Assembly: GCA_029834535.1 (NCBI GenBank) | Contig: JAQMWT010000616.1 | Span: forward strand, 1 to 50,460 | DNA from: Chrysophaeum taylorii | Taxonomy: Eukaryota > Sar > Pelagophyceae > Pelagomonadales > Pelagomonadaceae | Direction: 5' to 3' | DNA length: 50,460 bases | Part shown: piece by piece, positions 1 through 50,460 of the stretch | How the letters are laid out: each line of letters begins with the position of its first letter | How positions within the stretch are numbered: position 1 is the first letter of the stretch | Notes under the pieces: generated by a model | What the model was told of the DNA's origin: nothing | The model's input: only the letters and a program-made list of their open reading frames with translations | Database searches by the model: none | Made by a program: the position numbers and the translations under genes

Positions 1-1715
1 GCAACTGCTGACGAAGAAGGCACCGCGAAAGAGCGACCAGCGTATTTCAATACGTACGACGTTCCGTGGGCGGACGCGCCTCACGACGAACATGGTCAAC
101 CTTCACCGGTGATGCCTACTCATTTAGCGGATCAGGTGAGCATGCAGGTCATCCCTCCGACCGTCGCGCAGGTCGAAGATGTGATGAGTGAATTGAGTAT
201 TACAGAGCATCCTGCCTTAGACGATGACGAGAAGCTGATGATGAAGCAATGAAGCATTTAATCTCGTATTCGTGGGCATTTTTCGATGATGTGATGAGAC
301 CTGTTGATTCACCTGAAGTGACGCTCCGCTTCAAAGAAGAGAACCCGACTCCCGTCAAACTCTCGCCATATCGGTTATCGAAAGAAAAGATTGAATGTTT
401 GCGGATGCAGATTGAAGCATGGACCCGAGACGGAGTTATTCGTCCCGCGAATTCTCCATGGGGTTTCCCTATTTTGATGTTGCCTAAGAAAGGTGCTGAG
501 CCTGGCACTTCCAATGCTTACAGAGCAGCTGTCGACCTACGGCGCCTCAATGCATTGCTCAAGGATGATAGCTGGCCGAGTGTGAGCATGGCTGACGCGT
601 TGATGTTTCTCATTGACAAGTTTTGTCGTTCCAGTTTGGATATTCGTTGGGGCTATCACAATTTACGATTGTCGCTGGATGCACAAGATGTGGTCACCTT
701 CACTAGTCCTCTGGGAGCGTACAGCTACATGCGTCTACCTTTGGGAGTCAAACCAGCCGGAAGTTTGTTTTGCAAGCAGTTGAACACTGACTTGTCGCAA
801 TGGCTATATCGTGATCTCGTGGCATATATCGACGATATTCTCGCCGGTCACGCAGATACAGAGAATCACTTGCAGTGCCTTGTGCAAGTTATTCCCCATC
901 TCGCCTTGAGGGGTACAGCGCCAAGATCAAGAAGATTCATTTTATGCAAGAAGTCATTGAGTTTTTGGGTCATTTATCTACCCCGAACGGACTTCTTCCA
1001 TCACCAAGATCTTTAGAAGCCATCAGACACATGCCAATTCCTGGCACTTTGTCGGATGCTGACCCTAAGAAGCAAGTGCGATCTTTCCTTGGAATGGGGA
1101 GTTTTTGCCGGCGTTATGTAAGGAATTTTGCGAAAGTTGCAGAGCCATTAAGACAACTGACGTTGCCGGACGTGAAATTCAAGTGGACGAAAGAGTGTCA
1201 GGAAGCTTGGGATGCCATCATCGAGGCTATTGTCACTTCGAAGGGCGTCTACCATCCTGATTACTCGTTGCCTTTTTACATTCGAACTGATGCTTCCGCG
1301 CATGGTTTGGGTGCTTACCTATTTCAACGTTGACGACGATGGAAGAGAAATAATCGAAGAGAGAGTTATCGAGTACTGGAGCCGAACCGTGCATAAGTCG
1401 ATGAGGAAGTACGATCCTCGGCGCTTGGAACTCCTCGCAGTACTCTCTGCTCTCGAAAATTTCCGATTTTATATCGAAGGTCATCAGACGAAGTTAGAGA
1501 CGGATCATCGTAATTTAACGTTTCTGCGGGATTCGAATCATACGTCTGGACAGTTAGCACGATGGGCTATGCGGCTTGCTGCGTTCGACCGGGAGCTCGG
1601 ATACAAGCCTGGAAGCTCCCCTGGCATGCGTATTCCGGATTGTCTGTCGCGCAACCCTATCGACAAATTGATCGAGAAAGATGAAGACGGGGAACCGATC
1701 AATGAAGCTTTTTGA
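1..1715 (+). pseudogene. pol: Ty3/gypsy reverse transcriptase-RNase H, frame-broken
   Basis: Reverse transcriptase and RNase H copy the element RNA into DNA inside the virus-like particle. The reading frame runs in frame 1 to about 250, frame 3 to about 905, frame 2 to 1333 and frame 3 to 1715. RT landmarks include the fingers segment with NSPWGFPILMLPKK, the palm segment RLPLGVKPAG, and the catalytic AYIDDI motif near 825-842. The connection and RNase H part carries FLGHLSTP, the acidic RTDASAHGLGAYL segment near 1284-1325, ELLAVLSALENFRFYIEGH, and ETDHRNLTFL. The three frame changes between conserved blocks each fit a single-base indel rather than a regulated shift, so no intact polyprotein can be made. 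The parallel region of the second element (14777-16442) confirms which frame is meant on both sides of each break. Confidence 0.93.
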
Positions 1716-3616
1716 TTTTCCAAGAAATCCCCACCGATGTCCCTGGCACAGCTTGCTTCACCTTCTCTTCGGTGACGATGCCTATGCTGACGGACAGCGG
1801 ACCCACCGCAGCTATGGTAGCAGTTAGTACGCGACAGAACGTACAACCGCCTCAATTCTCGTACGAATCTGAGCCAGTTGACTCCGTCGAACGTCTCCCT
1901 TTTGCGGATCAAGCGGAGGATGAGATCACTCTCGATGAGATAGCGAAAGAACAAGCTGAGGATGAAACATGCAAGCGCATCAGACGAAAGCTCGACTCTG
2001 AACAGAAAGATCAAGACGAGCAGTCATCCGTACCATATGAGATTGATGACAACGTGTTGTATAAGGTCGATGATTCAGCTTCTCAACGTCTTATTGTGGT
2101 CCCTCAGTCTATGCAGAAGCGTGTGGTCGCCATGCATCACCGAGGCTTGTTCGGAGGCCATGTAGGACGAGATTCCACAGCGAATCAAATCTTAGAACGG
2201 TATTGGTGGCCAAACGTCTCATCATCCGTTAATGAGTTCGTCAATGCCTGCATTATTTGCCAGAAGATTCGATCCACCATGCCTAGGCGCCATGGCTTGC
2301 TCTGTCAACCGAATCGCGTCGGAGACTGCTATGTCCTAGGTATGGATTTGATTGGACCTCTGCGAGGCGCTGACCTGTACACGTACATACTCGCAATGTA
2401 CGATGCAGCATCACATTTCTCGAAATTAGCTCTGATCAACACGAAGCATGATTATTCGATTTTGAACGCGTTTGTGGACAAGATTTTACTTGAGGGATGT
2501 CTCCCACAGTGCATAGTAACGGATAATGGAAATGAGTTCGCGAACAGGTTATTTCGCACGTTTGTTCGTCAATTCAACGTACGTTATCGTACTACCCTTC
2601 CGTATCACCCTCAGAGTAATCATACTGAGCGTGTCAATCGATTCATCGAAGCCTTCTTGCGAGCTGCGATCGATGAACAGCGTCAGCCAGATTGGTCGAA
2701 TTTCCTCCCATGTGTGTCATTCATGTACAATAGGATGTACATTCCGGGAACGAAGATTTCACCTTTCATGATGCGTACTGGCAAGCAACCCCTGTTACCA
2801 CCCGATTGCAATCTTTTGAGTGAACAGCGTGATCTACCGCAATCACGTCATCAGATTTTGGTGGATTTTAAGAACAAGTTTGAATTTTATAGTCGACTCG
2901 TTACACGAGCTCACCAGAAAGCACAGGAGAGTCAAAAACTCAACTATGATGCCCACCAAATTGACATCCAGTTTTCCCCAGGTGATTATGTTCTGCGTTT
3001 CGTGCCTAAGACACGCCACAAGCTACGGCCCATTTGGCGCGGACCTTACATGGTTACTAGAAAGATCTCTCCCGTCGTTTATGAAATTCAAGACGTCAAC
3101 GACGATGATGCTGAATCGGTTGTAGTATCTGTACAACAGATTGTGCCTTTGAAAGTGCCAACCATCGACACTTCTTCAGCCCCTCTGCATTTACCCTCGG
3201 ACCGCGACCGGTTCAAACATGGTAAGTTCGTGATTTTCAGGGTGAAAGGACGATCCAACGCTTGGAAGAAGCGTATCTATGTTGCCGAAGTCTACGAAGA
3301 ATATGACCACGAAAATGATACAGTTGCGCTTCACTACTATGCCGATTTGGGACCACGCGATGATCCTCGCGTCTTTGATCCTACTAAGCCTCTGGCTGAG
3401 CGACGCTTAAGACCAGAATACAAAGATCCAGACGGAGGTAGCTTCACACGCCTACGACCAAACATGGAGGGCTGTGAACCCTGTGTGACTGATTTTCGCC
3501 CGGATGAAATCGATGTCCTCGTCACTAACTTCTGTCTCCACAGCAACAAACTTCTTGCTGGTGTAGCTGAACGTGCTTATCGTACCATTCGTGAGCGTGA
3601 CCTTCGTCACCCTTGA
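1712..3616 (+). CDS. pol: Ty3/gypsy integrase with a long C-terminal extension
   Basis: This segment encodes integrase, which inserts the element cDNA into chromosomes. It is open for 634 codons in frame 2 but has no ATG of its own at the left edge, so it would be made as the end of the polyprotein. It contains, in order: a His-His-Cys-Cys zinc finger (HHRGLFGGH, ending ACIICQK, about 2135-2275); the catalytic core with GMDLIGPL, VTDNGNEF and a Glu in HTERVNRF, about 35 residues after the second Asp; and a GPY/F-type module around WRGPYMV (about 3030-3060). A further ~170 residues follow (FKHGKFVIFR, IYVAEVYEEYDHENDTVALHYY, RPEYKDPDG). This last part is conserved in the second element and looks like a small beta-barrel or BAH/chromo-like fold, which is inference. 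Confidence 0.9.
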   Translation: MIFQEIPTDVPGTACFTFSSVTMPMLTDSGPTAAMVAVSTRQNVQPPQFSYESEPVDSVERLPFADQAEDEITLDEIAKEQAEDETCKRIRRKLDSEQKDQDEQSSVPYEIDDNVLYKVDDSASQRLIVVPQSMQKRVVAMHHRGLFGGHVGRDSTANQILERYWWPNVSSSVNEFVNACIICQKIRSTMPRRHGLLCQPNRVGDCYVLGMDLIGPLRGADLYTYILAMYDAASHFSKLALINTKHDYSILNAFVDKILLEGCLPQCIVTDNGNEFANRLFRTFVRQFNVRYRTTLPYHPQSNHTERVNRFIEAFLRAAIDEQRQPDWSNFLPCVSFMYNRMYIPGTKISPFMMRTGKQPLLPPDCNLLSEQRDLPQSRHQILVDFKNKFEFYSRLVTRAHQKAQESQKLNYDAHQIDIQFSPGDYVLRFVPKTRHKLRPIWRGPYMVTRKISPVVYEIQDVNDDDAESVVVSVQQIVPLKVPTIDTSSAPLHLPSDRDRFKHGKFVIFRVKGRSNAWKKRIYVAEVYEEYDHENDTVALHYYADLGPRDDPRVFDPTKPLAERRLRPEYKDPDGGSFTRLRPNMEGCEPCVTDFRPDEIDVLVTNFCLHSNKLLAGVAERAYRTIRERDLRHP

Positions 3617-3637
3617 AGTCGAGGACGACTTCATCTC

Positions 3638-3651
3638 AAGTAGGGGGCTCC
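3638..3651 (+). other. polypurine tract of element 1
   Basis: A purine-rich stretch (AAGTAGGGGG followed by CTCC) sits directly before the TGTGG start of the 3' LTR. This is where plus-strand DNA synthesis is primed in LTR retrotransposons. The second element has a matching CACTAGGGGAGTCC in the same position before 18290, which supports both the tract and the LTR boundary. Confidence 0.6.
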
Positions 3652-3981
3652 TGTGGTAGTAACGCCCATTTCCCCCACTTGCCTGCCTGCCACCTGACTT
3701 ACCCTGGTTGTTGCCCTGGTATTGACCTTGCATTTATGGGGGGGGGGTGTCATCTCGACACCTTCACCTGCGCTTCCACTGGACCCAATGTACCAGGCAT
3801 TTGTATTGCTTTCTTGCTGTCTTCTTGATATTACCCTCATTTGATTGTCCGATTTCGTGATGGCGTGAGGTATTACGCTGAGATCGGGCGTGTGGTGGTT
3901 TCACCCGCGGTTCGGGTGGGGAGGGGTTGTTGAGGCCCCTGGTCCGGCCAGGAGGGGCGGGTATCTGAGGAAACCGCTACA
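3652..3981 (+). repeat. 3' LTR of element 1 (330 bp)
   Basis: The LTR starts TGTGGTAGTAACGCCC directly after the polypurine tract and ends AACCGCTACA. Its limits are fixed by comparison with the nearly identical solo copy at 24474-24804, which starts TGTGGCAGTAACGCCC and ends AACCACTACA. It contains an inverted GGCCCCTGG/CCAGGAGGGGC segment near 3935-3957 that could form a hairpin in RNA, and a G-run near 3738. The first bases agree with the LTR of element 3 (TGTGGCAGCAACTCC), as expected for related families. The 5' LTR and the left target-site copy are outside the window. Confidence 0.87.
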
Positions 3982-4221
3982 GCGGCCCAAACTCGCCGCA
4001 TCTACCGTGAGTGGGGGATCGCCAACGCATTAGGCCGGGCTCGCTGTGCCCTCACCGCCCTCACCCATGTCGCCGCCTCGGGGAACCCCACCCAGGCCGC
4101 CCGATCCCAGCAGGACGTCACCCTTCGTCGCACATACGTCCGGCGGCAGCATGCGTACGACCTACGGGCGGGGCCCGTCCTCTCTTCGCCTGCCCCACGA
4201 CTCGGCGATGACCCCGACTAG
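3982..4221 (+). pseudogene. short open frame of unknown origin beside the LTR
   Basis: Frame 1 is open from the end of the LTR to a TAG at 4219-4221 with a protein-like composition (for example IYREWGIANALGRARC and RRTYVRRQHAYDLRAGP). It has no ATG and begins at the retrotransposon junction, so it is a fragment cut by the insertion. Its last codons (PRLGDDPD) lie in the repeat that recurs in reverse at about 23240-23300. I do not recognise the family. It may be a remnant of a transposon protein or a chance open frame. Confidence 0.3.
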
Positions 4222-4440
4222 GTCCCGCGTACTTTTCTCCGCCCGTCAGGCATATCCCTCCTACCCCACAAACCCACCCACATCCTTCATGCCCCCCCAC
4301 ACACACCCCCCTCTTAGCAGTCGACATTTAAAGACAATTCTCCGCCCGTCAGGCACATCCCTCCTATCCCACAAACACACCCACATCCCCCATGCCCCCC
4401 ACACACACACCCCTCTTAGCAGTCGACCTTTAAAGACAAA
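4186..4440 (-). repeat. repeat family C (GTCGACTGCTAAGAGG), two tandem units
   Basis: Two ~100-bp units follow one another. Read on the minus strand, each runs from TTTAAAGGTCGACTGCTAAG (or its variant) through a G/T-rich stretch to GATGTGCCTGACGGGCGGAG. The same family, in the opposite orientation, is at 19085-19210 and 23036-23300, and a more diverged relative is near 28805-28905. At 23.2 kb it also shares the CGACTCGGCGATGACC tail. It is non-coding. On its minus-strand 5' side it runs into the Helitron-type 5' terminus at 4441-4495, so it may be the body of a second Helitron-like family. Confidence 0.65.
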
Positions 4441-4495
4441 CAGACAGAACAAAAAACAGACAGACAGACAAACATCTGTCGATTAGTAGTAAAGA
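4441..4495 (-). repeat. Helitron-type 5' terminus (minus orientation)
   Basis: The stretch of CAGA/CAAA repeats ending ACATCTGTCGATTAGTAGTA is the reverse complement of the TACTACTAATCGACAGATGT end seen at the start of the ~1.05-kb units at 32.8, 33.9 and 34.9 kb. Here it is joined to repeat family C instead of the helicase-bearing body. Directly to its right (from 4499) the opposite terminus CAAGTGCAGGCC begins, so two elements abut head to tail. Confidence 0.6.
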
Positions 4496-4498
4496 AAG

Positions 4499-4771
4499 AC
4501 AAGTGCAGGCCAGTAAGTTCACCTGGTCCCAGTTAGTTCAACTGGTCAGTAAGTATGGCCGGGGGGGCGCAGACGGAAGGTTATCGACGAGTTGGTTGTC
4601 AGCCACATCGCGGTCTCCTCGTCGCATGGCGACAAGCTTGGTGGTCACTCTCCGCCGACCGACCTTTCGGCGCTCCTCGTCTACAGGCACGTGATTCCGG
4701 ACTGGCTCCTGTCGGTCCGGCCTGGCTCCGATGCTCGGGAGAGGTCTGAAGTTAGTTAGTAAGTTTAGTTA
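4499..4771 (-). repeat. Helitron-type 3' end fragment plus unassigned sequence
   Basis: The first ~60 bases (ACAAGTGCAGGCCAGTAAG, CACCTGGTCCCAG) are the reverse complement of the 3' end of the ~1.05-kb units. The remainder, about 4556-4750, has no repeat partner that I can see and no convincing coding frame. It ends in an AGTTAGTTAGTAAGTTTAGTTA stretch, split here by the 5' LTR of the second retrotransposon at 4772. Confidence 0.45.
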
Positions 4772-5106
4772 TGTGGTGGCCACTCCCGCCTCCTAAGGCT
4801 TACCCCTCTTCTAGCCCCCCCCCTTATCAGGGGCACCCTACTCCGTCATGATGATGCCAATTTTCTTTATGACATCATCTTCCTTTCCGTGACATGTGTC
4901 ACCCTGATTTCTGTTTTTCGATAATATCTTAATCATAAAGCAACAGCCGATCCTCAAGTTGTGAGGACCAGGCACGGAAGTTGTTTGTGGTTGTGTGGCG
5001 AGAGAACGGCCATCCTCGTCCAGTGACTCCACCAAGGGCACGGACGCGAGCGGCGAGCCAGGATTCGAAGGCACGCCAGGTAGCCCTAAATTAGCCTTAC
5101 GCCACA
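4772..5106 (+). repeat. 5' LTR of element 2
   Basis: It starts TGTGGTGGCCACTCCC and ends TTACGCCACA, about 335 bp. The start matches the TGTGG starts at 3652 and 18290. Shared blocks with the 3' LTR at 18290 (AGGCTTACCCC, AATCATAAAGCAAC, CCTCAAGTTG, the final GCCACA) set its extent. Outside these blocks the two LTRs differ strongly. This argues that they do not come from one insertion event. Confidence 0.75.
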
Positions 5107-5568
5107 GGTGGTGGAGGAATACGAGATTCGAGCGACCATATCGGTCGCAGCGGACGAGTGCATCTTGCATTCTCTACACGGTCCGGACAAGCCGTGCGCG
5201 CCCTGATCAAGCGCGCCGACAAAGAGTTCCAGGAGGACCACTGCCGCGGGAAAGTTCCCCGGCCGGATACGTTAGTCGTCGGAGGTGACGACGCGCGATT
5301 CGGTTCTAGCCGACGCGCAACCCGGGTACCGCTGCCGCAGGCGAGCGGAGTGAGATCGCAACTCACTGAGGCATTGATTGCCGGGCAGAGACGAATTCTG
5401 CCGCCCACCGGACTGATAGATCGGTCGGTGGAAGACGCACGCGACGACGATATTACGCGTGTCGTGGACGAGTAGAAGTCCCAGCGTCGAAGGAGCACGA
5501 GAACGACGACGACTCAACCATTTTGGATCCGCTCTGATCTCGGCCGATTAGAACGAGCCAGAGCCGAT
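5107..5568 (+). other. retrotransposon leader with candidate primer binding site at 5109
   Basis: Two bases after the LTR the sequence TGGTGGAGGAATACGAG begins with TGG, the complement of a tRNA CCA end. GATTCGA, the complement of a T-loop-like TCGAATC, follows at tRNA-like spacing (one base off the canonical count), so this may be the primer binding site. The downstream leader is open in frame 1 from about 5158 to a TAG at 5473 without an ATG, and again from 5476 into gag. It may encode an N-terminal gag extension broken by the TAG, or may be untranslated. Confidence 0.45.
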
Positions 5569-7110
5569 ATGGAAGACGATGATGCTGCCGACGAGCAGAT
5601 GCGATATGACGAACCGCCAAGCCGTCAGGATGAGATGAGCGAGGGGAACGATGATGATGATAACGATGATGAAGAGCACGACACTGAAGGTGACAACGAG
5701 GAAGAAGAGCTAGACTACAACAACGGCGAACCCGCGGAGAGACCGCCGGGAGGACGACCGACAGCTCCGCCAACGCGTGCACGAACCCCGGATGTAACGG
5801 GAATGAATGAGTTCTACGAGGCTCATTTGCGGGCGTTACGCGAAGAGAACGAACGCGCGCAGGAACGACTTTTAAAACAAATAGAAGAAGAGAACGATCG
5901 AAAGGAGCGGCTACAGCGGAAGGAGGCAGAAGAATTACGAGAGCAAGTGCGGAGGGCCAACGCTCGAGCAGATGACCTCCAAGATCAAGTAAATTCGTTG
6001 ACACGAGAAAGAGACGAGTTGTGTACGCCGAGTCGATCGAGGCGAGCGAGCAGCCCGGGGTCCCGAGCTGAGGAAGAGCCGCCAACTACACGATCACGCG
6101 CGAAAGCTAGGAAGCCGCGCTATGAAGACGACGATTACGAAGAAAAGGAGGAGACGCATGGCGACGGAAGAATCGACAACCAAGAGTTCTTGATGGCTTT
6201 CACGGATCGGTTCGCCAGCGCGTTAGCCAAACACGATCGCAACAAGGATCGGCGATCGACCTCCGGATTAAAGACCGAAACTTTTAAACTTGTTCTTGAT
6301 GGACGCGATAAGGACCAGTTCGATTTAGAAGCGGGCGCGGTGATGAGTACGTTAGCCGAAGACCATTTTAGCATGGAGAATCTGCGGTACCTGCTGCCCG
6401 CGAGCCTGCGCGACACAGTCGCACCAATTTTTCGAGAACACTTGAAGAAGTACGAAGACCTGTGTAAGGATCTCGATCACCCAGCGTCTTTTTATTTACG
6501 TCGGGATATCGACGACGAGGAGTATGGTTCAGTGGTACGACGATTACGACGACTGAATGAGAAGTACTGCCTCAAGATTTCAAGATATTTCCGGGAGAGT
6601 TGCCCATTGCCGATGACGGCAGAGGAATCGCTACGGAAACTGCAAGGCACGACCCAAGCGACCGTTCCGAAACGATCGGGGGAACGCCACGTACATACGT
6701 ATTGCATCAAATTTCAGAAAGAGGCCATGGCGTACTGCTCTGTGGCCAACCGAGATCTCAACGACGTAGAGATCATCTCTTACTTGATACGTGGACCGGA
6801 GTCCAGCGAATTGAAATCCCGCGTGCGAACCATGCGCAGCGGGCACCCGACGACGTATAAAACGTTTACGTCTACATTGTCATTGATTACACGGCTCGAT
6901 AACGATTTCGAAACCGCCATGGCGGAGAAGAACAGCCGAAATTCAACGAACCCGTCGGGCGGGAAGCCGCAGAAGCCACCGTCTGGACGCGGAGGACGAG
7001 CGCTCGCCTCCGGAACGAAAGATATAACGACGAAATATGAAGCATTGCGTCTCGAAGAGAATACGAAAAAGTGGTTCGAGAGCACATGCAAGGATTGTGG
7101 GTTTTCTTAA
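5569..7110 (+). CDS. gag: Gag-like protein of element 2
   Basis: This 513-residue frame encodes the structural protein that forms the particle around the element RNA. The N-terminus is acidic and disordered (runs of Asp/Glu, residues 1-75). It is followed by a strong predicted coiled coil (residues ~83-150, EAHLRALREENERAQERLLK onward), a basic Ser/Arg patch, and a predominantly helical region (residues ~230-470) with spacing typical of retrotransposon capsid domains. The start is the first ATG, but the frame is open to 5476, so an upstream start is possible. The frame ends at 7110 in CKDCGFS and continues in the -1 frame, overlapping the next ORF by 40 nt. No Cys-His knuckle is evident before the break. 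Function is inferred from position and composition rather than from a diagnostic motif. Confidence 0.72.
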   Translation: MEDDDAADEQMRYDEPPSRQDEMSEGNDDDDNDDEEHDTEGDNEEEELDYNNGEPAERPPGGRPTAPPTRARTPDVTGMNEFYEAHLRALREENERAQERLLKQIEEENDRKERLQRKEAEELREQVRRANARADDLQDQVNSLTRERDELCTPSRSRRASSPGSRAEEEPPTTRSRAKARKPRYEDDDYEEKEETHGDGRIDNQEFLMAFTDRFASALAKHDRNKDRRSTSGLKTETFKLVLDGRDKDQFDLEAGAVMSTLAEDHFSMENLRYLLPASLRDTVAPIFREHLKKYEDLCKDLDHPASFYLRRDIDDEEYGSVVRRLRRLNEKYCLKISRYFRESCPLPMTAEESLRKLQGTTQATVPKRSGERHVHTYCIKFQKEAMAYCSVANRDLNDVEIISYLIRGPESSELKSRVRTMRSGHPTTYKTFTSTLSLITRLDNDFETAMAEKNSRNSTNPSGGKPQKPPSGRGGRALASGTKDITTKYEALRLEENTKKWFESTCKDCGFS

Positions 7111-9125
7111 CGACCCACGAAAAGGATGAACACGGGAGCCGGGTCATTTGCAACCGCGAGCCCGACGACTATTATGTGGCGATGTGTAAGTACATCGAAG
7201 ACGGCAAAACGCCCATCTCTCGGGGACGATGGGAGAGCCGACAAAAGAAAGATAATCATTCGCGTGACGACGGCAGTTCCAATGCCAACCTCGGTTCGAG
7301 CGCCGCTCACGATATTCAGAGCAGACTCAACGATATGGGCACGCAGCTGACCACGGTTATGGATTCCGTGACGCACTTGACAGATGGACACGGCCGATCG
7401 TCTTCGACACGACCGGGCCGTCGAGATAGCCGGAGCCCCCGACGCCGCGACAAGAGCCGTAGCAGCTCGCGCCCGCGCCGACGGAAAGACAGCCGGAGCT
7501 CTAGCAGACATTCACGGCGCCGCCGGCGACGAAGATCTCGCGATCGAAATTCGGACGATGGTCGTTACCGGGAAGACTCGGGACCTTCGTCTGCAACGTT
7601 CGCGTTCACGACCCCTTGCGGTCAACAGTTACCATTAGGAGTGATGGTGTACCCGAACACGGACACCAGCACCGACGACGTAGCCGACGCCCTTGCCGCG
7701 GCCGCATTCGACGATCTTGCTCGCCCGCCGACGGACGAGCCACCCAACGACGTGCTGACCGATCGTCGGTCTTTGGCACAGATTTATGAGGAGATGTCGA
7801 GCGATGAACTCGAAGATTCGAGCGACGACCTCGAAGCTCGACGATACTGGGAAGGCGATTCAGATTCGGAAGATGAAGAAGCTACACCTTGTGAGCCAGT
7901 GTCCGCGATAACATTACTTGACGAGTCGTCCACGGACGACGCCCCGTTTGTTCTTGGCGAGGAAGCCCTCGACGCCATCGGCTTATCTTTAAACCCTCCA
8001 GGGACGACCTTTGGCGACCGAACTGGCTGTGAGCCAGACAAGGATTTCTGCAGTGATAGCTCGTGTGATCATTCGCCGGACGAGACGAGGACCATCGCGA
8101 GTGATGCAGACGACGATCTTACGATAGAGTTGACGTCGGGGACGACGCCATCTTTTCCTGCAGACCCCCCCCCCGAAACGGTTTCGGTTACGACGGATCG
8201 AGCCACGGACACGCCGCCGGAAGAAAAGGATAGATTTAAGAAGAAGATTCGCAGCGTTCTCGAAGGGGACGAAGACGAGCCAACGTGGAACCTGCAGGAT
8301 TGGTGGACGAGAACTCGGAGCTTCTTGCTAAAAAAGCCACCAGAACAACCGCTCAGCTACGGACTCGAAGCCGCAGCCGACACGGAACCGATCGCCGATG
8401 ATGGTGATGATCAACCAACGACGAATGAATCTACGGATGCATTCTGGAAAGACGAAATGAATGAGTTATGGGGGAGGTCCTTTGCTTCAGAGAATAACGA
8501 AGATCGGGATCCCCTACCAGCACTGATTCCCTCCGAGATTGTCTTGGAGGAAGAGCGAAAGCCGCCAGATAAAGAGACTGCCGCGAACGCTGCGTCGATG
8601 GCGCCGACATTAGACGATACGAAAGCTCAAGCCGCGGTATCGATGCCCAACCCCGGGGATGAGCGAGTCAGAGCCCAATGTGCTCATACTGCGTTGACGC
8701 CGCGAGACGGCAAGACGATCGAAGATGATTTGGTTACCCTGAGTTGTTTGGATACGGGTACTCTTACGTTTATGGCCTGTCACATCTACAGGAATCGTGA
8801 CCGACCGAAATTCTCGACGACCATGGGTGTCGATGGAATGGCAGATGTCTCTTATATTTGCCGAGAAATGGTCAGAAAGTTGGCCAAAGATAAGTTGATT
8901 TTCGATGAAGGCGAACTTCCGATTAAGCGCAAGCTGTACGGATCGGGGTTGAATACGATGACGATCTTTCGTTGGATCGCGATCCGGGTCGCTCTCGCCG
9001 ACAACATCGCCGCCCCCATTGTCGCTATTGTGGCCGATACGAACTATCTGTTCCTGTTGGGAGGGCGCGATATACGAGTTTTAGGAGCCGTCGTGGATTA
9101 CCCCCACGATCGGATCTGTTTTTAT
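7071..9125 (+). CDS. Gag C-terminal region and aspartic protease of element 2
   Basis: This continues gag in the -1 frame. Residues 1-110 follow on from gag. An Arg/Ser-rich tract (about 7390-7560, SRSPRRRDKSRSSSRPRRRK) could bind RNA. A long acidic low-complexity region (7650-8680) follows. The retropepsin domain (about 8700-9115) includes the catalytic LDTG triad motif (CLDTGTLTFM), the flap-side GVDGMADVSYICREMV, and the C-terminal FLLGGRDIRVLGAVVDYP, which matches the usual ILGxDFL..GAVxD block. The protease cuts the polyprotein. The frame is cut after RICFYQ by the hAT terminus at 9126; the open frame read through to 9302 is hAT sequence. RT and integrase of this element are absent. Confidence 0.8.
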
Positions 9126-11983
9126 CAGCGTTGGGAATTCACTGGGCTCACTTCACTAGGTTCACTGAATTTGGTTCACTTCACTTCACTTCACCAAAAA
9201 TTTTCGTCCGAAGTCCAATGTTCACTTCACGTTCATTCACTTTGGCAGACGGCCAAGTCTGATGAGCAAAGTCGAACCGCGCTACCTGGAGGTGGAGGAT
9301 AATGTTGATGGTGAGGAGGAATACGCGGAACAGAAGGAGGAGCACGAGAACGAGCCGATTGCGACGTCGATGCTGACGTAGAACACACCCGGCAAAAGTG
9401 GACGATCAACCAGGTCCAAGGTGTGGGACTGCGTGCGTCGACTGAAGAAAAATCATCCTGAACCGCGCCAGTGGGAAGGCGGCGCATGTGTGTATCCGGT
9501 GCTGGGAGTGCCTGGAGGTGACGAGAGACTTCAAGAAAGGCACATGGCAGACGACCAAGCCTCTTGCCCACTTCAAGGCTGCGCATCCGGAGGACGAGCT
9601 GGGACGTCAACAGCTCACCAAGAAACAGAAGACAGACCAAGAAAAGGAGGGCGTTATGACGGCCGTGGGCGTTGTGGCAGCCTCGAAGGGTAAATCGGAT
9701 ATTACGAGATACTTCATGGCCATGCCCAGCCAGGCAAGGCACTCTTCCCTGATGGCGTTCTCGGCTCGGCACTACGGGTACACGTCGCAGCGGATTTCCA
9801 AGCGCACCTTTGACGACGAAGATCATGGCAGCCTAATTGAGGCGCATTACCGCGGCGGTGGCGGGAAAGGCAAGTGCCCGTTCATGACTCGAAATGCGCC
9901 GTTTGAATGGGTGGACGCTGAATATCGTTGCTTTGTTCGAATCTCGATACACGTCGTTACGGAGTGTTATGAAGCGGCTTTCGGCAATCCATCCGCCCAG
10001 GTGCTGCATGACGGCGGGACACTCAAGGATAAGTTCAAGCGACAGGCCATTGGCCTATCCTTCATCTGGCCCGATTGGAGTGGCGTTGAGACGGTGGGCG
10101 TGGGCCTTGTTCCAGCTGACGACGGAACCGATTCCGGCACGGCTTATCTGCTCCGTTCTGTGGTCGTGGAGCATGCGAGAATCGATGTCGATTTGGCGGC
10201 CGCAACCATTGTTCAAGACCGGGCTGCAATTGGCGTCGCCGAAGAATTTTTTGTTGAGGTCGAAGCGTGTGTGACGTGCATGATATCTCACAAATCTAGG
10301 CAGCGGCATGTGGCGACTTGACACGATCCGGAGGCAAGCAGGTGATCAATCCATTCCCAGCTGGCCAGGAGCTGCCGAACCGTGCCCACGATGGAGCCAA
10401 GTACTTTTCTTACGGCACACGTTTGAAGGATCTGCATGCGCTTTTGCCATTACAGCCGGGGAAATCGCCGAAACTCAAGCTCAAGCTCGACCTCAATAAG
10501 ACGAGGTTCCGGGCGCGATGCCAACTTATTCGTCCCTTGCTGCGTATGCACCACGTGCTCAAACTGTACGCGGCTACCAACATTGGACTCCTCTGGACAA
10601 TCAGTGATGAGCAATGGGTGGCGTTGGCTGAATTCGAGGCGATTTTTGCTATATCGGATGACCCCGTTGTTTTCGTGCAACATGAACACTTATACCTGGG
10701 GGCGTGCGCCGCATTGATCAGGCACAACATGATCGAGTCTCTGCGAGCTGGGACGCTAGAAGTCATTGATCTCCCGAACATAACTGCGAAATCCATGCCA
10801 CGCAAGACTGTCGATGTTGACGACCTCAGCGAGACCGGCAAAATCTGTCTTCAGCGGGCTATACTCGAATGTGAGCGTCGGGTTTGCGGGAATAATAAAA
10901 ACTACGCGCGTCACTTTGACTACGAATTCAACGATCGCGAGCTGATTGCCTTCCTTCTTGACTTTCGGACTATCAACCGCCGGCACCTGTCGTCCAATCA
11001 GAGAGCTCAGCCCAGGAAGTTGCTCAAGGAAGAATATGTGATTTACGCACGGACTGCATTCCACCACGAAAAGGCAAAGACTTCCTCCGAGTCTGCGCCG
11101 CCCTCCGAGCCTGCGCCTGCCCGCAGTCTCTTGGCGGCACTCGACGCACCCGGCGCTTGGGACGATATTAGTGGCGACGTGCCTTCATTTGCAATGCCAG
11201 AGAACCAGATGCCCGATTTCAATGTGGAGTTTGAAGAGGTCTTCAATCAATGGAACAGGCTCTCGAGATCGCTCAACTGGAAAGTGCATTATCCTGAACT
11301 TGAGAAGAAGGATGAAGTCGGCTTCACAGATCTGGCTGTGCTCGACGTTGGAAAGCTGTATCGACCGCTCATCAAGGAGCAGTATGGGTTCCTTCCGGAC
11401 ATGGGGAGAGCCTCTAAGGGTCCAATTGGTACACATGGCGCGCAGAGCTACTGTGAGCGCTGCCTGAGCATTGGAAATCTTGTCCTGACTGAGGGAAACA
11501 CGTTGCTCAGCGCGGACGAGACGGACAAAGTTGCCCTACTGCGCATGAACAAGGATTTCACTGCGGCGGCCCGGATTAAGTACAGGGACCTCGGACACGA
11601 GACCGAGTTCAAAAACGTCGATAGCACCATCCCCGAGACTCTTTGGAGATGGAGGTTGATGAGGAAGAACCAGACGAAGATACCGAGGTCGTTCACATCG
11701 CCTAAAGTAAGAAACACTGAACCCCATCCACGGTAACTCCTTCGTCCCGAAACGCGAATGAATCTAAGAGCACCAGACCTAGGCAATAGCGCGCGGGGGG
11801 CACGGAACTGACGGGGCGCGGCAGGGATCGGCGCTGGCGTTAAAAAAAAAAAATGTGGCGTTCACTTCACAAAGTTCCACAATGGCCACGTAGGGTGACG
11901 TGTTCACTTCAAGTCACTTCACCAATATTGCGTGGCTGGTGAAGTGGTTCACGTTCATTTGCTGAAGTGAATTCCCAACGCTG
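9126..11983. mobile_element. hAT-superfamily DNA transposon nested in the retrotransposon
   Basis: The element is bounded by a perfect 18-bp terminal inverted repeat, CAGCGTTGGGAATTCACT at 9126-9143 and its reverse complement at 11966-11983. CAG-N-GTTGGG is a typical hAT end. Both ends carry dense subterminal TTCACTTCAC / GAAGTGAA motifs (9144-9240, 11857-11965), the kind of sites hAT transposases bind. Between them lies a frame-broken transposase with BED finger and hAT dimerisation domain. hAT insertion normally makes 8-bp duplications, but the flanks here are GTTTTTAT and AGTATAAG, which do not match. The element therefore sits at a recombination junction, not at its original insertion site. 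Confidence 0.92.
9403..11736 (+). pseudogene. hAT transposase, frameshifted
   Basis: The transposase excises and inserts the hAT element. A BED zinc finger is split by a frame change near 9480: VWDCVRRLKK in one frame, then CIRCWECLEV, with the His pair in HFKAAH. The RNase H-like catalytic domain runs from about 9700 and changes frame near 10315, where the sense of VGDLTRSGGKQVINPFPAGQ is recovered in frame 1. The C-terminal dimerisation domain is at about 11425-11565 (SYCERCLSIGNLVLTEGN, LLRMNKDF), matching the SER-FS-aG-...-R-L-...-N pattern of hAT dimerisation domains. The two frameshifts make this copy non-autonomous unless another copy supplies transposase. The C-terminal ORF from 10318 is still open for 472 codons. 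Confidence 0.85.
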
Positions 11984-12026
11984 AGTATAAGAAAGGTGCG
12001 AAGAGCTCCAGAGCGTCGTGCATATT

Positions 12027-13271
12027 ATGAGTCAGCTCTCTGTACTGTCGCCGCGTGATGGGAAAACGATCGAGGAAGACCTCGTTACCATCGGCTGTCT
12101 GGACACGGGCACGCTGACGTTCATGGTTGGACATATTTATAAATGACGAGACGGGCCAAAATTCGCAACGACCATTGGTGTTGATGGAATGGCCGATGTC
12201 TCCTATATTTGCCGCGAGATGGTCGCCAGGTTGGCGAAGGACAAGATAATCTTCGACCAAGGCGAACTCCCAGTCGAGCGCACCCTGTATGGGTCGGGGT
12301 TGCATACGACGAGTATCCACAAATGGGTCGCGTTGCGAATTGCTCTTGCGGACGACGTTGCAGTCCCGTTGGTGGCCATCGTGGCTGATACGAATCATTC
12401 ATTCTTACTGGGAGCGCGCGACATTCGAGTGCTGGGAGCCGTGGTGGACTACCCGCACAATCGCATTGCGCTTCACCGCACGCAAATCGCATATGGGCGC
12501 AAATGGTTAAAGGTGCAGGATCAACGAGTCGATTCCCCTGTCCTGACGTTCAGATCAACTTACGAGCGCAACCCCGTGGTAGTTCCGATTTACGGCCACC
12601 AGCACCCCGCGATGAGGCAGAGCCTGAACACGATCGAGGATCGAGCTTTCGCTCGCTTGTGCACGATCATAGACCCCCAGCGTCTCTACCCAGGTCGTCG
12701 AGCGGTAGCTTCGACGACCTGGGAAGTCTCGACCGCTACTCCTTCTCGAGTGTCGACCAGCGCTGCCGATGAAGTGGTTGCCTACGCTGCGCGCACGATG
12801 AAGGTCGAGCTTGGACGCACTTACAGCGTACCAGTCACCCTTTCGGAGCCCTTTGAAGACGGGCAAGTTTTTGATGCTACATCCTCTGGATACGAGCAGC
12901 TCGGGGTAGTCGATGAAATGTGTTCTTCTAGCGAGGATCACGACAAGTCCGCCGCTCGCGTGGCATTGTCATCCACCCAAGATGTGCCGACCGTGATTAC
13001 TCTAGGTGAAGTGCTCGCCCTCGGCGATATTATTCGCCACGAGGACGAGTTGAACGTCTCTACGGTCGAAGAGTTAACGAAGGACTGTGAAGCAACCTAC
13101 GATAAGGCAGACCCGTCGTTCACTGTTTCGGTCACAAGCCATATGACGCAATGCAACGCAGCCCCCTCACCGATGCTTTTGAGCTCGATACAAAATACGA
13201 CCCACTCCGCCGAAAAGGACGTGACCTCCCGTCAAAGATCGCTTGGCAACGATGATTTCGACCGACGATAA
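12027..13271 (+). pseudogene. Aspartic protease and linker of element 3
   Basis: This is a second copy of the protease region, homologous to 8690-9115. It includes CLDTGTLTFM with the catalytic DTG, GVDGMADVSYICREMV, and FLLGARDIRVLGAVVDYP. A TGA at 12144-12146 interrupts it where element 2 has a sense codon (HIYRN against HIYK-stop). The frame then stays open for 360 codons from 12189. After the protease (to about 12490) comes a ~250-residue linker of no recognised family, ending at an in-frame TAA at 13269-13271. The same frame reopens immediately and leads into the methyltransferase, so the TAA is probably a nonsense mutation in one polyprotein. Homology to element 2 reaches almost back to the hAT edge at 11984. 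Confidence 0.8.
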
Positions 13272-14199
13272 GAAATTAAGTGCCGAGAGGCTACGGAAGG
13301 CGAGATTCGCCGAGGATATGAAAAAGCTCAATGGCTGCCGATCACGTATCGCAAGGTTGTGATGCTATTCAGCGGCGCCGGAGGCAGCACTTTAGGGCTG
13401 CAACGAGCGAGCGAGATGTGCGGGACGTCGTTTCGAGTCGTCCTCGCCCTTGACTCTTCAGAAGCTGCCAACAAGATCCATCATAAAAATTTTCCGATGG
13501 TGCCTGTGGTTCAGCACACGCTCTGTGGACGCTATTCAACGACTCTGCGATTGATAAAGGCCTATTTGCCCGAAGCGGAATGGTCATTGTCGATGTGCAT
13601 CGCGTCCGCGCCCTGCGTTCATTCAGCACTTGTAATTGACGTCCAGAGATGTCGGCAAGGGAGTTTCGGCCACTCATTGGACGATGAAGCTGCGCAAAAG
13701 AGCTGGCTTCATAATGTGGCTGATTGAACAGGAGGCTTCGATTATTTCTTACGTTGCGCGTTTACACCCTTACGTGTGCGTCGTCAATTTTCGCGACATT
13801 ACGCCCAATTTGATGAGCTGTCGCGTGCTATTGTTGGTCTCTAGTCACCCGCTGCACCTGCGAGAAGCTCCCAAAACTTGTGCAAATGTGCGCCAAAAAT
13901 TTGCTGCAGACTTAGGTTATGAAGATGACGAAACCCTGCTCCTGCTGAACAATTTAGGCTCGTCCCGAGACGCTACGGATACGGTTTACACCGTCACGCG
14001 AGTTCCTCTTCGCATAGGACCGCACCTTTCGGATACTCAGCCTTTGACTCTCAAAATGACCGCAGAGTTGGTCACGATGCCGTTTGATTATGATTGGGCC
14101 GGCCTGTCTAGGACAGCTTCGTTCAAGCACTTGGCGTCCATCGTGCCCCCATACACTCTTGCGATTTTAGCACTCGATCTGCACAACTCCGTGACCTGA
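13272..14199 (+). pseudogene. Cytosine-C5 DNA methyltransferase domain inside the retrotransposon
   Basis: C5 methyltransferases transfer a methyl group from S-adenosylmethionine to cytosine in DNA. In frame 3 I see motif I LFSGAGGSTLGL (13365-13400), motif II VVLALDSSEAANKIHHKNFP, and catalytic motif IV ASAPCVHS with the Pro-Cys at 13611-13616. The Gln usual after Cys is Val here. The frame changes to frame 1 somewhere between about 13640 and 13727. There, LHPYVCVVNFRDI (13768-13800) matches motif VI, but the Glu of ENV is missing. QPLTLKMTAELVTMPFDYDW matches motif IX, and SFKHLASIVPPYTLAILALD (about 14122-14180) matches motif X, the G-N-x-VPP block. Order, spacing and ~300-residue length fit a complete but decayed domain. 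It lies between protease and RT, both in the same orientation. Confidence 0.83.
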
Positions 14200-14761
14200 G
14201 ATTTCCGCCAAAGCGGCGAAGTCTTACCGACCGCGTTGAGCCTTACAGATCGACCGTCTGAGCAGTATCTGCGAATTTCCGACACCACCCTTCGTCACGT
14301 ACAGGTTCCGCTGTTGAATACGCGCACCGTGTCGTTAAGTGGGTGACAACAACAGATCTAAAGGATCGCACCAAATGGAAATCGCCAGAAGTATCTTTGC
14401 TTCCGCTTCCAACAGATGCGCCAGGGACGGCTCATACTTCGTTTGCTGCCCCCCCCCCCGACAACCAAAATTGAACGTTCCGCCGGATCCTGAACCTGAT
14501 CGGGAGCCGAAAGTGAGGAGCGAACCGAGCGTGCGCGTTAAAGGTGAAAAGATTAATAAGAACCAGCCTGACGTGAGATTCAAATACGAAGAAAAGTTCG
14601 ATGTGTCGTGGAAGGATGGACCGCGCGATGCGGACGGAGCGCCGCTAGCGCAGACTCCAGAGCACGTCAAGGATAACGAAGCGATGAAAGTCAAAATTCC
14701 GACGAAAGAAGAAGTCGAGATAGTCGTGCAGGAACTGGGAATACCCGACAATCCGCATTGA
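14200..14761 (+). pseudogene. Polyprotein linker between methyltransferase and reverse transcriptase
   Basis: After a TGA at 14197-14199 the methyltransferase frame reopens and runs to a TGA at 14341-14343 (EVLPTALSLTDRPSEQYLRI). A shifted frame (14339-14761) then leads towards RT with a Pro-rich stretch, PPDPEPDREPK, and EEVEIVVQELGIPDNPH. That end aligns with the segment before RT in element 1 (VEDVMSELSITEHPALDDDE). An in-frame TGA at 14759-14761 separates it from the RT frame. No catalytic motif is visible. It reads as connecting sequence of one long polyprotein. Confidence 0.6.
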
Positions 14762-14776
14762 GATGAAGATGCGAAT

Positions 14777-16442
14777 ATGATGTTAAGCCACTGCGTGCAA
14801 TACGCGTGGGCCTTTTTTGACCCGATTATGAGACCCGTGGACTCGCCGCCGGTTTCTCTGCGATTTAAAGACGCAAACCCACGACCGATCAAGATGACAC
14901 CTTACCTGACGCCAGCAAAGCTCGATTGTTTCAGAAAGCAGATCACCGAGTGGTGTCGCGATGGAGTCATCCGACCGGCGAACTCTCCGTGGGGATTTCC
15001 CGTGCTGATGCTGCCCAAGAAAGGAGCAGAGATCGGGACGTCAAATGCTTTTCGTGCTGCAATTGACTTACGTCAGCACAACGATCAGCTGGTCAATGAT
15101 AGCTGGCCGAACATTCGTCAAAATGATGCTTTGGCTTTCCTTGCCATGCGCCGTTGGCGGACGTGCATTGATATTCGGTGGAGATACCACAACCTGCGTT
15201 TGGACACCGCCGCTCACGACGCTATCACGATGGTTGGCCCACTCGGAGCACACAGTTTCTTGCGCTTGCCTCTGGGAGTGAAAACAGCAGGAGCTCTCTT
15301 CTGCAAGCAGATGGCCAGCGATTTGTCGAAATGGATGTACAAGGACTTGGTCGCGTGTGTCGACGACATTATGATGGGATCGGGCGACCACCATCGTCAC
15401 TTACAAGTCTTGATTGAAGTACTGTGCCACCTAGCACAAAGAGGATATAGTGGACGAACAGCAAAGTTTCATCTCCTCAAAGATGATATCAAGTTTCTGG
15501 GACATGTTTCGACTCCGGAAGGCTTAAAGCCGAATCCTAACACGTTGGAAGCCTTGCAGCAGGTGCCGATTCCCGGAACTCTGCCGAATACGTCTCCGAA
15601 GACCCAGATTCGATCTTTCATCGGCATGAGCAACTATTGCCGCCGATATATGGGGAATTATTCGAAGATTGTGGAACCGTTGAGACGGTTGTGTCTCGAA
15701 GGTGTCACGTTCAAGTGGACGCCCGAATGCCGAAAGGCTTGGGACACGATCATCGAAGCTTTAGTGGATTCTCGCGGAGTCTACCACCCAGACTACGATC
15801 ATCCCTTCCAGATCCGCTCGGATGCCTCTAAAGATGGTCTGGGCGCGTCTTTTCCAACTCGTGGAAGTCAAAGACGACACCGGAAAGGTAACACGAGAGG
15901 AGCGAGTGATTTAGAATTGGAGCCGAGCTGTGCCGAAGGAGATGCGGAACTACGAGCCCCGTCGGCTGGAGCTACTGGCAGTTATTGTCTCCCTCGAACA
16001 TTTTCGCTCTTATATTGAAGGGCATAAAACGGTCCTCGAGACGGATCACCGCAACCTGACGTTTCTGCGGAAGGCGACGCACTCATCTGGGCAACTGGCT
16101 CGATGGGCGATGCGACTTGCCAACTTTGATCCTGAACTGGGCTACAAACCAGGGAAGTCACCGGGAATGAGTATCCCTGACTGCCTCTCTCGCAATCCTA
16201 TCGATCACGTCATCGAGACGGATGAGTTTGGTGAGCCCTTGAATCACGCTTACTTGGCGTGCCAAGAACTTCCTCGGCCCATTGATGACGAAGTAGTACC
16301 ACTAGCTGGATGCCATATCATCTTGTCGTTTATCACGACTGAGTTGCCTGAAGAAGAAGAAGAAGATTGTCGCGATGATCCAATGCAGTTGGCTACGTCT
16401 CACGCTACGAGGCAACGTCAGAAAACTCGTCTGCGATCCTAA
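14777..16442 (+). pseudogene. pol: Reverse transcriptase-RNase H of element 3, frameshifted
   Basis: Frame 2 is open for 413 codons with RT blocks NSPWGFPVLMLPKKGAE, RLPLGVKTAG, the catalytic ACVDDIMMG, KFLGHVSTPEG and MSNYCRRYMGNYSKIVEP. The residue before Val-Asp-Asp is Cys where most RTs have Tyr or Phe (element 1 has YIDD). The RNase H part begins at IRSDASKDGLGA; the frame breaks near 15850 and continues in frame 3 (ELLAVIVSLEHFRSYIEGHK, ETDHRNLTFLRKATHSSGQL) to 16442. Element 1 shares almost every conserved block, so the two are close relatives within one Ty3/gypsy clade. Confidence 0.92.
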
Positions 16443-18436
16443 CCGAGTATTTTCCGAGACGCTGATGATTACCAAGAGTACATCGACAAGATCCCGGATA
16501 ATTTGACTTTGGAAGAGACGGCCAAAGACCAGACCACTGACGCCACTTACGAGGACATCCGTTATCGCATTGCTCAGGGCCATTCTCTTCGCCGGTACGG
16601 AGCTAACACTCGCTTCCAAGTTGTGAAGGGAGTCCTCTAATGTGCCGCCCCCGATTTGCACCCGATGATAGTCGCTCCCCAGACATTACGGACGCGCATC
16701 ATCCGACTTTACCATGACACCCCTCTCAGCGGTGGTCACGTGGGTCGTCACAGTACGGTGCAATCGACACTTGAACGTTTTTGGTGGCCTCACATGTCTA
16801 ACGAAGTGGGCATCTATATTGCTGGCTGTTTGGTGAGTTAGAAAGCTCGCACGCCAGAACCCAAGAGAGCTGGTCTCCTTCAATAGCCCGTGTACGATGG
16901 CGATTGTGCTGTTCTCTGCGTGGACTTGTTGGACCTTTGCCCAGTGCTGGTCCAGAGATGTATCTCATTGTGTTTTTCGATCCATTTTTTCATTTCTTGA
17001 TTCTCGACGTGCTTCACAACAAGACTGCTGAGTCGATCCTCGAGTCATTCGTGGCGAACATATTGCTCACGGGGTATTTACCTATGATGATTCGTACCGA
17101 CAATGGTAAAGATTTCGTCAACAAATTGATGGAAGAGTTTTGTCGTCTCTTCAACACTAGGTATAGTACTACGATTCCGCATCATGCCACTAGGTATAGT
17201 TCTACGATTCCGCATCATGCCCAGGCAAATCCGGATGAACGGGTCAACCGCTTTATCAAGGCCTTTCTCCGTGCGTGTCTTCAAGAGAGAAACACCACGG
17301 ACTGGCCGGATTTTGCAGAGTACATCGCATTTTGCTACAATCGCAAGTTCATTCCGGGTACACAGATCTCCCCGTTTATGCTTTGTCTCAATCGTCAGCC
17401 TCTGTTGCCCACCGATTATACGATCATGGATCTCGACACCCGACGCATGCCGAAAACTCGTTCTGATGTTGTGTCCGAGTCTCGCGAGAAATTGAAATTC
17501 TACACCGCAACGGTGAATGAAGCTCGTGAGAAGGCTCTCAAGAAGCAAAGACTCGCTTACAATGCTGACCATGTCGATGTTGAGTACGAGGAAGGATCGC
17601 ATGTTTTGCGCTACATTCCTTTTCTTCAGAACAAGCTTCAACCACAATGGCGCGGCCTGTTTATTATCGTGGAACGCCTGTCTCCGGTCACTTATAGGAT
17701 TGAGTCTCTCGACTCTCCGCCCGAACGGCGTTGTGTTCATGTTAGTCAGATCACCCCTGTGATGGTTTCTCCAGTGGTCGATCGAGCCGTGCCTAAGCCC
17801 AAGGAGACCTTCCGAGACGATTTTAAGCACGGTAAGTTTGTTATCTTTCGGATCCCCGATCGCAAACGGTCTGATCGGCGGAAGAAGATTTACGTTGCTG
17901 AAGTTTATGAACCTTATGATTACGCGAACGATCGAGTAGCCCTTCATTTCTACCCTGATCTCGGTCCGGATGACAAGATTTCTTACTACAAGCCAACCTC
18001 ACATCTCTCTACTCGCAAGCTCAAGCCGGAGTACAAGGACGTGGACGGTCGCAGTTTCACCGATAAGTCCAAGGTCACCAACAGTACCACTCCCTGTGCC
18101 ACCGACTTCGCTCCGCGCGAGATCGATGTGTTGATTCCCAAATTTACCTTGCGCAGTGGACGCGTTCCTGAACCCGTCATCACGCGCGTCTACAAGAAAA
18201 TCCGTTCAAGAGATGCTCAACCAGCCAAGGCTCGTGATTCTCGCCGGGCCACTCGCCGAGGGCAGCTCATATTCTCACTAGGGGAGTCCTGTGGCAGCAA
18301 CTCCTGCTCCCTGAGGCTTACCCCGCTTCTCAAGTCTTTGCCCGCGTTCAACGGGACGCCTTTCCCCCTTTTCCTTATGATGTCAAGTGATGTCATTCTG
18401 CTTACGTCACATTGTTTTCTCTGTCAAGAATCATAA
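16443..18436 (+). pseudogene. pol: Integrase of element 3, broken N-terminus
   Basis: Fragments at 16443-16900 carry the zinc-finger part (RLYHDTPLSGGHVGRHSTV, LERFWWPHMSNEVG), but one Cys of the HHCC set is lost (AGCLVS then a stop), and several stops and shifts follow. From 16904 the frame is open for 510 codons: catalytic core with IRTDNGKDF and the Glu in PDERVNRF, a GPY/F-like WRGLFIIVERLSPVTYRI, and the same ~170-residue C-terminal extension as element 1 (FKHGKFVIFRIPDRK, IYVAEVYEPYDYANDRVALH, KPEYKDVDG). An 11-codon tandem duplication separates the second Asp and the Glu. The frame runs without a stop into the 3' LTR, ending at 18436, whereas element 1 stops 35 nt before its LTR. Confidence 0.88.
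17156..17221 (+). repeat. 33-bp tandem duplication inside the integrase core
   Basis: Two 33-bp copies (ACTAGGTATAGTACTACG..., ACTAGGTATAGTTCTACG...) lie head to tail at 17156-17188 and 17189-17221, differing at one base. They encode TRYSTTIPHHA then TRYSSTIPHHA. Element 1 has a single copy of this stretch (VRYRTTLPYHP). The duplication keeps frame but lengthens the spacing between catalytic Asp and Glu. Confidence 0.9.
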
Positions 18437-18604
18437 AGCAACTGTCAGCCTCAAGTTGAGAGGCTTGGCGCGAGCGTGAACAAGTTTGTGGCGACGCGTA
18501 GCCGGCCCCCAAGCCCGGGCCTACCTTGAGTGTGGAGTTCTCCGGCGTGTTGGTGAGTGCCCCCAGTGTCCCCCAGGGTCGGAAACGTTTATACTGCCGC
18601 CACA
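18290..18604 (+). repeat. 3' LTR of element 3
   Basis: It begins TGTGGCAGCAACTCC after the purine tract CACTAGGGGAGTCC (18276-18289) and ends ACTGCCGCCACA. The end was set by analogy with TTACGCCACA of the LTR at 4772. It shares AGGCTTACCCC, AATCATAAAGCAAC and GCCTCAAGTTGAGAGGC-like blocks with that LTR but is otherwise strongly diverged and about 20 bp shorter. Confidence 0.7.
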
Positions 18605-18760
18605 GTGGGGTTTAGGAGTGAACTCAAAGCTTAGCGAACGTGCGCTGGTCAAAGCAGCTTAGATTGGCGGGGGTGAGAGCGTCGAGCTGAAATGGGAGTG
18701 GGTGTGGGTGTCAAGGCGTTAGTCTAACCGTCCAGGCGCCGCCAGGGACCGTGGGATTAG
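18605..18760 (+). repeat. repeat family D / Helitron subterminal relative
   Basis: GGGGTTTAGGAGTGAACTC, CAAAGCAGCTTAGATTGG and the following GA-rich stretch match the internal 3' part of the ~1.05-kb Helitron-type units (for example 35776-35850). The next part (CGCCAGGGACCGTGGG) matches 29400-29430 instead. A second and third copy of this mosaic are at about 28970-29100 and 29247-29430. It is non-coding. Confidence 0.5.
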
Positions 18761-19084
18761 AGTTACCCTACCTCCTTTTCATCACCCTTTTCTGTGACGG
18801 CTACCTCACAACCTATCTTCTATCACAAACGATCTGGAGAGATTTGACCCTCTCCAGTGGTATGGTAGAGGCCGCGTGCGGCCTTAGGTGTGATCAGCCC
18901 ATTCCGCTTGCCGCGTGCTACTACTGACGTAGGGAACAGACTCCTCACTTCCCAGGGAACACAGGTCCCGGAGAAGCATTCACACCGGCAATGAGGAACA
19001 AAGCTACTGCCAAAAAAACAACGGACTCTGGACCTTACGGCAGGCAAGGGCGGATTTCTCCAAAGGTCGGGTGGAAGAAGAAGA
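18761..19084. other. intergenic stretch, nothing recognised
   Basis: I see no convincing coding frame, repeat partner or RNA gene here. AAGAAGAAGACGATCTTCTT near 19076-19095 is a short inverted repeat at the border to repeat C. Confidence 0.4.
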
Positions 19085-19210
19085 CGATCTTCTTGTCTGT
19101 CTTTAAAGGTCGACTGCTAAGAGGGGGGGGGGGGTGTGGTGCATGAAGGATGTGTGTGGTTTTGTGGGGTCGGAGGGATGTGCCTGACGGGCGTAGATAG
19201 GTATGCGGGA
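19085..19210 (+). repeat. repeat family C copy
   Basis: GTCTTTAAAGGTCGACTGC, a long G-run, GATGTGCCTGACGGGCG and ATGCGGGACCTAGTC match the family copies at 4186-4440 (inverted) and 23036-23300. One unit is present here, not two. Confidence 0.65.
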
Positions 19211-19318
19211 CCTAGTCTTGTTATCTGAGTTATTTAGTGAAAGCGGAGAAAGAAAGAAGGGCGGGTAAGGATGAGGGAAAGCCGTAACATCTCGGAGAGA
19301 AAACCCTCATTGCCAATA

Positions 19319-19573
19319 GGGTCGGATAAGAAAGTTCGTACGAGCCGTTAACTATGTTTCAGTTTGTACTAAGACATACTCAACGGATCGCTGAGCTATG
19401 TTCATTTGTACTCAAGCAGTATGTGCCGCCACGCCGCGAGATCGTCGCGATGGAACTAGTCCCCATAGTGAAGTCGGCATCCTTTCGTCCCCTCACGCAA
19501 AAAAAGGAAAAAGCCCACGCGTTGTAGGACCCGTCGTTGCGGCGCGGGCTAGTCTCGTTTTCTTATCCGACCC
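19319..19573. mobile_element. 255-bp MITE, copy 1 (complete)
   Basis: The element starts GGGTCGGATAAGAAA and ends TTTCTTATCCGACCC, a 15-bp terminal inverted repeat, and is flanked by TA on both sides (19317-19318 and 19574-19575). A nearly identical copy is at 23309-23563 and two truncated ones at 47161-47404 and 47410-47637. A short open frame in it (MFICTQAVCAATPRDRR...) recurs only because the DNA is repeated and has no recognisable domain. Size, inverted ends, TA flanks and lack of coding capacity fit a non-autonomous DNA transposon, perhaps mobilised by a TA-targeting transposase such as the pogo-like one nearby. That link is inference. Confidence 0.85.
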
Positions 19574-20165
19574 TATGGGGCCTCAAAAGGAAGGGAGTAA
19601 GGAGTGTGGTCCAGTGGACCAGATGTGGTGAGTTTGAGGACCAGAGAGCCATGTACGATATGGGTGAACTCTCTGGACGATTTCTCAGCCTCAACTTAGA
19701 CTTCTTGGCGAGCGTGTGATTTGTGCTGACGAGCGAGGTACCCCCGACCAAGTGCGTTTACCTCGGGATCTTGAGGTGCCGTCGATGTGAGCACCCCTGA
19801 GCTAGTTAGTTGTGTCTTGCTTACTCCCACAAGAGGAAGAAGAACACGGCACTCAACATGCAGGAGGAGTCTGTTATCAACTAACCTGCCAGACTGCCGG
19901 GGCTAGCTGTAGAGTGTTCGCGACTTTCGAACGAACGATATAGCGCCCCAGTAGAAGTTGGCAGCAGACCGCCGGATATAGCACTCTTAGACGACGCGCG
20001 GCGGCGGTTCGTTGGGCGCGTCTAACGTCGCCGACCTAATTGGTGATAATGATGACCGCTTCGTAGAGAAAGAAGAAGGAGCGGCGTGGACAAGCAGAAG
20101 GTATTTAGAAGTCCAATATGGTTTGGATGGGAAAAAGACCACGGACCTGTTCGAAGCACGTCGCC
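19574..20165. other. intergenic region left of the dehydrogenase gene
   Basis: No gene is recognised. CTCAGCCTCAACTTAGACTT and the following TTGGCGAGCGTG resemble part of the LTR at 18290, and a TGTGGTGAG occurs at 19624, so a decayed LTR fragment is possible. Near 20115-20200 a ~40-bp segment (TTGGATGGG...GACCTGTTCG) is imperfectly duplicated, one copy forming the 3' end of the dehydrogenase coding region. Confidence 0.35.
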
Positions 20166-21185
20166 TTAGGCTTGGATGGGGAAAGGGCCACAGGCTTGTT
20201 CGGAGGCTGTCCAGAGGAGGTCGCGGGCTTTGGGGTCAGTGCAGATTGGCTCGATGGGGTCGACCTTCTTGGGAGGGCCTTTAATGGCACCGCAATCGCT
20301 GGGCTCGTAGAGCTCGCCGCTCTGAGGTTCCGGAGACAGACAGCAGTGGAGAAGGGGCATCGTCCCGTCCTCCGCACTCTGCGCGAAGCGCATGATCCAC
20401 GTCGCAGCCATTCCGCCGTCCTTGTGCGCCGTGACCTGGAGGTTGGTCGCGGCGAGACCCGGAGCCGCGGCGATCGCCTTAATGCCCGTGCCAGCCAGGC
20501 GGTCGTGAAGCGCGAGCGTGAACACGACGTTGGCTAACTTGGTTTCGTGGTATCGCACCCAGCGTGCGCCGCCGAAGAACATGCTCGCCCCGTTGCCCCC
20601 GAGATTCCCGCCATTTTTGCCAAAATACTTTTCCTCCAAGGGCGTCGTGGGGACTTTGCGTCCCACCGACGTGTGGCTGACGATACGCGCCTCGCCGCGC
20701 GCCTTCGAGGCTTTCTGCAGCAGCGGGAACAGCTCCTTGCCGAGCAAGAAGTGGGAGAGGTGGTTCGTCTGCATCTGGACGTCGTAGCCGTCGACCGTCG
20801 CCTTGTCCTCGAGGGCCATGACGCCGGCGTTGCAGCACAGGACGTCGACCTCGCCGACGAGCGATCGAACGCGAGCGGCCGCACCCTTAACGCTCTCGAA
20901 GGACATCAGATCGCACTCGACCGTCGTCACCTTGGTACCCTCGGCCGCCGCCCCAGCAATCTGCTCCTCGGCGGCCGTCGCTCGCGCCGAGGGCCGGTTC
21001 AGGAGGATAACGTGGGCGGCGCCCTTGGCGGCGCACGTTTTCGCACACACAAGTCCCGTGCCACTGGTGCACCCAGTCACCGCGATCACCTTCCCCGTCG
21101 CCGCCGGAAGCTCGGCATAAAACGTGGGAAACCACTTGCTTTCGATTTTCTGCGGCTCGGTGTACTTGGACGACAAGCCGCCCAT
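20166..21185 (-). CDS. Short-chain dehydrogenase/reductase
   Basis: SDR enzymes oxidise or reduce alcohols, ketones or related carbon centres with NAD(P)(H). The 339-residue protein has the Rossmann signature TGCTSGTG (residues ~37-44), CDLMSFESV for the adenine-side Asp, CNAGVM for the NAG motif, the catalytic Ser in VSHTSVGRK, and the Tyr-x-x-x-Lys pair in RYHETKLAN. AAPGLAATNL follows as the usual PG motif. Length and the ~30-residue segment before the nucleotide-binding site resemble retinol-dehydrogenase/protochlorophyllide-reductase-like SDRs; the substrate cannot be deduced. The start is the first ATG of the frame. The C-terminus ends in a locally duplicated segment. The gene is intact and GC-rich, unlike the repeats on both sides, so it is probably a host gene. 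Confidence 0.87.
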   Translation of the reverse strand: MGGLSSKYTEPQKIESKWFPTFYAELPAATGKVIAVTGCTSGTGLVCAKTCAAKGAAHVILLNRPSARATAAEEQIAGAAAEGTKVTTVECDLMSFESVKGAAARVRSLVGEVDVLCCNAGVMALEDKATVDGYDVQMQTNHLSHFLLGKELFPLLQKASKARGEARIVSHTSVGRKVPTTPLEEKYFGKNGGNLGGNGASMFFGGARWVRYHETKLANVVFTLALHDRLAGTGIKAIAAAPGLAATNLQVTAHKDGGMAATWIMRFAQSAEDGTMPLLHCCLSPEPQSGELYEPSDCGAIKGPPKKVDPIEPICTDPKARDLLWTASEQACGPFPIQA

Positions 21186-21311
21186 GATGTCCGTCGATAT
21201 TTTGTTTCTTCTCCGAAGATAACGAAGATCTCTTTATTTTAAGTCGTTGGGAACGGGGGAAGCTTTTATATCCCTTTTTCATAACTCGGAAAGGTCGAAG
21301 AACTTCCTACA

Positions 21312-22923
21312 GGCGGGTCGACACTAAAAATTACTGTTTTGTTGCAAGGGCCGTACCATGGACCGAACTCGACCAACCAGCGATGTGAGACGCTCAGGAG
21401 TACGCCCGACCACTCTCCTTTCGGACAGACCTGGGGCACGCCATACCCCAGTTTAGCGCGATCGTGGCATGGTGTGGGGTAATGTCTAGCAGTACCCGAC
21501 ACTAAAAATTACCAGGCATGAGGAAGGGGAGGATGGCTCACTAGGGGCACTAGGTGTCGAAATAAGCATGACCGTAGCTCCCGAAGTGTCGGTGGGGACC
21601 CTGGGAGCTGCTTTGGGCGGGACTCAGGTAGCTGGTTGGTTCGTGGCTGGGGTCGCCGACGGCGGCGACGATCGTGACCGATCTCGTGCTCGAATTCGGC
21701 GTTGCTGTCCTCCTCCTCCTCCTCATCTTCAGCATCATCCGGCATGGCAAGTGCAAGATCCTCCAGCGCCTTTTTGCACGCCTTCTTACTGCCCCGCTTC
21801 CATTCTAGGTCCCCGCAGATCTCGCAGTACTTGAGTTTTGCTGGCGTCGCACAAGGCGCCGTTGTCAAGGCCGCAGACGCAGCCGTCCTTGCAGCGCTGC
21901 CACGCCTCGAAGCATGCCGAGACAGCCGCGCCCATCGCGGCCCGCACAGGCCCCAGCACATCATGGCAGTGTTGCAATCGCGGTAGTCATAGGCCTCAGC
22001 CCAGCCGACGTCACCCTTGGCGGCCCCAAACTTGGTCTTGGCGTTCCCTTTGTTGTCGGCGTAGTCCACGAACTGCGGCGTCTCGTCGAGGTTCAGGACA
22101 AGGCGGGGGTCCGATATGGCGCCGTGCTCGTCCATAATCCCCGCGGCCTTGAGCTCGGCGCGAAGTCCGCGGATGCCCACAAAGTACTCCTCGACCATCT
22201 CGTCGCAGTTCACGGCGGCACGCTTCGCCTCGATCATTTTGCTTGATCTTCGTGTTGATCCGGTGCGAGTTGCGGGCGAAGAAACCTATGAATAATTCTT
22301 CCGAGGGCGAATGGCCGCACACAAGTTTGTAGTTGGCGTTGTTGAACGGACTTTCTTGCGTCCGCCGCGCCGGTTCTGAAGTCGGAGGTTGAGGAGTAAA
22401 ATATGGCGCACTTTGACTCCAATCTCTTCGCAGCTTTGGCGCGGCGCGGGCCTTGTTGCTCTCAACAATCCATTTCACAGGCGCCTGCTCCTCCTTCGGC
22501 GTGAGCGACATCCGGTCCGAGCGAGTGTGCGTCGCGGCTGTTTCATCAAACAAAACACGCTCCTTCAGTCTATCGTCGAGCTGTCTCCAGGTGATGAGCT
22601 CAATCCAGTCTGGGTGGTCAGTCACGCACTTCTTGGCCCCTACTCCTTCCTTCTCGCAATACGCTAAGGCCTCCGCGAAGACTTTCTGCTGCTGGCGTTT
22701 CTATTCCGCGTCCAACGCAGCCGTTATCTTGTTGAAAACTCTCTTCGGAGCCGTTTTTTCTCGCTGCCGCTTCTCCCGGGCTGTCTGTCATAGGGGCCCG
22801 CCCAGGCTCCTTCCGTGCCTTGGGGCGCTTCGCCACCTTCGGCTTGGCTCTGGTGGCCTTCCTAGCTGCGGAAGCTGAGTTTCGAAAGAGCGGGTAATTT
22901 TTAGCGTCGGGTGTCGACCCGCC
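21312..22923 (-). mobile_element. Decayed pogo/Tigger-like DNA transposon
   Basis: A perfect 13-bp inverted repeat, GGCGGGTCGACAC at 21312-21324 and its reverse complement at 22911-22923, bounds a 1.6-kb segment. Just inside, CACTAAAAATTAC (21322-21335) is mirrored by GTAATTTTTAGCG (22895-22907), and a further copy lies at 21500-21512. The interior encodes remnants of a transposase on the minus strand with a CENP-B-type DNA-binding part and one DDE-type block. Target-site copies are unclear, and internal deletion is likely because the catalytic domain is too short. Confidence 0.6.
21509..22911 (-). pseudogene. pogo-like transposase remnant
   Basis: Read on the minus strand, MSLTPKEEQAPVKWIVESNK and, further on, EELFIGFFARNSHRINTKIK resemble the two halves of a CENP-B/pogo DNA-binding domain (L-x-E-E-x-x-L-V-x-W-I and W-x-x-x-F-x-x-R). 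After a frame change near 22235 the sequence MIEAKRAAVNCDEMVEEYF and DPRLVLNLDETPQFVD matches the first catalytic block of DDE transposases of this type (N-x-D-E-T). The rest of the catalytic domain is missing; a Cys-rich segment (LKYCEICGDLEWKRGS) and an acidic tail follow. At least two frame changes are needed. The family assignment rests on these patterns only. Confidence 0.55.
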
Positions 22924-23035
22924 GTGTACGTGCCAAACACCTTGCTCGGAATATCCAAGTGCAAGCCGATTCGCGAGCCACCGCGCGAGGTTCAACGTCG
23001 CCGTGGCAAATCTTCCTTACTACGAATCGGCAGAT

Positions 23036-23300
23036 GTTTTGTTTGTCTGTTTGTTTGTCTTTGTTTGTCTGTTTGTTTGTCTTTAAAGGTCGACTGCTAA
23101 GAGGGGTGTGTGTGTGTGGTGCGTGAAGGATGTGGCTGGTTTTGTTGATTGCCTTTTAAGGTCGACTGCTAAGAGGGGGGTGTGTGTGTGGGGCATGAAG
23201 GATGTGGGTGGTTTTGTGAGGTAGGAGGGATGTGCCTGACGGGCGGAGATAAGTATGCGGAACCTAGTCGGGGTCATCGCCGAGTCGTGGGGCAGGCGAA
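23036..23300 (+). repeat. repeat family C, two tandem units, with a Helitron-type 5' end
   Basis: It begins ACGAATCGGCAGATGTTTTG followed by TTTG/TCTG repeats, resembling the TACTAATCGACAGATGTTTG terminus of the helicase-bearing units. Two copies of GGTCGACTGCTAAGAGG with G/T-rich tails follow at 23087 and 23160, then GATGTGCCTGACGGGCGGAG and GGGTCATCGCCGAGTCGTGG, which mirrors 4190-4215. It stops directly before the MITE at 23309. It is non-coding. Confidence 0.6.
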
Positions 23301-23308
23301 GAGAGGCA

Positions 23309-23563
23309 GGGTCGGATAAGAAAGTTCGTACGAGCCGTTAACTATGTTTCAGTTTGTACTAAGACATACTCAACGGATCGCTGAGCTATGTTCATTTGTA
23401 CTCAAGCAGTATGTGCCGCCACGCCGCGAGATCGTCGCGATGGAACTAGTCCCCATAGTGAAGTCGGCATCCTTTCGTCCCCTCACGCAAAAAAAGGAAA
23501 AAGCCCACGCGTTGTAGGACCCGTCGTTGCGGCGCGGGCTAGTCTCGTTTTCTTATCCGACCC
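23309..23563. mobile_element. 255-bp MITE, copy 2 (complete)
   Basis: This copy is nearly identical to 19319-19573 and has both inverted ends. The right flank is TA but the left is CA, so the target duplication is imperfect. Its right end is fused to the truncated 5' side of a helicase-bearing Helitron-type unit. Confidence 0.83.
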
Positions 23564-24892
23564 TAAGAGAGGACGGACCCCGATTCAGGATAAGGATCAG
23601 GTAAGCCGCGAGACAGCGATTGATCTTCCAAGCCGTCTATGGCGACCTCGCAGACTATTTCCACGACCCGCGGCGGCTCTTTCAGCGCGCCATTCTCACG
23701 CCCCGTCGAAACGATGTCGTCGATGCTGACGACACGCGCATGACCGCGGCCTTTTTTTCCCGGAGACGAGGCGTCGGAGTTCTTTTCGGCAGACTAGGTT
23801 GGGTCAGAAGACGACGCCTCGCTCTTTACAGTCGAGTTTTCGACTCCCTGACAACCAACGGCATGCTGACTTTGATCGCGAGCTTAAAGTCTTCGCAACC
23901 TCGACCCGTCGCACGGCCACTGCAACGGTACCAGATACATGATCGATCGTGTCGTTGTCACCGAGGCTCCTCCAACCTGTATCCCTTAAGGCCCGCCGAC
24001 GCCAAACGATCACCAAGAGCCAGGGCCACACGCCCCGCGAGGTCGGCGTCCTCTTGCCCACAAGCCCGTCTTCTGTCACGTCCAGCTCTACGTGGCTCTC
24101 TGTCGATCGGCAACCCCGAGGATATCCTCTTCTTGGTCGACGATTCCACCCTACTCCACGCGTGCTCCGCAATGCCGATAAGCTCCCTCCCGGCGTCTAC
24201 ACGCGCACTGAAGGTGAACTTACTGGGACTAGGTGAACTTACTGGGGTTTGAGATTGGGACTAGATGAATATAGTGACCAGGTGAACTTGAACTTACTGG
24301 GACCAGGTGAACTTACTGGGGGTTTTAGGGTAAGCTCAAAGGTGAGCGGCGTGTGTGGATCAAAGCAGCTTAGATTGGCGGAGGCGAGAGCGACGAGCTC
24401 GAAGGAGTGGGTATGAGCACGAGTGGGTTTACGCCGAACTTACTGGGGTTAGAGATTTGGACTAGGTGAACTTTGTGGCAGTAACGCCCATTCCCCCCAC
24501 TTGCCTGCCTGCCACCTGACTTACCATGATTGTTACCCTGGTACTGACCTTGCAATTACGGGGGGGGTGTCATCTTGACACCCTCACCTGCGCTTCCACC
24601 GAACTCAATGTACCGGGCATTTGTATTGCTTTCTTGCTGTCTTCTTGATATTACCCTCATTTGATTGTCCGATTTCGTGATGGCGTGAGGTATTACGCTG
24701 AGATCGGGCGTGTGGTGGTTTCACCCGCGGTTCGGGTTGGGAGGAAGGGTTGTTGAGGCCCCTGGTCCGGCCAGGAGGGGCGGGTATCTGAGAAAACCAC
24801 TACAACTTACTGACCAGGTGAACTTACTGGGACCAGGTGAACTTACTGGGGTTAGAGATTGGGACTAGGTGAACTTACTGGCCTGCACTTGT
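23564..24892 (+). mobile_element. Helitron-type unit A (5'-truncated, LTR inserted)
   Basis: This copy lacks the 5' terminus and begins at the MITE border. It carries the helicase remnant (see 32819-33876 for the motifs), the CTCAAAGGTGAGCGGCGTG and CAAAGCAGCTTAGATTGGCG segment, repeated GGTGAACTTACTGG motifs and the 3' end GGCCTGCACTTG. A solo LTR (24474-24804) splits it. Without the LTR its 3' part is colinear with the other units. Confidence 0.75.
24474..24804 (+). repeat. Solo LTR of the element 1 family
   Basis: The segment TGTGGCAGTAACGCCC...AACCACTACA matches the LTR at 3652-3981 along its full 330 bp. It is flanked by ACTT on both sides (24470-24473 and 24805-24808; AACTT if the last A is counted to the target). 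The flanking GGTGAACTT / ACTTACTGACC rejoin to the normal GGTGAACTTACTGACC repeat when the LTR is removed. Solo LTRs arise by recombination between the two LTRs of one insertion. Confidence 0.9.
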
Positions 24893-25733
24893 AGCTCTTC
24901 AAAATCATGCTGCGCCTGCGCGTGTCTCGCCGAGGCCAGGACGCTTTTTATGGGGGTAGTTTCCACTCAGACAAGATGCTATACATGTGGCCCTCGTTCT
25001 TGCGCGTGTTACCATGCTCTAAACCTTTCATGTCTGCCACCATCTGCCTGAGTGCACTTGTATGCCCCCATTGCACTCGCATGCGTGATTCTCTTAGCCC
25101 GCGTCCGGGAAGCCTCAATTGGCCATTCAGCCGAAGAAAAAAAGGCCTTCACCCGGATGTTTGTCGGCGAAAAGCGCCGGGTGACCAGCAGTGCCCCCGC
25201 AGCACTGCCCCTAGTCCTGACTTGGAGTATTGGGAATATGGGGTAGGTACTGCTTTTCTGGTTCTGGCGAATGGAGCAGAGTCCCTGCGAGGGCCGCCTT
25301 TCACTGGGGCAGGCCGAGGCTCCGCGTCTATTGTCACGGCTCGGCGCCATTGCCCTAAAAAGCAGCCGAGCATCGTCGCGTGCCACAAAAAAAAGTACAC
25401 ATCTGCTGGCACGAGCAACTCACCAGCCACCGCAGTGCGCGCAAAAAAATGCAAGAATCAAACGAAATAACCAGTGATGTGCACTATTCCCAATAAATAT
25501 CTTAGTCCACATCGCTGGTTCCGCCTTCGGCAAATGGGGCCACGTTGCTGGTTACCAAGAACCAGTGATGTGAGTGCTTTTTCGTGTCGCGCCGCCGGAG
25601 CTCCGTCCTGGAACGCGTGATGTGACCCGAGAGAACGAGTATTTTTTGTTAGGGTAAGTGAAATGGGTTTTAAAAGGTGGACTTCTATGATATGTGGGGT
25701 GTTTGTGTTTGTCATGGGTTTTTATATATATAT
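24893..25733. other. unassigned stretch between Helitron-type units
   Basis: Overlapping open frames of 60-190 codons exist on both strands (the longest 24907-25470, +) but show no recognisable domain and have atypical Ser/Arg/Lys/Cys-rich composition. I do not call a gene. CACCAGTGATGTG-like words recur at 25470 and 25560. The right end is a short (TA)n stretch at 25722-25733, directly before the next Helitron-type end. Confidence 0.4.
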
Positions 25734-26783
25734 ACAAGTGCAGGCCAGTAAGTTCGCCAGTAAGTTCACCTGGTTCCAATCTCTAACCCCAGTAAGTTCA
25801 CCTGGCCCCAGTAAGTTCACCTAGTCCCAATCTCTAACCCCAGTAAGTTGTAAGCCCACTCGTGCTCACGTCCACTCACCCCACTCCCCTTCGAGCTCGT
25901 CGCTCTCACCTCCGCCAATCTAAGCTGCTTTGCTCCGTACACGCCGCTCGCCTTTGCGTTCACTCTAAAAACCCCAGTATGTTCACTTGGTCTCAGTAAG
26001 TTCACCTGGTCACTAAGTTCACCTAGTCCCAATCTCAAACCCCAGTAAGTTCACCTGGTCCCAGTAAGTTCACCTACCGTGCGCGTGTAGACGCCGGGAG
26101 GGGGCTTATCGGTATTGCGCAGCACGTGTGGGTTAGGGTGGAGTCGTCGACTCAGAAGAGGATATCCTCGGGGTTGCCGATCGACAGAGAGCCACGTAGA
26201 GCTGGACGTGACAGAAGACGGGCTTGTGGGCAAGAGGACGCCGACCTCGCGGGGCGTCTGGCCCTGGCTCTTGTTGATCGTTTGGCGTCGGTGGGGCTTG
26301 AGGGATACAGGTTGGAGGAGCCTCGGTGACAACGACATGATCGATCATGTATCTGGTACCGTTGCAGTCGCCGTGCGACGGGTCGAGGTTGCGAAGACTT
26401 TAAGCTCGCGATCAAAGTCAGCATGCCGTTGTCAGGGAGTTGAAAACTCGACTGTAAAGAGCGAGGCGTCGGCTTCCGACCCAACCTAGTCGGTCGAAAA
26501 GAACTCCGACGCCTCGTCTTCGGGAAAAAAAGGCCGCGGTCATGCGCGCGTTGTCAGCATCGACAACATCGTTTCGACGGGGCGTGAGAATGGCGCGCTG
26601 AAAGAGCCGCCGCGGGTCGTGGAAATAGTCTGCGAGGTCGCCGTAGACGGCTTGGAGGATCACTGTCTGGCTCTCGCGCCTACCTGATCCTTACTCTCGC
26701 GCCTATCTGATCCTTACCCTAAATCGAGGGATAAACAAACAAACAAACAGACAGACAGACAAACATCTGTCGATTAGTAGTTA
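25734..26783 (-). mobile_element. Helitron-type unit B
   Basis: A full ~1.05-kb unit in minus orientation. The 3' terminus CAAGTGCAGGCC (reverse complement) is at its left edge, then the GTGAACTTACTGG-type repeats and the decayed helicase region, and the 5' terminus CTGTCGATTAGTAGTTAAG at its right edge. Five spacer bases separate it from unit C. The helicase frame breaks are the same as in the other units. Confidence 0.8.
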
Positions 26784-26790
26784 AGAAGAT

Positions 26791-27836
26791 ACAAGTGCAG
26801 GCCAGTAAGTTCACCTAGTCCCAATCTCTAACCCCAGAGAGTTCACCTGGTCCCAGTAAGTTTCGTATAAGTTTAGTTAGTTACCTGGTCAGTAAGTTCA
26901 CCTAGCTCACACCAACTCCCTTGAGCTCGTCGCTCTCGCCTCCGCCAATCTAAGCTGCTTTGATCCGCACGCGCCGCCAACCTTTGAGTTTACTCTAAAA
27001 ACCCTTTACTCTAAAAACCCCAGTATGTTCACCTGGTCCCAGTTTCACCTGGTCACTCAGTTCACCTAGTCCCAATCTCCAACCCCAGTAAGTTCACGTG
27101 GTCCCAGTAAGTTCACCTACAGTGCGCGTGTAGACGCCGGGAGGGGGCTTATCGGTATTGCGCAGCACGTGTGGGGTAGGGTGGAGTCGTCGACCCAGAT
27201 GAGTATATCCTCGGGGATGCCGATCGACAGAGAGCCACGTAGAGCTGGACGTGGCAGAAGACGGGCTTGGGAAAGAGGACGCCGACCTCGCGGGGCGTCT
27301 GGCCCTGGCTCTTGTTGATCGTTTGGCGTAGGCGGGCCTTAAGGGATACAGGTTGGAGGAGCCTCGGTGACAACGACACGATCGATCATGTATCTGGTAC
27401 CGTTGCAGTGGCCGTGCGACGGGTCGAGGTTGCGAAGACATTAAGCTCGCGATCAAAGTCAGCATGCCGTTGGTTGTCAGGGAGTTGAAAACTCGACTGT
27501 AAAGAGCGAGGCGTCGTCTTCCGACCCAACCTAGTCGGCCGAAAAGAACTCCGACGCCTCGTCTCCGGGAAAAAAAGGCCGCGGTCATGCGCGCGTTGTC
27601 AGCATCGACAACATCGTTTCGACGGGGCGTGAGAATGGCGCGCTGAAAGAGCCGCCGCGGGTCGTGGAAATAGTCTGCGAGGTCGCCGTAGACGGCTTGG
27701 AGGATCACTGTCTGGCTCTCGCGCCTACCTGATCCTTACTCTCGCGCCTACCTGATCCTTACCCTAAATCGAGGGACAAACAAACAACAAACAGACAGAC
27801 AGACAGACAGACAAACATCTGTCGATTAGTAGTTAG
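26791..27836 (-). mobile_element. Helitron-type unit C
   Basis: Colinear with unit B, and one of the best-preserved copies. On the minus strand an open frame of 204 codons (27094-27708) covers both ILTPRRNDVVDADNARM and the later decayed frame. Its 5' terminus TCCTAACTACTAATC directly abuts the 3' terminus GCACTTG of unit D, without spacer. Confidence 0.8.
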
Positions 27837-27837
27837 G

Positions 27838-28787
27838 ACAAGTGCAGGCCAGTAAGTTCACCTAGTCCCAATCTCTAACCCCAGCAAGTTCACCTGTTCC
27901 CGTTAAGTTCACCTAGTCAGTTAGTTCACCTAGTCCCAATCTCTAACCCCAGTAAGTTCGGCGTAAACCCACTCGTGCTCACACCCACTCACCCCACTCT
28001 CGCCTTTGCGTTCACTCTAAAAACCCCAGTAAGTTCACTTGGTTCCAGTAAGTTCACCTGGTCACTAAGTTCACCTAGTCCCAACGCCGGGAGGGGGCTT
28101 ATCGGTATTGCGCAGCACGTGTGCGGTAGGGTGGAGTCGTCGACCCAGAAGAGGATATCCTCGGGGTTGCCGATCGACAGAGAGCCACGTCGAGCTGGAC
28201 GTGGCAGAAGACGGGCTTCGCCAAGAGGACGCCGACCTCGCGGGACGTCTGGCCCTGGCTCTTGTTGATCGTTTGGCGTAGGCGGGCCTCAAGGGATACA
28301 GGTTGGAGGAGCCTCGGTGACAACGACGCGATCGATCATGTATCTGGTACCGTTGCAGTGGCCGTGCGACGGGTCGAGGTTGCGAAGACATTAAGCTCGC
28401 GATCAAAGTCAGCATGCCGTTGGTTGTCAGGGAGTTGAAAACTCTACTGTAAAGAGCGAGGCGTCGTCTTCCGACCCAGCCTAGTCAGCCGAAAAGAACT
28501 CCGACGCCTCGTCTCCGGGAAAAAAAGGCCGCGGTCATGCGCGCGTTGTCAGCATCGACAACATCGTTTCGACGGGGCGTGAGAATGGCGCGCTGGCTAA
28601 AAGAGCCGCCGCGGGTCGTGGAAATAGTCTGCGAGGTCGCCGTAGACGGCTTCGAGGATCAATGGCTGCCTCGCGGGCCTACATGATCCTTACTCTCGCG
28701 CCTATCTGATCCTTACCCTAAATCGAGGGACAAACAAACAAACAGACAAACAGACAGACAGACAAACATCTGTCGATTAGTAGTTAG
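27838..28787 (-). mobile_element. Helitron-type unit D (3' part shortened)
   Basis: Same architecture as units B and C but ~100 bp shorter, because part of the repeat-rich 3' region next to the helicase remnant is missing (near 28075-28085). The insertion GGCTAA at 28592 recurs in unit I (48543) and, in reverse, in unit E (33010), pointing to a subgroup of copies. Confidence 0.78.
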
Positions 28788-29528
28788 GAAGATATATATA
28801 TATATAAAAAGTCGACTGCTACAGAGGGTGGGTGGTGTGCTTGCGGAGGCTTGAGGGTTTTGGTGCGTTGTGTGTGGGGACGTGAGGGATGTGCCTGAAG
28901 GCGGAAGTGGGTATCCCGTTCAGGTGTTGGGGGTAAAGACGTGGGGGCTGCCTGAAAGGGGGGGCCAGTGATATGAGTTAACTAAGGAGTAAACTCGAAG
29001 GTTAAAGGCAGAGCAGGCGTGGAGGGGGGGCAGCTCAGAGCGGTCGATCCGAGTTTCGAGCGTAGAGGAAAGCGGGGCGAGTGAGGACATGACTTGAAGA
29101 CGGCGACGCAGGCCGTTTGTAGGGGGCGGGAGAGCGCGAGCCTAGCCGCCCGACCACTGCCAGGAATCCGGCGGTCGGGAGACATAGGGGCCGTTGGCGT
29201 TCCTGTAAGCGTCCTGGCGATCACGGAAGCGCGCCTGGACGAGTGATGTGGGTTTAGGAGTAAACTCAAAGACTAAAAAGGCAGAGCGGGCTCTGACAAA
29301 AGCAGCTCAGATTGGCGGGGATTGGAGCGAAAAGGAGAGCTGGGGTGAGTGGGGGGAAGGCCGTTAGCAATAGGGGACGCGTGCGAGCTTACCGTTCGGA
29401 CGTCGCCAGGGACGCGGCGGCCGGGAGACGTAGGGGCCATTGGCGCTTCTGAAAGCGCAATAGCGCTCCTGGAAATGAGTGGTGTATGTTAGGAGAGAGT
29501 GATGTGACCCGACAAATTAAGAGGCCCA
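28788..29528. repeat. repeat-derived region between units D and the elongase gene
   Basis: It contains an (AT)n run at 28793-28805, a diverged repeat C relative (28805-28905, GTCGACTGCTA, GATGTGCCTGA), and two copies of repeat D (about 28970-29235 and 29247-29430). Each D copy has GGAGTAAACTC, an AGCTCAGA/AGCTCAGATTGGCG block and GGGAGACATAGGGGCC or GGGAGACGTAGGGGCC. I see no convincing gene. Confidence 0.5.
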
Positions 29529-29813
29529 GTGATTTACCCTCAGCAGTCGGCTTTTGAAAACCAGCTATGTGACATTTACCCCGGAAAAAGAATAAAAAAC
29601 GGTACCGCTAGAGTGCGAAGCCTCAAGAGGCTCGACGAGCCACCGACAACGACCGGTCGTGCCCAATACCGAGATGTGTCCAAAAAAATAATCACCTTAA
29701 TTAGAGAGCCGACTGCTGCTATTGAGAAAGGGAAGAAGAAGAAGAAGAGGAAATACGATCCTCCTTTCGATCTCTATTGGTGTCAGAACGCGCTGATGGA
29801 AATGTACATATGA
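29529..29813 (+). pseudogene. short open frame, unrecognised
   Basis: A 94-codon frame without ATG start (GTG first) with a Lys-rich segment (EKGKKKKKRKYDPPFDLYWC). Composition differs from the GC-rich host genes nearby. No domain is recognised. It could be a gene fragment carried by a transposon or chance. Confidence 0.2.
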
Positions 29814-29858
29814 GACGGGGTATCTGTCTTCGAAAGATAGGCGGCGGCGATGCGATGA

Positions 29859-30578
29859 CTAGGAGGAGCGCTTGTTGGATGATTTGGAGGGGGAACGAGA
29901 AGGCGCGAGGAGGATGCGGATGAAGAGGACGAGGAAGGTTGCGTTGACAGCGGCGTTGAGGAGGAGGGAATTGCGGCCGGCGCAGGTGGAGTTGGGGAGC
30001 AAGAGGTCTGGGTTTCTATGGAGCGCGATGACGACTGCCATAAAGCTAGTGACGAACTGGAGGATCTGGAGCCTGGTAATCCAATTTTTCCACGTCGACG
30101 TCAAGCCCAGCGCGGCGCGAGCATAGTAGTAGTACATGATGACGTGGACAAAGGTGTTGAAGGCCATCCCGAGGTGGCTCAAGGACTGGCCCTTGGTGTA
30201 GAGGAAGGTGACGTAGACCGCGATGAAGTGGTGGTAGCAGTGCATCCCGTAGTATCGGGGGCCCTTTCCCTTGCAGGCGAACGCGAGGACAGTGTCGAAG
30301 AGTTCGTAGTACTTTGAGGCGTAGAACACCACCATGGCGTGTGATCTCGGGGAGTCTGGGCGTTCGCACAACAGGAAGCCCCAGCCCTCGAGGCTCGCTC
30401 GGCGCCAGGCCTCGACAGTCACGAGCACAAGCATCGCCAGACTTGCGAGGCTTAAGAAGGCATTGTGCGCAGCGAAGATTGCGGATCCGTTTTCGAGCGG
30501 ACTCCATTTGAGCCGTGGGGCGACAATCGCGAACGCCGCGTAGGTGACCGGCGCTACGTATGGTCCACCACCTATCAT
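29859..30578 (-). CDS. ELO-family fatty acid elongase
   Basis: ELO proteins are endoplasmic-reticulum membrane enzymes that condense malonyl-CoA with an acyl-CoA, the first step of very-long-chain or polyunsaturated fatty acid elongation. In the 239-residue protein I see YYELFDT (residues 90-96), the histidine box HCYHH (113-117), NTFVHVIMYYYY (141-152) and TRLQILQF near 168, in the family order. Several hydrophobic stretches fit its multi-span topology. The C-terminus is Ser/Lys-rich (SPSKSSNKRSS) and could hold an ER-retention signal. The HxxHH box with Gln in LQ-x-x-Q resembles elongases of polyunsaturated substrates, but substrate cannot be set from sequence alone. It starts at the ATG 30578-30576; the family is often 20-40 residues longer at the N-terminus, so an upstream exon is possible. 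The next gene is divergent. Confidence 0.92.
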   Translation of the reverse strand: MIGGGPYVAPVTYAAFAIVAPRLKWSPLENGSAIFAAHNAFLSLASLAMLVLVTVEAWRRASLEGWGFLLCERPDSPRSHAMVVFYASKYYELFDTVLAFACKGKGPRYYGMHCYHHFIAVYVTFLYTKGQSLSHLGMAFNTFVHVIMYYYYARAALGLTSTWKNWITRLQILQFVTSFMAVVIALHRNPDLLLPNSTCAGRNSLLLNAAVNATFLVLFIRILLAPSRSPSKSSNKRSS

Positions 30579-30755
30579 GCCGTGATCAGAAATTCGTTCA
30601 ATTTATTTAGATTTTTCATTTTTGCTTGCGTCATGTAACATATGAAAGGTGGGTCGTAATTGATGACCGTTACTAGGACATGAACGTTTACCACGTACGA
30701 GATACCGTCGTTGGCCGAGCCGATCTAACCTGGTTTGATACCCGAAAAAAAAAAA

Positions 30756-31286
30756 ATGGGTAAGTGTTTTGGATTTTGTTGGATATTTCGATACAGCTGA
30801 GTTGCGCGCCGGGCGGAGTTGAAGGATTTGAAGGGCCTGTTCGACGAGAAGTTGCGGACCCAGGAGATGTACGACGCTGCCGTGGAGGAAATCCTAAAGA
30901 AATACGCTGCAGAGCCTGCGCCGCCGCAAGCGCCAGCACCGGCAATGGCACCAGCCCCGGCAATGGCACCAGCCCCGGCACCACCACCGGCACCACCACC
31001 ACAGGCACCAGCGACGACAACGGCGGCGGCGGCTCCGGCTGAAGCCGCTGCACCGTTTAAAACGAAGCGACATGCAAAACCTCTGTTGGATCATTCTTTG
31101 TTGGTCCCAGGGCGGGTGTTAGAGCGCCGGCCGTCGCCATGCCGCCGTACTAATGGGAGGAGAGCAACTCCGAACGTGTTCGTCATCTCCATGCAAAGAT
31201 TTTTGGTCACAATGATGCGCGTTGCTCGGGAGGAACGGCGCGCGTGTCTTGCGGGCCCCAGAAGACGACGCGACCGAGAACGCTAG
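30756..31286 (+). CDS. Pro/Ala-rich hypothetical protein, predicted 42-nt intron
   Basis: An ATG at 30756 follows an A-run, and GTAAGT at 30760 looks like a splice donor. Splicing to an acceptor AG at 30800-30801 gives M-V-A-R-R-A-E-L-K-D-L-K and joins in frame to the open frame to 31286. The predicted product has a charged helical N-terminus (LKGLFDEKLRTQEMYDAA, VEEILKKYA), a low-complexity Pro/Ala/Met stretch (residues ~38-75) and an Arg-rich C-terminus. I do not recognise a family, and codon quality after ~31080 is doubtful. An alternative acceptor at 30796 would give an early stop, which is why 30801 is preferred. Divergent to the elongase gene, start to start ~180 bp. Confidence 0.35.
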
Positions 31287-31663
31287 ATGTTGGCTTTGGC
31301 TGCGGTTCGTTTGGTTGGATTGCTCGGGTTGATTGCGTTCGCCTGGTTGGTTGGATTTAGATTTTCTATAGGGTCAAAGAATTTCGCCTGGTTGGTTGGT
31401 TGAGTTTGATTTTTTGGGACGCAGTTTTTCGGGGCGTTGTAACGGCCACCTAGTTGGAACGGCTCGGCCAATGACGGTACAGGAGGTAAGGTGAGGAAAA
31501 TTGACCACACGTGACGTCGTCCACGCCACTCTTTTCGGAATAATAATATCACCACAAACAAAAAACATACATGGAATCACATTCACCTTTGTAGAAAAAG
31601 TGAGTCAGTCTGACGTCATCAGCTTTTTTTGAGAGAGAGATAATATTTTGACGATACAAAAAG
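31287..31663. other. intergenic stretch with TTGGTTGG-type simple repeats
   Basis: Words GGTTGGTTGGATT and GGTTGATTGCG recur at 31308-31410; the minus-strand frame through them (NPTNQA repeats) is low complexity and not called as a gene. No RNA gene is recognised. Confidence 0.4.
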
Positions 31664-32738
31664 ATGTCGAATCAAAGGATTCGCATCCTTTCGTGTTCTT
31701 CTCCTCGGCTTCTCCGGAGGACTGCTGCGCCGTGCGCAGTCGTGCGAGGTGGGAACACTTCGCCGACCCTCTCGCCATGGGCGACGACGGGGCACTTCGA
31801 GACCAGCGGCACTCGTTTGAAAGCCGTCGCGAAAATATATCTCGGGGCGTTTGAGGCCGCCCCGCTCGCGCGCCGAGGGCGTTTAGTCTGGAGCCAGCTT
31901 GGGCAACTAAAGGCTTTCGATCGCGACCCTCTACACTCGGTCGAACACGCGAGATGCATGCCGCAAGCGCCCCAGCTCGACGTCGACGAGCCACTTCTCA
32001 AGGCTGTCCTGACCACCAGCCCCTGCCGACAGATCTGGTCCGACTGGCGCCTACTACACGCTCTCGTTGCGCGCGACCGGTCGAAGAATCTCCGTTGTTT
32101 GACCCTCGACTCGCTGAATTTGGCGCTTTGGCTCGGACGTGCACCAGGCGATTGTTCCGACACTGCGAATGGGATCTGCCGGCGCAACTATGAAAAAGAC
32201 GGTGTCTGGCGCTGCGCCTACGTTATGGACCACCGACAGGCGAAAACGAGCCCGCGGCCCTTCCCCTTCCCCTGCGCTCGTGATTCTGCCAGTTCCGGCG
32301 CCCGCTCCGGCAGCCCCGGTCGTCGTACGGGGCTCCGACACCGGCCGAGCTCGAAGCCCGTCGCCGACGCCGTCGTCCGGGAGCAAGCGACGTGTACAAC
32401 ACGGCCGAAGACACGCCATGCCGCCTCGCCAGAAGGGTCGAGCGAGTGGCCCGGAAGATGACGGCGAAAACCGCGGCGGCAACGAGATGGACGCGGAATT
32501 GAGTTTGGATGAGGTGCAGAAGCGGCTCCGCGATCACTCTGTATGTATGACGGTCAACCGCGCGCATTGCGCGCTGGACGAGAAGGAGGACAAGATCACC
32601 GCCCAGCGGGAGGAAATCCGTCGCGTACGGGGGCTCGAGCTTGGGGCTGTTCGACTGCGCACCAAGTTGGTTCTCCGGCCACTTATGGCTGCGCGCGAAA
32701 AGCTTCCGCGAGGACGACATCGGCGACGCGACCTCTAG
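31664..32738 (+). pseudogene. unrecognised gene in two overlapping frames
   Basis: An ATG-started frame (31664-32461) has a plausible globular stretch to about 32210 (LDVDEPLLKAVLTTSPCRQI, LTLDSLNLALWLGRA), then becomes Arg/Ser/Pro-rich. The next frame (32139-32738) is convincing from about 32240: RRKRARGPSPSP, a Pro/Ala linker, SPSPTPSSGSKRR, and a charged helical end (ELSLDEVQKRLRDH, ALDEKEDKITAQREEIRRV). One frameshift between 32170 and 32240, or an unrecognised intron, would join them into one protein with a basic Ser/Pro middle and a coiled-coil C-terminus. No family is recognised. It ends ~80 bp before the Helitron-type array. Confidence 0.35.
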
Positions 32739-32818
32739 GCCGCATAGAAACACTCCTAAAGAAAGAAAGCATTTGGGCTTTGGTGACGATGTTCCAGGAT
32801 GAACCTTAACCTTGGGAG

Positions 32819-33876
32819 TCCTAACTACTAATCGACAGATGTTTGTCTGTCTGTCTGTCTGTCTGTTTGTTTGTTTGTCCCTCGATTTAGGGTAAGGATC
32901 AGGTAGGTGCGAGAGTAAGGATCAGTTAGGCGCGAGAGCCAGACAGTGATCCTCCAAGCCGTCTACGGCGACCTCGCAGACTATTTCCACGACCCGCGGC
33001 GGCTCTTTTAGCCAGCGCGCCATTCTCACGCCCCGTCGAAACGATGTTGTCGATGCTGACAACGCGCGCATGAATGACCGCGGCCTTTTTTTCCCGGAGA
33101 CGAGGCGTCGGAGTTCTTTTTTTCGGCCGACTAGGTTGGGTCGGAAGCCGACGCCTCGCTCTTTACAGTCGAGTTTTCAATTCCCTGACAACCAACGACA
33201 TGCTCACTTTGATCGCGAGCTTAATGTCTTCGCAACCTCGACCCGTCGCACGGCCACTGCAACGGTACCAGATACATGATCGATCGTGTCGTTGTCACCG
33301 AGGCTCCTCCAACCTGTATCCCTTAAGGCCGGCCTACGCCAAACGATCAACAAGAGCCAGGGCCAGACGCCCCGCGAGGTCGGCGTCCTCTTTCCCAAGC
33401 CCGTCTTCTGCCACGTCCAGCTCTACGTGGCTCTCTGTCGATCGGCATCCCCGAGGATATACTCATCTGGGTCGACGACTCCACCTTACCCCACACGTGC
33501 TGCGCAATACCGATAAGCCCCCTCCCGGCGTCTACACGCGCACTGTAGGTGAACTTACTGGGACCACGTGAACTTACAGGGGTTGGAGACTGGGACTAGG
33601 TGAACTGAGTGACCAGGTGAAACTGGGACCAGGTGAACATACTGGGGTTTTTAGAGTAAAGGGTTTTTAGAGTAAACTCAAAGGTTGGCGGCGCGTGCGG
33701 ATCAAAGCAGCTTAGATTGGCGGAGGCGAGAGCGACGAGCTCAAGGGAGTTGGTGTGAGCTAGGTGAACTTACTGACCAGGTAACTAACTAAACTTATAC
33801 GAAACTTACTGGGACCAGGTGAACTTACTGGGGTTAGAGATTGGGACTAGGTGAACTTACTGGCCTGCACTTGTCT
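32819..33876 (+). mobile_element. Helitron-type unit E with Pif1/Helitron helicase remnant
   Basis: 5' end TCCTAACTACTAATCGACAG, TTTG/TCTG simple repeats, then a coding remnant, then the repeated GGTGAACTTACTGG region and the 3' end GGCCTGCACTTG. Read across its frames, the remnant gives in order DLADYFHDPRRLFQRAILTP with NDVVDADNARM, RNLDPSHGHCNGTRYMIDRV, INKSQGQTPREVGV and PVFCHVQLYVAL. These match the C-terminal blocks of Pif1-like helicases as found in Helitron RepHel proteins (TPRN--VD--N, NGTR, T-NK-QGQT, GQLYVALSR). A 5' TC agrees with Helitrons; the 3' ACTTG is not the canonical CTRR, so a variant lineage or an alternative element type remains possible. Confidence 0.75.
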
Positions 33877-33878
33877 AG

Positions 33879-34930
33879 TCCTAACTACTAATCGACAGAT
33901 GTTTGTCTGTCTGTCTGTTTGTTTGTTTGTTTGTCCCTCGATTTAGGGTAAGGATCAGGTAGGCGCGAGAGTAAGGATCAGGTAGGCGCGAGAGCCAGAC
34001 AGTGATCCTCCAAGCCGTCTACGGCGACCTCGCAGACTATTTCCACGACCCGCGGCGGCTCTTTCAGCGCGCCATTCTCACGCCCCGTCGAAACGATGTT
34101 GTCGATGCTGACAACGCGCGCATGACCGCGGCCTTTTTTTCCCGGAGACGAGGCGTCGGAGTTCTTTTCGGCTGACTAGGCTGGGTCGGAAGACGACGCC
34201 TCGCTCTTTACAGTAGAGTTTTCAACTCCCTGACAACCAACGGCATGCTGACTTTGATCGCGAGCTTAAAGTCTTCGCAACCTCGACCCGTCGCACGGCC
34301 ACTGCAACGGTACCAGATACATGATCGATCGTGTCGTTGTCACCGAGGCTCCTCCAACCTGTATCCCTTAAGGCCCGCCGACGCCAAACGATCACCAAGA
34401 GCCAGGGCCAGACGCCCCGCGAGGTCGGCGTCCTCTTTGCGAAGCCCGTCTTCTGCCACGTCCAGCTCTACGTGGCTCTCTGTCGATCGGCAACCCCGAG
34501 GATATCCTCTTCTGGGTCGACGACTCCACCCTACCCCACACGTGCTGCGCAATACCGATAAGCCCCCTCCCGGCGTCTACACGCGCACTGTAGGTGAACT
34601 TACTGGGACCAGGTGAACTTACTGGGGTTTGAGATTGGGACTAGGTGAGCTGAGTGACCAGGTGAACTTACTGGGACCAGGTGAACTTACTGGGGTGTTT
34701 AGAGTAAACTCAAGGGTTGGCGGCGCGTGCGGATCAAAGCAGCTTGGATTGGCGGGGGTGAGAGCGACGAGCTCAAAGGAGTGTGTGTGAGCACGAGTGG
34801 GTTTACGCCGAACTTACTGGGGTTAGAGATTTGGACTAGGTGAACTTACTGACCAGGTGAACTTACTGGGACCAGGTGAACTTACTGGGGTTAGAGATTG
34901 GGACTAGGTGAACTTACTGGCCTGCACTTG
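33879..34930 (+). mobile_element. Helitron-type unit F
   Basis: Colinear with unit E, with the 5' end TCCTAACTACTAATCGACAG and 3' end GGCCTGCACTTG. The helicase remnant is present with the same frame breaks; at 34331-34561 the frame reading TITKSQGQTPREVGVL and PVFCHVQLYVALCR is uninterrupted. Its 3' end touches the 5' end of unit G directly. Confidence 0.8.
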
Positions 34931-36026
34931 TCTTAACTACTAATCGACAGATGTTTGTCTGTCTGTCTGTTTGTCTGTTTGTTTGTTTGTCCCTCGATTT
35001 AGGGTAAGGATCAGGTAGGCGCGAGAGTAAGGATCAGGTAGGCGCGAGAGCCAGACAGTGATCCTCCAAGCCGTCTACGGCGACCTCGCAGACTATTTCC
35101 ACGACCCGCGGCGGCTCTTTCAGCGCGCCATTCTCACGCCCCGTCGAAACGATGTTGTCGATGCTGACAACGCGCGCATGACCGCGGCCTTTTTTTCCCG
35201 GAGACGAGGCGTCGGAGTTCTTTTCGGCTGACTAGGCTGGGTCGGAAGACGACGCCTCGCTCTTTACAGTAGAGTTTTCAACTCCCTGACAACCAACGGC
35301 ATGCTGACTTTGATCGCGAGCTTAAAGTCTTCGCAACCTCGACCCGTCGCACGGCCACTGCAACGGTACCAGATACATGATCGATCGTGTCGTTGTCACC
35401 GAGGCTCCTCCAACCTGTATCCCTTAAGGCCCGCCGACGCCAAACGATCAACAAGAGCCAGGGCCAGACGCCCCGCGAGGTCGGCGTCCTCTCGCCCAAG
35501 CCCGTCTTCTGTCACGTCCAGCTCTACGTGGCTCTCTGTCGATCGGCAACCCCGAGGATATGCTCTTCTGAGTCGACGACTCCACCCTACCCCACACGTG
35601 CTGCGCAATACCGACAAGCCCCCTCCCGGCGTCTACACGCGCACTATAGGTTAACTTACTGGGACCAGGTGAACTCACTGGAACCAGGTGAACTTACTGG
35701 GGTTAGAGATTGGGACTAGGTGAACTTAGTGACCAGGTGAACTTACTGAGACCAAGTGTGAACTTACTGGGGCTTTAGAGTAAACTCAAAGCTTAGCGGC
35801 GTGTGCGGATCAAAGCAGCTTAGATTGGCGGGGGTGAGCGCGACGAGCTCGAAGGAGAGTGGGGTGAGTGGGTGCGGGTTTACGCCGAACTTACTGGGGT
35901 TAGAGATTGGGTTTACGCCGAATTTACTGGGGTTAGAGATTGGGACTAGGTGAACTTACTGGGACCAGGTGTAAACTTACTAGGGTTGGAGATTGGGACT
36001 AGGTGAACTTACTGGCCTGCACTTGT
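34931..36026 (+). mobile_element. Helitron-type unit G, next to the FKGP gene
   Basis: Third plus-strand unit. 5' end TCTTAACTACTAATCGACAG, abutting the GCACTTG of unit F. The 3' repeat region has an extra GGTTTACGCCGAA-containing module and ends GGCCTGCACTTG at 36025. The next 70 bp lead to the ATG of the FKGP gene, so regulatory DNA of that gene must overlap or lie within this unit unless its promoter is very short. Confidence 0.8.
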
Positions 36027-36095
36027 AGACTCCTTAACCTTAACCTTGGGTGTCTAGACTCGAAAAATAGTCGAAAAAAACGGCTGAAGAAGAAT

Positions 36096-39000
36096 ATGCG
36101 GAGGAGGGTGGCCGTGGTGGTGACCGCGGCCAACGAGGATCAGGCGTCGGCGTTTCGGCAGGAGCTGGGCGAGCGTGATCTAGGGGAGGGGTGGTTGTGG
36201 ATGTCGGTGAGCGACCCCGCGGGCGCTCGCATCGGGAGCGGCGGCGGGACGCTGAATGCGTTGACGGCCGTCGACCGCGAGCTGCCAAAGGGGTGGGTAG
36301 AAGAGACGCTGGTGGTGATCATCCACTCGGGCGGTGACTCGCGGCGGTCGCCGTCGCAGTCGGTGTGCGGCAAGGCGTGGTCGAAGCTGCCGCGGGTGGT
36401 CGACGGCAAGTTGTCGGCTCCGTTCGACCTTTTGCTCGAACAGCTGCTGGCGCTGTGCGGAGATTCTCCGGTGGGGTGCGTGGTCGCGTGCTCGGACGTG
36501 CTGCTAGTGCTGCCGGAGATCGGGACGCTCGCGGGACCGGGGGCGACGGGGCTCGCGATCCGCGCGCCGCTCGAGTACGGTCCCGAGCACGGCGTATACG
36601 CGATCAGAGACGGCGAGGTGAGATCCTTTCTCCAGAAGGCGTCGGTGCCCGCGCTGCGGGCCGCTGGGGCCGTCGAGGACGACGAGAGGGTATTGCTGGA
36701 CTCGGGGGTTGTATTTTTTGATTCGAAAACGACGGCGACCATGACGTCGCTGGGACGTTCGTCGCTCCGGGACGCGACGAGCCTCGGAAACGGATCGCTC
36801 CGCGTCGAGCTCTATTCGGACGTGCTGCGGGCGTTTCGGGGGGGGGGGTTCGAGAGCTTTGAGGAGTACGAGGCGATGCCCGCCGACGACCCCGAACCCC
36901 ACAGGTTCCGACGGGTTTTGTGGGATGCGCTGCACGAAACGACGCTCCGCGCGCACGTTCCGGCGGGCGCCGACTTCCGTCATTTGGGTACGACGCGCGA
37001 GTACGTCGAGTTGATGAGGGAACCCGCGATGCGGCGGGTGCTGGGGCTCCGGCGGCGCGCGAAGTGTGAGGTGGACCCGGACCTCGGGGAGGGTGTGGTC
37101 CTGAACTCGATCGTGCGCGGGACACACCTCGGGGTCGATTCGGTCGTCGAGCACTCGGAGCTCGAGTCGGGGTCCGTAATCGGGCCTCGATCTCTGTGTT
37201 CGTGCGTGCGCGGCGAGGTCCGCCTGGGGGCCGATTTGATGATCCAGATGCTTCCGCTCCTCGACGGCCGCTTCGTGTGCGTCCTGTTTGGGATGGACGA
37301 CGACATGAAAAGTGCGGCGACGTTTCTCAACGAGCCGACGTTGGTCGCGTCCCTGTGGACGGCCAAGCTCTTCAAGCCGCGCGACACTCCCGAGGCCGCG
37401 TTGGAGGCGGCCATGCGCCTCCAGCATCATCATCATCATCTTGAAGAAGAAGAAGAAGAAGAAGAAGAAGGGTCGCTCTCGATGGCCGAGGTCGTGCGGC
37501 TGGCAGACAAGAGGGCGGATTTTGCTTGGCGACGAGCGCTCGAACGTCGCGCGGTAGCCGACTGGGCGAAGGTCGTGGTTACGCAGGAGGACGAGAGCGC
37601 CGCAGTTTCCGCGCTGCTGGAAATCGCCGAGGAGCCGACGCTTTTGGTCGTATCGGTGGCGGGTTCGGTTCTAGCGCGCGACCGCATCCCACCGCAGGAC
37701 TCTGGCGTGTGGGTCTACGTCGGCGGCTGCGACCCGAGCGATTCCGACGTCCGCCGGCTAGGCGCTGCTGCTGTTGGTGCGCCGATCGCCCGCCTCGAGG
37801 ACACCGGCCTCGCGCGGTTCGACCTGGCGGTCCTCGCGAAGATCAACAAGGGGTCGTTCGCCGAGATCCTCCGCGACGCGGTGGTCGTCCCTTCCGATCG
37901 CGGCCGACGCGAGATTCCGTTTTTCGACGACCTCTACGCGGCGTCGCCCGCTGCCATCTACGAGGGAAAAGTCGTCGAAATGTGCGTGCTCGAGGGCTGC
38001 GAGGTTGCGGGCTCGGCGGCCTACTGCGACCTCGTCGACTCGGAGATTGGCGCGGGCGCCGTCGCCTACGGCCTTTCCGGCGGAGGTGTTATCGTGCCTC
38101 CTCGGAGCCACGCGCAACGTCTCTTCCTCGAGGGCGGCGCGTCGGTCGTCCTGGTCAAGAAGGCCTCGGACCGCCTCGATGAGGCCTTATTCTTTGGGAA
38201 ACCCCTCGCCGACCTCTTCGACCCCGAGGCCCTCTGGCCCGAAAGGGAGCAAAGGTGTCTCGCGACGGCTCGACTCTTCGTAATCCGAGACGACGACGAC
38301 GGCTCGACGACGACGATGATGATGCCCTCGGCGTCGGCCGCGTGGCGCGCCGCGCGCCGCACCTCGATATTGGAGGCGCTACGGTGCGTCGACACGGCCG
38401 CGATGCGCGCGTGGAGGGAAGAGGTCGTCGCGAGCGCTGTCTGCGCTTCGATCGGCAGCGGCGGCAACATCCTGGCCGAGGTTTCGCCCCGCCACAAGGA
38501 CCGCGTCGCGGCGGCCTTAGAAGGCCTCGCGTCTACGGGGGACCTCGTTGTCGCCGCGAGGGCCCTGAGCCAGGTGGCTTTCATTTTCCACGCCCCCCCC
38601 GGCGGCGGACAAGGACAAGGACAAGGACAAGGAGAAGGACAAGGACAAGGACAAGGCGGCCGAGAGTTCTTCTTGTTGGATCGCGACGACGACGACGACG
38701 ACGACGTTCGGGAAATGACCGGCGCGCTCGCGGACGCGAGGCGCGCGCGCGGTGGCTCTGCGGTGCGCCACTACTACGAGGCGGCCGCCCGGGCCCTCGT
38801 GAGGCGCGCCGTCGCGCTCAGCTTCCCGCGACGATATCGCCGCCCCCCCCACAACAACAACAACCACCACCACCACAACCACAACCGAGGCGTTCGCGCG
38901 ACGGCGCCGGCGCGCGTCGACCTCGGCGGCGGCTGGACCGACACGCCGCCCATCACCTACGAGCTCGGCGGGGCCGTAGTGAACCTCGCCGTCCGGCTCG

Positions 39001-39971
39001 ACGGCGACCGGCCGATCGGCTGCGACGCGATCCGCCGCGACCGCGACATAGTCCTCGCGTCCGGCGACGAGAAGTGCGTCGTGCGCTCGGCGTCGGACCT
39101 CGACGATCGCCGAAATCCGCGCGCGAAATGCGCGCTCCTCAAGTGCTGCGTCGCCGTGCGCCTCCTCGCGGAAGACCAAAAGAGCTTGCGACCCGTCGCG
39201 GCCTTTGAACTCCGCTCCTGGTCGCGCCTCCCCAAGGGAAGCGGCCTCGGGACGTCGTCGATCTTAGCCGCGTGCGCGCTCGCCGCTCTAGACGCTCATC
39301 TCGGCTGCCGTCTCGACCGCGCTTCCCTCGTCGAGGACGTTCTCCTCGTCGAGCAGGAATTGACCACCGCCGGCGGCTGGCAGGACAACGTCGGCGGCGT
39401 CTATCCCGGAGCCAAGTACGCTACTTCCTCGCGCGGCCTTCCTTTCGGCCTCGAAGTATGCCCGATCGTCCCAAAGTTAACGACCTCTTTGAATCGACAC
39501 CTCCTCCTCGTCTACACGGGCACCTCGCGCCTCGCCAAGGGCCTCCTCGACTCGGTCCTCCGACGCTGGCACGCGCGTATCCCCGACGTCGTCGACGCCT
39601 GCGACGCTCTTCTAGTTACGGCCGAGAAAGCCAAGCTCGCGATCGAAAACGACGACCTCGAGGCGCTCGGAAACACCCTCGACGCCTACTGGCGACTCAA
39701 GAAGATCGTCGCTATGGAGGATGTCGAGCCACCCCTCGTCGCCGCCATCATCCGCCAACTCAAGGACTGTGTCTTCGGGGCGGCCCTCTGCGGCGCGGGA
39801 GGGGGTGGTTTCCTCGCGCTCCTCACCAAAAATCCAGACCAACGCGACGCCGTAGCGAACGCCCTTTCTCGCTACGACGACCACCTCACCGTCCACGTCG
39901 CCACCCTCGACACCGACGGCCTCCAGCTCGAGCCCATCGCCACGACTAACGGCGGCGGCGGCCTCCACTAA
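36096..39971 (+). CDS. FKGP: Bifunctional L-fucokinase / GDP-L-fucose pyrophosphorylase
   Basis: The enzyme salvages L-fucose: it phosphorylates it to fucose-1-phosphate and converts that with GTP to GDP-fucose, the donor for fucosylation. The 1291-residue protein has the pyrophosphorylase part first (GARIGSGGGTLNAL near residue 45, nucleotide-binding) and a GHMP kinase part at the end. The kinase shows RATAPARVDLGGGWTDTPP (~934), the phosphate loop PKGSGLGTSS (~1046) and CGAGGGGFLAL (~1232). The order matches plant FKGP and bacterial Fkp, but the protein is ~240 residues longer than the plant one. The extra length includes low-complexity inserts: His/Glu runs (~445-458), Gly-Gln repeats (~838-854), Asp runs (~863) and Asn/His runs (~918-930). 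The frame is open further left into the Helitron repeat, but the first ATG is at 36096. It ends 118 bp before the convergent phosphatase gene. Confidence 0.95.
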   Translation: MRRRVAVVVTAANEDQASAFRQELGERDLGEGWLWMSVSDPAGARIGSGGGTLNALTAVDRELPKGWVEETLVVIIHSGGDSRRSPSQSVCGKAWSKLPRVVDGKLSAPFDLLLEQLLALCGDSPVGCVVACSDVLLVLPEIGTLAGPGATGLAIRAPLEYGPEHGVYAIRDGEVRSFLQKASVPALRAAGAVEDDERVLLDSGVVFFDSKTTATMTSLGRSSLRDATSLGNGSLRVELYSDVLRAFRGGGFESFEEYEAMPADDPEPHRFRRVLWDALHETTLRAHVPAGADFRHLGTTREYVELMREPAMRRVLGLRRRAKCEVDPDLGEGVVLNSIVRGTHLGVDSVVEHSELESGSVIGPRSLCSCVRGEVRLGADLMIQMLPLLDGRFVCVLFGMDDDMKSAATFLNEPTLVASLWTAKLFKPRDTPEAALEAAMRLQHHHHHLEEEEEEEEEGSLSMAEVVRLADKRADFAWRRALERRAVADWAKVVVTQEDESAAVSALLEIAEEPTLLVVSVAGSVLARDRIPPQDSGVWVYVGGCDPSDSDVRRLGAAAVGAPIARLEDTGLARFDLAVLAKINKGSFAEILRDAVVVPSDRGRREIPFFDDLYAASPAAIYEGKVVEMCVLEGCEVAGSAAYCDLVDSEIGAGAVAYGLSGGGVIVPPRSHAQRLFLEGGASVVLVKKASDRLDEALFFGKPLADLFDPEALWPEREQRCLATARLFVIRDDDDGSTTTMMMPSASAAWRAARRTSILEALRCVDTAAMRAWREEVVASAVCASIGSGGNILAEVSPRHKDRVAAALEGLASTGDLVVAARALSQVAFIFHAPPGGGQGQGQGQGEGQGQGQGGREFFLLDRDDDDDDDVREMTGALADARRARGGSAVRHYYEAAARALVRRAVALSFPRRYRRPPHNNNNHHHHNHNRGVRATAPARVDLGGGWTDTPPITYELGGAVVNLAVRLDGDRPIGCDAIRRDRDIVLASGDEKCVVRSASDLDDRRNPRAKCALLKCCVAVRLLAEDQKSLRPVAAFELRSWSRLPKGSGLGTSSILAACALAALDAHLGCRLDRASLVEDVLLVEQELTTAGGWQDNVGGVYPGAKYATSSRGLPFGLEVCPIVPKLTTSLNRHLLLVYTGTSRLAKGLLDSVLRRWHARIPDVVDACDALLVTAEKAKLAIENDDLEALGNTLDAYWRLKKIVAMEDVEPPLVAAIIRQLKDCVFGAALCGAGGGGFLALLTKNPDQRDAVANALSRYDDHLTVHVATLDTDGLQLEPIATTNGGGGLH

Positions 39972-40089
39972 TTATTTATTTATTTATTTTCGTCGAGCAC
40001 TTCCTTTGCCCGCCCGCCCGGGACGAACGAACGAACGGACGACGCCAAAGTCGTCTGTCTGCCCGTGTCTCTCTCTCTCTTTCTTTCTC

Positions 40090-40905
40090 TCAGAGGGGAA
40101 ACCCGGAAACGAGGGAGGCGTTGTCGGCGTGGAGGATGTGGGGAATGGCGTTAAAGGCAACAATAGACGGCTCGCCGTTGGCATCGAGATCGACGACCGT
40201 AATGGCGGTGTTGTACACTTTCCAACGGTCGAAGGGACCTTTGGCGTGCGGCAGGAGGAGCGCGTCGAGACACGCGTTGATAAAGTCGTAGTGGACGACG
40301 AGGACAATTTGCTCGTCTTGTCTCAGGGTCCTGGCCCGTTCCTTGACACGCTGGATTACCCTAGCGGCGCGCTCGCGGCACTCGTCGTCGCTTTCCTTCG
40401 TAACTCCCTTGTACCAGCCGTCGACGCCGACCTCTTCCGGAAGCACGTAGGTCGGATGCGCTTCCTGCATCTCGGCGCGCGTCATCCCACCCCGACCCTC
40501 GAAGACCGTGTACTCCGCGTTCGCCTCGTAGATGCCCCCGGCCTCGAAGAGCTCGCAGTCGACGCGCGCCCGCATCCCGAGCTCTCGAGCCAAGGGCGCC
40601 ATCGTCAGCAAAGTGCGGCGGACGGGCGACACGACGAGTTCCGTCACGGGGTGGAGACCGAGCGAGCTGGCCTTCTCGGCGCTCGCGAGCCACCGACCCA
40701 ACACCACGGCCTGTTCCCTCCCACGCGGGCTAAGGTCGGGGTCTGCCGACCGGTTCGCGCGGTACGCCGCGTGCGAGACTGCCTCGTGGACGTTATTCAT
40801 CGATTCGCCGTGCCGAACCAACGCGACACGCAGCCGGAACCCGCACTCCTTGCTGCTCGACACACTCATCAGGCGCACCAGCGGCAGCCAACGCCCAAGC
40901 CCCAT
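40090..40905 (-). CDS. Histidine phosphatase (phosphoglycerate-mutase superfamily)
   Basis: Members use a phospho-histidine intermediate to move or remove phosphate. The 271-residue protein has the nucleophile motif LVRHGESMNN (~residues 29-38), SPVRRTLLTM with the second Arg, the Glu in CELFEAGGIYE, and the second catalytic His in VLVVHYDFINA. These are the four active-site elements of the superfamily. The inserted block TVFEGRGGMTRAEMQE and the C-terminus with ITVVDLDANGEPSIV resemble phosphatase-type members rather than glycolytic mutase. The substrate is unknown. Met-13 (MSVSSSKE) is an alternative start; with the first ATG the N-terminus is hydrophobic/basic and could be a targeting leader. 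A long open frame on the opposite strand is its shadow. Confidence 0.88.
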   Translation of the reverse strand: MGLGRWLPLVRLMSVSSSKECGFRLRVALVRHGESMNNVHEAVSHAAYRANRSADPDLSPRGREQAVVLGRWLASAEKASSLGLHPVTELVVSPVRRTLLTMAPLARELGMRARVDCELFEAGGIYEANAEYTVFEGRGGMTRAEMQEAHPTYVLPEEVGVDGWYKGVTKESDDECRERAARVIQRVKERARTLRQDEQIVLVVHYDFINACLDALLLPHAKGPFDRWKVYNTAITVVDLDANGEPSIVAFNAIPHILHADNASLVSGFPL

Positions 40906-41355
40906 GTGCGTCGACGCGGTCCGTTGTGCATCATTCGGATCCGATCCGAATCTTGGGGGTCGGTCGACGGGAAGGGGGTCGGTCTTTGTCTGGCCCTATC
41001 TTTGACTGTGTAACATCCCGTCCAGATTCACGACCCTCGGGAGACTCTGGACGCGTCGAAACCTATCTGCCGGAAGCGCGGAGAGCTCGCGGGGACATGT
41101 TGTTGGATGATGCCGTGGCAGCAACGATATTATTTTTATTAATCAATATAGGGAGAATAGGCCGGACCGGCGTCACCGGTAGCCCTTCCTTCCCTCGAGG
41201 GCATCGCGCCGAATTAAATCAGTCGCGAGCGCGCGCGTACAGAGAAGCCTCCAGTCCCGCAAGGAATTGCTCGCGCGACCGACGCCGGCGGCACGCGAAG
41301 ATCGATTTTTTTTTTGGAGAGACGGAAGCCTCGATCCCTCCTAGTGCACACCCTG

Positions 41356-42027
41356 TCAGTGCGGCTTGAGGATATCGGCCTTCTTGGCATCGACGAGGGC
41401 GGTGAGGCGCTTGGTCGTGTCTTCGGTGAGCTTGTCGATGACTGCGTGTTGACGGTGGACATCGTCCTCGGAGAGGCCGGTGGCGTGCTTTTTGATCTCG
41501 TCCTGCGCCTTGTGCCTGACCTTGCGCGCTCTCTGCTTGGCAGCATCGGCAGCCTGCGTCGCCGCTTTGGCGACGGCCTCGCGCGACTCGTGCGAAGGCC
41601 TCGGGAAGGGGATTGATATGGTACCGCCGCTGACCTGGGGGTTGAGCGAGAGACCGTCGAGCTTACGAAGGGCGTCGGCGACGCCCGTGGCTATCTGGGG
41701 GTCGTAGCAGGCGACCTCGACGAGGGTCGCCGACTTGACCGACACCTGCGCGAGGGCAGAGAGCGGTTGGTAGCCGCCGTAGGCCTCGACGCGCGTCGAC
41801 GCGAAGAGCGCGGGGGTCGGCTTGGAACCGCGTAACCGCGAGAGTTGCGCGTCCAGCGCGCTCACCGTCGCGTCCATCTTCTCCTTGACGCCGTCGGCGA
41901 ACGACGAGCTCAGCACGTCGAGCTCGCCCGTATCCTCCTGCGCGGGTGGTGGTGCCCTCTTCGACGCCTTCTTCTTCGCGAAAGAGCGCGTAGGGGGGGC
42001 GCGAAGGATGATTCGTCTCAACAACAT
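41356..42027 (-). CDS. Ribosome recycling factor, organellar
   Basis: RRF splits post-termination ribosomes of bacterial type together with EF-G, so in a eukaryote it acts in mitochondria or plastids. From the ATG at 42027 the 223-residue product begins MLLRRIILRAPPTRSFAKKK, a basic, acid-free leader typical of mitochondrial import. It is followed by family blocks: STRVEAYGGYQPLSALAQVS, the central GLSLNPQVSGGTISIPFPRP, RKVRHKAQDEIKK (usually RxxRRxA) and DDVHRQHAVIDKLTEDTTKR. The frame is open upstream to 42060 via a GTG, but ATG is the sensible start. It follows the sulfotransferase-like gene on the same strand after 29 nt. Confidence 0.92.
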   Translation of the reverse strand: MLLRRIILRAPPTRSFAKKKASKRAPPPAQEDTGELDVLSSSFADGVKEKMDATVSALDAQLSRLRGSKPTPALFASTRVEAYGGYQPLSALAQVSVKSATLVEVACYDPQIATGVADALRKLDGLSLNPQVSGGTISIPFPRPSHESREAVAKAATQAADAAKQRARKVRHKAQDEIKKHATGLSEDDVHRQHAVIDKLTEDTTKRLTALVDAKKADILKPH

Positions 42028-42056
42028 CGCGCTTATTACAATATTGAGGGTATCTA

Positions 42057-42887
42057 TCACCTGATGATGAAGGTGCCTTTATCAAAAACAGGAGGGGGTC
42101 TCGGGCCGGCGGGGTGCGCCCTCGGGTCGGGCTTGGGGACGGTCGGCGGCCAGGTTGTCGCCGACAAGTTGAGCATCCATGCGTAGGGGGTCCCTTGGAG
42201 CTCGGAGCGGAGATGGGCCGCAGCCTTGCGTCCGACGCGACCCTCCAAATCAAGATGTCTCTGGGAGGAGGCGACGTGGGAAACGCGGATACGGCAGGAG
42301 GAGGTATTCTTCCCAAGGAGGCTCAAGACCTGGGCGACGCAGTCGCAGATGTGTCCCGTGAGATAATCGAAGTCGAAGGCTCGAACGGCCATGCGGGCCT
42401 CGAGGGCTCGCGTCCCCCGGTTGAGCCAGGCCGCCTCCCACTCCATCGTGCGGCGCGGCGTCTGGAAAAAGAAGGCCGAAAGCCTCGCAGCGCGTCGGCT
42501 CTCGACGCGCCAGCCCCGCTCTTTCAGTCTATTCTCGTAGGACGACACGAGCCGGGCGAGGTGGTTCTGCCTCCTGATCACCACGGCAATCCGGAACCCC
42601 GCCTTGTCGGCCGCAGCCGCGAATGCCTCGGGCGTCCGCAGCCGCGACTTCTCGACGATCAAGTGCTGCGGCTTGATGTGCGACAGCGCGACGTCGCTCC
42701 GCATGCACTTGGCGAGACTCCGCGCGCTTACCCCCGACGAGAAGCTCTCCTTGCGGTTGCGGCAATAACGCAGGCCTCCCGACTCCCGGAGCGACTGCCC
42801 GAACGTCGCCGTCGCGCACCGCCCGAGCGACCACACCACGACGCCTTCGGCGGCTGCGAATGCGATCAACGCCGTCATCAAAATCAT
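42057..42887 (-). CDS. Sulfotransferase-like protein with N-terminal signal/anchor
   Basis: The 276-residue protein starts with a hydrophobic segment (MILMTALIAFAAAEGVVVWS), which could be a signal peptide or membrane anchor, followed by SLGRCATATFGQSL, resembling the 5'-phosphosulfate-binding loop of PAPS-dependent sulfotransferases. IAVVIRRQNHLARLVSSYEN matches the 3'-phosphate-binding Arg/Ser segment of that fold, and EWEAAWLNRG and FDFDYLTGHICDCV fit the downstream helices. Carbohydrate sulfotransferases of the Golgi have this layout. The substrate is unknown, and the family call rests on two motif regions. Stop TGA at 42059-42057, then 29 nt to the RRF start. Confidence 0.7.
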   Translation of the reverse strand: MILMTALIAFAAAEGVVVWSLGRCATATFGQSLRESGGLRYCRNRKESFSSGVSARSLAKCMRSDVALSHIKPQHLIVEKSRLRTPEAFAAAADKAGFRIAVVIRRQNHLARLVSSYENRLKERGWRVESRRAARLSAFFFQTPRRTMEWEAAWLNRGTRALEARMAVRAFDFDYLTGHICDCVAQVLSLLGKNTSSCRIRVSHVASSQRHLDLEGRVGRKAAAHLRSELQGTPYAWMLNLSATTWPPTVPKPDPRAHPAGPRPPPVFDKGTFIIR

Positions 42888-43113
42888 CCTTACCCGTTTG
42901 TTTTCTTTGCCGTTGCAAACCCCGACTCCCCCCTAACGATTGTCCGAGAAACCTACATTTGGGATTTTACAGCATTGTAGGCTCAACGTCCATTAGCCAA
43001 ACGCGGCATATTTTGTTAGATTTAGGCGGCGGTTTGGGGGGAGTGTTAGGGGATACTGTGAATAACGTCATCCATCCTCGCACCCCCCAGAACTAGTAAG
43101 AACAACTCTCGCG

Positions 43114-43983
43114 ATGTCTGCTGATCGGCGGCGCAAGCGGGTGAGGTTCGCAGAAAAGGACGAAGCCGCCGAATTCGAGGTCGAGGAGCCGGCCCGGCGG
43201 GGTCGGTTCGAGGATGAGTTTGGATTCGAGGAGGAGGAGGAGGAGGAGGAGGATGATGAACCGTCGCGCATGACGGAGGCGGTGGTGGGCGAGGAGGAGA
43301 CGACGGTGAACGAGGCCGGGTTGGAGCCGTTCAACCTGCGGTCGGAGCGGGAGAACGACGGATTCTTTGACGCAAACGGTAACTTCGTATGGCGACGAGA
43401 AAAGGAAGAGCCAGACGCGTGGCTTGCGCAGCTCGACGAGGCGGCCACGGAGAAAGGCATCGGCGAGAGCAGCAAGCGGCGAATCGTGGAGGAAAAGGAT
43501 GAGGAGGTCGACGTCGAGGGGGCCGCGAGGACCCTCGGATCCCTCCTGGTCAACGGGGAGACGGTCGCGGGGGCTCTCCGGCGGCTGGGCAAGGATTTGC
43601 CGGCGTCGAGGACCGACTTCGACACCCTCGCGTCGCTCGCCGACATCCTCGTGCGGGCCGGGAAGGACGTCTACGACCAGACGGCCGAGGCCTTTTTGCC
43701 GCCCGACACCCGGACCTGGGAGTACAAGGGGGCCGACGGCCAGATCCACGGCCCCTTCGCGACAAAGCACATCCTCGCCTGGCGTTCGGCGGGCTTTTTT
43801 GTGGGCGACATGGCCGTCCCGATGCGCGAGTGTGCGGCGGCGGAGACGGACGATTTCCTCGCCGACTTGGAGGAGGAGGAGGAGGAGGAGGAGGAGCGCG
43901 ACTGGCGTAGCTCGGGGACGATCGATTTTTTCGCCCCCAAGCAGCCGTTGTTGCTTGAAAGGTCCGTTAGAACCTTGAAGTAA
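43114..43983 (+). CDS. GYF-domain protein, CD2BP2/LIN1-like
   Basis: CD2BP2 (yeast LIN1/Snu40) is a U5 snRNP-associated protein that binds proline-rich partners through a GYF domain. The 289-residue protein has a basic start (ADRRRKRVRFAEKDEAAEFE), a Glu-rich acidic stretch, the conserved-looking NDGFFDANGNFVWRREKEEP (~80-100, the F-D-x-x-G-N-Y/F block of CD2BP2 proteins), and a GYF domain at ~200-245: W-x-Y, GQIHGPFATKHILAW, GFF. The classical G-Y-F is G-F-F here. Another Glu run follows. Size and domain order fit the family. The stop at 43981-43983 is 3 nt before the next start codon. Confidence 0.88.
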   Translation: MSADRRRKRVRFAEKDEAAEFEVEEPARRGRFEDEFGFEEEEEEEEDDEPSRMTEAVVGEEETTVNEAGLEPFNLRSERENDGFFDANGNFVWRREKEEPDAWLAQLDEAATEKGIGESSKRRIVEEKDEEVDVEGAARTLGSLLVNGETVAGALRRLGKDLPASRTDFDTLASLADILVRAGKDVYDQTAEAFLPPDTRTWEYKGADGQIHGPFATKHILAWRSAGFFVGDMAVPMRECAAAETDDFLADLEEEEEEEEERDWRSSGTIDFFAPKQPLLLERSVRTLK

Positions 43984-43986
43984 ACA

Positions 43987-45537
43987 ATGAGCGACGACCA
44001 CTTGGAGCGCCTGTACGCGTTGATCGAGTCGCGAAGCGACACGTACGTGGAGCGGCTGCGCGAGGCCGTGGGCGTGCCGGGCGTCGCAGCCTTGTTGAGC
44101 CACCGGCCCCACATCAGGTCGATGCTCGAGTACGCCCAGAGGTGGTGCGAGGATCTCGGGGCGACGACGCGCATGGTCGAGAACCCCTTGGCCCCGGAGG
44201 ATCCATCGTTGCCGCCGTTGCTGTGCGCGACCTTCGAGTGCTCAAACCCCGAGGCCGTGACGGTGCTCGCCTATGGCCACCTCGATGTCCAGCCCGCGGA
44301 CAAGAAGGACGGCTGGGACACGGAGCCGTTCGAGCTTACGGAGATCGACGGCAAGCTGTACGGGCGCGGGGCCTCGGACGACAAGGGCCCCGCGTTGTCG
44401 TGGTTGTGGGGGATCGAGGCGCTCCGGGACGCGGGCCTCGAGCTGCCCGTGCGGCTCCAGATCCTTTACGAAGGCTGCGAAGAGTACGGGTCCCTCGGCT
44501 TGCCCGAGTTCATCCAACGAGAGAAAAACGACTGGCTCCGACGGGTCGACTACGTCGTGGTCTCCGACAACACCTGGGTTGGGACCTCGACTCCCTGCTT
44601 GACCTACGGCCTCAGGGGCATGGCCTACTTCCAGGTCGAGTGCAAAGCCGGCGCCGCCGACCTCCACTCGGGAACGCACGGCGGCTCGCTTCGCAGCGAA
44701 CCTCTCGTGGACCTGCTCCACATCATGGGCTCGCTGGTGGCCCCGCCCGACGGCAGGCTGCTGCACGAGCGCATTCTCATCCCGGGCATCCTCGACGACG
44801 TTGCCCCGGCGACGGCCGCCGAGCGCGCCAAGTACGAGAGTATCGACTTCGACGTAAACGAATATGAACGCGTCGTCGGTGCCTCTCTCGCGACCTCCGA
44901 CAAGACCGACCTTCTGATGGCGCGCTGGCGCTTCCCGACCCTCTCGGTTCACGGGATCGAGGGTGCCTTCTCCGAGCCTGGCGCAAAGACCGTAATCCCT
45001 GCCTGCGTGCGAGGCAAGTTCTCTATGCGCCTCGTGCCCTCCATGACTCCCGAGCGGACCGAGAAAAAGGTCCGGGCTCACGTCGAGGCCGAGTTTGCCA
45101 AGCTCCGATCCAAGAACGAGATGCTCTGCGAGATGCTCCACGGCGGCCCCGCCTGGGTCTCCGACACCGACCACCCAAATTACCGAGCCGGCGCCGAAGC
45201 GACCCGCCGCGTCTTCGGACGCGCCCCCGACCTCACGCGAGAGGGGGGGAGCATCCCCCTCGCCACCTGGCTCGAGCAGGGTATCGGCGTATCGGTTCTT
45301 TTGCTCCCCACGGGCGCCGCCGACGACGGCCACCACGCGCAAAATGAAAAGTACAACCGATCCAACTACGTTAACGGAATCAAGCTCCTCGCCACCTACC
45401 TCTTCGAGCTCAACAAAATCGCCACCTTACTCCCGAAACCCAGCCAGTGCAAGTGTACCACCGACAGTCCCGTCGACCTCCTCGTGCCCGGCGCCTTTGC
45501 CTTTTCCAGGGGCTTCAAGTGCAAGTGCGAACTCTAG
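43987..45537 (+). CDS. M20 metallopeptidase, cytosolic non-specific dipeptidase (CNDP)-like
   Basis: CNDP-type enzymes cleave dipeptides such as Cys-Gly with two metal ions. In the 516-residue protein I see the first metal His and Asp in YGHLDVQPA (~95), the bridging Asp in GRGASDDKGP (~128), the general-base Glu pair in YEGCEEYGS (~162), a further ligand in VVSDNTWVG (~190), the dimerisation-domain DLHSGTHGG (~220), and the last ligand His in DDGHHAQNEKYN (~448). All family positions are present, so the enzyme should be active. The C-terminal ~35 residues with two Cys-Lys-Cys groups (SQCKCTTD, FKCKCEL) extend beyond the usual end. It begins at the ATG 43987, directly behind the GYF gene. Confidence 0.94.
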   Translation: MSDDHLERLYALIESRSDTYVERLREAVGVPGVAALLSHRPHIRSMLEYAQRWCEDLGATTRMVENPLAPEDPSLPPLLCATFECSNPEAVTVLAYGHLDVQPADKKDGWDTEPFELTEIDGKLYGRGASDDKGPALSWLWGIEALRDAGLELPVRLQILYEGCEEYGSLGLPEFIQREKNDWLRRVDYVVVSDNTWVGTSTPCLTYGLRGMAYFQVECKAGAADLHSGTHGGSLRSEPLVDLLHIMGSLVAPPDGRLLHERILIPGILDDVAPATAAERAKYESIDFDVNEYERVVGASLATSDKTDLLMARWRFPTLSVHGIEGAFSEPGAKTVIPACVRGKFSMRLVPSMTPERTEKKVRAHVEAEFAKLRSKNEMLCEMLHGGPAWVSDTDHPNYRAGAEATRRVFGRAPDLTREGGSIPLATWLEQGIGVSVLLLPTGAADDGHHAQNEKYNRSNYVNGIKLLATYLFELNKIATLLPKPSQCKCTTDSPVDLLVPGAFAFSRGFKCKCEL

Positions 45538-45837
45538 GGCACGCACCAGGCACGCACGCGCGATCAGAGAGTATGGCCGCGTCCTTTTTCGAACGGAGTT
45601 CGTCGTCGACCTGTCTATAAGTAAGAGAGAGATGTCTCGTGCGCGATAAGACCATACATACTGCCTGTTTTTTTTTGGTGAGGTTTCTATTTGTAAGACG
45701 ACGACGACAACTGCCTTCGCAGGGGGTTCTAGGTTGAGGGTGTGGGGTTTTGTGTGTAAAGAAGACGTGACAAGTGGCGGTCTCTTCTTCTCCACATTCC
45801 TTATTATTATTCGAGGACGAGAGGGAGGATCCCCATG
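45538..45837. other. downstream region of the dipeptidase gene
   Basis: No gene is recognised. It contains T-runs (45669-45677) and GACGACGACGAC, and probably holds the 3' untranslated region and polyadenylation site of the dipeptidase mRNA. Confidence 0.4.
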
Positions 45838-45848
45838 CCTAGTTGGGG

Positions 45849-46002
45849 CTGCAGAGCATTTGGCATGCAGTGGTAAGTCACCTGGGAAACCATCCCGTCT
45901 CATCATGAACGTCTGGAAGTATTTCACTCGGGTGCAGAGCATTTAGCAAGCAGTGGTAAGTCACCTGGGAAACCATCCCGTCTCATCGTGAGCGTCTGGA
46001 AA
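45849..46002. repeat. 82-bp tandem duplication
   Basis: GCAGAGCATTTGGCATGCAG at 45849 and GCAGAGCATTTAGCAAGCAG at 45931 start two nearly identical stretches, each continuing with GGTAAGTCACCTGGGAAACC and ATCCCGTCTCATC. The period is 82 bp. It is non-coding. Confidence 0.85.
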
Positions 46003-46056
46003 GGTTAATTCGGGGAATGAAGGTTATGTTCCCTATATCCTCAGAACACGACAGCA

Positions 46057-46101
46057 GGGTCGGATAAGAAAGTTCGTACGAGCCGTTATTAATAGGGTCG
46101 G
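46057..46101. repeat. MITE left-end fragments
   Basis: GGGTCGGATAAGAAAGTTCG and the next bases (46057-46088) are the left end of the 255-bp MITE, cut after ~32 bp. A second end, TAGGGTCGGA at 46092-46101, follows and runs into the terminus CAAGTGCAGG of Helitron-type unit H. Confidence 0.75.
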
Positions 46102-47160
46102 ACAAGTGCAGGCCAGTAAGTTCACCTAGTCCCAATCTCTAACCCCAGCATTTTCACCCCATTAAGTTCACCTAGTCCCAATCTCTAACCCCAGTAAATT
46201 CGGCGTAAACACAATCTCTATAGTTCGGCGTAAACCCACACCCACTCACCCCACTCTCCTTTGAGCTCGTCGCTCTCACCCCCGCCAATCTAAGCTGCTT
46301 TGATCCGCACACGCCGCTAAGCTTTGAGTTTATTCTAAAAGCCCCAGTAACTTGCACTTGGTCTCAGTAAGTTCACCTGGTCACTAAGTTCACCTATTCC
46401 CAATCTCTAACCCCATTAAGTTCACCTGGTTCCAGTAAGTTCACCTGGTCCCAGTAAGTTCACCTACAGTGCGCGTGTAGACGCCGGGAGGGGGCTTATC
46501 GGTATTGCGCAGCACGTGTGGGGTAGGGTGGAGTCGTCGACCCAGAAGAGGATATCCTCGGGGTTGCCGATCGACAGAGAGCCACGTAGAGCTGGACGTG
46601 GCAGAAGACGGGCTTCGCCAAGAGGACGCCGACCTCGCGGGGCGTCTGGCCCTGGCTCTTGGTGATCGTTTGGCGTCGGCGGGCCTTAAGGGATACAGGT
46701 TGGAGGAGCCTCGGTGACAACGACACGATCGATCATGTATCTGGTACCGTTGCAGTGGCCGTGCGACGGGTCGAGGTTGCGAAGACTTTAAGCTCGCGAT
46801 CAAAGTCAGCATGCCGTTGGTTGTCGGGGAGTTCAAAACTCGACTCTTGAGAGCGAGGCGTCGTCTTCCGACCCAACCTAGTCGGCCGAAAGAACTCCGA
46901 CGCCTCGTCTCCGGGAAAATAAGGCCGCGGTCATGCGCGCGTTGTCAGCATCGACAACATCGTTTCGACGGGGCGTGAGAATGGCGCGCTGAAAGAGCCG
47001 CCGCGGGTCGTGGAAACAGTCTGCGAGGTCGCCGTAGACGGCTTGGAGGATCACTGTCTGGCTCGCGGGCCTACCTGATCCTTACCCTAAATCGAGGGAC
47101 AAACAGACAAACAGACAAACAAACAAACAGACAGACAAACATCTGTCGATTAGTAGTTAG
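46102..47160 (-). mobile_element. Helitron-type unit H
   Basis: Minus orientation: 3' terminus at the left (CAAGTGCAGGCC), then the repeat region, then the helicase remnant (TITKSQGQTPREVGVL, PVFCHVQLYVALCR on the minus strand, 46496-46726). The 5' terminus CTGTCGATTAGTAGTTAG is at the right edge, joined to a MITE that has lost its first ~12 bases. Confidence 0.8.
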
Positions 47161-47404
47161 GAAAGTTCGTACGAGCCGTTAACTATGTTTCAGTTTGTAC
47201 TAAGACATACTCAACGGATCGCTGAGCTATGTTCATTTGTACTCAAGCAGTATGTGCCGCCACGCCGCGAGATCGTCGCGATGGAACTAGTCCCCATAGT
47301 GAAGTCGGCATCCTTTCGTCCCCTCACGCAAAAAAAGGAAAAAGCCCACGCGTTGTAGGACCCGTCGTTGCGGCGCGGGCTAGTCTCGTTTTCTTATCCG
47401 GCCC
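47161..47404. mobile_element. MITE copy 3 (left end missing)
   Basis: Identical in layout to 19319-19573 from GAAAGTTCGTACGAGCC onward; ends TTTTCTTATCCGGCCC. The left inverted end is replaced by the Helitron-type 5' terminus of unit H. Confidence 0.82.
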
Positions 47405-47409
47405 TACGG

Positions 47410-47637
47410 CGTTAACTATGTTTCAGTTTGTACTAAGACATACTCAACGGATCGCTGAGCTATGTTCATTTGTACTCAAGCAGTATGTGCCGCCACGCCG
47501 CGAGATCGTCGCGATGGAACTAGTCCCCATAGTGAAGTCGGCATCCTTTTGTCCCCTCGCGCAAAAAAAGGAAAAAGCCCACGCGTTGTAGGACCCGTCG
47601 TTGCGGCGCGGGCTAGTCTCGTTTTCTTATCCGACGC
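47410..47637. mobile_element. MITE copy 4 (left end missing)
   Basis: Starts within the MITE at GTTAACTATGTTTCAG and runs to TTTTCTTATCCGACGC. It follows copy 3 almost directly, in the same orientation. A further left-end fragment (ATAGGGTCGGATAAGAAAG) occurs at 47659-47677, next to unit I. Confidence 0.82.
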
Positions 47638-47681
47638 TAACGACAGGCGGCATCTAGAATAGGGTCGGATAAGAAAGCTCA

Positions 47682-48759
47682 ACAAGTGCAGGCCAGTAAG
47701 TTCGCCAGTAAGTTCACCTGGTCCCAATCTCTAACCCCAGTAAGTTCACCTGGTCCCAGTAAGTTCACCTAGTCCCAATCTCTAACCCCAGTAAGTTCGG
47801 CGTAAGCCCACTCGTGCTCACATCCACTCACCCCACTCTCCTTCGAGCTCGTCGCTCTCACCTCCGCCAATCTAAGCTGCTTTGATCCGTACACGCCGCT
47901 AGCCCTTGCGTTCACTCTAAAAACCCCAGTAAGTTCACTTGGTCCCAGTAAGTTCACCTGGTCACTTAGTTCACCTAGTCCCAATCTCAAACCTCAGTAA
48001 GTTCACGTGGTCCCAGTAAGTTCACCGTGCGCGTGTAGACGCCGGGAGGGGGCTTATCGGTATTGCGCAGCACGTGTGGGTAGGGTGGAGTCGTCGACCC
48101 AGATGAGTATATCTCGGGGTTGCCGATCGACAGAGAGCCACGTAGAGCTGGACGTGGCAGAAGACGGGCTTGCCAAGAGGACGCCGACCTCGCGGGGCGT
48201 CTGGCCCTGGCTCTTGTGATCGTTTGGCGTCGGCGGGCCTTAAGGGATACAGGCTGGAGGAGCCTCGTGAAAACGACACGATCGATCATGTATCTGGTAC
48301 CGTTGCAGTGGCCGTGCGACGGGTCGAGGTTGCGAAGACTTTAAGCTCGCGATCAAAGTCAGCATGCCGTTGGTTGTCAGGGAGTTCAAAACTCGACTGT
48401 AAAGAGCGAGGCGTCGGCTTCCGACCCAACCTAGTCGGCCGAAAAGAACTCCGACGCCTCGTCTCCGGGAAAAAAAGGCCGCGGTCATGCGCGCGTTGTC
48501 AGCATCGACAACATCGTTTCGACGGGGCGTGAGAATGGCGCGCTGGCTAAAAGAGCCGCCGCGGGTCGTGGAAATAGTCTGCGAGGTCGCCGTAGACGGC
48601 TTGGAGGATCACTGTCTGGCTCTCGCCACAGGGCTATATATAGCCCCGGGCACTCGCACACACCAGGACCGGCATTCCTACCCTCACCTTTTGCTCGCGC
48701 CTACCTGATCCTTACTCTCGCGCCTACCTGATCCTTACCCTAAATCGAGGGACAAACAA

Positions 48760-48798
<39 letters not shown>

Positions 48799-48817
48799 TC
48801 TGTCGATTAGTAGTTAG
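47682..48817 (-). mobile_element. Helitron-type unit I, with a 72-bp insertion
   Basis: Minus orientation, termini as in the other units (CAAGTGCAGGCC left, CTGTCGATTAGTAGTTAG right). Small deletions affect the helicase remnant near 48110-48270. At 48626-48697 it has 72 bp absent from all other copies, bordered by CTCG on both sides and containing the 16-bp palindrome GGGCTATATATAGCCC. Confidence 0.8.
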
Positions 48818-48885
48818 GAAACTAGGCCCTAGCCTACATTTCGAACACCAAACGAGAAACCCTCATTCAAAAGTGGATTGTCTCT

Positions 48886-48910
48886 CAGGCTATGTTTCAA
48901 ACATAGCCTG
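48886..48910. other. 25-nt perfect inverted repeat
   Basis: CAGGCTATGTTT at 48886-48897 and AAACATAGCCTG at 48899-48910 form 12-bp arms around one base. This is a strong hairpin in single-stranded DNA or RNA. It lies ~70 bp right of unit I. It may be the end of a small element or a regulatory hairpin; I cannot decide. Confidence 0.7.
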
Positions 48911-50440
48911 CAAAATCACAAAATCGGCGTTCCGCCCATCGAATCGGCCGAAACGAGCAAAGAGTCGGCCCCGGGTCCTTCTGTTACCCCTGTGGACCCT
49001 TCGGTCCCGGCTGAGTTGACGAAAGTGTCGAAAAAACCCGCTGGCAAACGTCAACGGCGAAAAAACCTCTTGAGGGCAGAGTGCGTGTGCTGCGTAGCGA
49101 GGCTCGACGCCGACGAGACGGCCAGGGGCCAGCCCCTCGACCTGGAGCGACTCCTGAATATCGAGGGCGAGCTGCCCGACAAGTTCTACGTGTGCTCGAA
49201 AATGTGCCGGGACGACTTCACCCCGAGCAAGCTACACACGACGAAGGGCGCGAAGGCCGTTCTCGCCCGGATCTCCGCGTCGCTAACTAGGACTCTCAAG
49301 ACAACCATCCGCAGCGGGGACGAGGTCCTCATCGAGCACGACTTCTCGGCGGGGCACAACATCCAGGGCGGCAACGGCGTTGTCCTGGGCCTAATCTACA
49401 ACAACACTGTGTGTCGGGTCGAGTCATACGGCGTGAAAGCGATTCAGCAGGGAGAGATCCGCGTCCCGTTCTCCACGTCAAGGCCAAGCCCGACAAGGAG
49501 AACGACACCCCGATTCGGCGACTACCACCCGGACGGCCAGCGCGTCCGACGCTTGGATCAGTGGGTCATCGGTTATCTCCACACTGTCGTCGTCGTCGGA
49601 CTCGAATGTGCGGATCTCGGAGCTCGAGAAGGAGGTGTCGAAACTCCGGAGCACGGTCGACAAGCTCACGGCGGCCAAGACGGCTCAGCACTCTCGCTCT
49701 GTCACCGCCGAACGCGAGACGAAAAAGCCCACGCCGACGCCTTCGCCGCGGAAATGGCGGCCGCCAAGGCAGACGCGGCGCGTCGAGGCCAAGTGGAAGT
49801 ACGAGGACGAGGTCCGGGATGCCGCACGTCAGGAGGCACGGCTCAGGTCCGCATCGAACGCCACCAGGCCTCAATGAGAAGCAGCGCGACCGCGATGCCG
49901 CGAGGCTGCAGCGAGCCATCGACGAGCTCAACGACCAAGGCCCAGTCGAACGAGGCGGCGAGACAGGCTGCGGCGGCGAGCCGAGTTTGGAGAGGAACCG
50001 ACTGAAGAAATCGGACCCTCGGGCCATGCGACAACTCAAGAACAATGCGCCGCCCTCAACCAGGAAGCGAAGCAAATGGAGATAAAACGCGGCTGCCGAG
50101 GACCGCGTCCAGGCCCGGGAGGAGGAGATCGAGCAGCTGCGGGAGCGGTCGCGGTCCTCGAAGCAAACGCCGAAGTGTGGGTACCGCGGAAGCCGTCCGG
50201 CAAGGGATCCGGCAAGGGCACTCCGTGGGACTCGAAGCTCAGGGTGCTGTGTAGCGAGCGCGCCTCGCAGGTTGCGCCTGCGGAAATCCCCGAGGTCACT
50301 GGTCTCGGTCGTCGAGGCGGTCGTTGGCCCCAGAGCGAGGTGCGCGACATGGAGCTCCGTCCACCGCGGCGTTCGCGACCTGCGCTCCGAGATGGGTGTC
50401 CTTCACGAGGCCGCCGTCGCCCTCGCCGTGGGATACGGTG
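48911..50440 (+). pseudogene. coiled-coil protein gene, frameshifted, reaching the right edge
   Basis: No ATG start is evident. Frame 2 to about 49480 gives a compact region with ECVCCVARLDADE and KFYVCSKMCRDDF (four Cys, possible zinc site), and then GGNGVVLGLIYNN. Frame 3 around 49600-49690 gives a coiled coil (VRISELEKEVSKLRSTVDKL). Frame 3 at 49780-49850 gives VEAKWKYEDEVRDAARQEA; frame 1 at 49870-49960 gives NEKQRDRDAARLQRAIDELN. Around 50097-50160 EDRVQAREEEIEQLRERSRS and near 50370-50450 DLRSEMGVLHEAAVAL follow in other frames. The picture is a long zinc-site/coiled-coil protein with several frame changes, hence a pseudogene or an unrecognised multi-exon gene. No family is recognised. 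Confidence 0.45.
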
Positions 50441-50460
50441 ACGAGCAATACGTAACTTGG

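What the first reader, a model, noticed from the sequence alone, without database searches (positions are those of the whole stretch)
13272..14199. A cytosine-C5 DNA methyltransferase encoded inside a Ty3/gypsy retrotransposon
Seen: motif I, motif II, catalytic Pro-Cys, and the motif IX and X blocks of C5 methyltransferases in the right order over ~300 codons, between the protease and reverse transcriptase of one retroelement. Known: retrotransposons carrying such enzymes have been reported in dinoflagellates and charophytes, where self-methylation of the element copies was proposed. Inference: this is an independent or related capture in another lineage, letting an element mark its own DNA. 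The position between protease and RT may define a new arrangement.
Basis: partly seen in the sequence, partly recalled or inferred. Interest (0 to 1): 0.88.

Follow-up and report, generated by a model that had tools for sequence, protein, structure and literature searches.

The report
Retrotransposons carrying a DNA-methylating enzyme domain
In what looks like an algal genome, an abundant and recently mobile family of jumping genes carries its own cytosine-DNA-methylating enzyme domain, and a second, unrelated kind of jumping gene in the same genome carries one too, which makes it possible to ask why genomic parasites would carry the enzyme for the very mark that hosts use to silence them.

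Summary
Window 13272-14199 encodes a decayed, frame-broken C5-cytosine methyltransferase (MTase) between the protease-like region and reverse transcriptase of a Ty3/gypsy element. Alone it only reaches PF00145 at E=3e-4, under the cut-off; relatives secure it. The same genome gives 150 scored related places, two in open frames of about 3,065 aa, one of these with identical 302-bp LTRs. A third gypsy family, read at a position predicted from spacing, has the domain too: 41% identical, E=2.4e-9. Profile alignment to known C5-MTases gives E=1.6e-13; reversed and shuffled controls fail. Open copies show purifying selection.
Unexpectedly, a Ty1/copia family in this genome carries a different C5-MTase.
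Precedent: DNMT-bearing DIRS, LINE and Gypsy elements (PMC5890265). New: another host, a gypsy MTase nearer to some prokaryotic C5-MTases than to the host's DNMT5 (biased reference set), and a copia capture of which my searches found no report. Self-methylation is inferred; no CpG-decay footprint was found.

The parts
12045..12500 (+). protease-like region (LDTG motif) of the gypsy element
   Evidence: tblastn with the open relative L041, aa 1009 onward, starts at 12045; own-genome search matches 12048-12500 at 73%, with one TGA inside. No Pfam hit: assigned by motif and position only
13272..13631 (+). N-terminal half of the C5-MTase domain (motifs I-IV), still open in this frame
   Evidence: PF00145 E=3.2e-4 at residues 28-83, under the cut-off; 84% identical to the L041 domain over 120 residues
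13356..13397 (+). motif I, VVMLFSGAGGSTLG (S-adenosylmethionine binding; name recalled)
   Evidence: translation; the same stretch of relatives aligns to C5-MTase motif I
13611..13616 (+). motif IV Pro-Cys (ASAPC here, ASPPC in open relatives)
   Evidence: translation; ASPPC is invariant in alignment A3
13636..14199 (+). C-terminal half of the C5-MTase domain (motifs VI-X), in another frame
   Evidence: translation; 74.5% identical to L041 over 13636-14235
13717..13746 (+). motif VI, WLIEQEASII (Glu kept, canonical ENV reads EQE)
   Evidence: aligned with ENV of known C5-MTases; relative P0007 reads LEQVPGV
13816..13845 (+). motif VIII, SCRVLLLVSS; open relatives read CRVRLLVSS or SRVRLLVSS
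14041..14169 (+). motifs IX and X (PLTLKMTAELVTMPFDYDW ... HLASIVPPYTLAIL)
   Evidence: the homologous stretch of L054 matches PF00145 positions 257-319
14453..16018 (+). reverse transcriptase (RVT_1) and start of RNase H
   Evidence: RVT_1 E=1.3e-9, RT_RNaseH_2 E=1.8e-9; 88% to L041 over 14453-15847
15915..16442 (+). RNase H (RT_RNaseH)
   Evidence: PF17917 E=5e-17
16802..18436 (+). integrase (rve, Integrase_p58_C)
   Evidence: PF00665 E=4e-7 (just under its cut-off), PF22938 E=1.1e-6
18290..18608 (+). probable 3' LTR remnant
   Evidence: 18300-18608 is repeated in the genome at 77-86%; 18290-18330 matches the start of the L041 LTR at 85% over 41 bp

Best explanation
The stretch is the remnant of a C5-cytosine methyltransferase domain that is a regular, selected part of the polyprotein of a large Ty3/gypsy LTR-retrotransposon family (order: upstream gag-type part, protease-like, C5-MTase, RT, RNase H, integrase, with 302-bp LTRs). 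Shown: domain identity, placement, abundance, recent insertion of another copy, purifying selection among open copies. Inferred: the domain is packaged with RT in the virus-like particle and methylates cytosines of the new cDNA, or of DNA at the insertion, so that the copy enters the genome already marked. This could avoid recognition as foreign DNA, keep the copy quiet and tolerated, or affect the chromatin of the insertion site. Host DNMT5, a maintenance-type enzyme in fungi (recalled), could then copy the mark.
For: All 150 scored places (of 916 candidates, the window's own included) are related; 145 of 150 rows have no stop in the matched stretch, mostly 121 residues, and more than 30 lie in open frames of 1,000 aa or more. 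One 10,254-bp copy has LTRs identical to each other (C5:520077-520378 and 530029-530330) and a 3,067-aa frame. The 40 scored places of the L041 domain DNA (of 398 candidates, itself included) are 97-100% identical. Domain order by Pfam. dN/dS 0.045-0.055 between subfamily A (5 copies) and B (1 copy), dS near saturation, and 0.12-0.34 within A. Blind positional prediction in family C met. hhalign 98.0%, E=1.6e-13 to 10 C5-MTases, against 0.18 for the best of 30 column shuffles and 0.9 reversed. PHROGs DNA methyltransferase E=4.3e-11 and PADLOC cytosine MTase E=2.3e-11 for L054; PADLOC 6.5e-10 for L041. Permissive tblastn: 5 of 5 plasmid records and 20 of the 25 listed of 95 phage records (other rows hypothetical or unannotated, many near-duplicates, most E above 1) are annotated methyltransferases. 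A separate copia-borne C5-MTase in the same genome argues that the activity is useful to elements.
Against: No enzyme activity or methylome data. CpG is not depleted in the copies (observed/expected 0.98-1.30, window element 1.20) and CG-to-TG/CA differences are not in excess (ratios 0.73 and 0.95 for gypsy, 1.00 for copia), although TpG+CpA is higher in element copies (0.95-1.24) than in the window's host genes (0.75), whose base composition differs. Motif IV lacks the usual Gln (PPCV) and motif VI reads EQE. NCBIfam dcm gives 18.5 bits against a cut-off of 100.65, and the metagenome relative P0007 has no Pfam hit. Of 11 further domain copies fetched only 4 are open throughout; 7 have stops or frame changes. 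Protein searches found no relative for the A+B profile or for copia and one for A+B+C. The window copy itself is broken.
Confidence: 0.6

Rival explanations
1. The domain is an RNA methyltransferase (DNMT2-like use): it methylates the element's genomic RNA or the primer tRNA rather than DNA.
For: The PDB profile search gives tRNA-C38 methyltransferase/DNMT2 as its best, though insignificant, hits (E=0.12 and 0.13); hhalign to the host DNMT2 gives 77.7%, E=1.9e-5; no CpG footprint on DNA.
Against: Of 8 phage/plasmid DNA C5-MTases, 3 score clearly better than DNMT2 (E=2.3e-10 to 2.8e-9), 2 better (about 1e-6), 2 alike (1.5e-5) and 1 not at all. That set was chosen by hits, so it is biased.
Confidence: 0.15
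2. The domain has lost catalysis and is kept for a structural or nucleic-acid-binding task in the polyprotein.
For: PPCV instead of PPCQ and EQE instead of ENV in the open copies of A and B; short region between motifs VIII and IX.
Against: The SAM-binding motif, ASPPC Cys, motif VI Glu, motif VIII Arg pair and the VPP of motif X are identical in families A and C at only 41% overall identity.
Confidence: 0.15
3. The domain acts against others: it methylates host or rival sequences (silencing genes, DNA viruses, competing elements) rather than the element's own DNA.
For: Two element superfamilies in one genome carry MTases that do not align with each other. An antiviral role was proposed in print for transposon methylases (PMC6338049, passages seen).
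Against: No evidence of targeting; the polyprotein position suggests action in the particle (inference).
Confidence: 0.08
4. Passenger or artefact: a host gene fragment caught by chance, chimeric assembly or chance motif match.
For: The window copy alone is below the Pfam cut-off and broken.
Against: Same position in subfamilies A and B and in the family-C copy read; protease-to-MTase spacing 1,213-1,243 bases in 66 of 67 pairs; dN/dS well below 1; many contigs.
Confidence: 0.02

Closest known systems
KnitGypsy-Dnmt3 of the charophyte Klebsormidium nitens (de Mendoza et al. 2018, PMC5890265)
   Same: C5-MTase inside the Pol polyprotein of a Gypsy element, intronless, with purifying selection reported there (Ka/Ks below 0.2) and measured here (section 9 read)
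   Different: There the domain is in the Dnmt3 clade, repeats are arranged as in DIRS elements and copies are fewer than in Symbiodinium. Here one copy has two direct 302-bp LTRs, 150 scored places are related, and the MTase is nearer to some prokaryotic/phage C5-MTases than to the host's own enzymes; Dnmt3 affiliation could not be tested. The domain order of KnitGypsy is not given in the text I read.
SymbioDIRS-Dnmt3 and SymbioLINE-Dnmt of Symbiodinium (PMC5890265)
   Same: Very many element-borne C5-MTases in an alga; the LINE type belongs to an orphan DNMT lineage (section 6 read)
   Different: Other retrotransposon classes (DIRS with tyrosine recombinase; LINE). Copia elements there are stated to lack any DNMT domain, while here a copia family has one.
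DAM-type adenine MTases of DIRS elements and the ParB-MTase gene of a Sola transposon in Ectocarpus
   Same: DNA methylation enzyme as accessory domain or gene of a eukaryotic transposon (PMC6338049 and PMC12477816, passages seen)
   Different: Adenine or N4-cytosine enzymes, not C5-MTases; other element classes.
Prokaryotic and phage Dcm-like C5-MTases (e.g. Aphanizomenon phage vB_AphaS-CL131 ATW59271)
   Same: hhalign spans 263 columns, profile 75-353 on residues 6-323 (E=2.8e-9); best E-value among the listed phage tblastn hits (1e-3)
   Different: Stand-alone gene; 33% identity over only 29% of the query by tblastn.

Membership tests
C5-cytosine methyltransferase (PF00145) | Significant match to the family profile | tested here: met
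   L054 E=2.4e-9, 37.5 bits; L041 domain alone 26.3 bits over cut-off 22. Window piece 20.7 bits and L041/L042 within long frames 19.1/20.9 bits are just below
C5-cytosine methyltransferase (PF00145) | Motif I, catalytic Cys (PC), motif VI Glu, motif VIII Arg, motifs IX-X in order (definition recalled) | tested here: met
   Alignment A3 and hhalign (the IX-X part has only E=0.011, 3.8%). Motif VI reads EQE not ENV; the window copy has lost one motif VIII Arg
C5-cytosine methyltransferase (PF00145) | Catalytic activity on cytosine C5 | not testable with these tools
   Needs an assay
Ty3/gypsy LTR retrotransposon | Order protease - RT - RNase H - integrase | tested here: met
   RVT_1, RNase H, H2C2, rve in order on L041; RVT_1, RNase H, rve in the window; the protease is by motif only
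Ty3/gypsy LTR retrotransposon | Direct LTRs | tested here: met
   302-bp identical repeats flanking a C5 copy; only a 3' remnant for the window element
KnitGypsy-Dnmt3 type | MTase in the Dnmt3 clade | tested here: inconclusive
   No Dnmt3 reference available; no Dnmt3-named chain among PDB hits at E up to 10. One search compares only with 8 phage/plasmid enzymes, DNMT2 and DNMT5
KnitGypsy-Dnmt3 type | DIRS-like repeat arrangement | tested here: not met
   Two direct 302-bp LTRs around the C5 copy; one element looked at in full
Host DNMT5 or DNMT2 origin | Closest similarity to the host's own DNMT5 or DNMT2 | tested here: not met
   Gypsy profile vs host DNMT5 E=0.35; vs DNMT2 E=1.9e-5, weaker than 5 of 8 single phage/plasmid enzymes and like 2 more
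Ty1/copia with C5-MTase (second family) | Copia-type RT and MTase in one open frame | tested here: met
   MTase over cut-off in 7 of 7 ORFs scanned; RVT_2 in 2 of 7, the other five frames end earlier; rve match weak (E=0.0061 and 6.8e-4, under cut-off). LTRs not established

The most novel reading that the evidence does not exclude
In this alga the retrotransposons supply the genome's de novo cytosine methylation. The only cellular C5-MTases seen are DNMT5, a maintenance-type enzyme in fungi (recalled), and DNMT2, a tRNA enzyme (one search scored 123 of 474 candidates, and 28 of its 55 other places were not read, so a further cellular enzyme is not excluded). Two unrelated retroelement superfamilies (gypsy and copia) each carry a different, selectively maintained C5-MTase. 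Element-borne enzymes would plant the mark on new copies and host DNMT5 would keep it, so that parasite and host jointly run the methylation system.
Probability: 0.15. Interest if true: 0.93.

Novelty: new variant of a known kind. Interest (0 to 1): 0.76.

Why it matters
Hosts use cytosine methylation to silence transposons, so elements that carry the enzyme are a paradox. In what I read it is described in detail for dinoflagellates and a charophyte (PMC5890265); an opinion paper also lists stramenopiles among hosts of DAM- or DCM-bearing elements, without saying which kind (PMC6338049, passage). Here is a further host with 150 scored related places, a recent insertion with identical LTRs, several subfamilies spanning deep divergence, one candidate MTase-less derivative, and a second superfamily (copia) with its own MTase. 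That lets the self-methylation idea be tested by comparing young copies within one genome, in a host whose detected DNMT set is small.

Tried and rejected
Chance or artefact: rejected. Common origin of gypsy and copia MTases: not supported; no alignment by BLASTP or hhalign, though both align to the same C5-MTase references; very deep common origin is not excluded. Viral source: no relative in IMG/VR for either profile (only two peptide patterns each). CpG-decay footprint: none (single window pairs range from 0.62 to 1.14, close copia pairs 1.05, at third positions 1.14). LTRs inside the fetched 10-kb loci: none convincing, so copia LTRs were not established. Naming the organism: a paper search for a 697-contig alga gave nothing, and one on Aureococcus assemblies gave listings only; 84 light-harvesting-protein matches and DNMT5 suggest an alga, perhaps a pelagophyte such as Aureococcus: recall and inference, not a test. 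A DNMT-class tree was not built for want of Dnmt1/3/6 references. Prior reports: the listings show no Ty1/copia element with a C5-MTase (one search listed 10 of 286 papers); of these papers I read parts of four (PMC5890265, PMC12477816, PMC9998398, PMC6338049). Open-licence PMC only.

Full report
What was checked. The two open pieces at 13272-13724 and 13636-14196 were translated and scanned. The first matches PF00145 (E=3.2e-4, 20.7 bits, below the 22-bit cut-off) over profile positions 2-51 only; the second matches nothing by itself. The surrounding frames give RVT_1, RNase H and rve in gypsy order. The window copy is decayed: an in-frame stop just before the domain, a frame change inside it, further frame changes before RT. 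The sequence alone would leave the claim weak.

The family. The window is G000:C616 of a 70.8-Mb, 697-contig genome. With the first MTase piece as query, all 150 scored places (of 916 first-look candidates, the window's own included) match at 68-100% identity; 145 of 150 rows have no stop in the matched stretch (mostly 121 residues), and more than 30 lie in open frames of 1,000 aa or more, two of them 3,067 and 3,063 aa. A DNA query of window 13000-14999 gives 40 places, the window included, at 83-100%, plus one 40-base fragment. Pfam on one open relative (L041, 2,941 aa in the locus) gives MTase - RVT_1 - RNase H - H2C2 - rve in order, the MTase at 19.1 bits in the long frame and 26.3 bits when the domain is scanned alone. 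Its LTRs are 302 bp: C5:530029-530330 (the query) and C5:520077-520378 are identical, so the 10,254-bp insertion must be recent; a second C5 copy has repeats at 554078-554379 (100% to the query) and 544139-544439 (98%). The 40 scored places of the L041 MTase DNA (of 398 candidates, itself included) are 97-100% identical. Decay is common as well: of 11 further MTase-domain copies fetched, 4 are open over the domain and 7 have stops or frame changes.

From pasted subsets of the lists (115 rows, which reports 151 matches; 110 of 150 MTase rows; 57 of 150 RT rows), 67 protease-MTase pairs were found, 66 of them 1,213-1,243 bases apart, and 56 protease-RT pairs, 52 of them 2.8-3.05 kb apart. Nineteen of the 56 had no MTase row in my subset; 18 of these keep a spacing of at least 2.8 kb. 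One pair (C119) is about 1 kb shorter, consistent with a copy lacking the domain; it was not read.

A prediction. The window's left end holds part of another gypsy element (RT 62-63% identical to L041). From the L041 spacing I worked out where the MTase should lie in a relative of that element on C225 (RT 83% to the window's) and fetched 1,001 bases there. They encode one open frame, 41% identical to the L041 domain over 299 columns, with PF00145 E=2.4e-9 in two stretches, the better one matching profile 257-319, the motif IX-X end. Between these two families the SAM motif (GAGGS.LG.QR), ASPPC, EQE, R.RLL and VPP are identical. Six open copies (five A, one B) give dN/dS of 0.045-0.055 between A and B (dS 1.8-2.2, near saturation, so the ratio is rough) and 0.12-0.34 within A. 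Choosing open copies favours low ratios.

What kind of enzyme. A profile of families A, B, C and one metagenome relative was aligned to 10 C5-MTases: 8 phage/plasmid enzymes chosen because they were permissive hits of the gypsy or copia domain, plus the host's DNMT2 and DNMT5. It gives 98.0% and E=1.6e-13 across motifs I-VIII, with EQE on ENV and SPPC on SPPC, and a weak second alignment at IX-X (E=0.011, 3.8%). Reversed profile 0.9; best of 30 column shuffles 0.18. Against single enzymes, archaeal, actinobacterial and cyanophage MTases give E=2.3e-10 to 2.8e-9, two more about 1e-6, two 1.5e-5, one (vir335) 0.13; host DNMT2 1.9e-5, host DNMT5 0.35. The set is biased and lacks Dnmt1/3/6, so I say only that it is nearer to some prokaryotic-type C5-MTases than to the host's DNMT5. 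PHROGs (E=4.3e-11 for L054) and PADLOC (2.3e-11 for L054, 6.5e-10 for L041) point the same way; NCBIfam dcm is far under its cut-off (18.5 of 100.65 bits). Among 5.8 billion proteins the A+B profile found none and the A+B+C profile one, a 322-aa JGI metagenome protein on a 2.6-kb contig, whose motif VI reads LEQVPGV and which has no Pfam hit.

A second capture. PF00145 searched in the own genome gives 57 matches, 123 of 474 candidates being scored. Two are cellular: C634 is DNMT2-like (PDB 1g55 E=3.9e-39) and C621 DNMT5-like (PDB 7r76 E=2.8e-261, an entry named Rad8 that I recall as Cryptococcus Dnmt5; SNF2 domain). Of the remaining 55 I hold 27 distinct places, and all 27 match one MTase type. 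All 7 ORFs scanned pass the PF00145 cut-off; 2 of the 7 run through to RVT_2 (E=1.6e-38 and 9.5e-28), the copia-type RT, one of them with a weak rve match between (E=0.0061; 6.8e-4 for the piece alone, both under the cut-off), and the other five frames end earlier. Ten stop-free, ungapped copies give dN/dS 0.09-0.29. This MTase has PCQ and ENV, aligns to the references at 96.5%, E=9.9e-10 (best of 30 shuffles 0.086, reversed 0.51), had no relative in the protein search, and does not align to the gypsy MTase. So two retroelement superfamilies in one genome carry different C5-MTases, each in the polyprotein upstream of the RT.

Mechanism. Shown: anatomy, abundance, selection, recency. Inferred: packaging with RT and methylation of cDNA, as de Mendoza et al. 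proposed for DIRS elements, whose enzyme they report to methylate CG de novo (PMC5890265; abstract, passages and sections 6, 9, 11 read). Against a simple heritable CG mark: CpG observed/expected is 0.98-1.30 in the gypsy loci, 1.20 in the window element and 1.32 in host genes, and CG-to-TG/CA differences are not in excess; TpG+CpA is somewhat higher in elements than in host genes, but so is their A+T content. This is also compatible with a non-CG target, a transient mark, or low deamination in this organism.

Novelty. Element-borne DNMTs are known. This is a further host, a gypsy lineage with a different-looking enzyme and, as far as the listings of seven paper searches show, an unreported copia case (open-licence PMC only). 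PMC5890265 surveyed 96 genomes and states that Symbiodinium Copia elements lack DNMTs. PMC6338049 mentions stramenopiles among hosts of DAM- or DCM-bearing elements without detail (passage), so earlier sightings in this host group are possible.

Noticed in passing
L003-L020, L023-L040; G000 C96, C314, C582 and others: A Ty1/copia family (27 distinct places held) encodes a canonical-looking C5-MTase (LPCQ, ENVPPNP) upstream of RVT_2, with no alignment to the gypsy MTase; purifying selection on 10 open copies.
   Followed up: yes
window 43-3253: 3' part of a third gypsy family (RT, integrase; RT 62-63% to L041); the one relative read elsewhere (C225) carries the MTase.
   Followed up: partly
window 4772-9122: 5' LTR and leader (91% to L041 over 4772-5475) plus gag-protease part of a subfamily-A gypsy element, ending at 9122 upstream of the subfamily-B element; possibly truncated or a nested/chimeric insertion.
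   Followed up: partly
G000:C119:3538-6201: One copy with protease-RT distance 1,911 instead of about 2,940 bases: candidate natural MTase-less derivative, not read.
   Followed up: no
window 36003-39971: 1,322-aa open frame with fucose pyrophosphorylase and GHMP kinase domains (bifunctional fucose salvage enzyme type), apparently a host gene in GC-rich DNA.
   Followed up: no
window 24.8-36 kb and 46-48 kb: Many short tandem arrays built on AGTAAGTTCACCTGGTCCC-like units, in both orientations.
   Followed up: no
G000 genome: 84 chlorophyll a/b-binding domain matches, many with the same score and side by side (C88, C539, C390), pointing to a photosynthetic alga with an expanded antenna family.
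   Followed up: partly
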